Origin: a virus
Virus record (IMG/VR): IMGVR_UViG_3300037842_000443
Span: 1-53,159 of that record
DNA: 53,159 bases
Strand: one strand, 5' to 3'
Shown here: in pieces, positions 1-53,159 of the stretch
How the letters are laid out: each line of letters starts with the position of its first letter
Position numbering within the stretch: position 1 is the stretch's first letter
Position numbers and translations under genes: made by a program
The notes under the pieces: model-generated
What the model was told of the DNA's origin: nothing
What the model saw: the letters and a program-made list of their open reading frames with translations, nothing else
The model's database searches: none

Positions 1-1
1 T

Positions 2-688
2 GATGCTGACATTCAAACTCACATCACAGCAAGTCATGCACCTTCTGATGCTAACAATTACACATTACCAAGTTCGGTTGTACATGATAGTGAGTTGAGT
101 TCTTCTACATCAAGTACATCCACCTCAACAGGTGCTAACAGTGCTGCTGTTAAAGCTGCTTACGATAAAGGTAATCATAGTCACTCTTATTTAGGTGACT
201 CAGACTCTAGAATTTCTGGTTGGGATGATGCAGCTGCATTTGCTAACGGTGTAGATGATGGTGATAATGTATTAAATAAAGCACATGAATTTATCGATGC
301 ATTTAATACACTACCAGAATCTTTAAATCTTGCAAATGAACTAGCTGGAAAGGTAGATGATTCACAAGTTCTTACTGATGTACCTACTGGTGCTGTATTC
401 TCTGATACTACTTATAGTGTTGGTGATAATGGGTTATCTCAGAAGAACTTTACAACTACACTTAAATCTAAGTTAGATGGTATTGAGACTGGTGCTACAG
501 CAGACCAAACACAATCAGATATAAATGCTTTAGGCATTACAGCAACAGGAGTTGACCTAGGTAACTGGACATTAACTGAGTCAGCTGGTGTACTATACTT
601 TGCTACAGGTGGGACTAACAAGATGAAGCTAGATGCTTCAGGTAATCTAACAGTAGTTGGAGACGTTACAGCGTTTGGTACAATTTAA
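2..688 (+). CDS. Tail fibre protein, C-terminal part (runs off left edge)
   Basis: The frame is open from base 2, so the gene starts before the window; 228 residues are visible. A motif of the type SAAVKAAYDKG near residues 48-58 and a stretch reading KLDGIETGATADQTQ are typical of phage tail fibre repeats. HxH pairs lie between them, and the C-terminus has the short strand-rich form of fibre tips (KMKLDASGNLTVVGDV). An internal TTG at 95 is not a convincing start because coding continues upstream. The glycine-rich tip gene follows after 10 bases, so both probably belong to the long tail fibre operon. The fibre role is well supported; which fibre segment it is cannot be told. Confidence 0.8.
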   Translation, partial: DADIQTHITASHAPSDANNYTLPSSVVHDSELSSSTSSTSTSTGANSAAVKAAYDKGNHSHSYLGDSDSRISGWDDAAAFANGVDDGDNVLNKAHEFIDAFNTLPESLNLANELAGKVDDSQVLTDVPTGAVFSDTTYSVGDNGLSQKNFTTTLKSKLDGIETGATADQTQSDINALGITATGVDLGNWTLTESAGVLYFATGGTNKMKLDASGNLTVVGDVTAFGTI

Positions 689-698
689 GGAGTAATCT

Positions 699-1661
699 AT
701 GGCTTTACAGTCTTCGGGAGCAATATCACTAGCTAACACTCAAACAGAGTTTGGAGGTTCTCATCCTATCAGCCTTAGTGAATATTATGGTGTAGATACT
801 GTACCTTCTTCAGGTGCTATTAGTTTGAGTGACTTCTATGGTACAAGTAATATTGTATATACCGTCGCCACAGGTGGTACAGTTACCACTGATGGGGATT
901 ATAAGATACATACCTTTACAGGCTCTAGTTCATTTAATGTTTCACAAGTAGGTACTGATGGTACTGTTGAATACTTAGTTGTAGCTGGTGGTGGTGCAGG
1001 TACTCAAGCTGGCGCTGGTGGCGGCGGTGGAGGAGCAGGGGGTTTTAGGAATGGAAACCTTACGATTTCTACTACAGGAAGCAATACCGTAACTATTGGT
1101 GCTGGTGGTACAGACGGTAACGGGTCATCTCAATGGGCAACTAACGGCTCTAATTCGGTATTTAGTTCTATCACCTCAACAGGTGGTGGCGCTGGTGGTG
1201 GTAGACTAACAACACAAGGCTGTAATGGAGTTAACGGTGGTTCAGGTGGCGGTGGCGGCGGACGTGTAGCTTGTTCAGGTGGAACTGGAGTAAGCGGACA
1301 AGGTAAAAATGGCGGAAACGGTTATGGTTACTCAGGTATGTTCCACCCAGGTGGTGGCGGTGGTGGCGCAGGTCAAGCAGGAGTAGGGGGTAACTCTAGT
1401 AATGGAGGTAACGGTGGTAATGGTAAACAGTTCTATGGTACTTACTACGCTGGCGGTGGTGGCGGTGGTAAAGAATACGCAGGTTCAAATGGTACTGGCG
1501 GCTTAGGTGGCGGTGGTGGTCCTACTGGAAATGATGCAGGAGATATTAACACAGGCTCAGGTGGAGTAGGTGGTGGTGGCTCAGGTTGGGGCAGCTACCC
1601 TAACCAACCATCAGGGGCAGGCGGTTCAGGCGTTATAATTATTCGTTACAAGTACCAATAA
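699..1661 (+). CDS. Glycine-rich tail fibre tip / adhesin
   Basis: 320 residues. Residues 1-50 hold two SSGAISL(A/S) repeats followed by (E/D)(Y/F)YG, a form seen at the start of phage fibre tip proteins. A strand-rich linker of the type DGDYKIHTFTGSSSF leads to YLVVAGGGAG. Residues about 95-320 are dominated by GGGGG runs separated by short loops and end in GVIIIRYKYQ. This matches the Gly-rich (polyglycine II sandwich) family known from gp38-type adhesins of T-even phages, where loops between glycine helices bind the receptor. RBS AAGGAG precedes the ATG. The location right after a fibre gene supports a receptor-binding role, which is inference. The G-rich DNA contrasts with the AT-rich surroundings. 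Confidence 0.75.
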   Translation: MALQSSGAISLANTQTEFGGSHPISLSEYYGVDTVPSSGAISLSDFYGTSNIVYTVATGGTVTTDGDYKIHTFTGSSSFNVSQVGTDGTVEYLVVAGGGAGTQAGAGGGGGGAGGFRNGNLTISTTGSNTVTIGAGGTDGNGSSQWATNGSNSVFSSITSTGGGAGGGRLTTQGCNGVNGGSGGGGGGRVACSGGTGVSGQGKNGGNGYGYSGMFHPGGGGGGAGQAGVGGNSSNGGNGGNGKQFYGTYYAGGGGGGKEYAGSNGTGGLGGGGGPTGNDAGDINTGSGGVGGGGSGWGSYPNQPSGAGGSGVIIIRYKYQ

Positions 1662-1670
1662 GGAGATAAT

Positions 1671-2045
1671 ATGGCACATTTTGCACAAATAGAAAACAAC
1701 ATAGTAACTCAAGTAATTGTTGTAGATAATAACGATATACTTGACGCACAAGGTAATGAATCAGAAGCTATAGGTACTCAGTTTTGTACTGACCTATTAG
1801 GTGGCACATGGGTACAAACATCTTATAATAATTCTTTTAGAAAGAATTACGCGGGTACTGGTTTTACTTTCGACGACAATAGAGATGCGTTTATTGCTCC
1901 TCAACCTTATCCATCATGGGTATTAGTTGAAGATATTTGCATTTGGGAAGCACCTGTACCATATCCAGAAGATGTTGGTACAGAAGATGATCCGATAAGG
2001 TATATTTGGAATGAAGCATCAGTTTCTTGGGTAGAAACTGATTAA
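1671..2045 (+). CDS. Conserved fibre-associated protein, unknown function
   Basis: 124 residues with a clear RBS (AAGGAG, 1660-1665). It begins MAHFAQIENNIVTQVIVVDN, a start I recognise from small proteins next to fibre genes in marine myophages. The body has many Tyr/Trp residues and prolines (APVPYPEDVG), consistent with a small beta-rich virion or assembly protein. No catalytic motif is visible. It directly follows the fibre tip gene and probably shares its transcript. Coding continues for 28 codons in frame after its stop (to 2132), so the gene may once have been longer. Confidence 0.6.
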   Translation: MAHFAQIENNIVTQVIVVDNNDILDAQGNESEAIGTQFCTDLLGGTWVQTSYNNSFRKNYAGTGFTFDDNRDAFIAPQPYPSWVLVEDICIWEAPVPYPEDVGTEDDPIRYIWNEASVSWVETD

Positions 2046-2143
2046 CATGATATAATTATTATCAACATTCTTAACACTACTGAGATTATTGATATTAAAG
2101 ATTATTTTACCTTTGATGAAATAAAGAGTTAAATTTGGAACAG

Positions 2144-2314
2144 ATGAGCGATAATACCAAACCTCCTCTGTTTGTAAGGTTTATCAGATTCATTCTTAGG
2201 TATAAAAAGTATAAACCTAGAGAGCACAGATTCATCGATTATAAGTTGACGAACTTGGATAAGTTTATGCTGGATATGCCACATAATGGACATATAAATG
2301 TAACCTTTCACTAA
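2144..2314 (+). CDS. Small basic hypothetical protein (56 aa)
   Basis: ATG after a weak RBS (GGAA); the product is rich in Arg/Lys in its first half (RFIRFILRYKKYKPREHRF). No homologue is recognised. It is the best use of an otherwise gene-free stretch between 2046 and 2408, and is on the same strand as all neighbours, whereas an overlapping minus-strand frame lacks an RBS. AT-rich leftovers on either side contain no further gene. Confidence is limited because length and RBS are both marginal. Confidence 0.4.
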   Translation: MSDNTKPPLFVRFIRFILRYKKYKPREHRFIDYKLTNLDKFMLDMPHNGHINVTFH

Positions 2315-2408
2315 TTAAAATTACAATAGTTAAAGAACATAAATACTATCTAAATGGATATAAAATTTAGCTTCTTATGATAGCTTGAGAATGTATTAAG
2401 GAGTAGTA

Positions 2409-2699
2409 ATGAGTCAAGATTTAGAGGATCGTGTTACTGCTCTTGAAAAAGAGGTAGCAGGTATTCAAGGGCAGTTAAAGTCTGATATGAAGCATATTGA
2501 TAGACGATTTGATGAGCTTGAATCTGATATGCGGAGATTATTGGAGAAGTTGGATACTGTTAATGATAGTATATCAATTGCGAATACAACAGGTCAATTA
2601 GCAACTCAGAAAGCATCAGGTAATGAGAAATTATTAGCTACTGTTATTGCAGTTATAGCGGCGTTGATTGGTTATTTTGGTGAGAGGGTGATGCTATAA
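2409..2699 (+). CDS. Coiled-coil protein with C-terminal membrane anchor (XhlA/haemolysin-like topology)
   Basis: 96 residues. Residues 1-60 form a heptad-rich coiled coil (LEDRVTALEKEVAGIQ and onward), residues about 74-92 a hydrophobic segment (LLATVIAVIAALIGYF). This N-out coiled coil plus C-terminal anchor is the layout of XhlA-type proteins that assist phage lysis, but sequence identity to that family was not checked. RBS AAGGAG lies 7 bases before ATG. The stop overlaps the next start (TAATG), and the next protein has several membrane segments, so a lysis-related pair is a reasonable guess. Confidence 0.6.
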   Translation: MSQDLEDRVTALEKEVAGIQGQLKSDMKHIDRRFDELESDMRRLLEKLDTVNDSISIANTTGQLATQKASGNEKLLATVIAVIAALIGYFGERVML

Positions 2700-3034
2700 T
2701 GGATACATCAATATTTCTTACAATTTCTCAAGCTGCTATGGTAGGTATCACATTCACAGTCTTAGTCTATTTATTCTGTCATCGTAATATATACAGTATC
2801 CATGACTTTGGGATAGTAATAGCGATATTTATCTCATTGATGACTAGATATAGCCTCCCTATGCCCCCTGCTTCACATGTCGGAGGCATTACGCTGCTTA
2901 ACATTATATTTGTTGCAGTGTTGGCGATGGTTTGGTCAAGACCTTCTAATATACCTTTTATAGATAAATTTAATGATTGTGGATGGAAACGATTAGCTTG
3001 TAAATTATTCGGAGGAAAAATTTGCTATGACTAG
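2699..3034 (+). CDS. Multi-pass membrane protein, holin candidate
   Basis: 111 residues with three hydrophobic stretches, about residues 8-27, 35-50 and 63-81, then a soluble tail with a Cys pair (DCGWKRLACKLF). Size, three spans and a position between a coiled-coil anchor protein and a lipoprotein fit a class I holin, but no family match is recognised. Start overlaps the upstream stop and its end overlaps the next gene by 8 bases, so translation is probably coupled through this set of membrane genes. Confidence 0.5.
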   Translation: MDTSIFLTISQAAMVGITFTVLVYLFCHRNIYSIHDFGIVIAIFISLMTRYSLPMPPASHVGGITLLNIIFVAVLAMVWSRPSNIPFIDKFNDCGWKRLACKLFGGKICYD

Positions 3035-3251
3035 AGAAGATAAGTTTTGGAATATAGCTGCAATCATTTCCACTGTGATTGCTTGTATTATTATAATTTC
3101 ATCATTATCAGGCTGCAACACTGGTATTAGATATGAACACCCTAAACAATTTAATCCAGTATTATACAAAGAAAGAATTATACAAGTAAGCGTTGATATA
3201 GATGGTAATTGTAGAACTGAAGATGAGGATTGGGTATGCCAGATGAATTAG
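3027..3251 (+). CDS. Small lipoprotein (LSGC lipobox), spanin candidate
   Basis: 74 residues. A hydrophobic segment (residues 8-28) ends in SSLSGC, a good lipobox with Cys at about residue 30, so the mature product would be an outer or inner membrane lipoprotein of about 45 residues containing one Cys pair (C at the turn DGNCR and DWVCQ). Outer-membrane spanins are short lipoproteins made this way, but they are usually proline-rich, and this one is not. Function is therefore open. RBS GGAGG is at 3011-3015. Confidence 0.55.
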   Translation: MTREDKFWNIAAIISTVIACIIIISSLSGCNTGIRYEHPKQFNPVLYKERIIQVSVDIDGNCRTEDEDWVCQMN

Positions 3252-3328
3252 TAGTATTCCTTTTAATAGTAACAATAGCTATTGGTATTGGTTGTATATA
3301 TAGCAATTGTGGTGAAGATAAACAATGA
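3236..3328 (+). CDS. 30-residue membrane peptide
   Basis: Starts inside the 3' end of the lipoprotein gene (16-base overlap) and its stop overlaps the next start in an ATGA. The peptide has one hydrophobic span (VVFLLIVTIAIGIGCIY) and a short charged tail. Tight coupling on both sides argues that it is translated, although its size makes this only moderately sure. Confidence 0.45.
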   Translation: MPDELVVFLLIVTIAIGIGCIYSNCGEDKQ

Positions 3329-3573
3329 ATATTGAAGCGGAATGGCTGTTGGCGTTGATAGCATTTCCTGTAATAGGGTTTTTCTTTAAGATGTTCCTGA
3401 CGAACTTCGATAAGCACGATGCAAGAATGGACTTGATGGAAAAGGAACTAGTTAGTCGAGTGGAGTGGCAGAGAGAGTTAGACAGAACTAATCGAATTGT
3501 AGGAGAACTCTTTAATCAAAAAGCAGATAAAGAGTTGGTTGAAGCTATAACAGGAAAATCAAATGAAACTTAG
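3325..3573 (+). CDS. N-terminally anchored coiled-coil membrane protein
   Basis: 82 residues: one span at about residues 7-24 (WLLALIAFPVIGFFFKMFL) followed by a charged helical region (LMEKELVSRVEWQRELDRT). This type II topology with a helical stalk is that of inner-membrane spanins (Rz-like) and of several phage anchor proteins. No specific family is recognised. It is coupled to both neighbours (ATGA upstream, 11-base overlap downstream). Confidence 0.5.
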   Translation: MNIEAEWLLALIAFPVIGFFFKMFLTNFDKHDARMDLMEKELVSRVEWQRELDRTNRIVGELFNQKADKELVEAITGKSNET

Positions 3574-3943
3574 TATAGAGAAATTAGGAACCTTTTTAGG
3601 TATCGCAACTGCACTAAGTGCATCAGTCGGTGGTTACTTTGTGATGGAAGATAGACAAAACACTCTAATCAATACTGTTGAGACGTTATCTCAAGAGATG
3701 AAAGAAGTTAGAGAGAGTGGTGATCTGATATTGAGAGTCGGGATATTAGAGACTAAAATTGAGTTAACGGAATCTTACGATGATGCTTGGATTAGAAAGT
3801 TATCTGATGATAATATGAACAAAATCATACTAATAAATGAGCGTACACGTAAAATCAAAGATATCGAGAAAATTATTAATGATGAGATAATACCATCAAT
3901 TGATGATATATTCGATGATATAGATAAATTTACAGGAAGATAG
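3563..3943 (+). CDS. Membrane-anchored helical protein, i-spanin-like topology
   Basis: 126 residues with an N-terminal span (about 8-26, GTFLGIATALSASVGGYFV) and a long, highly charged helical region (heptads around TVETLSQEMKEVRE and INERTRKIKDIEKIINDEI). It resembles an inner-membrane spanin in shape only. The gene overlaps its upstream neighbour and is followed two bases later by a secreted protein gene. Role in envelope disruption is a guess from context. Confidence 0.5.
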   Translation: MKLSIEKLGTFLGIATALSASVGGYFVMEDRQNTLINTVETLSQEMKEVRESGDLILRVGILETKIELTESYDDAWIRKLSDDNMNKIILINERTRKIKDIEKIINDEIIPSIDDIFDDIDKFTGR

Positions 3944-3945
3944 AT

Positions 3946-4254
3946 ATGAAATTAATAATGATGCTTATGGTTATGGTTACCTTTACTGCTAATGGCGCAG
4001 AGCTTTTGGAATGTAAAGACGGAGAATTGAGTTTTGGTATAGATAGAGCTCAAGCAGTTAATGAGAACACTTTTAGACTGGGATGGATAATGCCTATTAA
4101 CTCTAATTGTAAACAAATCAATAGAGATCAAGCTAGAGCCAATCGAATCAAAGATGAAACTAACTTACTAGCAGCATGTGCTGATTACAGAAGTTTAACA
4201 GTTGATCCAACTAAATTCCCGACACTTGAAGCGGCTTGTAAATTAAGTAAATAA
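3946..4254 (+). CDS. Small secreted protein
   Basis: 102 residues with a classical signal peptide (MKLIMMLMVMVTFTANGAEL, cleavage expected after NGA). The mature part has four Cys residues (C23, C55, C77, C97 approximately), suggesting disulfides in the periplasm. It ends the run of membrane and envelope genes from 2409. No family is recognised; an endolysin-type catalytic motif is absent. Confidence 0.5.
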   Translation: MKLIMMLMVMVTFTANGAELLECKDGELSFGIDRAQAVNENTFRLGWIMPINSNCKQINRDQARANRIKDETNLLAACADYRSLTVDPTKFPTLEAACKLSK

Positions 4255-4262
4255 CTAATATA

Positions 4263-4270
4263 GATAAATA
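4263..4270 (+). promoter_or_regulatory. Late-promoter-like motif GATAAATA
   Basis: GATAAATA ends 24 bases before the ATG of a structural gene (4295). It resembles the T4 late promoter core TATAAATA. The same motif at the same 24-base distance is found before the capsid-like gene on the other strand. The assignment is by position and resemblance only. Confidence 0.4.
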
Positions 4271-4294
4271 TCTCTATTAATACGAGGAATTATC

Positions 4295-4672
4295 ATGCAC
4301 ATGTCGAATTACTTAGAGGATGGTCTACTTAACCATCTCTTGTCTAATATACCACTTGAATTTACAATACCATATCTAGCCTTATACACATCTGATCCTA
4401 CTGATGCTGAAATTGGTATTGAATGTTCTGACGTTAATTATAGTAGACAATCAATAACATTTGATACATCTTTGAATGGTGAAACTTCTAATACTGACTA
4501 CATTACATTCCTTCCATTTACAGGTGATGTTACAATCACTCATATTGGTATCATGAATGCTCCTATTGGAGGGAATTTGATGTTTCACGTGGACTTATCT
4601 ACATCTAAAATAATGCATGATACAGATGAGTTAAGATTTCATCCAGGAAGTCTTACTATAAGATTATCATAA
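4295..4672 (+). CDS. Phage virion/tail-associated protein of the ALYTSDPT type
   Basis: 125 residues. The opening MSNYLEDGLLNHLL, then LALYTSDPTDAEIG, a YSRQSITF strand and the segment ITHIGIMNAPIGGNLMFH, follow the pattern of a widespread small phage structural protein found beside fibre or baseplate genes. Translation may begin at the second Met (4301) because the family normally begins MSNYLED. RBS ACGAGGAA is at 4282-4289. Coupled to the next gene by TAATG. Family placement is good; exact position in the virion is unknown. Confidence 0.7.
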   Translation: MHMSNYLEDGLLNHLLSNIPLEFTIPYLALYTSDPTDAEIGIECSDVNYSRQSITFDTSLNGETSNTDYITFLPFTGDVTITHIGIMNAPIGGNLMFHVDLSTSKIMHDTDELRFHPGSLTIRLS

Positions 4673-5106
4673 TGGGTGCTAAGTTAGCCCCTAACTCATT
4701 TCATGAACGTGTTATATTAGTCCATAACTGGGCTTATGAGAAGTTATCGGAGTATAAAAGTTGTCACGAAAAGATATCAGTTGAGTGTAAAGAGCATGGA
4801 GTTTTTGAAATAGAGCCTCATAGTCTATTAAGTGGCCATGGGTGTCCTAAGTGTGCTAGAGAAGAACGGAGACGTAGTTTAACTATGTTCCTTGAAAAAG
4901 CTAAGATGGTCCATAAGAATACATATTCATATACTATGATTAAACCAGGATGGATAACCGGGAAGATTGAAGTTACATGTATAGATCACGGAGGTTTCAT
5001 GGTGGATGCAGACTATTTCCTTAAAACTAATAAAGATGGGAGCCCTAAGACTGGCTGCCCTAAATGTAACAAAAGACAGAAAATAGGTAATACATTATTA
5101 GGTTGA
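4672..5106 (+). CDS. Treble-clef zinc-finger protein, homing-endonuclease-associated type (DUF723-like)
   Basis: 144 residues with two copies of a zinc-binding unit: C(K)EHGVFEIEPHSLLSGHGCPKC at about residues 37-60 and a second copy beginning VTCIDHGGF and ending GCPKCNK. This CxxHG...GCPxC pattern is the DUF723 / treble-clef module often found in phage homing endonucleases. No nuclease catalytic motif is evident here, so it may be a DNA-binding remnant of a mobile element or a stand-alone DNA-binding protein. It sits between two structural genes, a usual place for such insertions. Confidence 0.6.
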   Translation: MGAKLAPNSFHERVILVHNWAYEKLSEYKSCHEKISVECKEHGVFEIEPHSLLSGHGCPKCAREERRRSLTMFLEKAKMVHKNTYSYTMIKPGWITGKIEVTCIDHGGFMVDADYFLKTNKDGSPKTGCPKCNKRQKIGNTLLG

Positions 5107-5147
5107 CAACGCACTCAGAATGTTATTAAAAATAACATTAATTGAGA

Positions 5148-5155
5148 GATAAATA
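5148..5155 (+). promoter_or_regulatory. Late-promoter-like motif GATAAATA
   Basis: Lies 28 bases before the start of the structural gene at 5184, in the 77-base gap after the zinc-finger gene. Same motif as at 4263 and 32691 and, on the other strand, 25624. No good -35 box stands upstream, which suits a late-type promoter. Confidence 0.35.
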
Positions 5156-5183
5156 AATACACAATCAAATAACGGAGATGTAA

Positions 5184-5699
5184 ATGGGTATCAAATTTTC
5201 AAATAATGCTGGAACAATAATATCAGCAGATGTAACTAGTGACGCAACAAGTATACTTGTCGATGATGCATCAGAATTTCCTACTTTAGGAGCAGGTGAT
5301 TGGTGTTATGCTACGATTATAGGTTCTTTTGGAATTGAAATAGTGAAAGTTACTGCTATAACGGGTAATAATATGGTCGTTGAGCGAGCAAAAGATAATA
5401 CTAGCGCTCTCACGTTCACATCAAGTGATAGATTCGAATTACGTAATAATGCGGCAATGTTTGAAGATATTACAGCAGCTGCTGTAATATCCCTAAACCA
5501 TAGTGCTATAACCACAGTCACAGATGCTGGTATATCAACATATAACTTTACATACAACCCAAACTTTGTCACTGTTTACATTAATAGACAGATATTGAGA
5601 GAAGCGGAATACACAGCAACCAACGGAACAAGCATCACATTTATTGTTTCGTTGAATGTTGGGGATGATATCGAAACCACTACTACAACAGGAGCATAA
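5184..5699 (+). CDS. Tail fibre / baseplate-associated structural protein
   Basis: 171 residues. The N-terminal half follows a recognised phage fibre domain plan: [21 protein letters not shown], then [25 protein letters not shown] and DRFELR, a beta-rich domain seen in many tail fibre and adaptor proteins. The C-terminal 75 residues look like a second beta domain. RBS GGAG (5173-5176). The collagen-like fibre gene begins one base after its stop, so the two proteins probably work together in one appendage. Confidence 0.7.
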
Positions 5700-5700
5700 C

Positions 5701-6282
5701 ATGGGTAAATTCAGACAAATATATAATAAAGCAGGTGTTGTGCAGAGTATTGATAAGGATAAGTTTTACACTCTTGATATATCAGGTAATGTAACTGAGC
5801 ATGTTGATAAAACTGCCGCTGAAGCTGCAAGTGCACCTGAAGACACTTTAAACATAACTGGTAACCCAGCTGATATTAGACGTACTGATAACCTTGAGGA
5901 GAATATTAGTGTATTAGCTCGTAAGAAAGCTAATGCTGATATGAGCAACGTTGATAGTCTTCCACCATCTGTAGTTGCTACATTGAAGGGTGATACTGGT
6001 AATACTGGCCCTGCTGGTTCTAATGGAGCTACTGGTAATACTGGCCCTGCTGGTTCTAAGGGTGATACTGGTAATACTGGCCCTGCTGGAGCTACTGGTA
6101 ATACTGGCCCTGCTGGTTCTAATGGAGCTACTGGTAATACTGGCCCTGCTGGTTCTAATGGAGCTACTGGTAATACTGGCCCTGCTGGTTCTAATGGAGC
6201 TACTGGCCCTGCTGGAGCTAAAGGAGATGTTGGTGCAACTTTTGTGATGAATGGCTCAACTTTAGCAATTACGACCCCATAA
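5701..6282 (+). CDS. Collagen-like tail fibre protein
   Basis: 193 residues. Residues 1-98 form a capping domain; residues about 99-180 are 27 uninterrupted Gly-X-Y triplets ([12 protein letters not shown] and variants), and a short tail ([13 protein letters not shown]) follows. Collagen-like stalks trimerise in phage fibres. The ATG at 5701 is preferred over an in-frame start at 5656 because it follows the previous stop directly and avoids a long overlap. The triplet region is encoded by near-identical DNA repeats, so its length can change by slippage. Confidence 0.75.
5990..6220 (+). repeat. Direct DNA repeats encoding the collagen-like stalk
   Basis: A 36-base unit beginning GGTAATACTGGCCCTGCTGG and ending in AATGGAGCTACT recurs almost without change, with shortened and variant copies (GGTTCTAAGGGTGAT in place of GGTTCTAATGGAGCT). 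The near identity at synonymous sites points to recent expansion. Confidence 0.8.
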
Positions 6283-6286
6283 CACT

Positions 6287-6826
6287 ATGGCTACTCAGTT
6301 AATAGATTTTTCGATTGTTCGTGACTTCATTTACAACGGTGTTAATCAAGGGTACAGTTGTATCTACCTCAATGGTACTCGTCTATGGGAACGCTATCAA
6401 ATAGAAGAGGTGTATCAAGAGTGGGTGAATTCAGGGTATGAAGAGGATGTATTAGAGTGGGTGAATGTATATCGAGACTCTAGCGGTACATACGTTTTAC
6501 CTAGTTCCATATTAGGTGAGAGCTGGATTGGCGCGAGTTATTTTTATACTATTTTTAAGGAGGGTATAGCTGTTGAACTCACAGATACTGGAAATCACGG
6601 CAACAAAGGTCAACATACCTATGGAGCGGGTGGACGGGGTGCCTTCTCGACAGGTCGTGGGTATCAACTTAAAAACACACAACCCGGCGGACAGATTCAC
6701 AGTATTGTGCATTCAGGTGCCACTCCCGCATGGAATAACAGTTACCAACAAGTCGTAGGTACGCAGTGGGTAGACACTAGTATTTATGTATATAAAACTA
6801 AATTAACAGATATGTGGTATTACTAG
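6287..6826 (+). CDS. Putative fibre/tail structural protein, unknown
   Basis: 179 residues, aromatic-rich. It starts four bases after the collagen-like gene. A Gly/Ser/Thr-rich stretch around residues 105-125 (NKGQHTYGAGGRGAFSTGRG) resembles surface loops of fibre tips. No family is recognised. A role as tip or partner of the collagen-like fibre is inferred from its place between that gene and a possible fibre assembly gene. Confidence 0.5.
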   Translation: MATQLIDFSIVRDFIYNGVNQGYSCIYLNGTRLWERYQIEEVYQEWVNSGYEEDVLEWVNVYRDSSGTYVLPSSILGESWIGASYFYTIFKEGIAVELTDTGNHGNKGQHTYGAGGRGAFSTGRGYQLKNTQPGGQIHSIVHSGATPAWNNSYQQVVGTQWVDTSIYVYKTKLTDMWYY

Positions 6827-6838
6827 GAGATATATAAG

Positions 6839-7246
6839 ATGAGCATTTTAATTTATAACGGAGTCACTTCGTTAATTGAAAAGGATAACAAACAACTACT
6901 GTCTAAGCAGAAGCCAAAGTTTACTTTTGAATATGAGACAATTCAGTTCACGGAGCATACTAAATCTTTTGTTTTTGCTGACAAAGTCGTAGAGTTAAGT
7001 GAAGAGCAAAGCATAGAGGTGTTGGATTTTATAGGGGGCGTGTCTGAAGATAAAGAAACTGCTAGTCAGATCGCATCAAATTTAGAGAGTTTGCGATATC
7101 TCACAGACACTGATTGGGTAAATAGTAAGTACACTGATGAAGTTGTATTGTTAAAGAACATGACTAGAGTTGAGTTTCTGGCCAAATATCGTGAGGTTTT
7201 GGAAGCGAGAGTAATAGCAAGGAAAAATGTAGTTGAAATAGAGTAA
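6839..7246 (+). CDS. Possible tail fibre assembly protein
   Basis: 135 residues. The C-terminal part (LRYLTDTDWVNSKYTDEVVLL and the helix ending LEARVIARKNV) has the look of Tfa-like fibre assembly proteins, whose C-termini carry LxxTDW followed by a charged helix. The N-terminal part has no recognised domain. It is the last gene of the fibre block; RBS GGAG at 6826-6829. The 7247-7365 gap that follows holds a non-initiated 23-codon frame only. Confidence 0.45.
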   Translation: MSILIYNGVTSLIEKDNKQLLSKQKPKFTFEYETIQFTEHTKSFVFADKVVELSEEQSIEVLDFIGGVSEDKETASQIASNLESLRYLTDTDWVNSKYTDEVVLLKNMTRVEFLAKYREVLEARVIARKNVVEIE

Positions 7247-7365
7247 TGAAATTAGAATTGATAATTCAATAACACTTCATGGTGTAGATGTTGTTTCAGT
7301 TAAGTACTCTAGATAATTGTAAGTATTAATTCATGTTCATTATTACCATCTAGCATTTTATGTGG

Positions 7366-7371
7366 TATAAT
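7366..7371 (+). promoter_or_regulatory. -10 box (GTGGTATAAT) immediately before primase gene
   Basis: TATAAT with an upstream TGG, as in other promoters of this window. No strong -35 is present (weak TTCATT further up). The ATG at 7378 begins where a transcript from this box should start, so the mRNA could be leaderless. Confidence 0.4.
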
Positions 7372-7377
7372 ATAATC

Positions 7378-8373
7378 ATGGATTATATTGATATATCATA
7401 CATTAGACAGTTATCTCCTCAGCTCAATAAGTTCAAGGATAAAGGTAACAACACATTTAATGCTAGATGTCCTGTATGTGGTGATTCAAGTCTAAATCCC
7501 AACAAAGCTCGATTCTGGTTCTTTCCTGAAAAAGTTAAGACTAGAGTTCATTGTTTCAATTGTGGGTACTCATCAGAGTTATCATGGTTTCTGAAAGATT
7601 ATTATCCCAATTTATATAAAGAGTATCAGCGAGAGCGTTTTGGGTCCAGATCAATCAAGTCTAAGGAAGTTAGGCTTCCGAGTGTTCCGAAGCCGATATT
7701 CAAGCCAAAGCCTTTGAATCTCAAGAGTATTAAAGATTTATCAGTAGATCATCCAGCGAGGTTATATGTAACCAATCGGTTCATACCAGAGGATAAGTTA
7801 CATCTTTTATACATAGCTCCCAAGTTTAAAGCTTGGTCACATGAGATGATGCCTGAGAAGTATACATACATTAAACAAGATGAACCTCGTCTTATTATAC
7901 CATTCTTTGATAGAGATCATAATTTAATAGCATTTCAGGGAAGGAGTTTTGATCCCAGAGCAGATGTTAAATATATCACGATAAAAATTCAAGATACTGT
8001 TAAGCTTTTTGGACAAGAGCGGATAAATAATGATACAGATATAATTATCGTTGAAGGTCCTCTTGATAGTTTATTCCTTGACAATTCATTAGCTATGGCT
8101 GGATCAGCAGTTAAAGATGTACCATATGATAAGGATAAGGTTATATTTGCATTCGATAGAGAGCCTCGTAATAAAGAAATCGTTAAAGCGATGCATAAAA
8201 AGATCAAACAAGGTTATAGGGTTTGTATAGCTGATAATCTCGAAGGTGGTAAAGATATTAATGATTGGATTAAGGCGAGACACACACCAAAACAGATACA
8301 ATGTGATATAATAGAACATACGTATCAAGGAATGGAAGCTGAATTGAAATTAACCGAATGGAGAAAGTGTTGA
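7378..8373 (+). CDS. 61: DNA primase, T4 gp61-like
   Basis: 331 residues, close to T4 gp61 (342). An N-terminal zinc finger CPVC (about residue 31) with HCFNC (about residue 58) recognises the priming site; the TOPRIM fold is shown by IIIVEGPLDSLFL (about 222-234) and FAFDREPRN (about 260), which carry the catalytic Glu and Asp. It makes RNA primers for lagging-strand synthesis with the replicative helicase. ATG 7378 is chosen over 7360 because the protein then begins at the conserved N-terminus; neither start has an RBS. It overlaps the next gene by 16 bases. Confidence 0.92.
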   Translation: MDYIDISYIRQLSPQLNKFKDKGNNTFNARCPVCGDSSLNPNKARFWFFPEKVKTRVHCFNCGYSSELSWFLKDYYPNLYKEYQRERFGSRSIKSKEVRLPSVPKPIFKPKPLNLKSIKDLSVDHPARLYVTNRFIPEDKLHLLYIAPKFKAWSHEMMPEKYTYIKQDEPRLIIPFFDRDHNLIAFQGRSFDPRADVKYITIKIQDTVKLFGQERINNDTDIIIVEGPLDSLFLDNSLAMAGSAVKDVPYDKDKVIFAFDREPRNKEIVKAMHKKIKQGYRVCIADNLEGGKDINDWIKARHTPKQIQCDIIEHTYQGMEAELKLTEWRKC

Positions 8374-9098
8374 AATCTTTTAAAGAATATGTGAATGAAT
8401 CTTTTATCATTAAAGATGATGTGTTATCATTTGATTATAGCAATACTGAATCAACTAAGATGGGTAAACGAATTGTGATGGAACCTTATAAGAAAAGGGG
8501 GAAGTCGACTGGTGGTATTGATGTGTATAGTGTATATAATGTTCATAATCAGACAGATGTTATTAAAAGTATCAAAGGTAAAGGACCGTACACGATCAGT
8601 TCAGAAGATTATCAGCAATTCTTAAAACGGACTGATTTATATATATCATCTAAGATTATAAAGTCTCATAAAATATCAACGATCATCACTCCTAAATCTA
8701 GTAGTGGTATATTAAACGATCTTATAGTCTTATTGAAGAAACGTAATCCTCATATTAAGTTTTTACCGGAGACGTTGATTAAAGTGATTGATCCGAATCA
8801 GATTAAGATAGATTATGATCACCCTAAGATCACAGATAAAATTTCCAAAAGACTTGAGGGTATAATTAGAGCAGCTGTTAAAAATAAATATTTTGAGATA
8901 AAAAAGGTAGATAAGAGATTCGCTCAATTTGTTTCTGGTTATTTTGAATCCAAGGATAATGTCAAATTCGAAGATGATGATAATATTATGATCCTTGATG
9001 ATGTAGTTAGCTCAGGTTCCACATTCACTGAAATACACAATATCATTAAAGGTTACAGATATAATAATGTCATTGGCACGACAATTTTTAAGACATGA
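8358..9098 (+). CDS. Phosphoribosyltransferase-fold protein
   Basis: 246 residues. The C-terminal part has IMILDDVVSSGSTFTEI (about 211-227), the PRPP-binding loop of type I phosphoribosyltransferases (two acidic residues then Thr/Ser-rich turn). The first 90 residues are not recognised. Substrate cannot be inferred: salvage enzyme, ComF-like or regulatory protein are all possible. ATG 8358 lacks an RBS; a TTG at 8370, preceded by GGAG and giving the start MKSFKEYVNES, is a good alternative and would overlap the primase stop. It is coupled by ATGA to the SLOG-family gene. Confidence 0.7.
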   Translation: MEKVLKSFKEYVNESFIIKDDVLSFDYSNTESTKMGKRIVMEPYKKRGKSTGGIDVYSVYNVHNQTDVIKSIKGKGPYTISSEDYQQFLKRTDLYISSKIIKSHKISTIITPKSSSGILNDLIVLLKKRNPHIKFLPETLIKVIDPNQIKIDYDHPKITDKISKRLEGIIRAAVKNKYFEIKKVDKRFAQFVSGYFESKDNVKFEDDDNIMILDDVVSSGSTFTEIHNIIKGYRYNNVIGTTIFKT

Positions 9099-9439
9099 CG
9101 ATTTTCGCTATAATAGGAAGTCGGACCTTCGATGATATTGAGTATGCTGCTAATAAATTAGATGAGATAATAAGTCAGTATGATTCTATTGTATCGGGTG
9201 GAGCTAAAGGTGCTGATAGTATCGGAGCCGCGTACGCTGATATAAATGGATTACCATTAACAGTGTATAAGCCAGATTGGAAGAAGTATGGAAAAGGTGC
9301 TGGATTTATAAGGAATAAGTTAATAATAGATGAGTGTGATGTTGTGATTGCGTTTTGGGATGGTTCATCTAAAGGAACCAAACATAGTATAAATTTAGCT
9401 AGAAAGAGTGGTAAAGAAGTAATAATATTGAAACCTTGA
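9095..9439 (+). CDS. SLOG-superfamily (YspA/DUF2493-like) nucleotide-binding protein
   Basis: 114 residues. It opens with FAIIGSRTFDD, then IVSGGAKGADSIGAAYA, and later KPDWKKYGKGAGFIRNKLII, the hallmarks of the YspA/cpYpsA-related SLOG family, a Rossmann-like fold that binds nucleotides or nucleotide-sugar ligands. Family members occur in many phages and in defence-associated operons, and their reaction is generally unknown. Here it overlaps the phosphoribosyltransferase gene (ATGA), hinting at a shared nucleotide pathway. Confidence 0.8.
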   Translation: MTIFAIIGSRTFDDIEYAANKLDEIISQYDSIVSGGAKGADSIGAAYADINGLPLTVYKPDWKKYGKGAGFIRNKLIIDECDVVIAFWDGSSKGTKHSINLARKSGKEVIILKP

Positions 9440-9449
9440 GGAATATAAA

Positions 9450-9656
9450 ATGCCTGTATTTGATGTGAGATGTAAGAGTTGTGATAGAACCAAAGAGATA
9501 CTAACCTTAAAGATTAACACTGAAATCAAAGCATCTGACTGCTTATGTGGTGTTAATGACTGGGAGAAGATTGTTAGTGTATCTCATTCAAAAAATAAAG
9601 AACTTGATAGTGAAACACGACAAACAGAAGATATGTGTGATTCACGCTGGACATAA
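9450..9656 (+). CDS. FmdB-like small zinc ribbon protein
   Basis: 68 residues starting MPVFDVRCKSCDRTKEIL, the typical opening of FmdB-family zinc ribbons (MPxYxxxCxxCG). The second metal site is CLCGVNDWEKI. It could bind DNA or partner proteins; no enzymatic motif is present. RBS GAGG at 9438-9441. It lies just before the ribonucleotide reductase gene in phages of this kind, so it may be co-regulated with nucleotide metabolism. Confidence 0.65.
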   Translation: MPVFDVRCKSCDRTKEILTLKINTEIKASDCLCGVNDWEKIVSVSHSKNKELDSETRQTEDMCDSRWT

Positions 9657-9669
9657 TGGAGAGTAAATA

Positions 9670-11355
9670 ATGAACGATTATCAAAAATTTATAGCATTAT
9701 CAAGATATGCTAGATGGTTACCTGAAGAGAAACGGAGAGAGCACTGGAGTGAGACAGTTGCTCGATATTTTGATTTTTTCACAAATCATTTAAAAGAAAT
9801 TCATGAATATGATCTCACATCAAATGATCGTGAAGTATTAGAGGTTGCTATTAACAATCTTGATGTGATGCCATCAATGCGTTGTATGATGACAGCTGGA
9901 GATGCTCTCAAAAAGAATAATATAGCTGGATACAATTGCTCATATGTTGCTATTGATCACCCAAAAGCATTTGATGAAATTTTGTTCATTTTGATGCATG
10001 GAACTGGTGTGGGATTTTCTGTAGAGCGTCAGTTTATCCAGAAGCTCCATGAAATCCCGGAATTAGAATTAACAGGCTCCGTTATTCAGGTAGCTGATAG
10101 TAAAGAAGGGTGGCAGAAGGGTTTGAGGAGATTGTTTCAACATTTGTGGGATGGGGAGATTCCTACATGGGATCTATCCAAGATTAGAGAGAAGGGAGCG
10201 AGACTTAAAACGTTTGGGGGAAGAGCTAGTGGTCCTCAGCCATTAGAAGACCTTTTTCAGTTCACTGTACAGATGTTTAAAGGTGCTCAAAATCGTAAGT
10301 TGACATCTGTTGAGTGTCATCGGATTGCTTGTAAGATCGCAGAGGTTGTTGTGGTTGGGGGAGTTAGAAGAAGTGCTTTGATATCCCTTTCCAATTTGAG
10401 TGATGAACGGATGAGACATGCTAAGTCAGGGCAATGGTGGGTTGACACACCAGAAATGGGTTTAGCTAATAATAGTGTATGTTACACAGAGAAGCCTGAT
10501 ATCGGTATTTTTATGATTGAGTGGACTAGTTTATACGAATCTAAGTCAGGGGAACGTGGTATCTTTAACCGTGAAGCAGCGTATAAACATCTCCCAGCTC
10601 GACGCAGAGAGCAATATGATGGTAAAGATCTACCTTTATACGGGACAAACCCCTGCAGCGAGATAGTTTTGCAAGATGGTCAATTTTGTAATCTATCTGA
10701 GGTAGTATTAAGGACTAATGATACATTAGATGACATCCGATCTAAAGTTAAGCTTGCTGCTATATTAGGTACTATGCAAGCAACATTAACAAATATTAAA
10801 GGTCTCCGTGCTAAATGGAAACAAGCTACTGTAGAGGAAGCTCTTCTAGGAGTTTCATTGACCGGTATTATGGATCACACATTCATGAATGGATCTAAAA
10901 AAACGGTGGAAGGTTTATCATTGCCTGATTTTTTGTCTGAGATAAAAGATATTGCAGTTTCTGTTAATGAGGAGTGGGCTAATAAGTTTGGTATTAATCC
11001 TGCTATGGCTGCTACAGCAATCAAACCCAGTGGATGTACAACGTTAAACACTAAAATCAAAACAACTTCTGGTGATATGAGTATGGCAGATATATTCATA
11101 GCTAATAAAGTTGAAGATGTTTTCAGTTTAAAACCTAATACATGGATTGAACCAATTATCGATGTTAAAGTTTATGATGAAAATAATGATGAGCAATTGA
11201 TAACAAAACTTTTTATTAATGGTTTATCAGATGTATATGAAGTAGAGTTTAATAATGAAAAATATAAATTTACAGGAAATCATAAACTAAAGACGGTTGA
11301 TGGATGGAAAAGAGTTGATGAAATAACTATAGATGATGATGTTATACAGTTGTAA
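9670..11355 (+). CDS. nrdJ: Class II ribonucleotide reductase, N-terminal extein fused to N-half of split intein
   Basis: 561 residues: 455 of reductase followed by 106 of intein. The reductase part matches adenosylcobalamin-dependent ribonucleoside-triphosphate reductase (MPSMRCMMTAG, YNCSYVAIDHP, GVRRSALISLSNLSDERMRH, and the active-site NPCSEI at about residue 329). At KPSG the reading passes into an intein N-half starting with Cys456 (CTTLNTKIKTTSG, block A) and containing TGNHKLKTVDGWKRV (block B), and stops at 11355. The rest is encoded from 11991. Protein trans-splicing should rejoin KPSG with TVSQL to give a 647-residue enzyme making dNTPs without oxygen dependence. Confidence 0.88.
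   Translation: MNDYQKFIALSRYARWLPEEKRREHWSETVARYFDFFTNHLKEIHEYDLTSNDREVLEVAINNLDVMPSMRCMMTAGDALKKNNIAGYNCSYVAIDHPKAFDEILFILMHGTGVGFSVERQFIQKLHEIPELELTGSVIQVADSKEGWQKGLRRLFQHLWDGEIPTWDLSKIREKGARLKTFGGRASGPQPLEDLFQFTVQMFKGAQNRKLTSVECHRIACKIAEVVVVGGVRRSALISLSNLSDERMRHAKSGQWWVDTPEMGLANNSVCYTEKPDIGIFMIEWTSLYESKSGERGIFNREAAYKHLPARRREQYDGKDLPLYGTNPCSEIVLQDGQFCNLSEVVLRTNDTLDDIRSKVKLAAILGTMQATLTNIKGLRAKWKQATVEEALLGVSLTGIMDHTFMNGSKKTVEGLSLPDFLSEIKDIAVSVNEEWANKFGINPAMAATAIKPSGCTTLNTKIKTTSGDMSMADIFIANKVEDVFSLKPNTWIEPIIDVKVYDENNDEQLITKLFINGLSDVYEVEFNNEKYKFTGNHKLKTVDGWKRVDEITIDDDVIQL
11035..11352 (+). other. Split intein, N-terminal half (106 aa)
   Basis: Begins with Cys codon 11035-11037 after the conserved reductase motif KPSG and ends at the stop of the ORF. 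Block A (Cys1, TxIxTxxG) and block B (TxNH, with the usual His) are visible. There is no endonuclease domain inside. It pairs with the 36-residue C-half at 11991-12098. Confidence 0.85.
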
Positions 11356-11411
11356 TTTGATGGTTATGTCAGTGCCTGGTGGATTGATATAACTATTTAC
11401 GGAGAAGTGTA

Positions 11412-11953
11412 ATGGAGTATGTACCGTATGTTTACATTATAAAGAATATAACAACTCAATTAAAATATATCGGAGTTCGGTATGCTCTGATTATTTGAAT
11501 ATGTGTTTTAGTTCAGGACTTCAAGATTTGAGAATAAACTCTAAAGCGGGAAAGGTAGGAGGGGCGATAGTTAAGGCTAAGGGTGTTGGAATTTTTAGAG
11601 ATTATAGTGAAAGACTTGAATGGGCTAAGATGGGTGGAAAAGCAAGCATGAAAGCTGGGAAGCTTGAATATGAAGAAACAGGAAAAAAGAATTTTTATTG
11701 TTGGTCAACTGTTGCTGGAAGGAAAGAAAGATCTAGTTTAGGTGGAAAGAATGGAGCTTTTTCAGTTAATTATATTATGAAAACACATAATTGCTCTGAA
11801 AAAACAGCAATAGAAATTTTAAAAGAAGAGCAATCTATTAGAGGGACAATAGGTGGTAAAGGAAATAAAGGTTTTATTTGGATAACTGATGGTATAAAAA
11901 CATTCAAATACACTAAAAATATTAAAATGAAAAACACATTGACGTTTTTCTAG
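11412..11953 (+). pseudogene. Decayed GIY-YIG homing endonuclease gene between the two intein halves
   Basis: A first frame (ATG 11412, RBS GGAGAAG, stop 11496-11498) encodes VYIIKN...KYIGVRYA, the start of a GIY-YIG domain with both the Y-I and Y-I-G elements. Coding then continues in another frame from about 11477 to 11953 (LRINSKAGKVGGAIVKAKG, SERLEWAKMGGKASMKAG, and a tail GFIWITDGIKT). These GGK-rich repeats and the WITDG tail are typical of the DNA-binding part of phage Seg/Mob-type endonucleases. The middle of the nuclease domain is missing, so the gene is shifted and internally deleted. The open frame from TTG 11495 (152 aa) could still make the C-terminal piece. Confidence 0.7.
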
Positions 11954-11990
11954 ATGAAAATTCAAACTATAAAAAAGGTAGAATACTTAA

Positions 11991-12677
11991 ATGAAAATAA
12001 CAGCTATTACAAAATTAGATGTGCAAGAATTTACAGTTGATGTTGAAGTGGACAATACCCATTCGTATCAATTAAACAACGGTTGTGTGTCACATAATAC
12101 GGTCAGTCAATTAGTTGACTCTGCATCTGGTATCCACGCTAGACATAATCCTTATTACATCCGTAGAGTTAGAGCTGATGCTAAAGACCCTCTTGCAGAG
12201 TTGATGGTAGATGCTGGTGTTCCAATGGAATCAGATGTGATGGCAAAGGGTAATGTTAATGTATTCTCGTTCCCTATGAAAGCTCCTAAAAATGCTGTAT
12301 TTAGAGAAGATCGGACAGCTATTGAGCAGTTAGAGTTATGGTTGACATATCAGCAAAATTGGACAGAGCATAAACCATCTATTACAGTATCAGTAAAGGA
12401 ACATGAGTGGATGGATGTTGGAGCGTGGGTGTATAAGCATTTTGATGATTGTTCTGGTGTATCATTCTTACCATTCTCAGAACATTCTTATGCTCAAGCA
12501 CCGTATGAGGATATTGATAAAGAGACTTATGATGAGCTATTAAGTAAAATGCCGAAGAGTATTGATTGGACTCAAATTGTTAAGTATGAATCTGATGATT
12601 CAGCATTGAAGAATACCAAAGAGCTTGCTTGTAGTGCTGGTGTTTGTGAAGTAGTTGACTTAGTTGCTGATGAATGA
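11991..12677 (+). CDS. nrdJ: C-half of split intein fused to C-terminal extein of class II ribonucleotide reductase
   Basis: 228 residues with its own RBS (AAGG, 11975-11978) and ATG. Residues 1-36 are the intein C-half (VDVEVDNTHSYQLNNG, then VSHN with the penultimate His and last Asn), followed by Thr+1 and the reductase C-terminus (TVSQLVDSASGIHARHNPYY, MAKGNVNVFSFPMKAP). It ends in a Cys pair CSAGVC matching the redox-active C-terminal cysteines of class II enzymes. Functional only after trans-splicing with the product ending at 11355, unless the two parts associate without splicing. Confidence 0.88.
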   Translation: MKITAITKLDVQEFTVDVEVDNTHSYQLNNGCVSHNTVSQLVDSASGIHARHNPYYIRRVRADAKDPLAELMVDAGVPMESDVMAKGNVNVFSFPMKAPKNAVFREDRTAIEQLELWLTYQQNWTEHKPSITVSVKEHEWMDVGAWVYKHFDDCSGVSFLPFSEHSYAQAPYEDIDKETYDELLSKMPKSIDWTQIVKYESDDSALKNTKELACSAGVCEVVDLVADE

Positions 12678-13110
12678 TTGGTTGTATGATGATGTAAAAT
12701 TCACAACAGATGATATTGGTGATGCTATAGGGTTTGTCTATAGGATCACTAATACGCAGAATGGGATGGATTACATCGGTAAGAAGAATTTCTGGCGGAA
12801 GGTGACTAAGCCTCCTCTTAAAGGAAAGAAACGAAAGCGACGATCTATAGTGGAATCTGATTGGCAGGTATATCATGGTTCATCTAACAAATTGTTATCT
12901 GATATAGATGGATATGGTTACGATGCATTTAATCGGGAGATTTTGTGTCTGTGTACATCTAAATCAATGATGAGTTATATCGAGTTATGGTATCAAATGA
13001 AAGAAGGTGTGTTGTTTAGTGATATGTCGTATAATGGTATCATCAACATTAGGATTAATTCTTCAGCTATTAAAAAGGATAAAGAGTTTATATTAAATGA
13101 GACAAAATAA
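12670..13110 (+). CDS. GIY-YIG endonuclease-like protein
   Basis: 146 residues. GFVYRITNTQNGMDYIGKKNFW (about residues 20-41) is a GIY-YIG start in which Gly-Ile-Tyr is replaced by Gly-Phe-Val-Tyr; later ESDWQVYHGSS and FNREILCLC provide the expected Arg and Glu-type positions. This is a family common in T4-like phages, often annotated as putative homing or branch-resolving endonuclease. Start ATG 12670 gives the usual opening MNDWLYDDV and overlaps the reductase stop by 8 bases. Intact, unlike the relic at 11412. Confidence 0.75.
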   Translation: MNDWLYDDVKFTTDDIGDAIGFVYRITNTQNGMDYIGKKNFWRKVTKPPLKGKKRKRRSIVESDWQVYHGSSNKLLSDIDGYGYDAFNREILCLCTSKSMMSYIELWYQMKEGVLFSDMSYNGIINIRINSSAIKKDKEFILNETK

Positions 13111-13123
13111 TTTGAAATTTTAG

Positions 13124-13152
13124 TTGACAGGTATCTAAATATATGGTATACT
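13124..13152 (+). promoter_or_regulatory. Sigma70-type promoter (TTGACA - 17 - TATACT)
   Basis: Perfect -35 TTGACA at 13124-13129, 17-base spacer, TGG-extended -10 TATACT at 13147-13152. It should drive the genes from 13201 (WYL-like protein, topoisomerase) onward. Confidence 0.75.
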
Positions 13153-13200
13153 GGTACTATCAATTGAATTATTCTTTTGATACTAATTATGGGATTTAAT

Positions 13201-13458
13201 ATGAATAAAGATGAATTAAAACAAGCATTACATGAAGGGGCAGTTCGTATCACTTTTACAAAGAAAGATGGCTCAGAACGAACTGGTTGGTTTACTCTTC
13301 AAGCTGATGTATTAGCAGAAATTGTAGGAACAGGAAAATCAAAGACTATCAATAACCCTGATCTTATTGTTGCTACTGAGATTGCTGTAGATGGGAATAA
13401 TCAATGGAGATCATTTAATTTCGATCAAATAACTGATATTAAAACAGAGAGATCATAA
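13201..13458 (+). CDS. SH3-like (WYL_2/DUF2693-type) small protein
   Basis: 85 residues. KQALHEGAVRITFTKKDGSE at the start, followed by TGWFTL, matches the small phage family DUF2693 (Sm/SH3-like beta barrel, formerly WYL_2), found beside replication genes in T4-like phages. Likely a nucleic-acid or protein-binding accessory; its exact role is unknown. ATG 13201 is preferred to the upstream 13177 frame because it lies in the right position for the family start. The stop overlaps the next ATG (TAATG). Confidence 0.65.
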   Translation: MNKDELKQALHEGAVRITFTKKDGSERTGWFTLQADVLAEIVGTGKSKTINNPDLIVATEIAVDGNNQWRSFNFDQITDIKTERS

Positions 13459-13664
13459 TGAAGGTTAATCTAACACAAGAATATTATACTAGCCGAGTTC
13501 AGTTCGGAAATTATCACTCAATCACAACTCCATTTGCATCTGATACAGATAAAGCTGCAGGAAGAGAGTGGACACTTCCTGGAACGAAAAAACTTTTCCT
13601 TGCATCTGAGATTCAAACGTTTGCAACTAAACTCGGTTACGGTGGTATATTTGAGAGTGTATGA
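13458..13664 (+). CDS. Small conserved hypothetical protein
   Basis: 68 residues, not recognised. It has a mixed composition with no membrane segment or Cys pairs. It overlaps the preceding stop by one base (TAATG) and the topoisomerase start by four bases (ATGA), so it is translated as part of the topoisomerase operon. Confidence 0.55.
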   Translation: MKVNLTQEYYTSRVQFGNYHSITTPFASDTDKAAGREWTLPGTKKLFLASEIQTFATKLGYGGIFESV

Positions 13665-15484
13665 AAGATAATCAAATTAAAGTGTTGAGTGATAGAGATC
13701 ACGTACTATTGCGACCAGCGATGTATTTGGGATCGGTTAACACTAAACTCCACGAAGACTTTTTTCTTGAGGATGATTCTATATCACATCAAGGTAAAGA
13801 GTATGTCCCTGCATTGGTTAAGATGTTTGGGGAGGTATTTGATAATGCTGTGGATGAAGCTATTCGTACCAACTTTGAATACGCTACGGATATCCGTGTA
13901 AAGATAACTTCTGATAGTATCACTATCAAGGATACTGGAAGAGGTATACCAGTTGAATTAGAAGAATCTACAGGAGAATATGGTCCAGTATTAGCTTGGG
14001 GACAAATGAAAGCTGGTTCTAACTTTGAAGATGATGATACTAGAATGACAGCTGGTATGAATGGTGTTGGGGCGTCTGTTGTAAATATATTCTCAACCAA
14101 ATTTAAAGGTGAAACTTCAGATGGTCAACAGAAATTAGTTTACACCTCAAAAGATAATATGGATAGTAATTATGTAAAGGTTACTAATTCATCTCTCAAT
14201 TACACTCAAGTTACATTCCATCCAGATTTTTCTAGATTGGAGTGTGATGTTATAGATGATGTAACGTTGAATGTTATGAAACAGAGAGTATTAATAGCAT
14301 CTATTATGTTTCCTGATATCTCTTTCAGATTTAATAATAAAAAAATACATTCTAAGAGTCCTAAACATTTTATCAATTTATTTGGGAAAGGAGCAGACGT
14401 TTTAACTGGAGGGGATGGTAAGTGGTTTGTTGGTGTTATTCCTAATGATAATGATGATTTCAGATTCTTCTCTTATGTTAACGCTCTACATATGAAGGAT
14501 GGAGGAACTCATATTGATAATATTTCATATAATATAGTAAACCGTCTTAAAGATAAACTCATTAGAAAGCATAAAGGTATTAAACCAGGAGACATTAGAA
14601 ATAAGATGCAATTAGTTGTATTCTTTAGAGATTTTCCTAAATTTGAAACAAACTCACAGACCAAAGAGAGTTTGAGTAACTCAGCATCATTCATTAGGGA
14701 GTATATGGGAGATGTTGATTGGGATAGTTTTGTATATAAGTTAGCGAAGAATAAATTATTAATTGATCCTATCACAGAAGTGTTTAGAATTAAGGAAGAG
14801 TTTAAGAAAAGGCAAGAGCTTAAAAAATTAGATAAAGTCACTAAAAGGATTAAGTCAGAGAAATATTTTCCTGCTATTGGGGGAGTTGATAAGTTATATA
14901 TCTGTGAAGGGACAAGTGCTCGAGTTGGTTTAATGAAAATACTCGGGAGGAGAGGAAATTCCTTTTATGAACTTAAAGGGGTACCGTTGAATGCAGTGAA
15001 CGCGTCGCAACAAAAATTCACAGCAAATAAAGAGTTATCAGAATTGTATAAAATTATTAATAATGTAGATTTTAATCGGATTGTGATTGCAACAGATGCT
15101 GATCTTGACGGTAATAAAATTACTGGTCTTTTGTTTGGATTCTTTATAACATACATGCCTGATGTAAGTGTATCAAGATTAAGAACTCCATTGATGGTCC
15201 TTAAAAAAGGAGATAAGGTTATTAAGTGGGCTTATGATATGACAGAAATTAATTCATGGACTGAAGTAGATATGAAGGGTTGTGAAGCTTTTTACGTAAA
15301 AGGATTAGGATCTTGGAGAGCAGATCAATTAAGACATGTTATTAATATTGATGGTCTAGATAATATGATTGATAATGTAATTTTTGATGATAACACTATT
15401 ATCACTAGTTGGCTATCATCTAATACATCTGACATCAGAAAAGAATATGTATTAGCTAATGAATTTTCTATTGCTAAATTGTAA
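13661..15484 (+). CDS. 39: Type II DNA topoisomerase large subunit, T4 gp39-like (ATPase + TOPRIM)
   Basis: 607 residues. The GHKL ATPase is shown by EVFDNAVDEAI, IKDTGRGIP and MTAGMNGVGASVVNIF (residues about 60-145). A central transducer region follows, then TOPRIM with LYICEGTSA (about 413) and ATDADLDGNKITGLL (about 477), the Glu and Asp that bind Mg2+. In T4 this function is divided between gp39 and gp60; here both parts are in one polypeptide. It works with the gp52-like subunit encoded 10 bases downstream to relax DNA and support origin function. Confidence 0.92.
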   Translation: MKDNQIKVLSDRDHVLLRPAMYLGSVNTKLHEDFFLEDDSISHQGKEYVPALVKMFGEVFDNAVDEAIRTNFEYATDIRVKITSDSITIKDTGRGIPVELEESTGEYGPVLAWGQMKAGSNFEDDDTRMTAGMNGVGASVVNIFSTKFKGETSDGQQKLVYTSKDNMDSNYVKVTNSSLNYTQVTFHPDFSRLECDVIDDVTLNVMKQRVLIASIMFPDISFRFNNKKIHSKSPKHFINLFGKGADVLTGGDGKWFVGVIPNDNDDFRFFSYVNALHMKDGGTHIDNISYNIVNRLKDKLIRKHKGIKPGDIRNKMQLVVFFRDFPKFETNSQTKESLSNSASFIREYMGDVDWDSFVYKLAKNKLLIDPITEVFRIKEEFKKRQELKKLDKVTKRIKSEKYFPAIGGVDKLYICEGTSARVGLMKILGRRGNSFYELKGVPLNAVNASQQKFTANKELSELYKIINNVDFNRIVIATDADLDGNKITGLLFGFFITYMPDVSVSRLRTPLMVLKKGDKVIKWAYDMTEINSWTEVDMKGCEAFYVKGLGSWRADQLRHVINIDGLDNMIDNVIFDDNTIITSWLSSNTSDIRKEYVLANEFSIAKL

Positions 15485-15493
15485 AGGTATATT

Positions 15494-16810
15494 ATGACAA
15501 CAACGACTGAATTCTTCTCAACTGATTATGTTGATTATGCATCATATGACAATTTACGTAAAATCTGTAGTTATGTTGATGGATTAAAAAACACATCTCG
15601 GAAGATTATTGCTACAATCATTCGAAATAATATTAATAAAGAACATAAAGTGTTACAGCTTGCTAGTAAGATGTCTGAGCAATATCAATACTTACACGGG
15701 GATGCAAGTGGTGTGATTGTTACATTAGCTCAACATCACATCGGTTCAAATAATCTACCACTGTTAAAAGATGCAGGAGAATTTGGATCTCGTTTCGAGC
15801 CTATTGCAGCAGCTCCAAGATACATATTTACTCACAAGGAGAGTTATTTCAACTCTTTATTCAATGATGATGATTCACCTGTATTGAAACATCAAACATT
15901 TGAAGGAGAGGTTATTGAACCTATATTCTTTATACCAACACTACCTCTTATATTAGTTAATGGATCTGAAGGTATATCACCTGGATTTGCTCAGAAAATA
16001 CTTCCTCGGAAGGTAGATGGAATTAAGAAGTCTTTGATTAATTTTATTAATGGAAAGAGTATCCGAGCCCAGAAACCACATTACAACGGCTTCAGAGGAA
16101 CTATCTCTAAAGGGGATGGAGATAGTAAGTGGTTAATTTCAGGGAGTATTAAGTTACTGTCTATGAATAAAGTAGAGATTACTGAATTACCTATTGGATA
16201 TACTCTTAAATCATATGTTAACATTCTTAATGGTCTTGAAGATAGTAAAGTGTTAAAATCATTTGAAGATCGAAGTGACAATGATCAATTTAATTTTATT
16301 GTAGATTTCTCTAGAGGGGTTATCAGAGATCGAGATGAGGGTTTTATTCTCGATACGTTAAAATTGGTTAAGAAAGTGTCGGAGAACTTCACTACAATAG
16401 ATCAAGATAATAAAATTAAAGTGTTTAATAATGATGTTGATCTGCTGAAAGCGTGGGTTGATATTAAACTTACATATACTTTGAAACGAAAAAAATATAT
16501 GTTATCACAAATGCAACATGAAGGAGAACTGTTGACATCGAGATATATCTTCATTAAATCTGTAATAGATGGAGATATAATAGTTACAAACACTAAAAAA
16601 TGTGATATAATAAAACAAATTAAAAAAGTCAATGGGGTAATCGAGAAAGATGGGTTATATGATTACTTATTGAATATGCCGATTCACTCCCTAACAAAAG
16701 AGAAGGTTACTATGTTGAAAAGTAAAATTAAAGTGTTGATGGTTGATATAAAATCACTGAAACGTAAGACTGAACAAGAGTTGTATATGGAGGATCTGGA
16801 TCAATTATGA
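15494..16810 (+). CDS. 52: Type II DNA topoisomerase medium subunit, T4 gp52-like
   Basis: 438 residues, near T4 gp52 (442). The DNA-cleaving tyrosine is in AAPRYIFT (about residue 109). DGLKNTSRKI near the start, HGDASGVIVTLAQ and ILVNGSEGISPGFAQKILPR match the GyrA/gp52 breakage-reunion core; the C-terminal coiled coil closes the gate. RBS AAAGG. The stop overlaps the next gene's start (ATGA). High confidence. Confidence 0.92.
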   Translation: MTTTTEFFSTDYVDYASYDNLRKICSYVDGLKNTSRKIIATIIRNNINKEHKVLQLASKMSEQYQYLHGDASGVIVTLAQHHIGSNNLPLLKDAGEFGSRFEPIAAAPRYIFTHKESYFNSLFNDDDSPVLKHQTFEGEVIEPIFFIPTLPLILVNGSEGISPGFAQKILPRKVDGIKKSLINFINGKSIRAQKPHYNGFRGTISKGDGDSKWLISGSIKLLSMNKVEITELPIGYTLKSYVNILNGLEDSKVLKSFEDRSDNDQFNFIVDFSRGVIRDRDEGFILDTLKLVKKVSENFTTIDQDNKIKVFNNDVDLLKAWVDIKLTYTLKRKKYMLSQMQHEGELLTSRYIFIKSVIDGDIIVTNTKKCDIIKQIKKVNGVIEKDGLYDYLLNMPIHSLTKEKVTMLKSKIKVLMVDIKSLKRKTEQELYMEDLDQL

Positions 16811-17655
16811 GTACGTTAATGCTAGTTGATCAGAATCAGATTCTGCTTGGAGCTATATTTGCTACTACTAGAAAACAAGATGATGTTGATATAAGTCTCA
16901 TTCGTCATGTGTTTTTTAGATCTATTATTGCATTAAATAAAAAGTTTAAACCAGATGATATTGTGATATGTGGGGAGGGACGATCTTGGCGGAAGGATGT
17001 GTATCCTCATTACAAAGCTCATCGTAAGAAGGGTAGAGATAAATCACCTTATGATTTTGATAAGATATTTCCAATGATCAATCAAATTATAGATGAGATT
17101 AATGAGTTTATGCCGTGGAAAGCTGTTAGTCATAAAAGGGCAGAGGCTGATGATATTATAGGTCAGTTAGGGCGACGACATGCTATGAGTGGAGGTAAAG
17201 TTGTTATCGTAAGTTCAGATCATGATTTCAAACAGCTTCACGAGTTTGGGAATGTAGTGCAATGGAATCCAACTATGAAGAAGTTGGTTAGAGGGGAACC
17301 CGGATATCTGAAGACTCATATCATCAAAGGAGATTCAGGTGACGGTATCGAGAATATATTGACTGATGGAGGAACGCTTATAACCGAAGGGAAGAGACAG
17401 ACTCCGATCAGAAAGATGTTCTTAGATGCGTGTATGGCTATGCATGAGGATGAGTTAATTGCTCATCCAGATTTATCAGAAAATTATCAACGGAATAGGG
17501 AATTGATTGATTTGAGTTACACTCCTCAAGATATTAAATTAGATATCAATAAGATGTATGATGAATATGATGGACAAGGGGATCGGAAAAAAGTGTTTAA
17601 CTATTTCATTAAGAATAAGTTGAAGAATTTAATGGGAGATATTAATAATGTGTGA
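16807..17655 (+). CDS. rnh: RNase H / 5'-3' FEN-type exonuclease, T4 rnh-like
   Basis: 282 residues (T4 RNase H has 305). Metal-binding acidic residues are visible at the N-terminus (MLVDQNQ), in KRAEADDIIGQLG, VIVSSDHDFKQLH and IIKGDSGDGIENI, the last being the helix-hairpin-helix metal site of FEN nucleases. RSWRKDVYPHYKAHRKKG is the conserved basic arch segment. It removes RNA primers and flaps from Okazaki fragments. Start overlaps gp52 by four bases. Well supported. Confidence 0.9.
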   Translation: MSTLMLVDQNQILLGAIFATTRKQDDVDISLIRHVFFRSIIALNKKFKPDDIVICGEGRSWRKDVYPHYKAHRKKGRDKSPYDFDKIFPMINQIIDEINEFMPWKAVSHKRAEADDIIGQLGRRHAMSGGKVVIVSSDHDFKQLHEFGNVVQWNPTMKKLVRGEPGYLKTHIIKGDSGDGIENILTDGGTLITEGKRQTPIRKMFLDACMAMHEDELIAHPDLSENYQRNRELIDLSYTPQDIKLDINKMYDEYDGQGDRKKVFNYFIKNKLKNLMGDINNV

Positions 17656-17661
17656 TTACCG

Positions 17662-17856
17662 ATGAATATGTACTCTCCTTGCTTAGAATGTTTATTCAAG
17701 CAACGTTATCAGTATGGGTTAATATATTGTACCCATCAGAATACAGATTCAATGAGAGTAGAGGTTAAGGTTGATGAGAAACATTGGCCTAACATGTACG
17801 ATCAATATAATATAATTGAATGTCGAGAAGGTCGATATTCTATAAAAAAGGATTAA
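17662..17856 (+). CDS. Small Cys-containing protein, unknown
   Basis: 64 residues with CLEC near the N-terminus (residues 7-10), a CTH at about 23 and a later Cys, which could bind one zinc ion. No family is recognised. It sits between the FEN and DexA-like nuclease genes, 1 base before the latter, suggesting cotranslation. Confidence 0.5.
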   Translation: MNMYSPCLECLFKQRYQYGLIYCTHQNTDSMRVEVKVDEKHWPNMYDQYNIIECREGRYSIKKD

Positions 17857-17857
17857 T

Positions 17858-18424
17858 ATGAAAAGTTTTTTAATTATAGATTTCGAGACCTTAGATACTC
17901 GTCCATCAGCCGTTGTGTTATCTTTAGGAGCTTACTACGTGGATCTAGATAAAGATTTACCTAGTTATCAAGATATCATTGATACTGGATATTACAAAAC
18001 GTTTGATGTTGAGGAGCAAGTACAGGATGGTCGCACCATCAGCAAAGATACATTAGATTGGTGGAAAGATGTTGGAGAAGAAGCTCAGCATATTCTTAAA
18101 CCGTCAAATGATGATGTATCATATAAGAGTTTGATTCCATCACTTCGTGAATATATATCAGATTATTCTGATTTTTTTGTATTCGCTCGATCTCCGTCAT
18201 TTGATTTTAGTATCATTGATGATATTATATACTCTCAAAAAGAAGAGGTATTGTACCCTCAGTGGATGCAGAGAGATACCCGTACTTGGATTGAATGTAT
18301 GTCTGATTATAAGATTTATAACGGATTTAATATACCAGATCAAGGAGTTTCTATTATAAAACATCACGCTCTCCATGATATTGCTATAGATATTATTAGA
18401 ATGAAAATGATAGTGGAGGCTTAA
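17858..18424 (+). CDS. dexA: DexA-like 3'-5' exonuclease (DEDDh family)
   Basis: 188 residues, shorter than T4 DexA (227). DEDD motifs are present: IIDFETLD (Exo I, residues 6-13), FVFARSPSFDFSIIDDI (Exo II, about 107-123) and HHALHDIAID (Exo III, H and D four apart). WWKDVGEEAQ and the ARSPSFD segment are also found in the Rv2179c-like exonuclease family. It would degrade single-stranded DNA or RNA from the 3' end. A short truncation between motifs II and III explains the smaller size. Confidence 0.8.
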   Translation: MKSFLIIDFETLDTRPSAVVLSLGAYYVDLDKDLPSYQDIIDTGYYKTFDVEEQVQDGRTISKDTLDWWKDVGEEAQHILKPSNDDVSYKSLIPSLREYISDYSDFFVFARSPSFDFSIIDDIIYSQKEEVLYPQWMQRDTRTWIECMSDYKIYNGFNIPDQGVSIIKHHALHDIAIDIIRMKMIVEA

Positions 18425-18425
18425 T

Positions 18426-18737
18426 ATGGAAATTGAAAATATAACCAATCCTATTAACTATATCATCACTTATTGTTTAGATGAAGATAAAGAATCATGT
18501 GTTGAGTATGATATTGTAGTTGATGGAGAGATTTCTAATAAACCAGCAATGGTATTTGAACATTTGGAATCCATCCCTTATATAGTGGAGATGCCTGACG
18601 GAACTATGATTAATCTTAAACAATTTAAATATGCTTATATTGATACTGTTTCTAATGAGATTCCTAAACCTGATATTAATAATTCTACTTCTGGTGGTAA
18701 TGTTGTAAATATATTTAGTAGATTGAAACCTGAATGA
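18426..18737 (+). CDS. Hypothetical acidic protein
   Basis: 103 residues, acidic, no signal or membrane segment, not recognised. It follows the exonuclease gene after one base and ends the replication operon. The last 30 residues are low in structure (KPDINNSTSGGN). Reading frame and spacing make it a convincing gene. Confidence 0.55.
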   Translation: MEIENITNPINYIITYCLDEDKESCVEYDIVVDGEISNKPAMVFEHLESIPYIVEMPDGTMINLKQFKYAYIDTVSNEIPKPDINNSTSGGNVVNIFSRLKPE

Positions 18738-19003
18738 TACATTTACAACATTCCAATAACTTGTCTTGTGTAGAATACTTTCAGCTGATTGTGTAATTTT
18801 AATCCAGATATCATAACTTTCATTAATAAGCGTGTTTTTTGATTTGAGGTGGAAGTTAGGTATGAGAGTACAGTAACCTTAATAAACACGGTTATTTAAA
18901 CATTTCTTGTATTTTGGGCACTTAAACCCCCTGTGTTTATGTGGTTTATATTTTAAGGGATATGTGTATATTTGCTGATTATTAAATTTTATTAAAATAA
19001 CTG
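18738..19003 (+). other. 266-base gene-free stretch before an early-type promoter
   Basis: No ORF with a usable start is present. Possible pairing of CGTGTTT (about 18829) with AAACACG (about 18885) could form a loose hairpin; several short C or T runs follow. It probably separates the replication operon from the early-type small genes. No terminator is clear. Confidence 0.4.
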
Positions 19004-19031
19004 TTGACTTTTTTTTCAAATCCTGTATAAT
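19004..19031 (+). promoter_or_regulatory. Sigma70-type promoter (TTGACT - 16 - TATAAT)
   Basis: -35 TTGACT 19004-19009 and -10 TATAAT 19026-19031. The sequence from 10 bases upstream of the -35 to the RBS (CTGTTGACTTTT, CAAATCCTGTATAATAGACC, AGCAAGAAAGGAAA) is nearly repeated at 22698-22755, i.e. a duplicated promoter-leader module. Confidence 0.8.
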
Positions 19032-19062
19032 AGACCTCACTGAAGCAAGAAAGGAAAGTAAT

Positions 19063-19152
19063 ATGAGTATAATTGAATTGATGTTTGTAGGGTTAGTTGC
19101 TGGACCTGTTATAGGTCGTTTAATTGAATTATGGGAGAATTATAATGTTTAA
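19063..19152 (+). CDS. 29-residue membrane peptide
   Basis: First ORF after a strong promoter, with RBS AAGGAAAG at 19051-19058. The peptide (LMFVGLVAGPVIGRLIELW) is one hydrophobic segment. Overlap of 8 bases with the next ORF supports coupled translation. Small early phage membrane peptides of this kind often act on host membranes, but function here is unknown. Confidence 0.5.
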   Translation: MSIIELMFVGLVAGPVIGRLIELWENYNV

Positions 19153-19312
19153 AGTATTCACAATTGATGCGTATCATTCATGTATTGTTGATGTCGCTGA
19201 TGATCTCAAATTAATGATTACCGAAGCAAGGGAGCTATTTAAGATGGGGTTTCCTGATACAGAGGTAATGGTATTGGATCAGGATGATAATATATTATGG
19301 TCGGGGGGTTAG
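19145..19312 (+). CDS. Small acidic hypothetical protein
   Basis: 55 residues (MFKVFTIDAYHSCIVDVADD...), mixed alpha/beta composition, not recognised. ATG 19145 is preceded by GGGAGA about 9 bases upstream; a TTG at 19124 would add seven residues but has no RBS. It lies in the operon of the 19004 promoter. Confidence 0.5.
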   Translation: MFKVFTIDAYHSCIVDVADDLKLMITEARELFKMGFPDTEVMVLDQDDNILWSGG

Positions 19313-19588
19313 ATGGTTAAGCAAGATGGGTATAAGGGGTTGGGATTTAATCCTGCAATGAGTCTCAGAGAAGTAGCAGAGCAACTTCAATTTGAAGAAG
19401 GAGCTGAAAAACCTCTTACAATTCAACGAATTCTCGCTATTGAAAAGTCAGCGCTCGCTAAGTTATCTAAGAATCCTACATTAAAGAAGATGTTTGATAC
19501 ATATGTAACCGGAAATTCATCAGATGAGTATTTCGGTGAAGGTCAAGGGGCGGGTGGTAATATTAGACCAGATAAAACAATGATGTAG
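19313..19588 (+). CDS. Small HTH protein resembling sigma70 region 4
   Basis: 91 residues. Residues 16-60 (MSLREVAEQLQFEEGAEKPL, then TIQRILAIEKSALAKLSKNP) follow the sigma factor region 4 pattern in which LxEVAxxL forms the first helix, and TxxRIxxIEKxALxKL is the recognition helix, with a short insert between. The rest is Gly-rich and probably disordered. It may bind promoters or host RNA polymerase. RBS GGGGGG immediately upstream. Stand-alone region 4-like proteins occur in other phages; which promoters it acts on cannot be told. Confidence 0.55.
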   Translation: MVKQDGYKGLGFNPAMSLREVAEQLQFEEGAEKPLTIQRILAIEKSALAKLSKNPTLKKMFDTYVTGNSSDEYFGEGQGAGGNIRPDKTMM

Positions 19589-19602
19589 ATTTGGAGATCA
19601 AC

Positions 19603-19818
19603 GTGTTTAAACGTGCAGAAATTGAAGGTGGATGGGAATTCATCGATAAAACCCCTGCTGGTGGAATGACTTATTATGATCTAAATTTAGATCAAGTTGC
19701 AGTGGTTTATGACGACATCATCAAAGTGTTTAATAGGAAACGAAGATTACCTATTGAGCACTCGAATGGAAAATATCCTTGTGCTTATGATGTAGATGGT
19801 CAGGATTTTTTGCTTTGA
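19603..19818 (+). CDS. Small hypothetical protein (GTG start)
   Basis: 71 residues, not recognised; contains GGWEFIDKTPAGGMTYYDLN. GTG 19603 lies 6 bases after GGAGA (19593-19597); an in-frame TTG at 19591 overlaps that RBS and is less likely. It ends the small-gene operon. Confidence 0.5.
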   Translation: MFKRAEIEGGWEFIDKTPAGGMTYYDLNLDQVAVVYDDIIKVFNRKRRLPIEHSNGKYPCAYDVDGQDFLL

Positions 19819-19920
19819 ATATTTGTAATATGAACTGGAGTTACTAATTGAAATTATATATAATAATCACCAGGAAGTCTTGATAGCAGATGGTAAATAG
19901 GTTATCAAGAAAAAAAATGA

Positions 19921-19992
19921 ACAAAAGAGATAAATAATAGTATAATATAGAAATATACAAAAGAGATAAATAATAGTATAATATAGAAATAT
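19921..19992 (+). repeat. Tandem 36-base repeat carrying -10 and late-promoter-like boxes
   Basis: Two perfect copies (19921-19956, 19957-19992) of a unit containing GAGATAAATAATAG followed by TATAATATAG. Each copy has a GATAAATA motif and a TATAAT motif. The repeat stands directly upstream of the leader ORF at 20010 and the tRNA region, so it is likely a doubled promoter; a -35 box is not clear. Confidence 0.65.
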
Positions 19993-20009
19993 ACAAACAA
20001 AAGGATTTT

Positions 20010-20132
20010 ATGAAAACATTTACACAACCACTTAGACAGGAACAAGATCACGGCACAATTACGCCCGTGTTCAGTCCTGCCATAGTATGTTGGTTAAATG
20101 GATCGAATTATAAGGGAGGGGTCCCTGAATGA
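20010..20132 (+). CDS. Putative leader peptide (40 aa) of the tRNA region
   Basis: ATG with RBS AAGGA (20001-20005). The product MKTFTQPLRQEQDHG... is not recognised and has no membrane segment. Its last codons (GGA GGG GTC CCT GAA TGA) lie within the first arm of a long hairpin (20114-20132), so translation to the stop would cover that arm. This placement is that of an attenuator leader ORF. There is no obvious run of regulatory codons. Confidence 0.5.
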   Translation: MKTFTQPLRQEQDHGTITPVFSPAIVCWLNGSNYKGGVPE

Positions 20133-20192
20133 AGTAGCTCAATACACTCATTCAAGAAGGACCCTCCCAGTATGAACTTGGAGGGTTTTTTT
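20114..20192 (+). promoter_or_regulatory. Mutually exclusive hairpins: antiterminator versus terminator/SD sequestrator
   Basis: Arm 1 (20114-20124, GGGAGGGGTCC) with GAATGA (20127-20132) can pair with TCATTC (20148-20153) and arm 2 (20159-20168, GGACCCTCCC). Arm 2 (CCCTCC, 20162-20167) can instead pair with arm 3 (GGAGGG, 20180-20185), which is followed by seven T (20186-20192). 2:3 is an intrinsic-terminator shape and also hides GGAGGG, which is the RBS of the ATG at 20193. Pairing 1:2 frees it. This is read by eye; energies were not computed. Confidence 0.65.
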
Positions 20193-20336
20193 ATGCAAAC
20201 AATTAAACAAGAGAAAAAGAATGTGTCTCGTAATTTTGTTGCGAAACATTCAAGTGAATATAATCATTCTCGAGTCTTTCGAGATAGGAAGAATGATTAT
20301 AAACGGAAGTCTAAACACGTAACAACTGTTTATTGA
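20193..20336 (+). CDS. Small basic protein (47 aa), DUF7230-like
   Basis: MQTIKQEKKNVSRNFVAKHS... then RVFRDRKNDYKRKSKH: the pattern (N)xVAKxxxxxNxxxxFxDRKxxxKR is that of a small, very basic phage/bacterial family I know as DUF7230; the name should be checked. Function unknown, probably RNA- or DNA-binding. The RBS GGAGGG is inside the terminator-like stem, so expression depends on the upstream switch. First gene of the tRNA region. Confidence 0.6.
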   Translation: MQTIKQEKKNVSRNFVAKHSSEYNHSRVFRDRKNDYKRKSKHVTTVY

Positions 20337-20424
20337 TATATAGGATACCTAGATCCATAAGCTAGGGTATTGTAGAGGGAACAAGTCTTTTAAGATGGTA
20401 ACCAACACAATTGCATAGAGACAT

Positions 20425-20487
20425 GAGGAATTTTGTATTCCTCGTTTCTTTAAGGGTATTCGTTAGAGTATCTTTAAAGAAATTTTT
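20425..20487 (+). terminator. Two hairpins ending in T5 directly before tRNA-Asp
   Basis: Hairpin one: GAGGAA/TTCCTC (20425-20443). Hairpin two: TTTCTTTAAGGGTA (20445-20458) with TATCTTTAAAGAAA (20469-20482), 14 pairs including two wobbles, then five T (20483-20487). This is terminator-like, yet tRNA-Asp begins at the next base (20488). It may instead mark a processing site for the tRNA 5' end or reduce read-through. Confidence 0.55.
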
Positions 20488-20562
20488 GCCTTGGTCGTAT
20501 AATGGTTAGTACAGAAGATTGTCGATCTTCATATAGGGTTTCGATTACCCTCCAAGGCGCCA
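20488..20562 (+). tRNA. tRNA-Asp (GTC)
   Basis: Acceptor GCCTTGG/CCAAGGC, discriminator G, CCA encoded. Anticodon loop TTGTCGA in stem GAAGA/TCTTC; T arm GGGT-TTCGATT-ACCC. Canonical fold. Confidence 0.92.
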
Positions 20563-20840
20563 AATAACCGATTGATGTGAAATGAAGATATTTCACTAAG
20601 TCTAGCGCTGCGGTATCGTTAATACATTAGCAAGTATAATTTGGAACCTTAGTTGAGATGTATATTATCATATTCAGTAATAGCAGTGATTAAATCACTA
20701 TATGATATTGTTGATTTTGTTTTCTTGGTATTGTTCTCTGTTTGTAACATTAATTCACAATTTAACATGTGTTTAATAGTAAAACATCTCTCTTACAAAG
20801 AGGAGCCAAAGGAGCGTTACCTTTATTGGATACCAAAAAT
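20563..20840 (+). other. 278-base non-coding spacer in the tRNA array
   Basis: No convincing tRNA or ORF. Hairpins seen are GTGAAAT/ATTTCAC (about 20577-20596) and CCAAAGG/CCTTTATTGG (about 20807-20830). An open frame from TTG 20653 runs into tRNA-Trp and has no RBS. The stretch may be left from deleted tRNA genes. Confidence 0.4.
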
Positions 20841-20914
20841 GTCGTGTTAGCTCCAATTGGCAGAGCAGGAGTTTCCAACACTCATGGTTCGGGGTTCGAA
20901 TCCCTGGCACGGCG
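20841..20914 (+). tRNA. tRNA-Trp (CCA)
   Basis: Acceptor GTCGTGT/GCACGGC (with wobble pairs), discriminator G followed by CCC, so CCA is not fully encoded. D arm GCTC...GAGC; anticodon loop TTCCAAC in stem GAGT/ACTC; T arm CGGGG-TTCGAAT-CCCTG. Confidence 0.85.
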
Positions 20915-20916
20915 CC

Positions 20917-20988
20917 CGTAATCGATCAAGAGATCATTCATCTTTCATAAAGAAGAATAGCTTGGGGCAGTACCAAGGATTACGACCA
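20917..20988 (+). tRNA. tRNA-like element with CAT anticodon, short D arm and non-canonical T loop
   Basis: Acceptor CGTAATC/GATTACG pairs perfectly, then A73 and CCA. D-like hairpin GATC-AAGA-GATC follows at once with no base 8-9 spacer. Anticodon arm CATCT-TTCATAA-AGAAG (one mismatch) with CAT; variable loop AATAG; T-stem CTTGG/CCAAG perfect, but the loop is GGCAGTA instead of TTCRANY. A similar element is at 26034-26104. Standard tRNA finders would probably miss it. May be tRNA-Met/Ile2-like or a mimic. Confidence 0.6.
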
Positions 20989-21005
20989 TATAATGTTATA
21001 AAATA

Positions 21006-21081
21006 GGGGAATGGGCTTGGGTACCCAGGATTCTTTTGCAAGGAGTCAGCTTGATCAGTTCAATTCTGATATTCTCTACCA
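21006..21081 (+). tRNA. tRNA-Ala (TGC), slightly irregular core
   Basis: Acceptor GGGGAAT/ATTCTCT (two G-T pairs), discriminator A, CCA. Anticodon loop TTTGCAA (TGC) in stem ATTCT/GGAGT; T arm ATCAG-TTCAATT-CTGAT perfect. The D region is about two bases short (TGGG...CCCA can pair) and the variable loop is 7 bases. Identity rests on the anticodon. Confidence 0.7.
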
Positions 21082-21088
21082 GTTATAT

Positions 21089-21161
21089 GCCTGTGAGCTA
21101 ATGGATAGACGCCAGCCTTCCAAGCTGTGCTGAGAGGTTTCGATCACCTCCACAGGCTCCA
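21089..21161 (+). tRNA. tRNA-Gly (TCC)
   Basis: Acceptor GCCTGTG/CACAGGC, discriminator T, CCA encoded. Anticodon loop CTTCCAA (TCC) in stem CAGC/GCTG; T arm GAGG-TTTCGATC-ACCTC type. Canonical overall. Confidence 0.88.
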
Positions 21162-21186
21162 TTTAATGATTGATGTAATATATTTA

Positions 21187-21270
21187 GTCTTTTGTTCCTG
21201 ACATCAGTCTTCTAAACTGATCCAAGAGTTAGGTGGATGGCGTGAGGTTCGATTCCTCCAGAGGACACCA
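21187..21270 (+). tRNA. tRNA-Arg (TCT)-like gene with abnormal core
   Basis: Acceptor GTCTTTT/AGAGGAC (wobble pairs), A73, CCA. Anticodon arm ATCAGT-CTTCTAA-ACTGAT is perfect and carries TCT. T arm GAGG-TTCGATT-CCTC is normal. Only about ten bases stand where the D arm should be, while 21 or so bases, including a D-arm-like GTTAGGTGGATGG, lie between the anticodon and T arms. Either a rearranged tRNA or two tRNAs fused by deletion. Confidence 0.55.
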
Positions 21271-21276
21271 ACAAAC

Positions 21277-21362
21277 GGAAGATAAACTAGTCAGGGACTA
21301 GACTTGTTTGCTAAACAATGTGAACCGCAAGGTTTGAATTTCGAATATTCTGTCTTCCACCA
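21277..21362 (+). tRNA. tRNA-Ser (GCT)
   Basis: Acceptor GGAAGAT/GTCTTCC, A73, CCA. D stem CTAG/CTAG, anticodon loop TTGCTAA (GCT), long variable arm AACC-gcaa-GGTT typical of class II tRNAs, T arm GAAT-TTCGAAT-ATTC. Confidence 0.88.
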
Positions 21363-21367
21363 ATAAA

Positions 21368-21442
21368 GGGCCTTTAGCTTAAAGGTAAAGCACTCCACTC
21401 ATAATGGATTGAGTCTAGGTTCGATTCCTGGAAGGCCCACCA
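21368..21442 (+). tRNA. tRNA-Met/Ile2 (CAT)
   Basis: Acceptor GGGCCTT/AAGGCCC, A73, CCA. D stem GCTT/AAGC; anticodon stem TCCA/TGGA with loop CTCATAA; T arm TAGG-TTCGATT-CCTG. Whether C34 is modified to lysidine (Ile) cannot be read from the sequence. Confidence 0.88.
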
Positions 21443-21453
21443 TGTTACATAAT

Positions 21454-21525
21454 GCCCTTGTAGTCTAATGGAAAGGCTACAGTCTTCGAAACTGTTATAT
21501 AGAGGTTCGAATCCTCTCAAGGGTA
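21454..21525 (+). tRNA. tRNA-Arg (TCG)
   Basis: Acceptor GCCCTTG/CAAGGGT (G1-T72 wobble), A73, then CTA rather than CCA. Anticodon stem ACAGT/ACTGT with loop CTTCGAA (TCG); T arm GAGG-TTCGAAT-CCTC. Canonical shape. Confidence 0.85.
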
Positions 21526-21532
21526 CTAAATT

Positions 21533-21625
21533 GGAAGTCCCATCCGATGGTTGGCGACGGATGCTGTCTTGAAAACAGTTAGCTCTGAAACGGGCGTTAG
21601 GGTTCGATCCCCTAGGCTTCCGCCA
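21533..21625 (+). tRNA. tRNA-Ser (TGA)
   Basis: Acceptor GGAAGTC/GGCTTCC, discriminator G, CCA encoded. Anticodon CTGT-CTTGAAA-ACAG (TGA); extended variable arm; T arm AGGG-TTCGATC-CCCT. 93 bases, class II. Confidence 0.88.
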
Positions 21626-21655
21626 TTTTATATACAGTTGAATAGTTATTCGCTA

Positions 21656-21684
21656 TTGACTTTCATTATTTTATATGGTATACT
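21656..21684 (+). promoter_or_regulatory. Sigma70-type promoter (TTGACT - 17 - TATACT)
   Basis: -35 TTGACT 21656-21661, TGG-extended -10 TATACT 21679-21684. It follows the tRNA-Ser gene and should drive the genes from 21763. Confidence 0.7.
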
Positions 21685-21762
21685 AAAGTTAAATACTATT
21701 TCATGAAATGTTATAGTGTAATATTAATAACTGTGGTAATTAATTTCAGGAGAAATGTAGAT

Positions 21763-22020
21763 ATGACAGAAGCAGAATACGATTTATTTGAACAGTTAAC
21801 GGTAGTTGATGATCAACAAGCTAAACGAATTACTGAATTAGAAGCTAGATTGGAAGAATTAGAGAATAATAACGATATACCTCTGTATTATCCGACTCCA
21901 CCAACTTTTAAATCTGAATCCCCAGTGTGCAATCTATGTGGAATGGATTTTAACGGCACTACTGGATATGTATGTACTAATATGAATTGTCCAATGGGTC
22001 GTGGGCCAATAATATCCTAA
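21763..22020 (+). CDS. Small coiled-coil / zinc-binding protein
   Basis: 85 residues: an N-terminal helix with heptads (AKRITELEARLEELENNND), a proline-rich linker, and four cysteines in CNLCG...YVCTNMNCPMG that can bind one zinc. ATG 21763 follows AGGAG (21748-21752) at about 10 bases; an upstream in-frame ATG at 21703 lacks an RBS. No family is recognised; regulatory or adaptor role is possible. Confidence 0.55.
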   Translation: MTEAEYDLFEQLTVVDDQQAKRITELEARLEELENNNDIPLYYPTPPTFKSESPVCNLCGMDFNGTTGYVCTNMNCPMGRGPIIS

Positions 22021-22035
22021 CAATAGAGAAATAAA

Positions 22036-22476
22036 ATGAAAATACAAAATGTTTCATATGCTGATATTGTTACAGGAGTTCACGTGAATCCAGGAACAAA
22101 CTCAATGCTTATACAGATTGTTGATCCTGGTATGGAATTTCCGTTGCCTAATCATCAGTTCAAAAGTATGCATCAGTTTGAATTTACAGATGTTGAATGT
22201 TCTGATGATGTTGGTTGGGAGTCTAGAATAACAAAAGCACAAACACGAGACATCGCAAATTTAATTAGAAAAGCGAAGCACGGTGATATGAATATAGTAG
22301 TTCATTGTGTTGCAGGCGTATGCCGTTCTGGTGCTGTGGTTGAAGTAGCAACGATGGCAGGTTTTGATGATATTCCTGGAATATTCAGACTTCCAAATAT
22401 ATATGTTAAAAGGATGTTGATGGAAGAATTTGGATATTATGTAACAAAATCTGACTTTGATAATATATTTAAATAA
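22036..22476 (+). CDS. Cysteine-based protein phosphatase-like protein
   Basis: 146 residues. VVHCVAGVCRSGAVVEVA (about 87-104) is the HCxxxxxRS(G) P-loop of dual-specificity/tyrosine phosphatases, with catalytic Cys at about 91 and Arg at about 97. An Asp in the DDVGWESR segment may be the general acid, which is inference. The protein is small for the family. It lies between tRNA genes, which is an accessory-gene position. Substrate could be a phosphoprotein, a nucleotide or RNA 5' end; unknown. Confidence 0.65.
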   Translation: MKIQNVSYADIVTGVHVNPGTNSMLIQIVDPGMEFPLPNHQFKSMHQFEFTDVECSDDVGWESRITKAQTRDIANLIRKAKHGDMNIVVHCVAGVCRSGAVVEVATMAGFDDIPGIFRLPNIYVKRMLMEEFGYYVTKSDFDNIFK

Positions 22477-22480
22477 CATT

Positions 22481-22554
22481 TCTCCTGTCGTCTAATGGTC
22501 GGACAATAGACTTTGAATCTGTTTATGAAGGTTCGAATCCTTCCAGGAGATCCA
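22481..22554 (+). tRNA. tRNA-Gln (TTG)
   Basis: Acceptor TCTCCTG/CAGGAGA, discriminator T, CCA. Anticodon stem ATAGA/TCTGT with loop CTTTGAA (TTG); T arm GAAGG-TTCGAAT-CCTTC. Confidence 0.9.
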
Positions 22555-22560
22555 ATTAAT

Positions 22561-22638
22561 GCACATGTACCAAAGTGGTTTAATGGAACAGATTGCAAAT
22601 CTGTATAGTCGTTGGTTCGAATCCAATCATGTGCTCCA
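22561..22638 (+). tRNA. tRNA-Cys (GCA)
   Basis: Acceptor GCACATG/CATGTGC, discriminator T, CCA. Anticodon ACAGA-TTGCAAA-TCTGT (GCA); T arm GTTGG-TTCGAAT-CCAAT. D loop with GG present. Confidence 0.9.
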
Positions 22639-22700
22639 AACATCTAGAATTTAATTTAACATTTTATTTAAATTCAAAGAGTTAAATGAGTAAATAACTG

Positions 22701-22728
22701 TTGACTTTTTCTTCAAATCCTGTATAAT
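22701..22728 (+). promoter_or_regulatory. Sigma70-type promoter, duplicate of the 19004 module
   Basis: TTGACT 22701-22706, 16-base spacer, TATAAT 22723-22728, followed by ACTAAAGCAAGAAAGGAAAC before the next gene. Almost the same sequence stands at 19004-19060. Confidence 0.8.
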
Positions 22729-22759
22729 AGACCTTACTAAAGCAAGAAAGGAAACTAAA

Positions 22760-22954
22760 ATGAATATAATATACGAAGAGATGTTACATAATATTAAAGA
22801 GCATATTGATATTAATTATGACTCAACGGAAGTTGATCCAGAAACTGCGTATGATTTAATTAGAGGAGTTGCTATTGCTATAGCAATGGATCAAGATGAT
22901 ATTTATGATGATTACATTGAATTGTGTAAAGAGGAGAATTGTTACAATGATTAA
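22760..22954 (+). CDS. Small acidic hypothetical protein
   Basis: 64 residues, strongly acidic and probably all-helical; not recognised. RBS AAGGAAA precedes the ATG at 22760 after the strong promoter at 22701. Overlaps the next gene by 8 bases. Confidence 0.55.
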   Translation: MNIIYEEMLHNIKEHIDINYDSTEVDPETAYDLIRGVAIAIAMDQDDIYDDYIELCKEENCYND

Positions 22955-23135
22955 ATTTTTTGATGAACGTGATTTTAGAGAAATGTTAGGTCCAGAGGTG
23001 GTTAGAAAATTAACAATCACTGGTACTGATGTATCAGAGTTGTACGAGTCTTTTAGAGAATGTAAACACTCTCCAGTGAGTATGGATTATCATAATCTAA
23101 GCTTAGTTTTCAGATTGTTGGAACCAGAAGAATAA
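22947..23135 (+). CDS. Small hypothetical protein
   Basis: 62 residues (MIKFFDERDFREMLGPEVV...), soluble, not recognised. ATG 22947 is chosen because it sits at the end of the preceding gene with GAGGAG (22931-22936) upstream. Confidence 0.5.
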   Translation: MIKFFDERDFREMLGPEVVRKLTITGTDVSELYESFRECKHSPVSMDYHNLSLVFRLLEPEE

Positions 23136-23153
23136 TTAAATAGGAGAAGTAAA

Positions 23154-23321
23154 ATGAATGAAGTAAAAAATTACAATTACAATTATAATAATGTTGGTTG
23201 GGTTATTGTTTTTTTGGTGTTATTATTTCAAAATTTTGAAGATAGTAATGGAGTGGAGACAGAAAAAGATTTATACGACCATATCTATCTAATCGTGGAT
23301 AATACAGTGACAGGTAAGTAA
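23154..23321 (+). CDS. Small single-span membrane protein (55 aa)
   Basis: RBS GGAGAAG; N-terminal Asn/Tyr-rich tail (NYNYNYNN), one hydrophobic span (GWVIVFLVLLFQNF), acidic C-terminus. Not recognised. Part of the small early-type gene series. Confidence 0.5.
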   Translation: MNEVKNYNYNYNNVGWVIVFLVLLFQNFEDSNGVETEKDLYDHIYLIVDNTVTGK

Positions 23322-23354
23322 TATGATAACGGAGTTATCGATATATCCGCTGAT

Positions 23355-23537
23355 ATGCGCCTAATGAAAGAAGAGCATCCAAAATTTGAATTTGAGGGTA
23401 ATGCTAAGAAAGTGGATATTGAAGTATTGCTATGGAACGCTATTGCTATAGCTGATAACTTGTCTATTGCTGATGGTATTTCTTTTATGAGAGAAGTTAT
23501 TATTATTGCATCAGCATATGCTCACAATAAAAAATAA
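23355..23537 (+). CDS. Small hypothetical protein, start uncertain
   Basis: 60 residues, mostly helical (LLWNAIAIADNLSIADG). No good RBS precedes ATG 23355 or ATG 23364. The frame is open back to the stop of the previous gene at 23319, so the N-terminus could be elsewhere or the gene could be weakly expressed. Confidence 0.4.
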   Translation: MRLMKEEHPKFEFEGNAKKVDIEVLLWNAIAIADNLSIADGISFMREVIIIASAYAHNKK

Positions 23538-23558
23538 ATTTATTAAAAAAGGTAAAAT

Positions 23559-23741
23559 ATGAAATTACTAATTAAACGGCTGTTAACACCTATATTATTT
23601 TTAGGATTTCCTTTCTTCTTTGTTATAAAGTGGTTATTCTGGGATGAATTTGATTCTAAATTTTATAAAGATCCTTGGGAATGTACTTGGTATACGTTTT
23701 TAATGGTTAGTGGATGGAAAAGTGACAGTTGTATATTATAG
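23559..23741 (+). CDS. Small membrane protein
   Basis: 60 residues with a hydrophobic segment at about 8-26 (LTPILFLGFPFFFVIKWLF) and an aromatic C-terminus. RBS AAGG. Its end overlaps an interrupted gene (GTG 23722). Not recognised. Confidence 0.45.
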   Translation: MKLLIKRLLTPILFLGFPFFFVIKWLFWDEFDSKFYKDPWECTWYTFLMVSGWKSDSCIL

Positions 23742-23994
23742 ATTAGTAGATGAATGTGAAGATAGTTACTACAAGCTGGAAACACTGTGAGATGTTACAT
23801 CTCAACAAGATTATATTGCAGGAGACTCTGCTGAAAATTACTTTAAGTATTACGATGGCATTGAACATACTGAAGCAGGTGATAGCTTATTAATTTCACT
23901 GCATACTGCAAAAACTGAGGAATCGGAGATAGGAATGTTAATATGTTCAGTAAGTCTAGCTACACTTGTTTTAGTATATTATTTGTCCTTGTAA
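23722..23994 (+). pseudogene. Gene interrupted by an in-frame TGA
   Basis: GTG 23722 (preceded by GGATGGAAAA) opens a frame of 22 codons to TGA 23788-23790 and then continues without further stops for 67 codons to TAA 23992-23994. The downstream part reads DVTSQQDYIAGDSAENYFKY and ends in a hydrophobic anchor (MLICSVSLATLVLVYYL). A single CGA-to-TGA change would explain it. Could also be a recoded stop, for which there is no other evidence. Confidence 0.45.
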
Positions 23995-24307
23995 ATTCCC
24001 TTCATAACCATTGAAGTAAAATAGTGGTCTGATCTTAGAGTATAAGGTGCTTAGCGAGGATAATGACGTTACGGTTTATCTACGATAATTGATACGAGCA
24101 GAGCATACTGCTATGTTAGTAAATAAAACACTCACGCTATCTCATCTAATTGGAACTAGGTGGTGGAAAACCTTAATGGTTTGAAGTAGCCTTGTTATGC
24201 TATACGATAGATAGTTCGAATCTATCCGGGGGAAAGGGCACGCGAATAAGACCCTGTGCCCCGAGGTCATAAGGGGTCAATGCGACAATGACATGTATAG
24301 TATTTGA
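23995..24307 (+). other. Non-coding region with structured RNA potential
   Basis: No gene is found. A T-arm-like GATAG-TTCGAAT-CTATC (about 24210-24226) has no matching acceptor. GGGCAC (24236-24241) can pair with GTGCCC (24256-24261), and the loop between them holds GACCC (24250-24254) complementary to GGGTC (24274-24278), which would form an H-type pseudoknot. May be decayed tRNA genes or a small RNA. Confidence 0.35.
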
Positions 24308-24368
24308 CTCCCTGAGTGTGTGGTCACAAATGCATATTGGCGGTTCAATTCCGTTGCAGGGAGGCGCA
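24308..24368 (+). tRNA. Truncated tRNA-like element (one arm missing)
   Basis: Acceptor CTCCCTG/CAGGGAG is perfect, T arm CGG-TTCAATT-CCG is normal, but only 23 bases lie between them, enough for a single hairpin (TGTG/CACA). No CCA is encoded (GCGCA follows). Most likely a tRNA pseudogene left by deletion. Confidence 0.45.
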
Positions 24369-24413
24369 TTTGAAGTATTAAGCATGTTAACTTGTTACTG
24401 GAGGAGAATATCA

Positions 24414-24749
24414 ATGACATATGATGTTAAATATAACTCGATTGATGAAAACAGTCAAATAGAAGTTTTAAGGGTGTATATAGATATTGAATTCTTATCT
24501 GATGTACCAGTGATAATAAATATAATAGACGAGTCTGGTAAAAAATATGGTTCATTAAGTCATATTAACCATCCTAGTTTTGAAGCAACTAGAACTCTAC
24601 TAGAGGAAAAAGGATATTTGCTAGTAGAAAGGGGATGGTGTAATGGTGATGTAATATTAAGAGATTTTTATTTCAATGATAAGTTACTTAAAGCAGGCAC
24701 GAGTTTTTATTCAGCAGTTGCTATGGGTATACGCTCTCAGTTTAATTGA
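24414..24749 (+). CDS. Hypothetical protein
   Basis: 111 residues. Start ATG 24414 is fixed by a perfect RBS (GGAGGAG, 24400-24406); an upstream in-frame ATG at 24288 lies within the tRNA-like element and is unlikely. Mixed alpha/beta (IEVLRVYIDIEFLSDVPVII), no known motif. Its 3' end overlaps the convergent capsid-like gene by 8 bases. Confidence 0.6.
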   Translation: MTYDVKYNSIDENSQIEVLRVYIDIEFLSDVPVIINIIDESGKKYGSLSHINHPSFEATRTLLEEKGYLLVERGWCNGDVILRDFYFNDKLLKAGTSFYSAVAMGIRSQFN

Positions 24750-25599
24750 TATCAAATTTCATTAACATTTCGGAACCGACAGAAGATAATGGATTCATTG
24801 CTAAAGCATATCTATTGATGATTCCGATGTTATCTTGCATAGATTTGGAGAATGTGCTTGTTACAATTTCTTGTTGATAAGTTCCCATTATTAAAGATGA
24901 AGAAGCACCGAATTCATCATTTTCCTCTTTAAGTCCTATGAACGCTTTAGTTGCACTAATGTCTGGATTTACATAGTATAGAGTTTTACCTACACGTCCA
25001 ACTATTAATCTTTTGCTTCTAGATGTTACATATTCACTTCCTCCAATATACGCATTCAATGCTGATATACTAGCAGCTGCTTTATATGGAAGGATAACAA
25101 AGGCATCATACGTTCGGAAATTAGGTGTATTCATTTTCATCACTAATTCTTGTACCCTCTGAGTGATCTCGAATAATGATGTTTCAGAGCTTCCTTTATC
25201 TGATAATGTTAAAACTGGTGTAGATAATGAGTTATTATCGAGATAATTTAGTAACGTATAATCTTCATTTGATTCTACTATACTCTTCAATAATTTACTT
25301 GCATAATTTTGTCCTGTATCTCCATATTGAATAGATATATCTTTAATAGCTTCTGTAGATAAACCAGTTTGTAGTGGGTTAGATGTATCGGTATTTACTT
25401 GAAGAACACTTTCAACTGCTTCATAAGCATTTGAACCAGTTTGTTTCTTAATGTTTATTATCTTACCACTTGGTAATTTCATTGGTACTATAGTAGCAAT
25501 TTCACGCATTAATGATAAAGTTGGAAGCTCCTGAAAATTTGTGATTACATCATTAAAATTATATTGAGCTGCATTGTTTACTATTGTATTTTCGTTCAT
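24742..25599 (-). CDS. Divergent gp23/gp24-like major capsid paralogue on the minus strand
   Basis: 285 residues, shorter than T4 gp23 (521). Features in the family order: ATIVPMKLPSGKIINIKK near residue 36 (compare the QPMxGPTG entry of gp23), FEITQRVQELVMKM then YDAFVILPYKAAASISAL (the P-domain helix and strand), YYVNPDISATKAFIGLKEEN, then SSSLIMGTYQQEI and INRYALAMNPLSS near the C-terminus (compare the TRYGxxxNP end of gp23). RBS AAGGAA and a GATAAATA motif lie upstream. Vertex protein, decoration or capsid-interfering variant are possible roles. Family call is by pattern only. Confidence 0.6.
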   Translation of the reverse strand: MNENTIVNNAAQYNFNDVITNFQELPTLSLMREIATIVPMKLPSGKIINIKKQTGSNAYEAVESVLQVNTDTSNPLQTGLSTEAIKDISIQYGDTGQNYASKLLKSIVESNEDYTLLNYLDNNSLSTPVLTLSDKGSSETSLFEITQRVQELVMKMNTPNFRTYDAFVILPYKAAASISALNAYIGGSEYVTSRSKRLIVGRVGKTLYYVNPDISATKAFIGLKEENDEFGASSSLIMGTYQQEIVTSTFSKSMQDNIGIINRYALAMNPLSSVGSEMLMKFDIN

Positions 25600-25623
25600 G
25601 TTATTCCTTGTTAATATTGATTA

Positions 25624-25631
25624 TATTTATC
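25624..25631 (-). promoter_or_regulatory. Late-promoter-like GATAAATA on minus strand
   Basis: Reads TAGATAAATATAAT on the minus strand, 24 bases before the start of the capsid-like gene (25599), the same spacing and core as before the structural gene at 4295. Confidence 0.45.
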
Positions 25632-25664
25632 TATAATATATGTTAAGATAAATTAAAATAATCG

Positions 25665-25693
25665 TTGACTTTTATCATTATTTAGAGTATAAT
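25665..25693 (+). promoter_or_regulatory. Sigma70-type promoter (TTGACT - 17 - TATAAT)
   Basis: -35 25665-25670, -10 25688-25693. Divergent from the capsid-like gene. A 7-codon ORF (ATG 25720) follows before the next gene. Confidence 0.75.
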
Positions 25694-25797
25694 ATACATA
25701 TAGAAAAGGTTGTAAATAAATGATAACGCCTAATCAGCAGTAAGTTAATTGCTACCTTACCGAAAGTTAGTTCTAAGTAAATTGGATAGATTACTAA

Positions 25798-26028
25798 TTG
25801 AACAGACTAGTTAGTAGTGTTAAATACATAGAAGATAACGGGTATCAGAGATTCTATCGGATTAATGTTAATAGCGAAAATGTATTTGAAGTGTATGAAG
25901 GTGGAGACAATAATCTTGGCTGGAATTTCAATGATGTGTACTTGATTCCAACATTAATGCAAATAGCATATCACGCTGGTAAGAATGGTGAAGAATTCAA
26001 GATATCTAATGCTGAAAGTGATAAATAA
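25798..26028 (+). CDS. Small hypothetical protein, TTG start doubtful
   Basis: 76 residues from a TTG without a clear RBS; product soluble, not recognised (VNSENVFEVYEGGDNNLGWN). Good codon pattern and a strong promoter 100 bases upstream favour a real gene. Followed after 5 bases by a tRNA-like element. Confidence 0.45.
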   Translation: MNRLVSSVKYIEDNGYQRFYRINVNSENVFEVYEGGDNNLGWNFNDVYLIPTLMQIAYHAGKNGEEFKISNAESDK

Positions 26029-26033
26029 TCAAT

Positions 26034-26104
26034 AGCGAGTTAGTCAAGGACTGGATTGGGTTCATATCCCTTTTAGCATGGAGCGTTACCATGGCTCGCT
26101 ACCA
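26034..26104 (+). tRNA. Second tRNA-like element with CAT in the anticodon loop and non-canonical T loop
   Basis: Acceptor AGCGAGT/GCTCGCT (7 pairs, last T-G), A73 and CCA. D-like hairpin AGTC-AAG-GACT; anticodon loop TTCATAT closed by GGG/CCC; T-stem CATGG/CCATG perfect with loop AGCGTTA. Layout is the same as at 20917: short D arm containing TCAAG, CAT anticodon, unusual T loop, intact acceptor with CCA. A DUF285 gene remnant begins at its 3' end. Confidence 0.55.
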
Positions 26105-26105
26105 A

Positions 26106-26249
26106 AATTCAACGTAGACATCTCTAAATGGAATGTTTCTATAGTATGAGTGTTATGTTCAAAGGCAGTAAAATTCCAGCAGATTATATTAAGAAACAGT
26201 TACCGTACAAAAGAGTAGAGTACGAATATACAAGGATGTTAGATTTATG
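26106..26249 (+). pseudogene. Remnant of a BspA/DUF285 repeat gene
   Basis: Begins in mid-repeat (FNVDISKWNVS) right after the CCA of the tRNA-like element, then shifts frame; the last part, from about 26154, reads MFKGSKIPADYIKKQLPYKR and ends LDL, the same C-terminus as the intact neighbour at 26247. The stop overlaps that gene's ATG. Confidence 0.65.
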
Positions 26250-26894
26250 ATTAAAATCAGCGACAAGGCACATCTAAAGAGTATTATTAATGAAAGATTA
26301 GATGATGCAGATTTAAATGATCTTGATGTTTCTAAAGTGACTGATATGGATTCTGTGTTTTATGAGTCTCAATTCAATGGGGATATCTCTAAATGGAATG
26401 TCTCTAAAGTAACTAATATGAGTTATATGTTCTATAATTCTCAATTCAATGGGGACATCTCTAAATGGAATGTTTCTAAAGTAACTGATATGTCTAGTAT
26501 GTTCCAAGATTCTCAATTCAATGGGGATATATCTAAATGGAATGCTTCTAAAGTGAAAAATATGAGTTATATGTTTTATAATTCTCCGTTCAACAGGGAC
26601 ATCTCTAAATGGAAGACTTCTAATGTGACTAGTACATACTCAATGTTTATAAATTCTCCGTTCAACGGAGATATCTCTAAATGGGATACTTCTAAAGTAA
26701 CTAATATGAGTTATATGTTCTATAATTCTCAATTCAATGGAGATATTTCTAAGTGGAATACTTCTAAAGTGATGTATACAACCTCTATGTTCAAAGGTAA
26801 TAAAATTCCAGCAGATTCAATAGAAGATTATATTAAGAAACAACTGCCATTTAAAAGAATCGGTAGGAAATTTATGAAGGTGTTAGATTTGTAA
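26247..26894 (+). CDS. BspA/DUF285-type repeat protein
   Basis: 215 residues. After the cap MIKISDKAHLKSIINERLDDADLNDLDVSKVTD, about six 25-residue repeats of the form MSxMFxxSxFNGDISKWNxSKVT follow, then a C-terminal cap ending KVLDL. This is the DUF285 (BspA-like leucine-rich) repeat, usually in bacterial surface proteins; here no signal peptide or anchor is present, so the protein stays cytoplasmic or in the virion. Start ATG overlaps the remnant's stop. Related to the array at 37822-40994 but with a different C-terminal cap. Confidence 0.8.
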   Translation: MIKISDKAHLKSIINERLDDADLNDLDVSKVTDMDSVFYESQFNGDISKWNVSKVTNMSYMFYNSQFNGDISKWNVSKVTDMSSMFQDSQFNGDISKWNASKVKNMSYMFYNSPFNRDISKWKTSNVTSTYSMFINSPFNGDISKWDTSKVTNMSYMFYNSQFNGDISKWNTSKVMYTTSMFKGNKIPADSIEDYIKKQLPFKRIGRKFMKVLDL

Positions 26895-26909
26895 AATAAT
26901 TATTAAAAA

Positions 26910-26942
26910 TTGATTACCAAACTCCTCTTTTCGTGGTATAAT
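26910..26942 (+). promoter_or_regulatory. Extended -10 promoter before LPP20-like gene
   Basis: -10 TATAAT 26937-26942 preceded by TCGTGG (TGG extension). The best -35 (TTGATT, 26910-26915) is 21 bases away, too far for a strong promoter. Confidence 0.45.
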
Positions 26943-26974
26943 TAAATTACAGACAACATAACGGGAGATATATT

Positions 26975-27541
26975 ATGATACACACTAAACTATTATTAGC
27001 GGGAGCGATTACTGCATCATTATCTGGATGTGTAACGAATCCACTAACATCAAATGATTCTGATTTATCTACTATGGGACCAGAAACACAAGTACCGAGT
27101 TGGTACTTAAATTTTCCAGAGGATGATGATGTGATTTATGCATCAGGTACAGGTATCTCAGATGACCTTCAATTCAGTATGAAAAAGGCTACTCACTCTG
27201 CTAAAGTGTCATTAGGAGATAAGATTGCTTCTGATGTAGGTGCTCAGTTCAAATCTTATACTGCTGATAATAGTTCAGGTGGACAAGGTCGAACAACATC
27301 AGAAAGTGAGAGTGTATCGAAATCTGGATTTAAAGATGTATCGATTCGTGGATATGATATTATAGAGAAGGCTGCATTCAAAGACTCAACTGGATTTTAT
27401 AGAACTTACGTTCTTGTATCTCTATCATTAGATGGTCCTCAATTCACTGAAGGTGATTATAATAAACCACAAGTGATTGAGATTAACACTTATAGTGAAG
27501 GGGATCATAATAAAGCTTCTGAAGCGTTTAAGAGATTTTAA
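26975..27541 (+). CDS. LPP20/FlgP-like lipoprotein
   Basis: 188 residues. Signal peptide with lipobox ASLSGC (Cys at 19). The body has PSWYLNFPEDDDVIYASGTG and, further on, the helix ATHSAKVSLGDKIASDV and GYDIIEKAAFKD...YRTYVLVSL, the order of the LPP20 lipoprotein family, which includes FlgP of Vibrio, an outer membrane protein of the flagellar basal region. RBS GGGAG. A phage copy, close to flagellin-like and FlaG genes, suggests interaction with the host outer membrane or flagellum; this is inference. Confidence 0.65.
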   Translation: MIHTKLLLAGAITASLSGCVTNPLTSNDSDLSTMGPETQVPSWYLNFPEDDDVIYASGTGISDDLQFSMKKATHSAKVSLGDKIASDVGAQFKSYTADNSSGGQGRTTSESESVSKSGFKDVSIRGYDIIEKAAFKDSTGFYRTYVLVSLSLDGPQFTEGDYNKPQVIEINTYSEGDHNKASEAFKRF

Positions 27542-27799
27542 GTGAAAAACGTCATCTTTATGATGTTGGTTGTTGGGAACACACCCGTATATTCATTTGG
27601 ATTCGGGGATGTTGTGATGGAATTAACTTATATCATATCACCTGCTTATAAAGAGTTGTATGGACCTATTGAGGTTGTTAAATCACCTAGATCTGATACA
27701 TCGATTAAAAGTAACGAAATTGAGTATTGTGTTGATAATAAGTGTGTTACAGTATTGAGGGTGGAGACTATAAAAGAAGAACGAGAGATCATAGAATGA
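27542..27799 (+). CDS. Small secreted or membrane-anchored protein
   Basis: 85 residues from a GTG directly after the LPP20 stop. The N-terminal 19 residues are a weak signal sequence (VIFMMLVVGNTPVYSFG). Two Cys (EYCVDNKCV) may form a disulfide. Not recognised. Confidence 0.45.
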   Translation: MKNVIFMMLVVGNTPVYSFGFGDVVMELTYIISPAYKELYGPIEVVKSPRSDTSIKSNEIEYCVDNKCVTVLRVETIKEEREIIE

Positions 27800-28085
27800 T
27801 CCGAATATCCTGGGCATATGATGTAATCTCCTTGCATCGCTTAGCGCTGGGGGATTATTGTGATCCGCGCCAGCTCTAAATTAGGTATAATATGTTAAAA
27901 ATGTGCAATTTTAACGTTTTAAGATAAATAAAGATAGGGATTGATCGGATTCCCTTAAAATAACCGGCAGAATAGATGTTGAGTTGTATAGTATACTGTC
28001 AAAGAACAGATCTTGCAAACTCCTAAAATAGTAAAACAAAGGCCACTTTGGTCATTATTTAATTACAATTCTTAGGAGAATTATT
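27800..28085 (+). other. Long untranslated leader before the flagellin-like gene
   Basis: 286 bases without a gene. Contains hairpin GCTGG...GGAT/ATCC...CCAGC (27846-27874), TATAAT (27886-27891), an AT hairpin GTTAAAA/TTTTAAC (about 27894-27915), and GATAAATA (27923-27930). If transcription starts at the last motif, the leader would be about 145 bases, unusually long for this genome. Confidence 0.4.
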
Positions 28086-28325
28086 ATGTTTGGAATTTCC
28101 AATCTACAAAGCCCTGTTATGGGTTCTATTGACCGTACAGATACTCGTATGAGTCAAGTTGGTAAAATGTTATCAACTGGTAAAAATGATTTAAACGCTG
28201 CTCAAACGGGTATGGTGACACGTCTTAATGCATCTATTGCTGGATTTGATGCAGCACAAGATAATATTACAAATCTATACACATTCTTAACTCTGCTATC
28301 AAAACACGTGACTTCAAAAAATTGA
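28086..28325 (+). CDS. Flagellin N-terminal-helix-like small protein
   Basis: 79 residues with RBS TAGGAG. Residues 14-66 (TDTRMSQVGKMLSTGKNDLN, then TGMVTRLNASIAGFDAAQDN) copy the heptad pattern of the flagellin D0/D1 N-terminal helix (RLSSGKRINSAxDDxAGLxIAxRLxxQIxGxxxAxxN). The variable domain and C-terminal helix of flagellin are absent. Likely forms a helix able to interact with flagellin or its chaperone. Paired with a FlaG gene 47 bases downstream, which supports the assignment. Confidence 0.55.
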   Translation: MFGISNLQSPVMGSIDRTDTRMSQVGKMLSTGKNDLNAAQTGMVTRLNASIAGFDAAQDNITNLYTFLTLLSKHVTSKN

Positions 28326-28372
28326 TGATCGTTCAAAGCACTATAGGCACGTTACTAAACGGATGGTAAATA

Positions 28373-28738
28373 ATGGATACTTCAGTAATACAAACTAACA
28401 TTTCATCATCAATTTCTATTCCAGGAGCAATGGTACCAGATCGAGATAATTCTAGAGTTATTGAAGTAGATGCATTAGATCTTAAAGCAACTGAGACTGT
28501 TGCTAATGTTACTGAAACTGATATCATTAACGTGAACAAAGCGTTATATAATCAGAATCACTCAGTTCGATTTGAGATGGTTGAAGATCACTCGGTAATA
28601 AAAATAACAGATACTACTACTGATAAAGTCATTCGAGAAATTCCATCCGAAACATCTAGAGCAATTATCGATGCAATCAAAGAAAAATTAGCTAATAATG
28701 AAGATGTTATAGGAACATTAATCAATGAAATTGTCTAA
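28373..28738 (+). CDS. flaG: FlaG-family protein
   Basis: 121 residues. The C-terminal half (VNKALYNQNHSVRFEMVEDH, then VIKITDTTTDKVIREIPSE) is the FlaG domain: xNxxLxxxxxSLRFxxxxxxxxxVxxVIDxxTxEVIRQIP. In bacteria FlaG is encoded beside flagellin and affects filament length. The N-terminal half is low in structure, as in host FlaG. Start ATG 28373; the RBS is weak (GGTAAATA). Overlaps the HNH gene by 14 bases. Domain assignment is strong; why a phage carries it is unknown. Confidence 0.8.
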   Translation: MDTSVIQTNISSSISIPGAMVPDRDNSRVIEVDALDLKATETVANVTETDIINVNKALYNQNHSVRFEMVEDHSVIKITDTTTDKVIREIPSETSRAIIDAIKEKLANNEDVIGTLINEIV

Positions 28739-29036
28739 GTGTGAATTGTGTGATAGAGATATACCTGATAATGAAATCTCTATGCACCATCTGATACCTA
28801 AAACATTTAAAGGTAAACGAGATGATTCTAATTTATTAACTTTACATAAAGTGTGTCATATGAAGTTACATTCACTTTTCTCTGAGAGAGATATGTTACA
28901 TTTATACAATACTTTGGATATGATTAAAACTGATAAGAATATAGAGAAATTTGTAAAATGGATAATCAAGAAGCCGATTGAATTCAATGATAGCAGTAAA
29001 GACTCTATATCAAGAAAAGGTAAACGAAGGTATTAA
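28725..29036 (+). CDS. HNH endonuclease-like protein
   Basis: 103 residues. CELCDRDIPD then MHHLIPKTFKG and a later LLTLHKVCHMKLHSLFSE give the CxxC, HH and CHxxxH elements of a small HNH family common in bacteria and phages. Probably a free-standing nuclease, possibly mobile. Its 3' end overlaps a convergent GIY-YIG gene by four bases. Confidence 0.8.
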   Translation: MKLSKCELCDRDIPDNEISMHHLIPKTFKGKRDDSNLLTLHKVCHMKLHSLFSERDMLHLYNTLDMIKTDKNIEKFVKWIIKKPIEFNDSSKDSISRKGKRRY

Positions 29037-29323
29037 TTGAATTCTTCTGGGTGAATAGGTTGATCTAAAAACAACTTTAACGCTACTAGAATCTCATGTA
29101 ATGTAACTTCTTTGAACCACTCACCTTTTAACCGTTTATTTGAGAATTTTTGGTGAAGATATTTTTCCGCTTTTTCAGGTTTGTAGCGTTCTTCAATGTG
29201 AATGACATTGATTTCATGAGCATTACCAGTTTGTAACGATTTCAATCTATTTGTGATATTATTCGTTATTCCTATTTTATAATACCCGTTGCATTCTAAT
29301 ACATATAGTTGATCACTTTTCAT
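29033..29323 (-). CDS. GIY-YIG (T5orf172/MUG113-type) protein on minus strand
   Basis: 96 residues. YVLECNGYYKIGITNNITNR is the GIY-YIG start with the conserved Tyr and Arg; AEKYLHQKFSNKRLKGEWF carries the Glu and the GEWF end typical of the T5orf172/MUG113 subfamily. One of only two minus-strand genes, next to an HNH gene, so this may be a mobile nuclease insertion. Confidence 0.75.
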   Translation of the reverse strand: MKSDQLYVLECNGYYKIGITNNITNRLKSLQTGNAHEINVIHIEERYKPEKAEKYLHQKFSNKRLKGEWFKEVTLHEILVALKLFLDQPIHPEEFN

Positions 29324-29341
29324 ATGTTTATTTATTAGCTA

Positions 29342-29383
29342 TTAACATTATCAGATATTCGTGATATACTATACATTCACGAA
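29342..29383 (+). promoter_or_regulatory. Promoter with inverted repeat flanking the -10
   Basis: -35 TTAACA (29342-29347), 17-base spacer, -10 TATACT (29365-29370). TTCGTGA (29358-29364) and TCACGAA (29377-29383) form a perfect 7-base inverted repeat on either side of the -10, a possible operator. Confidence 0.6.
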
Positions 29384-29394
29384 AGGAAAATAAT

Positions 29395-29697
29395 ATGAAA
29401 TATAGAGATTGTTTTGATGATAACACACTACTCAACCAACTTGAGATTTATAATCTTGAATTTGATGTAAATGATAGAGAATTTCAGATGAGAATACTTG
29501 ATGTGTATAACACTTTAATTGATGATATTGTAAAATTAAAAGAATTGGTTGAAATAAATAACGTTGAATCTTATGACAACGGGTTTTATGATGCAGTCGA
29601 TAATATGACTAGAGATTTTGATGTAACATTAGCAGGAACTGATTTTGATGATACTGTTATTGAACTTATTGATGATGTTATTAGCAAGTACAAATGA
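29395..29697 (+). CDS. Acidic hypothetical protein
   Basis: 100 residues, very acidic and helical, no motif recognised. Strong RBS (AAAGGAAAA). Overlaps the next gene by four bases (ATGA). Under the promoter/operator at 29342. Confidence 0.55.
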   Translation: MKYRDCFDDNTLLNQLEIYNLEFDVNDREFQMRILDVYNTLIDDIVKLKELVEINNVESYDNGFYDAVDNMTRDFDVTLAGTDFDDTVIELIDDVISKYK

Positions 29698-30218
29698 ATA
29701 TTAATGAGCTTGAGGGTTGGTTGGTATCATCATACCTAGATTCAGATGTGGTGTTTTATGATTCACCTGAATCTGAAATAGGGGTTACTATTATAGGGGG
29801 ATTTTTTGATGGATCTCAGATGATTTGGGATGATGAACCAGAAATCACATTCGCAGTTTATATAAATCCTGATACATATGAGATAACTACACCTCATCAC
29901 CTTATCGAAGAAGATGCGCATACAACTTATCATCATGAAATGCGTCATGTATATCAATATTCTCGAAAACCTGTTGATATTATACAAAAAGAAATGGGAA
30001 GAAGTTTAAAGCAGGGGATTGAGTATAGACAAGATCTTGATGAAATTGATGCATTTGGGTCGGTTGATTTACCTGTATTCATTCAGATATATGGATGGGA
30101 TCAAGCTTGGCTTGATGAATTCTCTCCATTGAAACAATATGTAGATATATTTGGTAAAGGAAGTGTGGAGGTTAAACGTTTGATTAAAAAAGCAGTTAAA
30201 GTTTTGGATAGTGTATGA
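29694..30218 (+). CDS. Putative zinc metallopeptidase-like protein (HEMRH)
   Basis: 174 residues. TTYHHEMRHVYQYSRK (about 80-95) contains HEMRH, a match to the HExxH zinc site, in a helix preceded by an acidic stretch. A third ligand is not certain: ExxDAxG (EIDAFGS, about 120) is a candidate as in gluzincins. The first 75 residues are beta-rich. No signal peptide. Function could be processing of a phage or host protein; inference only. Confidence 0.5.
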   Translation: MNINELEGWLVSSYLDSDVVFYDSPESEIGVTIIGGFFDGSQMIWDDEPEITFAVYINPDTYEITTPHHLIEEDAHTTYHHEMRHVYQYSRKPVDIIQKEMGRSLKQGIEYRQDLDEIDAFGSVDLPVFIQIYGWDQAWLDEFSPLKQYVDIFGKGSVEVKRLIKKAVKVLDSV

Positions 30219-30457
30219 TGGAATTTTTGACATATATTGATATTTTGTTTTTTATTTTAGGTTGTATTATTGGTACAGCTACTGGTTATATTTTCACAGA
30301 ATTAGAGAACTGGTATTATAGAATAATGTTTATGGTATTAAGCTCTTTAGTTGGGGGAATTGTAGGTGTTATTTTGTTGTATAGCTTACTGTTTATTATG
30401 ATAATGTTGGGTGGTATTATCATTTTTACGATTATTTTGAGTATATTTAATAGATGA
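30215..30457 (+). CDS. Two- or three-span membrane protein
   Basis: 80 residues, hydrophobic at about 8-27, 36-56 and 58-76, with GG/GT turns (GCIIGTATGYIF). ATG overlaps the upstream stop (ATGA). Not recognised; a holin-like or membrane modifying role is possible. Confidence 0.5.
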   Translation: MMEFLTYIDILFFILGCIIGTATGYIFTELENWYYRIMFMVLSSLVGGIVGVILLYSLLFIMIMLGGIIIFTIILSIFNR

Positions 30458-30564
30458 GTGTTAACATCAAGAAGTTACGATGGATGAAGCTTCTCTGTGA
30501 TTCTAATCATTATTATACCACATTACTCCACTAGAAAGAAAATATTTTAAGTTGAAAATAACTG

Positions 30565-30593
30565 TTGTCTTTTATCATTTTCTAGTGTATAAT
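30565..30593 (+). promoter_or_regulatory. Sigma70-type promoter (TTGTCT - 17 - TATAAT)
   Basis: -35 30565-30570, -10 30588-30593, followed by RBS GGAG and the 30621 ORF. Spacer TTTATCATTTTCTAGTG is close to that at 25671. Confidence 0.75.
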
Positions 30594-30620
30594 AGACATA
30601 CAATAAATGGAGATATTAAT

Positions 30621-30728
30621 ATGTATGATTTTATGGCGGTGTTTTTAGGTTTGATAATTTTCACTAGTGTTATAGTTATTAGTTTGAAGAGTATTGGTTT
30701 CAATAAAATATTAGGAGTACAATTATGA
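30621..30728 (+). CDS. 35-residue membrane peptide
   Basis: RBS GGAG (30609-30612). One span (FMAVFLGLIIFTSVIVISL) with a short basic tail. Its stop overlaps the next ATG (ATGA), the same plan as the peptide at 19063: promoter, small membrane peptide, then soluble protein. Confidence 0.55.
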   Translation: MYDFMAVFLGLIIFTSVIVISLKSIGFNKILGVQL

Positions 30729-31195
30729 GTACAAATGCTTTAGTTGGTATTTTGAATGAAGATGGAACTATTGAATCGATATACAATCATTGTGATGGTG
30801 ATTCACTGTTAGATGTATTAAAAGATGATTATACTGATGAAGATAGTGTTCGAAGTATGTTAGCACGAGGAGATGCATCTAGTTTATATGAAACTAAAAG
30901 AGGTTGGTTTGATTGGAATAATTATGTTTACTTCTACCTTTTTGAACCAGAAGAATGTGAATGGACTATGTATGATTCGCATGGTATCGTTATAAAGTCT
31001 ATATGGGTTGGTGATTTATCAAAAGAGAGGATATTTTCAGATGATATATCTTGTAACGTAAATGAAACATTGAAAGAACAGATGATCATCAAAGCAATGG
31101 AAGCATTAATTGTTAAAAGTGGGTATTATTGTGATATTGGTATAGATGCTGTTAATGCAGTTAATAGAACTTTAGAGGCGATGGCTGATGATTAA
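30725..31195 (+). CDS. Conserved phage hypothetical protein (MSTxxxVGIxNEDGTIxSIYxHxDG type)
   Basis: 156 residues. The start MSTNALVGILNEDGTIESIY followed by NHCDGD is a common phage pattern (N-terminal beta strands and a histidine), known only as hypothetical. No catalytic role is established. Overlaps the next small ORF by eight bases. Confidence 0.6.
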   Translation: MSTNALVGILNEDGTIESIYNHCDGDSLLDVLKDDYTDEDSVRSMLARGDASSLYETKRGWFDWNNYVYFYLFEPEECEWTMYDSHGIVIKSIWVGDLSKERIFSDDISCNVNETLKEQMIIKAMEALIVKSGYYCDIGIDAVNAVNRTLEAMADD

Positions 31196-31331
31196 ATTGA
31201 TGGGATGGTCACTCGTTGTTATGTTTTTAATCGCTGGACTTACTAATTATGGGTTTGTTGATTTATCTAATGGAATTTTTAGATTGGAGGTTGATTTTAA
31301 TTTTATGATGGAGATTTATAATGATATTTGA
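31188..31331 (+). CDS. 47-residue membrane peptide
   Basis: N-terminal span (LMGWSLVVMFLIAGLTNYGF) with a short soluble tail. ATG lies inside the end of the previous gene and its 3' end overlaps the next peptide by 11 bases, so expression by coupling is likely. Not recognised. Confidence 0.45.
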   Translation: MIKLMGWSLVVMFLIAGLTNYGFVDLSNGIFRLEVDFNFMMEIYNDI

Positions 31332-31407
31332 TATGCTTATATTTGTAATAGTTATGTTGATTATCACTTGGGTATTTCTAGGTTCAAATGGAGGAGGTAC
31401 AGTATGA
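31321..31407 (+). CDS. 28-residue membrane peptide
   Basis: RBS GGAG at 31310-31313. One span (MLIFVIVMLIITWVFLG) then SNGGGTV; the glycine codons double as the strong RBS of the ligase gene, whose ATG overlaps this stop (ATGA). Confidence 0.45.
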   Translation: MIFDMLIFVIVMLIITWVFLGSNGGGTV

Positions 31408-32699
31408 ATATTAAAGATATACTAAATGCGTTGACAGTAACAAGTAAGAAAACTGAGAAACTTGCTATTCTAAATGAACACAAAGATAATGAGTTACTTA
31501 AACAAGTTTTTAAGTATGCACTCGATCCTATGATTACATTCGGCATTAAAAAAATTCCGTCTTATCTAAATGCAGAAGAATCATATAATCTTGAAGATTC
31601 ATTTATTACACTCGAATTACTTATTAGTAGAGAGCTTACTGGTAATGCTGCTATTGATGCATTGAGTAAAGAGTTATCTGAACAATCTTCTTTAAATGCT
31701 CCGATTCTTGAAATGATTATTAAGAAGGATCTTAGATGTGGTGTATCATATAAAACAGTAAACAAGGTATGGGGAAATGATTTCATTAAGGAATTCCCTG
31801 TTATGTTAGCTTCATCATTTAATGAGAAGAATCTAGCTAGAATTGATTTTGAAAGGGGTATATTAGCGCAAACGAAAATGGATGGAGGGCGTTTAGAAGT
31901 TATCGTAGATGGAGGTGATATAACTTGTTACACTCGTAATGGTCGTGTTATTGATATAACATCACAATTCTCTGATCTACCTTTTGGACGATACGTTATA
32001 GATGGAGAGTTGTTAGCTTACGAAGATAATATAATTCTTGATAGGAAGACTGGTAATGGTATCATGAATAGTTGTATAGCTTTCACAGCTTCTGATAAAG
32101 ATAAATTGAAAATGAAAATGGTTGCTTGGGATATTGTTCCTTTGGATGATTTTTGGAAAGGGAAGTATAATAAAGGAGCAGAGGAACGTCTTGATGATCT
32201 AAAGGGTATGGTTGAAGAATGTGTGAATGTATCTACAATTGATAATATTATTATTTACACTCATGAACAAGCTCAAGAATTATATAAGATTAAAGTTGCT
32301 GAGGGAGAAGAAGGTATAATACTCAAAAATCGAGATTCTATTTGGGAGAATCGACGAAGTCGTGATTGTGTGAAAATGAAAGAAGTGTTAGATATTGATT
32401 TGAAAATTACAGGTCTAAATGAAGGTTCTGGGCGGCATAAAGGGCGTTTGGGATCAATATCTGTGACTGATGCTTCTGATACGCTTAGAGTGGATGTTGG
32501 AACTGGATTATCAGATGCTCAACGAACGTTATTCTGGGATCGAAGGGATGAGTTGATTGGGAGTATAATTGAGGTTCAGTATAATGCTATCATCAATAGT
32601 AAAGGTAAAAAAGCACCTTCTCTATTCCTTCCAGTGTTTGTAGAATTGCGAAAGGATAAGAGTTTACCTAATAATATTGGATATAATAGCGATAAATAA
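31404..32699 (+). CDS. 30: ATP-dependent DNA ligase, T4 gp30-like
   Basis: 431 residues (T4 gp30 has 487). Nucleotidyl-transferase motifs: TKMDGGR (motif I; AMP-binding Lys at about 158), YVIDGELLAYE (motif III), EGIILKNRDSIWENRRSR (motif IV) and CVKMKEV (motif V); an OB domain follows (GRHKGRLGSISV). It seals nicks in replication and repair. ATG 31404 with RBS GGAGGAGG is clearly better than in-frame starts upstream, such as 31368. High confidence. Confidence 0.92.
   Translation: MNIKDILNALTVTSKKTEKLAILNEHKDNELLKQVFKYALDPMITFGIKKIPSYLNAEESYNLEDSFITLELLISRELTGNAAIDALSKELSEQSSLNAPILEMIIKKDLRCGVSYKTVNKVWGNDFIKEFPVMLASSFNEKNLARIDFERGILAQTKMDGGRLEVIVDGGDITCYTRNGRVIDITSQFSDLPFGRYVIDGELLAYEDNIILDRKTGNGIMNSCIAFTASDKDKLKMKMVAWDIVPLDDFWKGKYNKGAEERLDDLKGMVEECVNVSTIDNIIIYTHEQAQELYKIKVAEGEEGIILKNRDSIWENRRSRDCVKMKEVLDIDLKITGLNEGSGRHKGRLGSISVTDASDTLRVDVGTGLSDAQRTLFWDRRDELIGSIIEVQYNAIINSKGKKAPSLFLPVFVELRKDKSLPNNIGYNSDK
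32691..32698 (+). promoter_or_regulatory. Late-promoter-like GATAAATA before the AAA-VWA operon
   Basis: Overlaps the last codons of the ligase gene and lies 35 bases before ATG 32734. If used, the AAA-VWA-DUF285 operon would be expressed late, with the virion genes. Confidence 0.35.
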
Positions 32700-32733
32700 A
32701 AGGGTAATATATTAATAACTAAGGATACTATTC

Positions 32734-32970
32734 ATGCACAATTTCAGTAACATTATAGACAAAATATTAGAAGATTCAACTGATATTCAAACATTTTCAT
32801 CACAATCTGATGACTATTACTGGGAGCAATTAGATCCTACAACAGAACAACGGTTTAGAATTCCGATGCTTAGCACTGATAATTTTGAATATTATGATAC
32901 TTATATCAAATATATGAAGCTAAGAGAAGCGAATCCAGAACAATTTGAAAGATTGATGGCGTGGAGTTAA
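32734..32970 (+). CDS. Small hypothetical protein at head of AAA-VWA operon
   Basis: 78 residues, acidic, rich in Tyr and Gln; no motif. RBS AAGGA. It ends one base before the AAA gene, so it may be a partner or adaptor of that ATPase. Not recognised. Confidence 0.5.
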   Translation: MHNFSNIIDKILEDSTDIQTFSSQSDDYYWEQLDPTTEQRFRIPMLSTDNFEYYDTYIKYMKLREANPEQFERLMAWS

Positions 32971-32971
32971 A

Positions 32972-35860
32972 ATGAAAAAATTTAGAGATTTTAATTCTGC
33001 GGATGAAGTATCAGTAAACGAAGTTGTAGTTAAAGGAATTTTCAAAAGAAAAAATACAGGACTTAATATAAATAGTAAAAATTTAGTTAAATTCTTCCAT
33101 TCTATTGCTGGAAAAGAGTTTAGAAGTTTCAGAGATCCTGAGTTCCATAACGTATTTAATGATTATTTTAAATTAGATCCTAGAATCAAGACATTTTATA
33201 AAGATGAAGTTGCTTACTTCTTTAAGCATTTCGCTACAAAAATTCATAATAAAAAAATCTCTATTAATGTTATTCCCAGTAAAGTGGATGACAATGTCAA
33301 AGTGAAGGTATCACAGTTATCTAAAGGTAAAGTTAAGAAACTAAAGATCCCATCAGCAATCAAAGGAGATAAAATAGAGAAGTTCGCTAAAACAGTCCTT
33401 AAAAATATGATGGGTACCAGCAAAGGTAGATTATTATTAACTGGTGATCCTGGCACAGGTAAAACGAGTTCAGTTCAAACTGTTATGTCGTTGTTGCGTA
33501 TGAATGTGATTACAATTGAAGCTCCTCATGTATCAGAAGAGCACATCATTAACGTTCCTTATCTCGTTAAACGTGGTGTAGCTGATACTAAACATGAATC
33601 ATCATTTGAGGAAATTGGGTCATCATTTGAAGTTGTTAATGCTGATTCAAATCTAATCACAACACTTAGAAAAGCAAAACCAATCAAAGATGTTGAATAT
33701 GAAAAATTCCTTAAAGCTAATAGAGCATTAGCTCCTTTAGCAGCACAGTTAAAAAATGTAATTGCTTCGTTAAATTATACTAATGTATTGTTCATTGATG
33801 AGTTCTTCCGTTCAGGATCCACTAGGATTCAGAATTTATTCAGAACTATATTGAATGGTAAGATTGGTACTACTGCGATCCCAGCTAATACATATATCAT
33901 TTACTCATCTAATATGGATGATTCTGATGGTTCCTTGGACGGTATAGCATTAAACCAGCAATTCCAAGAGGTTGAGTTTGATAAACCTGAAGCTGCTGGT
34001 TTCATGACATATATGGCTGATAAGTTCACTAATATTGATCCAATAACCGGTGAAGAAATAGGTGATAAACAGGATCCCATTACACCTGAAGTGTATAATG
34101 CGTTTATTGATGCACTCAAAGATGAAGAAATGGGTGTTAAAGATAAATCTACAGAAGCTGAAATTAGAGTGTCACCGAGACGTTGGGAAGAAATTATCAA
34201 ATATGTGAATGCTAATATACCAGCATCAAGTAATATAGCAGCTAATAGACTGTTGACGTATATTAGAGATAATATGAAAGATTATGAGACTGGAGAATTA
34301 TCTAGTTTATATCCTAAATATGCTGATCTAGTTAAGAAATTGATTACTGATTCATCTGATATTAATGCTGAAGATATCGTTGTTATAGAAGATGAAGATT
34401 GGAGAGATAATCTTTCTGGTCAGATTGAATCTAAGTTGAAGATGGGTAACGATCGTAAATATGTTCCTATCATATCTGGAAAACCAGGCTTAGGTAAGAC
34501 AACGATTATTGATAATATATGTGAAACATACTCACTCAAGAAGATTGATATTGATTGCTCTGTATTAAATTCAGAAGATGTAATCGGATTAACTACTCCA
34601 TCAACTAATGGGGGTGTAACAACAACAGAGTTTACAACACCTCCTCTACATGCTCAAATCATGGCTGATTATGATGAATCAATAGAGCCTGTAAACGGTT
34701 ATAAGTATACTCATATACTATTCTTAGATGAGATTACTCGTGTTGCTACTCCATCAGTCTTTAATGGTATCAGAGCTTTGATACTAGATAAGAAAGTAGG
34801 TCAAGTTGAAATCCCTAAAGATATTATGATTGTAGGAGCTATGAATCCAGTAGATGTAGGTGCGGAAACCTTAACTGATCATATGAAAGATGTAGTGGAT
34901 ATCGTAACAGCTGAAGCTAATTACATTAAATTATTTCAATATTTCAAAAGTGTAACTGTATACAAGAATAACAAAGATACAATTGGATTTGATATTAGTC
35001 CCGTTGTATCAGAAGTATTCGATGGTATCGTTGATACATTTAAATCAGATGTTGATCCAGATGGAAATACTTTGAATGTTAATGATGGACATTTCTATTG
35101 GACTGATGGTTTCAATGTTGTATATGTATCACCTCGTGAATTTGATGATATGATGATCGGTAGTATTGAGAATGTTGTAAGTGCTTTGATCATTGATGGG
35201 TATGATAGCGATGTTAATTACAGTGACGTTGAATCTGATGAATATATCAATGTTATAATCGATGCTGTTAAAGAAACAATGGTTGGTGCATTTAAGTTTA
35301 TTATCAGCAAACACAATTTAGTGGATACTGAGTTTATGAGTAAATTTGATTTGTATATTCAAACCACTTTATCTAGTCAATATACTGTTATAGAGGAATT
35401 GATGAATAGTATTCAATCTGAAGCTATTGTATCAATGAGAGGTATATTCAATGATTCTGAGTCTATTGAGGAGTTGCTTAATTATGACGGTGTTAAAGAT
35501 ATTTTAGAGACTATAATCGATACTAATGATGTTGATATTATCATCAATGAGATTAGTGATGTTCTCATAGAGAAATCACAAACCAATGATATTGCTGTTA
35601 TATTTGATAATCTACTCGATATTAGAAAGTTGCTGATGAAGGTTGATTGGTCGAAATATAGTGGAGAGATTACAAATGGATTGAGTAATAAATTCATTGA
35701 GATGATCTTAAAACCGTTAATGAATAAGATCCTTAAAAATGATGGTATGTATAATGATATACCGTTCATTGATTATATGACGAATATATACACTCGATAC
35801 GATGAATTGATATCGATGATTGATATGGCAAAAGAAAATAAAAATAATATGTTTATATAA
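32972..35860 (+). CDS. Tandem AAA+ ATPase, MoxR/dynein-related type
   Basis: 962 residues. First AAA module: LLLTGDPGTGKTSS (Walker A, about 155-168), NVLFIDEFFRSG (Walker B, about 270), YIIYSSNMDDSDG (sensor 1). Second: IISGKPGLGKTTII (Walker A, about 499-512), HILFLDEITRVA (Walker B, about 580), MIVGAMNPVDVG (sensor 1). NMxxxDG/NPxDxG sensors and the DEF/DEI forms are those of MoxR-type ATPases, which act with VWA proteins to remodel other proteins. The last 250 residues are helical without a known fold. A VWA protein is encoded next. Confidence 0.82.
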   Translation: MKKFRDFNSADEVSVNEVVVKGIFKRKNTGLNINSKNLVKFFHSIAGKEFRSFRDPEFHNVFNDYFKLDPRIKTFYKDEVAYFFKHFATKIHNKKISINVIPSKVDDNVKVKVSQLSKGKVKKLKIPSAIKGDKIEKFAKTVLKNMMGTSKGRLLLTGDPGTGKTSSVQTVMSLLRMNVITIEAPHVSEEHIINVPYLVKRGVADTKHESSFEEIGSSFEVVNADSNLITTLRKAKPIKDVEYEKFLKANRALAPLAAQLKNVIASLNYTNVLFIDEFFRSGSTRIQNLFRTILNGKIGTTAIPANTYIIYSSNMDDSDGSLDGIALNQQFQEVEFDKPEAAGFMTYMADKFTNIDPITGEEIGDKQDPITPEVYNAFIDALKDEEMGVKDKSTEAEIRVSPRRWEEIIKYVNANIPASSNIAANRLLTYIRDNMKDYETGELSSLYPKYADLVKKLITDSSDINAEDIVVIEDEDWRDNLSGQIESKLKMGNDRKYVPIISGKPGLGKTTIIDNICETYSLKKIDIDCSVLNSEDVIGLTTPSTNGGVTTTEFTTPPLHAQIMADYDESIEPVNGYKYTHILFLDEITRVATPSVFNGIRALILDKKVGQVEIPKDIMIVGAMNPVDVGAETLTDHMKDVVDIVTAEANYIKLFQYFKSVTVYKNNKDTIGFDISPVVSEVFDGIVDTFKSDVDPDGNTLNVNDGHFYWTDGFNVVYVSPREFDDMMIGSIENVVSALIIDGYDSDVNYSDVESDEYINVIIDAVKETMVGAFKFIISKHNLVDTEFMSKFDLYIQTTLSSQYTVIEELMNSIQSEAIVSMRGIFNDSESIEELLNYDGVKDILETIIDTNDVDIIINEISDVLIEKSQTNDIAVIFDNLLDIRKLLMKVDWSKYSGEITNGLSNKFIEMILKPLMNKILKNDGMYNDIPFIDYMTNIYTRYDELISMIDMAKENKNNMFI

Positions 35861-35874
35861 CACACACGATGCGG

Positions 35875-35880
35875 TATAAT
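35875..35880 (+). promoter_or_regulatory. -10-like box before VWA gene
   Basis: TATAAT preceded by GCGG in the 43-base gap between the AAA and VWA genes; no -35 evident. May provide an internal start for the VWA-DUF285 part. Confidence 0.3.
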
Positions 35881-35903
35881 TAAATGATAATTAAAGGTAT
35901 TAT

Positions 35904-37829
35904 ATGAAGAATTTTTTAAGTGAGATTGCTGGAAGTGGTATTAAATCTCAGAAAGGTGTTACATTTTCAACATCAACAATGAGTACACCTTTCGTAGTCA
36001 ATTTGATCAACAAAATATCAGACACGTCTGGTAAATCAGTTGCTACGATTAAAGCAGATGTACAATTTCAAAGTGAAATAGCTTTAGAAAAAATGAAAGA
36101 TGGACCTGATAGATTCTATGCAGATGCTAGAAAGAATGTTATTGAAAGCATATTGTTTAGTATGATTAAAGAGATTGATCATACAGAAAAATTCAATGTC
36201 GAAGAGTTTAAAATACTCTTTAATTATATTCTAGTTAAGAATAAGAATTTCCTCAAAATCAAAGATCCTATGACAGGTAAACGTGTTAAACTTAATATCA
36301 TGTACACTCCTATGCCGTCCTTTGTGAAACAACCTGATTGGGTTAAAAACGTTGATACTGCATCAGCGTCTCCTGAGGGTGATATTGTATTTAATATTAA
36401 CTTTATTAATCAATTAATCACATACGCTTCTTATAAAGAGATAAAACCGAAAGGTAGCATATACAAATCTAATGGTGGTTTAGTATCAGATAATTTAGCG
36501 TACATTGAGTTTCTAATTCTACATGAAATATATCATATCATACACGGAGATCATTTCTTTCAATCAAAGAAAGAAGGTATGACACCAATTGTCCAGAATT
36601 ATTTAGGTGATTTCATCAGCAATGCTAATCTAGTTAAAGCTGGGTATGAGCAATTACCAATTGGATTATATTCATCTAATTATAACTATGATAATTATAC
36701 TACAATGAATGATATGCAGGATGATATTATAGAAGATATAGAATCTATGACTGATGTTCAGAAACAGAATGCTGACGATCAGATGGATCATCATATGGAT
36801 GATAATCATGAGAAGTTAGATTCTACATCTGATGGTCAAGATGGTCAAGATGGTCAAGATGGTCAAGATGGTCAAGATGGAGAATCGCGAGATGATTTGT
36901 TGGATGATGCTATGAAAAAATCATCAGATGATATTGTTGATGCAGCTGATGAAATGACTGCTGATGAAATTGAAAATGCTATTAAGAAAATGAAAGAAGA
37001 ACAGCAAAATGAATCTGCTGCAGATAGACGAAAATCAATTGACTCTCGAACTAAACGCGCTGAAGAGAGAGATAAAAACATCAAAGATCTTAATCAAAAT
37101 TCTGATTTTAAACCTATCAACTGGCTTAAACTGCTACGAATGATGATTCCTAAAAAGAAAGTTAAAGAAGAGGAGTCTATAACTAAGTTGAGTAGACGTA
37201 CTAGAGCGTCTCTAGCAACAGCTAGCACTAACAGCAAGATCAGCATCAAAGCTGGTATAATCAAAGATGAGGAAAATGAACAAAATCTAATGTTTGTACT
37301 TGACTCTTCTGGGAGTATGAGTGGTATAATTGAAGATATTAGCATCGATATATTAAAGTTGATTGATAAGAGTAAATCTACAGGTGTGAAAAATGTGTAT
37401 ATTATCAGGTTTGACTCTGATTATGCTATGTATAAGGTTATTATAGATCCAAGAGGACGGAACCACACGTACATTGAGTTGAAGCGTCCTATGGATATTC
37501 TAACAAAAGATGGAAGTAGACTAGATTTTATCGGAACTACGAAACCCTTGAAAAATCTATTTAAATTATCATGGGGTGGTGGAACAATTTTCCCTAAGGG
37601 AGTAGTTTTAATTATACAGAAACTACTGAAGATGAAATTCAATCAAGTTCTTTTCACTGATTCAGATATATTAACTGAAGAAAATATTAAAATGCTGAAT
37701 ATAGCATCAAGAACTGGAACAAAACGACCATACTCATTTAATGTATTATTAGATAAAAAAGATACGTATGAACAAGTGTCCAAAGCATTAGGTGGACGAT
37801 ATAAGTATATGAGCTACATTAGTGATTAA
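35904..37829 (+). CDS. VWA domain protein with metallopeptidase-like N-terminal region (DUF2201 type)
   Basis: 641 residues. The N-terminal part includes LILHEIYHIIHGDHF (about 202-216), an HExxH motif as in the metallopeptidase-like region of DUF2201 proteins. An acidic linker with six DGQ/DGE repeats (about 311-328) and charged helices leads to a C-terminal VWA domain: FVLDSSGSMSG (about 462-472, MIDAS), then DSDYAMYKVI, SWGGGTIFPKG (third MIDAS element) and VLFTDSDIL. Such proteins pair with MoxR ATPases, as here. Its stop codon overlaps the GTG of the first DUF285 gene. Confidence 0.82.
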   Translation: MKNFLSEIAGSGIKSQKGVTFSTSTMSTPFVVNLINKISDTSGKSVATIKADVQFQSEIALEKMKDGPDRFYADARKNVIESILFSMIKEIDHTEKFNVEEFKILFNYILVKNKNFLKIKDPMTGKRVKLNIMYTPMPSFVKQPDWVKNVDTASASPEGDIVFNINFINQLITYASYKEIKPKGSIYKSNGGLVSDNLAYIEFLILHEIYHIIHGDHFFQSKKEGMTPIVQNYLGDFISNANLVKAGYEQLPIGLYSSNYNYDNYTTMNDMQDDIIEDIESMTDVQKQNADDQMDHHMDDNHEKLDSTSDGQDGQDGQDGQDGQDGESRDDLLDDAMKKSSDDIVDAADEMTADEIENAIKKMKEEQQNESAADRRKSIDSRTKRAEERDKNIKDLNQNSDFKPINWLKLLRMMIPKKKVKEEESITKLSRRTRASLATASTNSKISIKAGIIKDEENEQNLMFVLDSSGSMSGIIEDISIDILKLIDKSKSTGVKNVYIIRFDSDYAMYKVIIDPRGRNHTYIELKRPMDILTKDGSRLDFIGTTKPLKNLFKLSWGGGTIFPKGVVLIIQKLLKMKFNQVLFTDSDILTEENIKMLNIASRTGTKRPYSFNVLLDKKDTYEQVSKALGGRYKYMSYISD

Positions 37830-38613
37830 AATAAATAGTAAAACACATTTACAGAATATTATCAATGAAAGATCTGATGATGCTGATCTTAATGACCTTG
37901 ATGTTTCTAATGTTACTGATATGAGTAATGTGTTCATGCACTCTAAATTTAATGGTGATATAAGTGAGTGGGACATCTCTAATGTTACTGATATGAGTGA
38001 TATGTTCAATCAATCACCATTCAATGGTGATATAAGTGAGTGGAATGTTTCTAATGTTACTGATATGAGTTATATGTTTGGTAGTTCTAAATTCAATGGT
38101 GATATAGGTAAGTGGGATGTTTCTAATGTTACTGATATGAGATTTATGTTTAATAGTTCTAAATTCAATGGTGATATAAGTAAATGGGATGTGTCTAATG
38201 TAACTAATATGAGTTATATGTTTGGTAGTTCTATATTTAATAATGATATAAGTAAATGGGATGTTTCTAATGTTACTGATATGAGTTATATGTTTGGTAG
38301 TTCTATATTTAATAATGATATAAGTAAATGGGATACTTCTAATGTTACTGATATGAGTTATATGTTTAGTAGTTCTAAATTCAATAGTGATATAAGTGAG
38401 TGGAATGTGTCTAATGTTACTGATATGAGTTATATGTTATATAATAATTCACCATTTAATGGTGATATAAGTAAATGGGATACTTCTAATGTTACTGATA
38501 TGAGTTATATGTTCCATAATTCCCCTATAAAAGCAAAATCTTGGGATGAGTATTTAACTTACGCGATTCCTAGAAAACGTTTAGGTCTCTTTATGGAAAT
38601 ATTGGAATTATGA
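37822..38613 (+). CDS. BspA/DUF285 repeat protein 1 of the array
   Basis: 263 residues from a GTG inside the end of the VWA gene. Cap MIKINSKTHLQNIINERSDD, then about nine 25-residue repeats (MSYMFGSSxFNGDISKWDVS and variants) and a C-terminal cap (IKAKSWDEYLTYAIPRKR ... EILEL). No signal peptide. Two successive repeats (38214-38273, 38274-38333) are almost identical in DNA, and the same block recurs in the last gene (40512-40631). Overlap with VWA means it is made with that protein. Confidence 0.85.
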   Translation: MIKINSKTHLQNIINERSDDADLNDLDVSNVTDMSNVFMHSKFNGDISEWDISNVTDMSDMFNQSPFNGDISEWNVSNVTDMSYMFGSSKFNGDIGKWDVSNVTDMRFMFNSSKFNGDISKWDVSNVTNMSYMFGSSIFNNDISKWDVSNVTDMSYMFGSSIFNNDISKWDTSNVTDMSYMFSSSKFNSDISEWNVSNVTDMSYMLYNNSPFNGDISKWDTSNVTDMSYMFHNSPIKAKSWDEYLTYAIPRKRLGLFMEILEL

Positions 38614-39398
38614 TTAAAATAGGTAATAGAACACATTTACAGAATATTATCAATGAAAGATCTGATGATGCTGATCTTAATGACCTTGATGTTTCTAATG
38701 TTACTGATATGAGTTGGGTTTTTAAAGGATCTACTTTCAATGGTGATATAAGTCAATGGGATATGTCTAATGTTACAGATACAGATTATATGTTCAAAGA
38801 CTCTGAGTTCAATGGTGATATAAGTAAATGGGATATTTCTAATGTTACAGATATGGACTTTATGTTCAAAAACTCTAATTTTAATGGTGACATAAGTGAG
38901 TGGGACGTCTCCAACGTAACTACTATACGTAACACGTTCAGTACATCATCATTCAATGGTGATATAAGTAAATGGGATGTGTCTAATGTAACTAATATGA
39001 GATTTATGTTCAATAATTCTAAGTTTAATGGTGATATAAGTGAGTGGGATGTGTCTAATGTTACTGATATGAGTGATATGTTTGGTGACTCTGAATTCAA
39101 TGGTGATATAAGTGGCTGGGATGTATCTAATGTTACCAATATGAGTTTTATGTTCAATGATTCTCGATTTAATGGTGATATAAGTAAATGGGATGTATCT
39201 GAAGTTATTAATATGAGTTTTATGTTCAATAATTCACCATTCAATGGTGACATAAGTAATTGGGATGTATCTAATGTAATTGATGATAATTATATGTTCA
39301 ATCATACCCCTATAAAAGCAAAATCTTGGGATGAGTATTTAACTTACACGATTCCTAGAAAACGTTTAGGTCTCTTTATAGATATATTGGAATTGTGA
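38610..39398 (+). CDS. BspA/DUF285 repeat protein 2
   Basis: 262 residues. ATG overlaps the stop of the previous copy. Same N-cap (MIKIGNRTHLQNIINERSDD) and C-cap (IKAKSWDEYLTYTIPRKR) with about nine repeats that differ at the MFxxSxF position (KGS, KDS, KNS, STSS, NNS, GDS). DNA of both caps is nearly the same as in copy 1, so the copies recombine or duplicated recently. Confidence 0.85.
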   Translation: MIKIGNRTHLQNIINERSDDADLNDLDVSNVTDMSWVFKGSTFNGDISQWDMSNVTDTDYMFKDSEFNGDISKWDISNVTDMDFMFKNSNFNGDISEWDVSNVTTIRNTFSTSSFNGDISKWDVSNVTNMRFMFNNSKFNGDISEWDVSNVTDMSDMFGDSEFNGDISGWDVSNVTNMSFMFNDSRFNGDISKWDVSEVINMSFMFNNSPFNGDISNWDVSNVIDDNYMFNHTPIKAKSWDEYLTYTIPRKRLGLFIDILEL

Positions 39399-39640
39399 TT
39401 AAAATAGGTAATGAAACTCATTTACAGAATATTATCAACGAAAGATCTGATCTTAACGACTTAGATGTATCTGGTATAACTGATATGAAGGATGTGTTCA
39501 AACGTTCAATGGTGATATAAGTAATTAGGATGTAACAAGTGTGATTAATATGTTCAATTATAATAGATGTTAAGGATTATAATAAACAGCAAGAACCTCA
39601 TAGAAATATGGGCATTTTCATAGAAATATTAGAGTTGTGA
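39395..39640 (+). pseudogene. Truncated DUF285 copy
   Basis: GTG 39395 begins a normal cap (MIKIGNETHLQNIINERSD) but the frame stops at 39520 after MKDVFKRSMVI. Repeat and cap sequence continues in other frames (FNGDIS, then YNKQQEPHRNMGIFIEILEL up to 39640). Most repeats are deleted. Its C-cap is of the YNKKQEPYRN type found in the last copy, not the KSWDEYLTY type. Confidence 0.75.
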
Positions 39641-40353
39641 TTAAAGTAAGAGATAAGCATCATTTAAAAGAGATAATTAATATGGGTCCAGATGATGCTG
39701 ATCTTAATGATTTAGATATATCTAATGTTATTGATATGGATTCCATGTTCAAGGATTCTGAATTCAATGGGAATATAAGTGATTGGGATGTATCTAATAT
39801 ATTCAATGCACGGGCGATGTTCAAAAATTCTAAATTTAATGGTGATATAAGTGGATGGAATATATCGAGATTAACTAGTACAAGATCAATGTTTAGTGGT
39901 TCTGAGTTTAACGGTGATATAAGTGGATGGAATGTATCTAAAGTTATTGACATGAGTAGAATGTTTAGGGATTCTGAGTTTAATGGTGATATAAGTGGAT
40001 GGAATGTATCTAAAGTTATTGACATGAGTAGAATGTTTGAAAATTCTAAGTTTAATGGTGATATAAGTAAATGGGACGTGTCTAATGTCATTAGAATGAG
40101 TAGAATGTTTGAAAATTCTAAGTTTAATGGTGATATAAGTAAATGGGTGACCTCTAAATTAATATACACGAATAGCATGTTTTATGGTTCTGAGTTTAAT
40201 AGAGATATTACTGAATGGAATGTGTCTGATATTGCTGATATGAGTGATATGTTTGGCAATTCGCCTATAAAAGCGGATTCATGGGACGAATATTTAACTT
40301 ACATGATACCAATGAAACGCATGGGCATTTTTATGGAGATATTAGAGTTATGA
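39637..40353 (+). CDS. BspA/DUF285 repeat protein 3
   Basis: 238 residues from a GTG overlapping the end of the remnant. Cap MIKVRDKHHLKEIINMGPDD; about eight repeats, more divergent than copies 1-2 (NISDWDVSNIFNARAMFKNS, ISGWNISRLTSTRSMF); two adjacent repeats (IDMSRMFRDS/IDMSRMFENS, 39940-40080) are near identical. C-cap IKADSWDEYLTYMIPMKR. Coupled to the next copy by ATGA. Confidence 0.85.
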   Translation: MIKVRDKHHLKEIINMGPDDADLNDLDISNVIDMDSMFKDSEFNGNISDWDVSNIFNARAMFKNSKFNGDISGWNISRLTSTRSMFSGSEFNGDISGWNVSKVIDMSRMFRDSEFNGDISGWNVSKVIDMSRMFENSKFNGDISKWDVSNVIRMSRMFENSKFNGDISKWVTSKLIYTNSMFYGSEFNRDITEWNVSDIADMSDMFGNSPIKADSWDEYLTYMIPMKRMGIFMEILEL

Positions 40354-40994
40354 TTAAAGTAAGAGATGGTGGACATTTAAGGAAGATCATTTCAGAGAGG
40401 CCTGATGATGCTGATCTTAATGACTTGGATGTATCTAGTGTTGATAATATGAGTTTTATGTTCAGTAATTCTAAATTCAATGGTGATATAAGTAAATGGG
40501 ATGTGTCTAATGTAACTAATATGAGTTATATGTTTGGTAGTTCTATATTTAATAATGATATAAGTAAATGGGATGTTTCTAATGTTACTGATATGAGTTA
40601 TATGTTTGGTAGTTCTATATTTAATAATGATATAAGTAAATGGGATACTTCTAATGTTACTGATATGGACTTTATGTTCAAAAACTCTAATTTTAATGGT
40701 GACATAAGTGAGTGGGATGTATCTAATGTAATTAATATGGATTCAATGTTCGATGGTTCTCGATTTAATGGTGATATAAGTAAGTGGGATGTATCTAATG
40801 TTACTCGTATGAGTTATATGTTCAAAGATTCTCGATTTAATGGTGATATAAGGAATTGGGATGTATCTAATGTCATTAGTATGAATTATACGTTCGAAGG
40901 TAGTGTGATATATGCTAAAGATTTTGACGAATATAATAAAAAACAAGAACCATATAGAAATATAGGTATTTTCATGGATATATTAGAGTTATGA
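40350..40994 (+). CDS. BspA/DUF285 repeat protein 4
   Basis: 214 residues. Cap MIKVRDGGHLRKIISERPDD, about six or seven repeats, some almost identical in DNA to blocks in copies 1 and 2 (40490-40640 and 40660-40710), and the alternative C-cap YAKDFDEYNKKQEPYRNIG. The mosaic of blocks indicates gene conversion between copies. ATG 40350 overlaps the upstream stop; a longer in-frame start at 40281 lies inside copy 3 and is unlikely. Last gene of the operon. Confidence 0.82.
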   Translation: MIKVRDGGHLRKIISERPDDADLNDLDVSSVDNMSFMFSNSKFNGDISKWDVSNVTNMSYMFGSSIFNNDISKWDVSNVTDMSYMFGSSIFNNDISKWDTSNVTDMDFMFKNSNFNGDISEWDVSNVINMDSMFDGSRFNGDISKWDVSNVTRMSYMFKDSRFNGDIRNWDVSNVISMNYTFEGSVIYAKDFDEYNKKQEPYRNIGIFMDILEL

Positions 40995-41011
40995 TTAAAG
41001 TAAAATAATCG

Positions 41012-41040
41012 TTGATCTTTATCGTTTTCTATGGTATAAT
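41012..41040 (+). promoter_or_regulatory. Sigma70-type promoter (TTGATC - 17 - TATAAT)
   Basis: -35 41012-41017, -10 41035-41040 with TGG extension, 33 bases before the protease gene, giving that gene its own transcription start. Confidence 0.7.
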
Positions 41041-41072
41041 AGACTCACAAACTATAGAAAAGGAAATATATT

Positions 41073-43766
41073 ATGAATAAGTCAATTTTAGCAGCAGCGA
41101 TTGCATCTTCCATTACTAGTAATGTAATGGCTAATCAATTAGATGAAGTTCAATTCGAAGTATCAGATTTTTACACAGATTATTTTAATGCTTTGGATAT
41201 AAATGGTATAGAAATATCCAAAGAAGATTTGAAAGAAATTGAGAAAGTTGATATGGAGTTGTTTTTATTAGATACAGCTCCGATTGATATTACTCGAATT
41301 AATGTATATAGCAAAGCTATTGATAAGTGGACATTAGTTAGAGGTCATTATAATGGACACGAAGATAATCCAATAATCCAACGGTTAGATGATGAAGCTG
41401 ATAAATTAGCAGTTACTGCTGCTACGATATTAATGACAGAAATTGAGTCTATGTTAGATGATTCATCTCTTCTAACAGCTAGTTTAGCTGATAATCTGAG
41501 AAAAGCTATCCCAATATACAAGAGGATAGCAGATCGATATAAATCACTTGCTGTATCTTGGAGCAAATCTCGTCCAACCCACTTCTTAACTAAAATATTT
41601 GAGAAACGTGCTCAGAAATATGACCGTTTATACAAGAGGTTCCAATCTCAGTTAGATAACATCACTAAGAAAGCTGAACCTATCAAGAAGGTAGTTGAGC
41701 CTGTTAAAGAAGTTAAGAAGGTAGTTGAACCTGTAGCTAACACAAAACGAATCGACAATCTCAAATCAGGTATAGAGAAGTATCAATCAGTATTGAATGG
41801 TAAACAGAAGTTGATTGATAATATGAAGAAAAATAATCCAGACCACTGGTTAATTCCAATTTGGCAGAAAAAAGCTGATAAACTAGCTAAGAGTATAGTA
41901 AATTTCAAGAAGCTTCTTCAGAAAGAATATGATAAACAGACGCTTATCAAGAAGGTAGTTGAACCTGTTAAAGAAGTTAAGAAGGTAGTTGAACCTGTTA
42001 AAGAAGTTAAGAAGGTAGTTGAGCCTATCAAGAAAAATATTGACTTTAACACAGTTGAATATAGAGCAAATGGTCTTCAATATATTAAAGCAGACTCCGC
42101 TTACAAGCAGGGATGGACTGGAAAAGGGGTAACTGTTGCAGTGATTGATTCAGGTGTTGATCCAGATGCACCGATCAATATGGCTAAAGGATATGATGCT
42201 TGGTATAAAGTGGAAGGGCAGTCAAATGATACCAACTCGAAAGGGCATGGAACTCACGTCGCAGGAATCATTGCCGCTAAACGAGATGGCAGCGGAACAC
42301 ATGGTGTCGCTTTTGATGCAACTATTTTACCTGTGAAGATATCTAATAGTACTGGAACTGTGAGTTATGAGACGTTGAGAGATGGGGTAAAGTGGGCAAC
42401 AGGAAAAGCCAAGATTGCTAATTTATCTGTTGGAGGTAAAATCAGCACTAAACGTGGATCAGCTTATATCAAAAGGTTGTTCCGAGATGAGCTACTTAAT
42501 GCTATTAACAACGATCTTACATTGGTTGTCGCAGCCGGTAATTCAGGATTAGATTGTTTAGGTGATGAGTGTACTTATCCTGCAGCATTACCTAGTGTTG
42601 AGGGGTATACTGGTTTAACTAAAGGTGTTGGAGGATATATTACAGTTGGATCTGTTCAAACATCATTAGAGGAAAATAAGATGTCAGTATTCTCCAATAA
42701 AGCTGGAATTATGAAGGATTGGTATATGGTAGCTCATGGTCATTGGATTCTATCAACTGCTAAAGGAGGAGGAACTATTAGAAAATCAGGAACTAGTATG
42801 GCCGCTCCTCAGGTTGCTGGAGCAGCTGCTCTATTAGCTCAAAAATATCCACATTTAAAAGGATCAGAGATCGCTTCTATTTTATTTCAAACAGCAACAG
42901 ATTTAGGTGTTAAAGGAGTTGATGAAGTATATGGTCACGGATTACTGAATATCGAAAATGCTATGGCTCCAATTGGTGATCTAACCTTACCAACAGCTAA
43001 CACAGTTCAAGGAGCTTCTTCGACTCTTCAACCTATAACAATATCACCTGCTCTCACGAGTTTAATGAGTGCTAATATTCTTTCTGAAGCTATTGCCTTT
43101 GATGATTATGGTAGAGGATTTGAAGTTGATATGACTCAAACAGTTAGCATTAATTCAGAGACTATGTCATTTAATGACTTTACTTATGGAAGTGCTGGTA
43201 ATCTTATTATGGGATTCAATGAGTTAACCAATCAATTTTCAATAGGATATGATTATGGATTGATAGATATATCACTAGCACAAACTAATGATATGTTTGG
43301 CATGGATGATGATACATTATCATTTGGTGATGCTTCTACTCAATATTTAAGAGTTGGTGCTAATCATGATGGATGGGTTGCTAATTTAGATATTGGCTAT
43401 GCAGGCGGTAACACTGTTAATGATAGCTTAATAAGCTCTTATACTGACACCATTGGTATTGGTATGGATATCGGATGGTCTGATGATAATTGGACATTAG
43501 GACTATCAAGTCCAATATCTATCGTTTCTGGGTCTGCTGATATAACTGTTGCTACTAATCGAGATAATATAGGAAATATTATTAAAAAGACGGGCACTGT
43601 TGATCTTGATACTCAATACAGAGAATGGAACACAGAAGTGTCTTATATGATTCATCCTAATAAAGTTGATGATCTTAAATTCAGCTTAAACGGCACTATC
43701 AATTCAGGAAACATAGATAGTGATTATGAGAATGGATTTAATGTTACCTATACTTACAATTTTTAA
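41073..43766 (+). CDS. Secreted subtilisin-like protease with C-terminal outer-membrane barrel-like domain
   Basis: 897 residues. Signal peptide (ILAAAIASSITSNVMA, cleavage after about 20). Residues 20-325: helical prodomain-like region with repeats of KKVVEPVKEV. Residues about 345-630: S8 protease with VAVIDSGVD (Asp, about 359), KGHGTHVAGIIAA (His, about 392), VVAAGNSG (oxyanion Asn, about 489) and SGTSMAAPQVAGAAALL (Ser, about 575). Residues 690-897: alternating amphipathic strands ending NVTYTYNF, a BAM-type C-terminal Phe signature as in autotransporters. RBS AAGGAAA. Highly unusual for a phage; catalytic residues are all present. Confidence 0.82.
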   Translation: MNKSILAAAIASSITSNVMANQLDEVQFEVSDFYTDYFNALDINGIEISKEDLKEIEKVDMELFLLDTAPIDITRINVYSKAIDKWTLVRGHYNGHEDNPIIQRLDDEADKLAVTAATILMTEIESMLDDSSLLTASLADNLRKAIPIYKRIADRYKSLAVSWSKSRPTHFLTKIFEKRAQKYDRLYKRFQSQLDNITKKAEPIKKVVEPVKEVKKVVEPVANTKRIDNLKSGIEKYQSVLNGKQKLIDNMKKNNPDHWLIPIWQKKADKLAKSIVNFKKLLQKEYDKQTLIKKVVEPVKEVKKVVEPVKEVKKVVEPIKKNIDFNTVEYRANGLQYIKADSAYKQGWTGKGVTVAVIDSGVDPDAPINMAKGYDAWYKVEGQSNDTNSKGHGTHVAGIIAAKRDGSGTHGVAFDATILPVKISNSTGTVSYETLRDGVKWATGKAKIANLSVGGKISTKRGSAYIKRLFRDELLNAINNDLTLVVAAGNSGLDCLGDECTYPAALPSVEGYTGLTKGVGGYITVGSVQTSLEENKMSVFSNKAGIMKDWYMVAHGHWILSTAKGGGTIRKSGTSMAAPQVAGAAALLAQKYPHLKGSEIASILFQTATDLGVKGVDEVYGHGLLNIENAMAPIGDLTLPTANTVQGASSTLQPITISPALTSLMSANILSEAIAFDDYGRGFEVDMTQTVSINSETMSFNDFTYGSAGNLIMGFNELTNQFSIGYDYGLIDISLAQTNDMFGMDDDTLSFGDASTQYLRVGANHDGWVANLDIGYAGGNTVNDSLISSYTDTIGIGMDIGWSDDNWTLGLSSPISIVSGSADITVATNRDNIGNIIKKTGTVDLDTQYREWNTEVSYMIHPNKVDDLKFSLNGTINSGNIDSDYENGFNVTYTYNF

Positions 43767-43772
43767 ATCATG

Positions 43773-43806
43773 AATAGTATCATCAATTATTTTTGATGAT
43801 ACTATT
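43773..43806 (+). terminator. Perfect 14-bp hairpin after the protease gene
   Basis: AATAGTATCATCAA (43773-43786) pairs fully with TTGATGATACTATT (43793-43806) around a six-base loop of mostly T. No long T run follows, so it is a possible terminator or mRNA-stabilising stem. It is palindromic and could work on both strands. Confidence 0.6.
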
Positions 43807-43839
43807 TACATATCAACAAAAATGAGGTATTATTGCATT

Positions 43840-44136
43840 ATGAAGTTAATAAGAGATGGATATAATGAAGTTATTACGAGTAGAAGATTAACTAAGGCAC
43901 TACCGGAGGATCATAGTGATTGGGCAATAACAAAACTCCATGAAGAACTTCAAGAACTTGCTGTTACAGATTGGAGTGATCCAGAAGAGTATGCAGATGT
44001 TATTGAGGTTTTATACAAATTGATGTCTCTTCGTGGTACTACCCCAGAAGAAGTGGAACAAATACGATTAAAGAAACTCAAAGAATTTGGTGCCTTTAAT
44101 GATGGATTATTATTGATATATAAGGATGAAACGTGA
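43840..44136 (+). CDS. MazG-like / PRA-PH-like nucleotide pyrophosphohydrolase
   Basis: 98 residues. KLIRDGYNEV at the start, then ITKLHEELQELAVTDWSDPEEYADVIEVLYKLM: the ExxE...ExxD arrangement (EELQEL, EEYADVIE) of the all-alpha MazG/HisE NTP pyrophosphohydrolase fold. Phage members degrade nucleoside triphosphates or alarmone-related substrates; substrate here unknown. ATG 43840 gives the family start MKLIRDG; ATG 43822 would add six residues. Overlaps the RNA ligase gene. Confidence 0.65.
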   Translation: MKLIRDGYNEVITSRRLTKALPEDHSDWAITKLHEELQELAVTDWSDPEEYADVIEVLYKLMSLRGTTPEEVEQIRLKKLKEFGAFNDGLLLIYKDET

Positions 44137-45251
44137 TGTTGTTTAATGATTTAATGGTTTTGTGTGATAATAATGATGCATTTGCTTATACAGATATTAA
44201 TCATACTGATGGAGCTGTGTATCGGTTATTCAATTACCGTTTAGCGTCGTGGTCTGATTTCCATGATAATCTTAACGCGCTAGAGTGTAGAGGTTCATTA
44301 TTCCGTGAAGATGATTCAGAATGGAAGTGTGTATCAAGACCTCCTGAGAAGTTTTTTAATTTACATGAGGGTGATGTAGATCATAACTTCTTAAACCCTA
44401 TGCAAATTATGGTGAAAGAGGATGGATCTCTTATAAGCACTTTCATCGATGTTAATAAAAATCTTGCTGTTAAAAGCAAAGGATCGTTATACAGTGAACA
44501 CGCTCAAGCAGCGATGAATATCATTAAAAACTCTAAAGAATTAGAAGATGATTTAATAGTTTTAGGATATATGGGATATACAGTGAATATGGAATATTGT
44601 TCAGTTAATCCTTTACATCGCATTGTTATATCACATGAAACTAATCATTTAGTGGTTCTTAATGTTAGACACAACGAAACTGGTCGATATTTAACTCAGC
44701 TAGAGATTAAATATATTAAATCTATTTCTAGTTTATTGAATTACTGGGTTGATGTTAAAGTTATAGAAGATGTAAATTTGTTTATTGAATCTGTACCTAA
44801 TATGATTGATATTGAAGGGTATGTGATACAGAAAGTTACAGGAGAGCACGTTAAACTCAAAACATTATGGTATCTTGAGCGTCATCGAGCTAAAGATACT
44901 ATTACTAATCCAAAAGCATTATTCAATGCTGTATTAGATGAGATACTTGATGATGTGCGAGAATTATTCATTGATGATAATCATGCATTAGAGCTTATCA
45001 ACAAAGGAGAGTTGTATGTTAATAACATACACAACACTCTTGTTCAGGAGGTTGAGAGTTATCATAAAGCTCATATAGAAATGGATCGAAAAGGATATGC
45101 TATTAACGGACGAGATGTTTTAAGCTCAGGAGCATTTGGATTAGCTATGATGTTGTATACTGATAAAATACCTGATTATAAGAAGTCCTTGAGAAAACTG
45201 TATAAAGATGAAATATTTAGAACTAAATTTATAGATGAGGTATACTTATGA
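44136..45251 (+). CDS. rnlA: RNA ligase 1, T4 RnlA-like
   Basis: 371 residues, T4 RnlA has 374. Start MLFNDLMVLC, ALECRGSLF, SRPPEKFFNLHE and the nucleotidyl Lys motif KEDGSLIST (about 94) follow T4 RnlA step by step; motif IV is IDIEGYVIQ and motif V VKLKTLWYL. It reseals tRNA cut by host anticodon nucleases, together with PseT. The stop of the MazG-like gene overlaps its start (TGATG); GTG 44133 is an alternative start. Confidence 0.92.
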   Translation: MLFNDLMVLCDNNDAFAYTDINHTDGAVYRLFNYRLASWSDFHDNLNALECRGSLFREDDSEWKCVSRPPEKFFNLHEGDVDHNFLNPMQIMVKEDGSLISTFIDVNKNLAVKSKGSLYSEHAQAAMNIIKNSKELEDDLIVLGYMGYTVNMEYCSVNPLHRIVISHETNHLVVLNVRHNETGRYLTQLEIKYIKSISSLLNYWVDVKVIEDVNLFIESVPNMIDIEGYVIQKVTGEHVKLKTLWYLERHRAKDTITNPKALFNAVLDEILDDVRELFIDDNHALELINKGELYVNNIHNTLVQEVESYHKAHIEMDRKGYAINGRDVLSSGAFGLAMMLYTDKIPDYKKSLRKLYKDEIFRTKFIDEVYL

Positions 45252-45367
45252 AAATTATGATGGTTATAATAATGACGCTAACTCTATCAGGTTGTTTTAT
45301 AGGAGGAACGATTAACACTACTCTTGATATAGCAGGAGATGTAATTGATGTAGTGGTACCGTTTTGA
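45248..45367 (+). CDS. 39-residue lipoprotein
   Basis: Signal peptide with lipobox LTLSGC (Cys 16), mature part of 24 residues. ATG overlaps the ligase stop (ATGA) and its own stop overlaps the TTG of the AAA gene (TTGA). Small phage lipoproteins often serve in superinfection exclusion or lysis; not recognised. Confidence 0.5.
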   Translation: MKIMMVIIMTLTLSGCFIGGTINTTLDIAGDVIDVVVPF

Positions 45368-46641
45368 TTGATTTAAATTTCATCACTCAGGGTATCACTA
45401 ATGGTAATATATATCTAGAGCAAGTATTTAATGGGAATGAATTTGCTATAGGAGCTGTGATTGCTGGGGTGGCTGGATTCAGTGCTTATATGATCCGAGA
45501 ATTACCTGTGATGGTTTGGTTCATTATTAAGAAACATTTAACCACTACATTATCTGTGAATAACACTCAAGCATCATATCATCTTATTATGAGATATTTA
45601 TTACATCAAGGATTATCTAATGAATCTAGAGCGATTAAGTTAGGGAATGGATTGGATGGGTATAACGATAATACTATAAAAGAGGTAGGTTATGGGTCAC
45701 AATTTTTCTGGTTTAAAAATCAACCAATTATAGTTAATATTAGATCAGAAGAACTAGGATCAGCAGCATCTATAGTAAAAGAATTCGTCACTATACGAAA
45801 GTTAGGACGATCACATAAATTATTTGATGATCTTATGAAAGATATGTATAATAGTAAAGATCAAGATAAGACTAGATATTATAAATGGGAGTATTATGAT
45901 CAGACTTTAATATCAGAGCAACCTAAACATGATCTAAATAAAGTTATTTTATCAAATATCAATAGAATTAATCTGATGAATGTTATCAACACATTCATCA
46001 CTAAAGAGGATTGGTATCTAAAACATAATATACCATATCAATTAGGTATACTGTTATATGGTCCAAGTGGTACAGGTAAGAATAGAACAATTCAAGGACT
46101 TGCAGCTTACTTAAATAAGGATATTATTTTTGTTGAAGATGTGAGTAATCTAATATCAGCATCTCAATCTGTAAAGAATGGTATCATTGTTGTGGATGAG
46201 GTAGATACATTAGATCTTAGAAAAAGTGATTATATAAAAGATAATAATTCATCAAGTAAATCTTCTCTAGGAAAGATTTTAAGTGCATTGGATGGAGGAG
46301 TGGTTAATCATGGACGAATCATAATATTAACTACTAATCACAGAGATGTGTTAGATTCTGCGATGTTAAGACCAGGACGAATCGATCTTCAATTGGAATT
46401 AGGGTATCTGGATGTTGATATGTTTAAAGAAATGCTTCGGAATTTCTTCACAGAAATTCCAGATTTTACATCTATTATTGATAAGTTATCCCCTGCTCAA
46501 CTTCAGAATGATATTATGATGGGAAAGTCTCTTGATAGTATATTAAAACTGTATATAAACGATTCTAAGCGTGTTTCAGATGGAATTGATGCTAAGACTC
46601 GGGATGTGAATAATAAAGCGTATAGACGTAATTTTAACTGA
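45364..46641 (+). CDS. BCS1-like AAA ATPase
   Basis: 425 residues. N-terminal hydrophobic segment (about 28-45, AIGAVIAGVAGFSAYMI), a BCS1_N-like beta domain, then AAA: YQLGILLYGPSGTGKNRTIQ (Walker A, about 229), IIVVDEVDTLDL (Walker B), LSALDGGVVNHGRIIILTTNH (sensor 1) and LRPGRIDLQLEL (Arg finger). BCS1 moves folded proteins across membranes in mitochondria; bacterial and phage relatives exist with unknown roles. Walker A ends in GKN rather than GKT/S. TTG start overlaps the lipoprotein stop. Confidence 0.8.
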   Translation: MIDLNFITQGITNGNIYLEQVFNGNEFAIGAVIAGVAGFSAYMIRELPVMVWFIIKKHLTTTLSVNNTQASYHLIMRYLLHQGLSNESRAIKLGNGLDGYNDNTIKEVGYGSQFFWFKNQPIIVNIRSEELGSAASIVKEFVTIRKLGRSHKLFDDLMKDMYNSKDQDKTRYYKWEYYDQTLISEQPKHDLNKVILSNINRINLMNVINTFITKEDWYLKHNIPYQLGILLYGPSGTGKNRTIQGLAAYLNKDIIFVEDVSNLISASQSVKNGIIVVDEVDTLDLRKSDYIKDNNSSSKSSLGKILSALDGGVVNHGRIIILTTNHRDVLDSAMLRPGRIDLQLELGYLDVDMFKEMLRNFFTEIPDFTSIIDKLSPAQLQNDIMMGKSLDSILKLYINDSKRVSDGIDAKTRDVNNKAYRRNFN

Positions 46642-46649
46642 AGTATCTG

Positions 46650-46677
46650 TTGACTTTTCTTTAAAATCCTGTATAAT
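46650..46677 (+). promoter_or_regulatory. Sigma70-type promoter, third member of the TTGACTTTT...TCCTGTATAAT family
   Basis: TTGACT 46650-46655, 16-base spacer, TATAAT 46672-46677; the spacer end AAAATCCTG matches the promoters at 19004 and 22701. Drives the 46707 gene and probably RnlB-PseT. Confidence 0.8.
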
Positions 46678-46706
46678 AGTATATACTAAAACAAAAAGAG
46701 AGTATT

Positions 46707-47051
46707 ATGATTAAAAAAGAGATATTCATTAATTGGATTAATGCAACACAAACACAAATGAAACACAATCTAGCCATCAATGAAGCATTTCGTAATGCTG
46801 GAACTGATACATATTGGATGGGAACAACTAGTAACGAACTTACAGTAGCGTTGAATGATATTATAGAAGATGTTATAGGAGTAGAGGGTATTGATATCGT
46901 TAATTGGTGGTTATATGAATGTGGAGAGGATAACTCATTCGGAGATAATGTAACCGAACCATTAATATATGATAAAGATGAAAATATAATTGCAGATCTA
47001 ACAAAAGTAGAAGATTTATATGACTGGATTACTAAAGAGGAGTATTCATGA
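46707..47051 (+). CDS. Hypothetical phage protein
   Basis: 114 residues, soluble, acidic. Reads like a common phage protein with AFRNAGTDTYWMGTTSNELT and DWITKEE at the end; function unknown. RBS AGAGAG. Overlaps RnlB gene by four bases (ATGA). Confidence 0.55.
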   Translation: MIKKEIFINWINATQTQMKHNLAINEAFRNAGTDTYWMGTTSNELTVALNDIIEDVIGVEGIDIVNWWLYECGEDNSFGDNVTEPLIYDKDENIIADLTKVEDLYDWITKEEYS

Positions 47052-48022
47052 AATTTATTAAATACTCTAGCATTGAAAATGGATATCGTAAACTATTCAT
47101 TGATTATATAAAGGAACACCTCGATTTCAATGATGTAACTTGGCAAGTAACTGAGAAAATCGACGGATCACATTTAAGTATCATTGTTGATTGTGATACT
47201 ATGGAAACTCGATATGCTAAAAGATCTTGTATAACAGATGATACATTCATGAGTTGTGGAGTAGTAGCTGATAAGTATCTTGATAGTGCCAAAATGATTA
47301 GCGAAGAAATTACAATGTTAAATTCTGAAATATGTATTGATACTATTCAGATTGAATTAGAGATTTTCGGCCAAGGTATCCAAAATCGAGTTGTTTATGG
47401 TGCTAAAGATGTTGTGGCATATGATATAAGAATAACTGGTGTTCGTGATGATAAACTATTCACCGCATTTCTTGATCCATTGGAAGTAGTTGAGTTATGT
47501 GATAGATTTGGTATGCCTCATGCTCCTATATTAGCTGATGGATTATCATTCGATGATGCAATGGCATTTAATATACACTTCAACTCAGCTATTAAAGATG
47601 GTGTTGAGAATAACTATGCTGAAGGTGTTGTTCTGAAACCATCTAAAGTGATGTATCTAGGCAATGGTAATCGAGTTGTCATCAAGAATAAATCTGATAA
47701 ATTTAAAGAAAGGATGAAGTCTAAGCGAGTTAAACGAGAAGAAATATGGACTGATCGAATGAATGATGTGTATGAGACTATAAATCAATATATCAATCAT
47801 AATAGACTTAGATCAGCTATCAGTAAAATAGGCACAATAACAAACAAAGATTTTGGTAAATTGATGAAAATAGTTAGCTTAGATGTATTAGATGACTGGG
47901 CTAAAGATTATGAATGGGATGTTGATAAAAAAGAACAGAAATCGATTACAAAGAAAATGAATCGAGAAATAAGCAATCTCATAAGAGAAAATTTCCTCAA
48001 TATAATAGATGGAGTATATTAA
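47048..48022 (+). CDS. rnlB: RNA ligase 2, T4 RnlB-like
   Basis: 324 residues (T4 Rnl2 has 334). KYSSIENGYRKLFI at the start, motif I TEKIDGSHLSI (Lys about 37), AKRSCI, motif III QIELEIFGQGIQ, motif IV AEGVVLKP and motif V VVIKNKSDKFKE. It seals nicks in double-stranded RNA. Presence of both ligase types plus PseT gives a full RNA repair set. Stop overlaps the next ATG (TAATG). Confidence 0.92.
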   Translation: MKFIKYSSIENGYRKLFIDYIKEHLDFNDVTWQVTEKIDGSHLSIIVDCDTMETRYAKRSCITDDTFMSCGVVADKYLDSAKMISEEITMLNSEICIDTIQIELEIFGQGIQNRVVYGAKDVVAYDIRITGVRDDKLFTAFLDPLEVVELCDRFGMPHAPILADGLSFDDAMAFNIHFNSAIKDGVENNYAEGVVLKPSKVMYLGNGNRVVIKNKSDKFKERMKSKRVKREEIWTDRMNDVYETINQYINHNRLRSAISKIGTITNKDFGKLMKIVSLDVLDDWAKDYEWDVDKKEQKSITKKMNREISNLIRENFLNIIDGVY

Positions 48023-48237
48023 TGAATGATACGTTAATAGCTATAAGTTTAGCAGAAAGTATGCATATAATTGCTGAAGTTGATCCGGATACAGAGATAA
48101 TTGCTCAAGATGGTGTAATATACACTGATCATGTGGATGGATTTCATTGGACAGATTTTACTGAAAATAACCGAGTTGCATTGGAAACTATCGGATGGGT
48201 TATTACAACTAACTATCAACTAGAATTGGAATTATGA
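48022..48237 (+). CDS. Small acidic hypothetical protein
   Basis: 71 residues (AESMHIIAEVDPDTEIIAQD...), not recognised. Coupled to RnlB and to the phosphoesterase gene by short overlaps, so part of the RNA repair operon by position. Confidence 0.5.
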   Translation: MNDTLIAISLAESMHIIAEVDPDTEIIAQDGVIYTDHVDGFHWTDFTENNRVALETIGWVITTNYQLELEL

Positions 48238-48758
48238 TCTTCTTCACATCAGATCAACACTTCTTTCATAAAAATATTATCAACTACACTGATAGACCTT
48301 ATGATACAATAGAAGAGATGAACGCTGACATTATAAGAAAGCATAATGAAGTTGTTAAAGATGGAGATGTTGTATATCAACTAGGCGATTTTTCATTTGA
48401 AAAGGATATTACAGACACATTATCTCAATTGAATGGTGAACATATATTTGTGAGAGGTAATCATGATAGATGGGAAGGTGTTGATGATGTACCATGGATA
48501 AGAGATATTAAAGTTCCTATCGAAGGAGTAATGACTAAAACAGGAAAGCCATATAAACAGAAGATAGCATTATGTCACTATCCGATGAGGTCATGGAATA
48601 GCAGTTATCATGGATCTTATCATTTATACGGTCATGCTCATGGGAATGTTGAAGAGACATCAACTAGTTTAGATGTTGGGATTGATTGTTGGGATTATTA
48701 TCCAGTATCGTTCACACAGATTATGAGTAAATTAAGGGGAAGTTATGAAGTTAGTTAA
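48234..48758 (+). CDS. Calcineurin-like metallophosphoesterase
   Basis: 174 residues. All metal motifs are visible: SDQHFFH (DxH, residues 6-12), QLGDFSF (GD), VRGNHDRW (GNHD), ALCHYPMRSW and YGHAHGNVE (GHxH). Small single-domain phosphoesterases of this type hydrolyse phosphodiesters or phosphomonoesters. Its place next to RNA ligase and PseT suggests an RNA end-processing role (for example cyclic phosphate opening), which is inference. Confidence 0.85.
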   Translation: MIFFTSDQHFFHKNIINYTDRPYDTIEEMNADIIRKHNEVVKDGDVVYQLGDFSFEKDITDTLSQLNGEHIFVRGNHDRWEGVDDVPWIRDIKVPIEGVMTKTGKPYKQKIALCHYPMRSWNSSYHGSYHLYGHAHGNVEETSTSLDVGIDCWDYYPVSFTQIMSKLRGSYEVS

Positions 48759-48948
48759 ACACAAATGGCATAATGAGATTAGAGCATATGCAGATGGATG
48801 GACTATTCTACGAAAAGGCGGACAAAGTTGGTATCCTGATATAGATCCACGTTGGGCTAGTGATCAAATCTTTAAAGTCCAATTGATTGATGGTAATGGT
48901 CCAGTGTATGATGACTCTCAACACGAAGCTGTATGTGATACAGTGTAA
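48745..48948 (+). CDS. Small protein, HxEMRAxADGW-type family
   Basis: 67 residues. The opening HKWHNEIRAYADGWTILRK resembles the gene at 52934 (HKHYQEMRAMADGWEVEV), so the window holds two members of one family. Trp-rich, soluble. Function unknown. Overlaps neighbours on both sides. Confidence 0.55.
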   Translation: MKLVKHKWHNEIRAYADGWTILRKGGQSWYPDIDPRWASDQIFKVQLIDGNGPVYDDSQHEAVCDTV

Positions 48949-49817
48949 TGAAGACTAGAAAATTTTATGTTACTCTCGGATTGCCTGCTAGTGGTAAAAG
49001 TAGCTGGGCTAATCAATTTCTAAAAGATGATAAAAATAAGAATATTATTAATATCAATAGAGATGATCTCAGAAATATGTTATTCGGAAACCATTATAAA
49101 CATTCCAGACATAGGGAGAAAATGGTAACTCTCATGCAAATGGCTATTGCAAATGAAGGATTTGATAATAAAAAAGACATCATTATATCAGACACTAATC
49201 TTAATCCGACTACATACAATAGATTATGTGATTGGGCATTAGAGCATAAATATGAAGTTATTAAAAAAGACTTCACTGACATATCAAGAGAAGAATGTAT
49301 TAAACGTGATCTTGTACGAGTTAATAGTGTTGGTTCCAAAGTAATCAATCGCATGTATGATAAGTACATTAAAGAAGCTCCTAAAAAGTATAAAGGGAAT
49401 GATAAACAAGATACTGTTATTGTTGATATTGATGGGACTATTGCTAAAATGGTTAATCGTTCACCTTACGACTGGGCGTTAGTAGGACAAGATACAGTTC
49501 ATGAAGATGTTAAGTTATTGGTGGATGGGTTGTATGATAGTGGCAAGAAAATCATATACTTATCAGGACGTGATGGTGTCTGTTATGATGATACATTAAA
49601 TTGGTTAAGAGTTAATGAGTTTCCTGATCATGATAACCTTTTTATGAGAGCAGCTGGTAATTGTGAAAAGGATTCAATCATCAAAGAAGATATTTTCTGG
49701 GAGCATATCGCGTCCCAGAATAATGTGATAATGTGTATTGATGATAGAGATTCTGTAGTGTCTTTATGGCGGTCTTTAGGTATTCGTTGTGTGCAAGTAG
49801 CACCAGGAGATTTTTAA
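48948..49817 (+). CDS. pseT: Polynucleotide kinase / 3'-phosphatase, T4 PseT-like
   Basis: 289 residues (T4 has 301). N-terminal kinase: TLGLPASGKSSWA (P-loop, about 9-21), NRDDLRNMLFG, ISDTNLNP and lid residues. C-terminal HAD phosphatase: VIVDIDGTIAKM (about 158), IYLSGRDGV and CIDDRDSVV. It removes 3' phosphates and phosphorylates 5' OH ends so that RnlA can reseal cut tRNAs. Stop overlaps the next ATG. Confidence 0.93.
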   Translation: MKTRKFYVTLGLPASGKSSWANQFLKDDKNKNIININRDDLRNMLFGNHYKHSRHREKMVTLMQMAIANEGFDNKKDIIISDTNLNPTTYNRLCDWALEHKYEVIKKDFTDISREECIKRDLVRVNSVGSKVINRMYDKYIKEAPKKYKGNDKQDTVIVDIDGTIAKMVNRSPYDWALVGQDTVHEDVKLLVDGLYDSGKKIIYLSGRDGVCYDDTLNWLRVNEFPDHDNLFMRAAGNCEKDSIIKEDIFWEHIASQNNVIMCIDDRDSVVSLWRSLGIRCVQVAPGDF

Positions 49818-50095
49818 TGATAAGAAATGGTAAAAAGGGTGTATTAGTATCGTATGGTGGTATATTACCAGACGAGATAAGAGAAGATGATGGACTATTG
49901 AGTTTAGTGTATGAATACGCTCAAGACCAAGTGATTCATGAATATGCTGAGAATAAATGGCCTGATTTGTACTTAGATGGATTGTATGCACCTGGTTTAG
50001 TAATTGAGTGGTTAACATTAGATGATACATATGGTATAATAAATGATGATGGATATGAAATTTTAAACTTGAATGGAGAATATGATAATGAGTAA
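49817..50095 (+). CDS. Acidic hypothetical protein
   Basis: 92 residues, not recognised; ATG 49817 overlaps the PseT stop (TAATG). Strongly acidic C-terminus (DDTYGIINDDGYEILNLNGE). Confidence 0.5.
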   Translation: MIRNGKKGVLVSYGGILPDEIREDDGLLSLVYEYAQDQVIHEYAENKWPDLYLDGLYAPGLVIEWLTLDDTYGIINDDGYEILNLNGEYDNE

Positions 50096-50116
50096 TGTAG
50101 AAGAAAGGAATTAAAA

Positions 50117-50368
50117 ATGAAAGTATTATTAGGTATTATATTGATGAGTGGTTCATTTATTACAAATGCAGGATTTATAGACTCTATGTTAACATCTGAT
50201 TTTAATGAATTTAAACCAGATATAAAATATAAATTAGAGGTATATGGATATGATGCTCGGGTGTATGAGTTTACTCCAAAGTCAGCCATCAATACAACAT
50301 GTGTACTCATAGCAACGGGTGGAACATCTAACGCTATTCAAATGGAATGTTTTGATAAAAAGGATTAA
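50117..50368 (+). CDS. Small secreted protein
   Basis: 83 residues with a signal peptide (VLLGIILMSGSFITNA, cleavage after about 18). Two Cys in the mature part (TTCVLIA and MECFD). RBS AAAGGAA. Not recognised; periplasmic role likely. Confidence 0.5.
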   Translation: MKVLLGIILMSGSFITNAGFIDSMLTSDFNEFKPDIKYKLEVYGYDARVYEFTPKSAINTTCVLIATGGTSNAIQMECFDKKD

Positions 50369-50370
50369 TG

Positions 50371-50532
50371 ATGAACGGAAAAGGTGATATACAAAGACCG
50401 ACTGATAAGAAGAAATTTGATGATAATTATGACAAAATATTCAGAAAAAATAAATTGGCCAATGATAAAATTCCCCCCAATAAATCTACGGAACCTACCG
50501 AATTACAAACATCAAAAGAAAATAAGATCTAA
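50371..50532 (+). CDS. Conserved small phage protein (MNGKGDxxRPT type, 53 aa)
   Basis: MNGKGDIQRPTDKKKFDDNY then DKIFRKNK: a well-known short phage protein pattern (GKGDxxRPxxxxxFxxNxDxIF), charged and probably disordered, function unknown. ATG 50368 directly upstream is an alternative first codon. A different open frame over the same region has no such similarity and is a shadow. Confidence 0.7.
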   Translation: MNGKGDIQRPTDKKKFDDNYDKIFRKNKLANDKIPPNKSTEPTELQTSKENKI

Positions 50533-50576
50533 TCAGGTTGATCACAATAAAATTGATGATATAATAGGATAATATA

Positions 50577-51113
50577 ATGTATAATTTATGTGATTATTGT
50601 GTGAATCAATGTCGTAATAACATTGATCTATGTTTTAACTTCTTACCAGATGAAAATCACGATAACGGTATTATTACAAATTTAGAAAATCAAAATAACA
50701 GAGTTGATATTAAACAGATAACTTTTTATTACGATCAACGACATTTACATTTTGAAGATGGTGATGTGTTTGATGATTATATCCATGATTGTAAATGTTT
50801 AATAAATGATGGTGATTATCATTTCAATATTATTATAGGACATCACAGAAAACGAATCTCTGTACCAAATGATACTATTGATTTTAAAGTGGCTGTTACA
50901 ATGATTGAAGTTTATTGTGAGATGTATGATTGGAATATTATCAATAATACACCATTAGATGTTGAATGTGATCTTTGTGGATATCTAATGGAGACTGTAG
51001 ATGAACTATATCATAGTACAGGTGTATTGTACAATGAATTTAATAAACATATTCACTTGTGTTCAGGATGCTTCAATAAGCATAACGATAAAGTGATTAT
51101 TTATGGAAGGTAA
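50577..51113 (+). CDS. Cys-rich hypothetical protein with terminal zinc-binding pairs
   Basis: 178 residues. CDYCVNQCRNN at the N-terminus and CDLCGYLME ... HLCSGCFNKH at the C-terminus could bind one or two zinc ions; the middle is a beta-rich domain. Not recognised. RBS GGATAA is weak. Confidence 0.55.
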   Translation: MYNLCDYCVNQCRNNIDLCFNFLPDENHDNGIITNLENQNNRVDIKQITFYYDQRHLHFEDGDVFDDYIHDCKCLINDGDYHFNIIIGHHRKRISVPNDTIDFKVAVTMIEVYCEMYDWNIINNTPLDVECDLCGYLMETVDELYHSTGVLYNEFNKHIHLCSGCFNKHNDKVIIYGR

Positions 51114-51128
51114 TAAAGGAGTTGTGGT

Positions 51129-51419
51129 ATGATTAAGATTGAAGATGTGAAGTTTACAATGTCAGATGATCATAAACTTTTAGCTGAGTACTCGTATAAC
51201 ATTAACATTACACACTCAACTGAGAATTGTAATATTGATGATGTTAAAGATGCTATGGTTAACAATATGAATGATCATATGTACAGAGATGTAAAAAGTA
51301 TTATATTAGAGTTGCTTGATATCACAATCGATTCGATGGATAGAACTCTAACAAATGAAGAGTTGTTAAACAGACACGATGAAATCAGAAGTATAACCAA
51401 ATCATTGGATGAAATATAA
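51129..51419 (+). CDS. Acidic hypothetical protein
   Basis: 96 residues; helical C-terminal half, rich in Asp and Met. RBS AAAGGAG. Stop overlaps the next ATG (TAATG). Not recognised. Confidence 0.55.
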   Translation: MIKIEDVKFTMSDDHKLLAEYSYNINITHSTENCNIDDVKDAMVNNMNDHMYRDVKSIILELLDITIDSMDRTLTNEELLNRHDEIRSITKSLDEI

Positions 51420-51688
51420 TGGATAATATATGGAATGTGCATGACGTTGAAGAACCTAATATGACAATGACAATAACAATTAACGATGTATCAGAAGAAG
51501 AAGGTCGAGCTATTGTGTCTTGGCGTTCTTATTGGTTAAGTTTGTGGGAACTAGATCAAAAACTGAGAAGTATATCAAAATACGATGATACTATATCAAA
51601 TGATACTGCAGAAGCGTATGATCATTGTAGAGAATTAATTAGAAGTGTTATGGAGAACAACAATTGTTCCCTTGAAGATTTACAATGA
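51419..51688 (+). CDS. Acidic hypothetical protein
   Basis: 89 residues, two helices with Trp pairs (IVSWRSYWLSLWELDQKL), not recognised. Coupled to the gene before it. Confidence 0.5.
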   Translation: MDNIWNVHDVEEPNMTMTITINDVSEEEGRAIVSWRSYWLSLWELDQKLRSISKYDDTISNDTAEAYDHCRELIRSVMENNNCSLEDLQ

Positions 51689-51700
51689 ATAAGGATAATT

Positions 51701-51919
51701 ATGAATAAAATAACAACAATAGAGTTAGACGATTCAACATTAGATAAATTAACATTAACTCATTTATCTAATGCTATAGAAGGAATGAAAGCTGATTTAA
51801 AAATATTAGCTGATGTTAAAATATTAGCTGATTACCAGAAGGAAGATATCCATGACACCATCCAGAATTTAAATGGAGCTGAACTTATGTTTGAGTATTT
51901 CGGAGGTAACATTAAATGA
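51701..51919 (+). CDS. Small helical protein
   Basis: 72 residues, with a short internal duplication (LKILADVKILADYQ). RBS AAGGA. Not recognised. Confidence 0.5.
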   Translation: MNKITTIELDDSTLDKLTLTHLSNAIEGMKADLKILADVKILADYQKEDIHDTIQNLNGAELMFEYFGGNIK

Positions 51920-51935
51920 TGTTGTTCCACGTAAG

Positions 51936-52401
51936 ATGCTAGAAATAATACATCTTGGATGTAATCGTGATATAAAAGTTGATCCTATTAATGGCTGGAG
52001 AGTAAAGGTTATGAAGAGCCTCCTATCAACTTCAAAGATTGGTTAGTAGAGCAAGGGGTAGATACTAAAATCTTCTGGAGGAATTGTAAGAAGGAGAATC
52101 AAAAATGGAGATATACATCAGGCGGCCCTAGAAATGAATTAGTAGACAGGATTAAATCGCAATGGATCTACCAAGCATTCTCTTTTGACAATGTACTACA
52201 GTTAGATTATGAAAGATGGTGTAGTTTGGCTGAGAAGTGGCACAGGGTAGTTGAATCTACCAATAGAGAAATAGTCTTTGGATTTAAAGATAAATGTGAT
52301 AGATGACAGCACATTAAGGTTGCTACAATGAGCTAGGTTATCAGAAAGTTAAGCTTAGTGAAATTGATTGGCAATATGTTATTGCGTACATCGAGGTATA
52401 A
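51936..52401 (+). pseudogene. Frameshifted gene, unknown product
   Basis: From ATG 51936 the frame reads MLEIIHLGCNRDIKVDPING then WRVK; at an A run near 52003-52006 coding jumps by one base to a frame reading GYEEPPINFKDWLVEQGVD and on to TGA 52304-52306. One extra A would join the two. A further fragment (NELGYQKVKLSEIDWQYVIA) lies in another frame to 52401. Not recognised. Several lesions mean it is probably inactive. Confidence 0.5.
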
Positions 52402-52404
52402 AGA

Positions 52405-52557
52405 ATGAGTACAGACTATAAGTGTGACAAATGTAAAAAAGAGATAGACTTCGAGGAGGTTGGATATCTTGGTGCAGTTGATCGTAACAATACCGAATGC
52501 AGTCCCTTTATGAATTTTGAAACTATTTGTGTTGAATGTGAGGAGAATAGAAAATGA
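52405..52557 (+). CDS. Small zinc-ribbon protein (50 aa)
   Basis: CDKCKKEIDF near the N-terminus and CVECEENRK at the end give two CxxC pairs for one zinc. RBS region AAAG. Overlaps the next gene by four bases (ATGA). Function unknown. Confidence 0.6.
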   Translation: MSTDYKCDKCKKEIDFEEVGYLGAVDRNNTECSPFMNFETICVECEENRK

Positions 52558-52937
52558 AAAAGTATAAAACAAGAAATGGATTACCAGCAAGAATTATTTG
52601 TGATGATGCTAATAATGAGGATTACCCAGTGGTTGCGCTTATCACAACAGGCAGAGGTGCAGAAGAAGTTCAGGTGTTTACAGCAGGTCTTAGATTTCAC
52701 ACGCATAAAGGAACTTCTGAATTAGACTTGATAGAAGTCACAGAATGGGATGATTTTGAGATAGATGACAAGGTGCTGGTGAAGGATCACTACAGCGATG
52801 ATTGGAGCAAACGCTACTTTGCAGGAGTAATTGATAAGAAGCCCACCATATTTGATAATGGCAGTACACAATACTCTAATAGATTTGCACCCGTTGCTTG
52901 GAAATATTGCCATAGATACGAGGAGAAATTAAGATGA
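52554..52937 (+). CDS. Conserved hypothetical protein, beta-rich
   Basis: 127 residues. GLPARIICDDANNEDYPVVA then TTGRGAEEV resembles hypothetical proteins frequent in phages (short beta repeats, aromatic C-terminus, FEIDDKVLVKDHYSDDWSKR). No function assigned. RBS GAGGAG. Coupled to both neighbours by ATGA. Base composition is less AT-rich than in the preceding 20 kb. Confidence 0.55.
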   Translation: MKKYKTRNGLPARIICDDANNEDYPVVALITTGRGAEEVQVFTAGLRFHTHKGTSELDLIEVTEWDDFEIDDKVLVKDHYSDDWSKRYFAGVIDKKPTIFDNGSTQYSNRFAPVAWKYCHRYEEKLR

Positions 52938-53159
52938 AAAAACATAAACATTACCAAGAAATGAGAGCAATGGCAGATGGTTGGGAAGTTGAGGTGCAGC
53001 GTGGGAATGGGTTTTGGGCTTTATCTAGTTACGTAGTATCAGATGAATCTCTTAAATATAGAATAGTACCAGACAAAGACGGTTGGATTCCTTGGTATCC
53101 AACAGAGTATAGTGTTTGTCCTATTGATAATGGTCAAATAGTTGATATAGACACAAAGA
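52934..53159 (+). CDS. HxEMRAxADGW-type protein, truncated by window end
   Basis: 75 codons visible, no stop before the edge. Opening HKHYQEMRAMADGWEVEV matches the family member at 48745. RBS GGAG at 52921-52924. Trp/Tyr-rich, soluble; unknown function. Confidence 0.55.
   Translation, partial: MKKHKHYQEMRAMADGWEVEVQRGNGFWALSSYVVSDESLKYRIVPDKDGWIPWYPTEYSVCPIDNGQIVDIDTK

Follow-up and report, generated by a model that had tools for sequence, protein, structure and literature searches.

An S8 protease gene with an outer membrane barrel-like C terminus in a T4-like phage fragment and its relatives in environmental phages

Phages alter the host surface through small lipoproteins and LPS-modifying enzymes. 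The window analyzed here, the whole of the 53,159-b IMG/VR virus fragment IMGVR_UViG_3300037842_000443, carries a gene for an 897-aa subtilase that a sequence-only reading had taken for a type V secreted protease, and it raises the question of whether a phage might place a protease in the outer membrane of its host and what it would gain by doing so. The window has the genes of a T4-like phage genome (gp39/gp52 topoisomerase, RnlA, Rnl2, PNKP, and ligase), and the nearest matches of its topoisomerase are from Vibrio phages (~40%). The features of the protease locus are as follows.

41012..41040, + strand: sigma-70-type promoter TTGATC-N17-TATAAT with TG ahead of the -10 box (extended -10), by sequence match
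41060..41064, + strand: Shine-Dalgarno-like AAGGA, read from the sequence
41073..43766, + strand: S8 protease gene with outer membrane barrel-like C terminus, 897 aa, ATG start (ORF, Pfam, AlphaFold2)
41073..41132, + strand: predicted Sec signal peptide, residues 1 to 20, MNKSILAAAIASSITSNVMA/NQ (VMA/NQ), by eye; the next segment begins at 41133
41133..41666, + strand: N-terminal charged region, probably helical, residues 21 to 198 (from sequence, which varies across the family)
41667..41738, + strand: linker 1, (K)KVVEPVKEVKKVVEPV, residues 199 to 222 (from sequence)
41739..41948, + strand: charged helical segment 2, residues 223 to 292 (from sequence; weakly similar to the N-terminal charged region)
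41949..42038, + strand: linker 2, KKVVEPVKEV repeats, residues 293 to 322 (from sequence)
42120..42941, + strand: peptidase S8 catalytic domain, residues 350 to 623 (Pfam PF00082, E 2.3e-49; Foldseek to subtilisins, E 5e-23)
42147..42149, + strand: catalytic Asp359, invariant in 73/73
42246..42248, + strand: catalytic His392, invariant in 73/73
42540..42542, + strand: oxyanion-hole Asn490, invariant in 73/73
42795..42797, + strand: catalytic Ser575 (GTSMAAP), invariant in 73/73
43035..43763, + strand: outer membrane β-barrel-like domain, residues ~655 to 897, with a helix at ~659 to 672 and 10 to 11 long strands plus weak first strands (AlphaFold2, Foldseek)
43737..43763, + strand: outer membrane protein β-signal FNVTYTYNF (F-1, Y-3, Y-5, V-7, F-9)
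43771..43808, + strand: A+T-rich 16-bp hairpin 3′ of the gene, weak terminator candidate (-19.2 kcal/mol, z -5.1)

Read by eye, residues 1 to 20 make a plausible Sec signal cut after VMA, as had been claimed, and the VEPVKEV repeat region resolves into two extended KKVVEPVKEV linkers (residues ~199 to 222 and ~293 to 322) that alternate with two charged, probably helical segments. Peptidase_S8 is the sole significant Pfam domain in the 897-aa protein. The complete triad is there, with D359, H392, and S575 joined by the oxyanion N490 and a subtilisin fold match, as in peptidase family S8, and a PDB sequence search returned the subtilase autotransporter passenger 8e7f (Ssp) as its top match, followed by subtilisins. 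All four residues are intact in every one of 73 family members, a set that comprises the nonredundant full-length proteins (90% identity, query included) from the loci kept in the scans described below. In most close pairs of the family dN/dS is low, about 0.05 to 0.3, a mark of purifying selection; given this and the invariance of the catalytic residues, proteolysis appears to be selected for.

The C-terminal region, previously described as strand rich and ending in Phe, was modeled with AlphaFold2. For residues 320 to 897 (43 sequences) the model shows a strand meander after a subtilisin fold (pLDDT 73), and for residues 632 to 897 (63 homologue sequences, alignment A6) it has a β-meander after a helix (pLDDT 82.8, pTM 0.77). 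The helix (model residues 28 to 41) is predicted directly ahead of the first strand, which begins at 42, and this is a type Va feature. A 12-strand barrel had been proposed as a check; the models bear out a barrel-like meander of 10 to 11 long strands plus weak ones, but neither closure nor 12 strands, and a closed barrel is not seen. In a Foldseek search of the barrel model against the PDB, almost all matches were outer membrane barrels (porins, AlgE, OmpT, and OMPLA), at weak scores (E of at least 0.016, TMq of at most 0.38), and no autotransporter barrel was among the best 50. PF03797 matched neither the query nor any of the 63 domain sequences, the domain has no Pfam or PHROG model, and profile comparison with the EprS barrel (hhalign) gave a probability of only 2.5%.

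The last strand bears on the nature of this domain separately. FNVTYTYNF is a C-terminal β-signal of the kind found in BAM substrates, and its terminal aromatic residue is a known mark for barrel assembly (PMC3419190). The full signature occurs in 58 of 73 relatives versus 21 of 860 neighboring ORFs; across the 73, residues at positions -1/-3/-5/-7 are hydrophobic in 84/78/90/84% and those at -2/-4/-6/-8 in 8/5/23/4%. This pattern provides independent support for the barrel nature of the C-terminal domain. Of the type V assignment, then, an exported subtilase with an outer membrane barrel-like C terminus stands, while the lack of PF03797 and of a β-helical stalk, the EprS comparison, and the weakness of the porin-class Foldseek matches leave type V membership unproven. 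We would call the protein autotransporter-like, with type Va membership not established by its sequence and models.

Single-sequence searches with the protein found no close relative, and tblastn against 50,697 phage records matched the S8 domain only, at up to 32%. Two alignment-based scans of IMG/VR returned 319 and 324 relatives; 80 loci were kept from each, in overlapping sets that include barrel-less S8 proteins. Alignment A3 was set aside as a collection-scan query because it was too variable. Among the 149 ORFs read, 112 reach the end of the S8-plus-C-terminus profile, and 86 of these 112 end in Phe. The homologues that the sequence-only reading had proposed to look for are thus found, both as the 73 nonredundant full-length IMG/VR proteins and as bacterial S8-plus-barrel proteins, and its statement that phages rarely encode such proteins needs qualifying, since dozens of distinct contigs from environmental phages have a gene of this architecture. 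By simple rules, 70 of the 73 have an export signal (a lipobox in 36, LTAC-GGGGG being a frequent form, and a type I signal in 34), and the region ahead of S8 varies from 20 to 900 aa.

Seven family contigs (87, 134, 164, 213, 302, 307, and 353 kb) carry T4-type gp23, and host contamination therefore does not explain the family. The gp39 topoisomerase and Terminase_6N turned up on only a small number of the relatives' contigs, many of which are fragments. Within a few genes of the protease, the 73 loci recurrently have a queE-like radical-SAM gene (45 loci), a phosphoribosyltransferase gene (40), folE (32), and queD (24). None of these neighbors is present at the window locus, which therefore belongs to a different phage lineage.

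Several observations were made alongside. About six ORFs 5′ of the protease at locus L009 lies a gene for a 358-aa protein with no Pfam match, seen at 16 loci near folE/queD/queE-like genes, that is a possible DpdA-like transglycosylase of deazaguanine DNA modification. Loci L225 and L226, on contig IMGVR_UViG_3300037807_000296 (27 kb upstream of the window), have T4 replication-like ORFs (gp47/gp46-like, clamp loader-like, and gp41-like), and the region holds several MYTSIYSGPNFYVYLITDLNPIG ORFs that resemble one another and are possibly homing endonucleases in repeated copies. A match in Pseudomonas phage Y5 (OQ572407.1, locus L002) was rejected as phage evidence, since the record is UNVERIFIED and host-like genes surround the match; its bacterial-type genes (EprS-like autotransporter, argF-like, and molybdopterin oxidoreductase-like) suggest that it is host contaminated.

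The gene was said to have its own promoter, and the extended -10 sequence at 41012 to 41040 is matched by a family-wide enrichment just 5′ of the gene. Of 69 family genes, 40 (58%) have a sigma-70 match scoring 10/12 or better in the 120 bp upstream, versus 96 of 811 neighboring genes (12%), the 69 genes being kin to one another, so that the Fisher p value is not literal. Sigma-70-like sites are not in excess over the region as a whole; the strong enrichment is at the position just 5′ of family genes. The T4-type late promoter TATAAATA was found upstream of no family member, and a late promoter for the family was rejected. The enrichment and this absence argue for early expression by host RNA polymerase, and from the promoter consensus we infer that the family is expressed early. 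The hairpin after the gene, described as strong, is real (16 bp, z -5.1), but it is A+T rich, has no good T tract, and is not kept in the family; a conserved terminator was therefore rejected.

Elsewhere in the window, positions 32972 to 37829 encode a 962-aa double-AAA+ ATPase and, after it, a protein of 641 aa that has DUF2201_N metallopeptidase-like and VWA-like matches, a pair resembling MoxR/VWA. Genes for T4 RnlA-like and T4 Rnl2-like RNA ligases and PNKP (44133 to 45251, 47048 to 48022, and 48948 to 49817), together with an ATP-dependent DNA ligase (31368 to 32699) and seven tRNA genes, look like a full tRNA/RNA repair set. A BCS1-like AAA protein (45364 to 46641; PF08740, E 2e-11; phrog_7485) with a possible N-terminal membrane segment is unusual in a phage.

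We consider it reasonably probable that the gene encodes an early-expressed, self-anchoring surface protease that trims proteins of the host surface, most likely as a guard against superinfection. Transcription by host RNA polymerase would start at the gene's own sigma-70 promoter, the signal peptide would direct the protein through Sec, and BAM would insert the C-terminal domain in the host outer membrane by way of the β-signal ending in Phe. The subtilase domain, ahead of the barrel, would then be displayed on the cell surface rather than in the periplasm and held there by the barrel, with a lipid anchor adding to the hold in about half of the relatives. Cleavage of host surface proteins could change or remove receptors, and the most likely benefit would be less superinfection or less loss of progeny to debris.

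A periplasm-facing protease with an outer membrane anchor would leave identical sequence marks. In that case the barrel would be an anchor only and the S8 domain would degrade, for example, exported host defense or stress proteins, which would suit a barrel fold that is as porin-like as it is autotransporter-like and comes with neither PF03797 nor a β-helix stalk. An S8 domain N-terminal to a C-terminal barrel, a helix before the first strand, and a lipobox in half of the members are, however, the pattern of a surface-displayed autotransporter, and the bacterial relatives have the same domain order; we regard the periplasmic alternative as unlikely. Slightly less unlikely, though still doubtful, is a nutritional role, in which the protease, at the surface or shed from it, would break down protein outside the cell and supply the infected cell with amino acids as the product of an auxiliary metabolic gene. 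Such a role fits the early-type promoter and the aquatic-type phages that carry the gene, with their many metabolic genes (folE, queD, queE-like, and PRTase), but it is doubtful that one infected cell would benefit from a protease that stays attached, no genes for uptake were seen adjoining the protease, and anchoring by lipid plus barrel points to local substrates. The protease might instead weaken the envelope or free virions from surface receptors late in infection. A surface protease could, by reasoning alone, cut receptors on debris, but the strong sigma-70 promoters, the lack of T4-type late promoters ahead of the family genes, and the failure to recognize a recurrent lysis gene in the neighborhoods examined make a lysis or release factor improbable.

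Least probable of all is that the window's gene is a host gene fragment or an assembly artifact. The surface protease reading itself is tempered by the distance of the window copy from the other phage proteins of the family (~30% identity), since not every trend seen across the family may hold for this copy. Tree building groups the phage proteins into large clades in which a few bacterial rows are nested; the query stands alone on a long branch that falls, with weak support (63 and 69%), between the bacterial groups and the phage groups. A tree test rejected, in the form in which it was put, one clade holding every phage row together with the query (p 1e-72); the nested bacterial rows drive this rejection, and the query's own place therefore stays unsure. 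The nearest S8 found is a lipoprotein protease from a 1.5-Mb gammaproteobacterial genome (42% over residues 325 to 717). That genome has two lipobox S8-barrel gene copies of the same length and the same match scores, 47 kb apart (L208 and L209; G790 C1 15143 to 16351 and 62346 to 63554), which are the closest S8 proteins to the query. With the lone branch and the near bacterial S8, separate acquisition of the window copy from bacteria is possible. Four paralogous DUF285 repeat proteins (237 to 263 aa, no evident signal peptides, 80 to 88% identical in parts) occupy window positions 37822 to 40994, an array in which other assemblies of the same phage break: two other contigs with a 100% match to the window end inside it, at 38,283 and 40,804, just 5′ of the protease. 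The protease-gene DNA was found in no other viral contig, and its linkage to the left half comes from one assembly. Against a host fragment, phage genes (T4 RnlA-like, AAA, T4 Rnl2-like, and PNKP) adjoin directly 3′, local G+C is close to the contig value, if somewhat higher over the S8 domain, the frame is intact, and homologues are fixed in many phage contigs. The possibility of a recent host fragment, raised earlier as a refutation, is countered for the family by its many phages and purifying selection, though not for the window copy with its deep lone branch and a bacterial S8 at 42% identity.

If the surface protease reading is true, anchoring a protease through a barrel would give phages a different, broad means of changing the host surface, and it would tie a widespread unannotated gene family of T4-like environmental phages to superinfection control. 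The family also defines a barrel domain new to Pfam and PHROG. Its dozens of distinct relatives in environmental phages suggest that phages commonly remodel the surface of infected cells. That many T4-like aquatic phages, jumbo phages included, share a class of self-secreted surface proteases with their own, hitherto undescribed translocator-barrel family, an early weapon that remodels the host surface and is functionally a phage NalP/SphB1, is a more tentative proposal, to which we give somewhat less than an even chance.

Subtilase autotransporters combine an S8 passenger with a signal peptide, either lipidated or ordinary, a β-helical stalk, and a PF03797 barrel (PMC9977779, PMC9289746), and NalP and SphB1 are lipidated, surface anchored, and cleave surface proteins (PMC9977779). 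The phage protein shares with subtilisin-like type Va autotransporters (NalP, SphB1, EprS, and Ssp) a predicted signal peptide, the S8 passenger, and a C-terminal β-domain with an aromatic end, and about half of the phage relatives share the lipidated signal of NalP and SphB1. Unlike them, it is phage encoded, neither query nor homologues match PF03797, and a variable 20 to 900 aa precede S8. Group 15 subtilase autotransporters are defined with a ~200-aa β-helical stalk after the protease (PMC9289746), whereas only ~35 residues separate the end of S8 (623) from the helix at ~659. The domain order is also shared by uncharacterized S8-plus-barrel proteins of Alpha- and Gammaproteobacteria (such as L150, L149, L208, and L215). 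Their barrel is homologous (E as low as 7e-79 with the A6 profile), some of them have a lipobox and poly-Gly as in the phage relatives, and they likewise lack a Pfam barrel model. They differ in being chromosomal and are uncommon: of 398 genomes drawn from the phylum to which one bacterial relative belongs, 26 have a match to the barrel, and in nearly all cases the match is part of an S8-plus-barrel protein.

In the openly licensed literature, no account of autotransporter-like proteases in phages was found. S8 proteases of Bacillus, Staphylococcus, and other phages share the catalytic domain (27 to 32% identity), but those read are short (about 300 to 390 aa), end at or soon after S8, and have no barrel. 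Judged by its model, the same architecture is already present in databases as A0A6J5TBB6 of an uncultured Caudovirales phage (BFVD), a whole-length structural match (E 5e-36, TMq 0.69) at only 20% identity that is annotated for the peptidase domain alone ("Peptidase S8/S53 domain containing protein"). T4-like pelagimyophages encode a CsgGF curli pore in the outer membrane (PMC7029224, PMC9004378); these proteins are unrelated and form a pore rather than a protease, but they offer a precedent for T4-like aquatic phages that encode outer membrane export parts.
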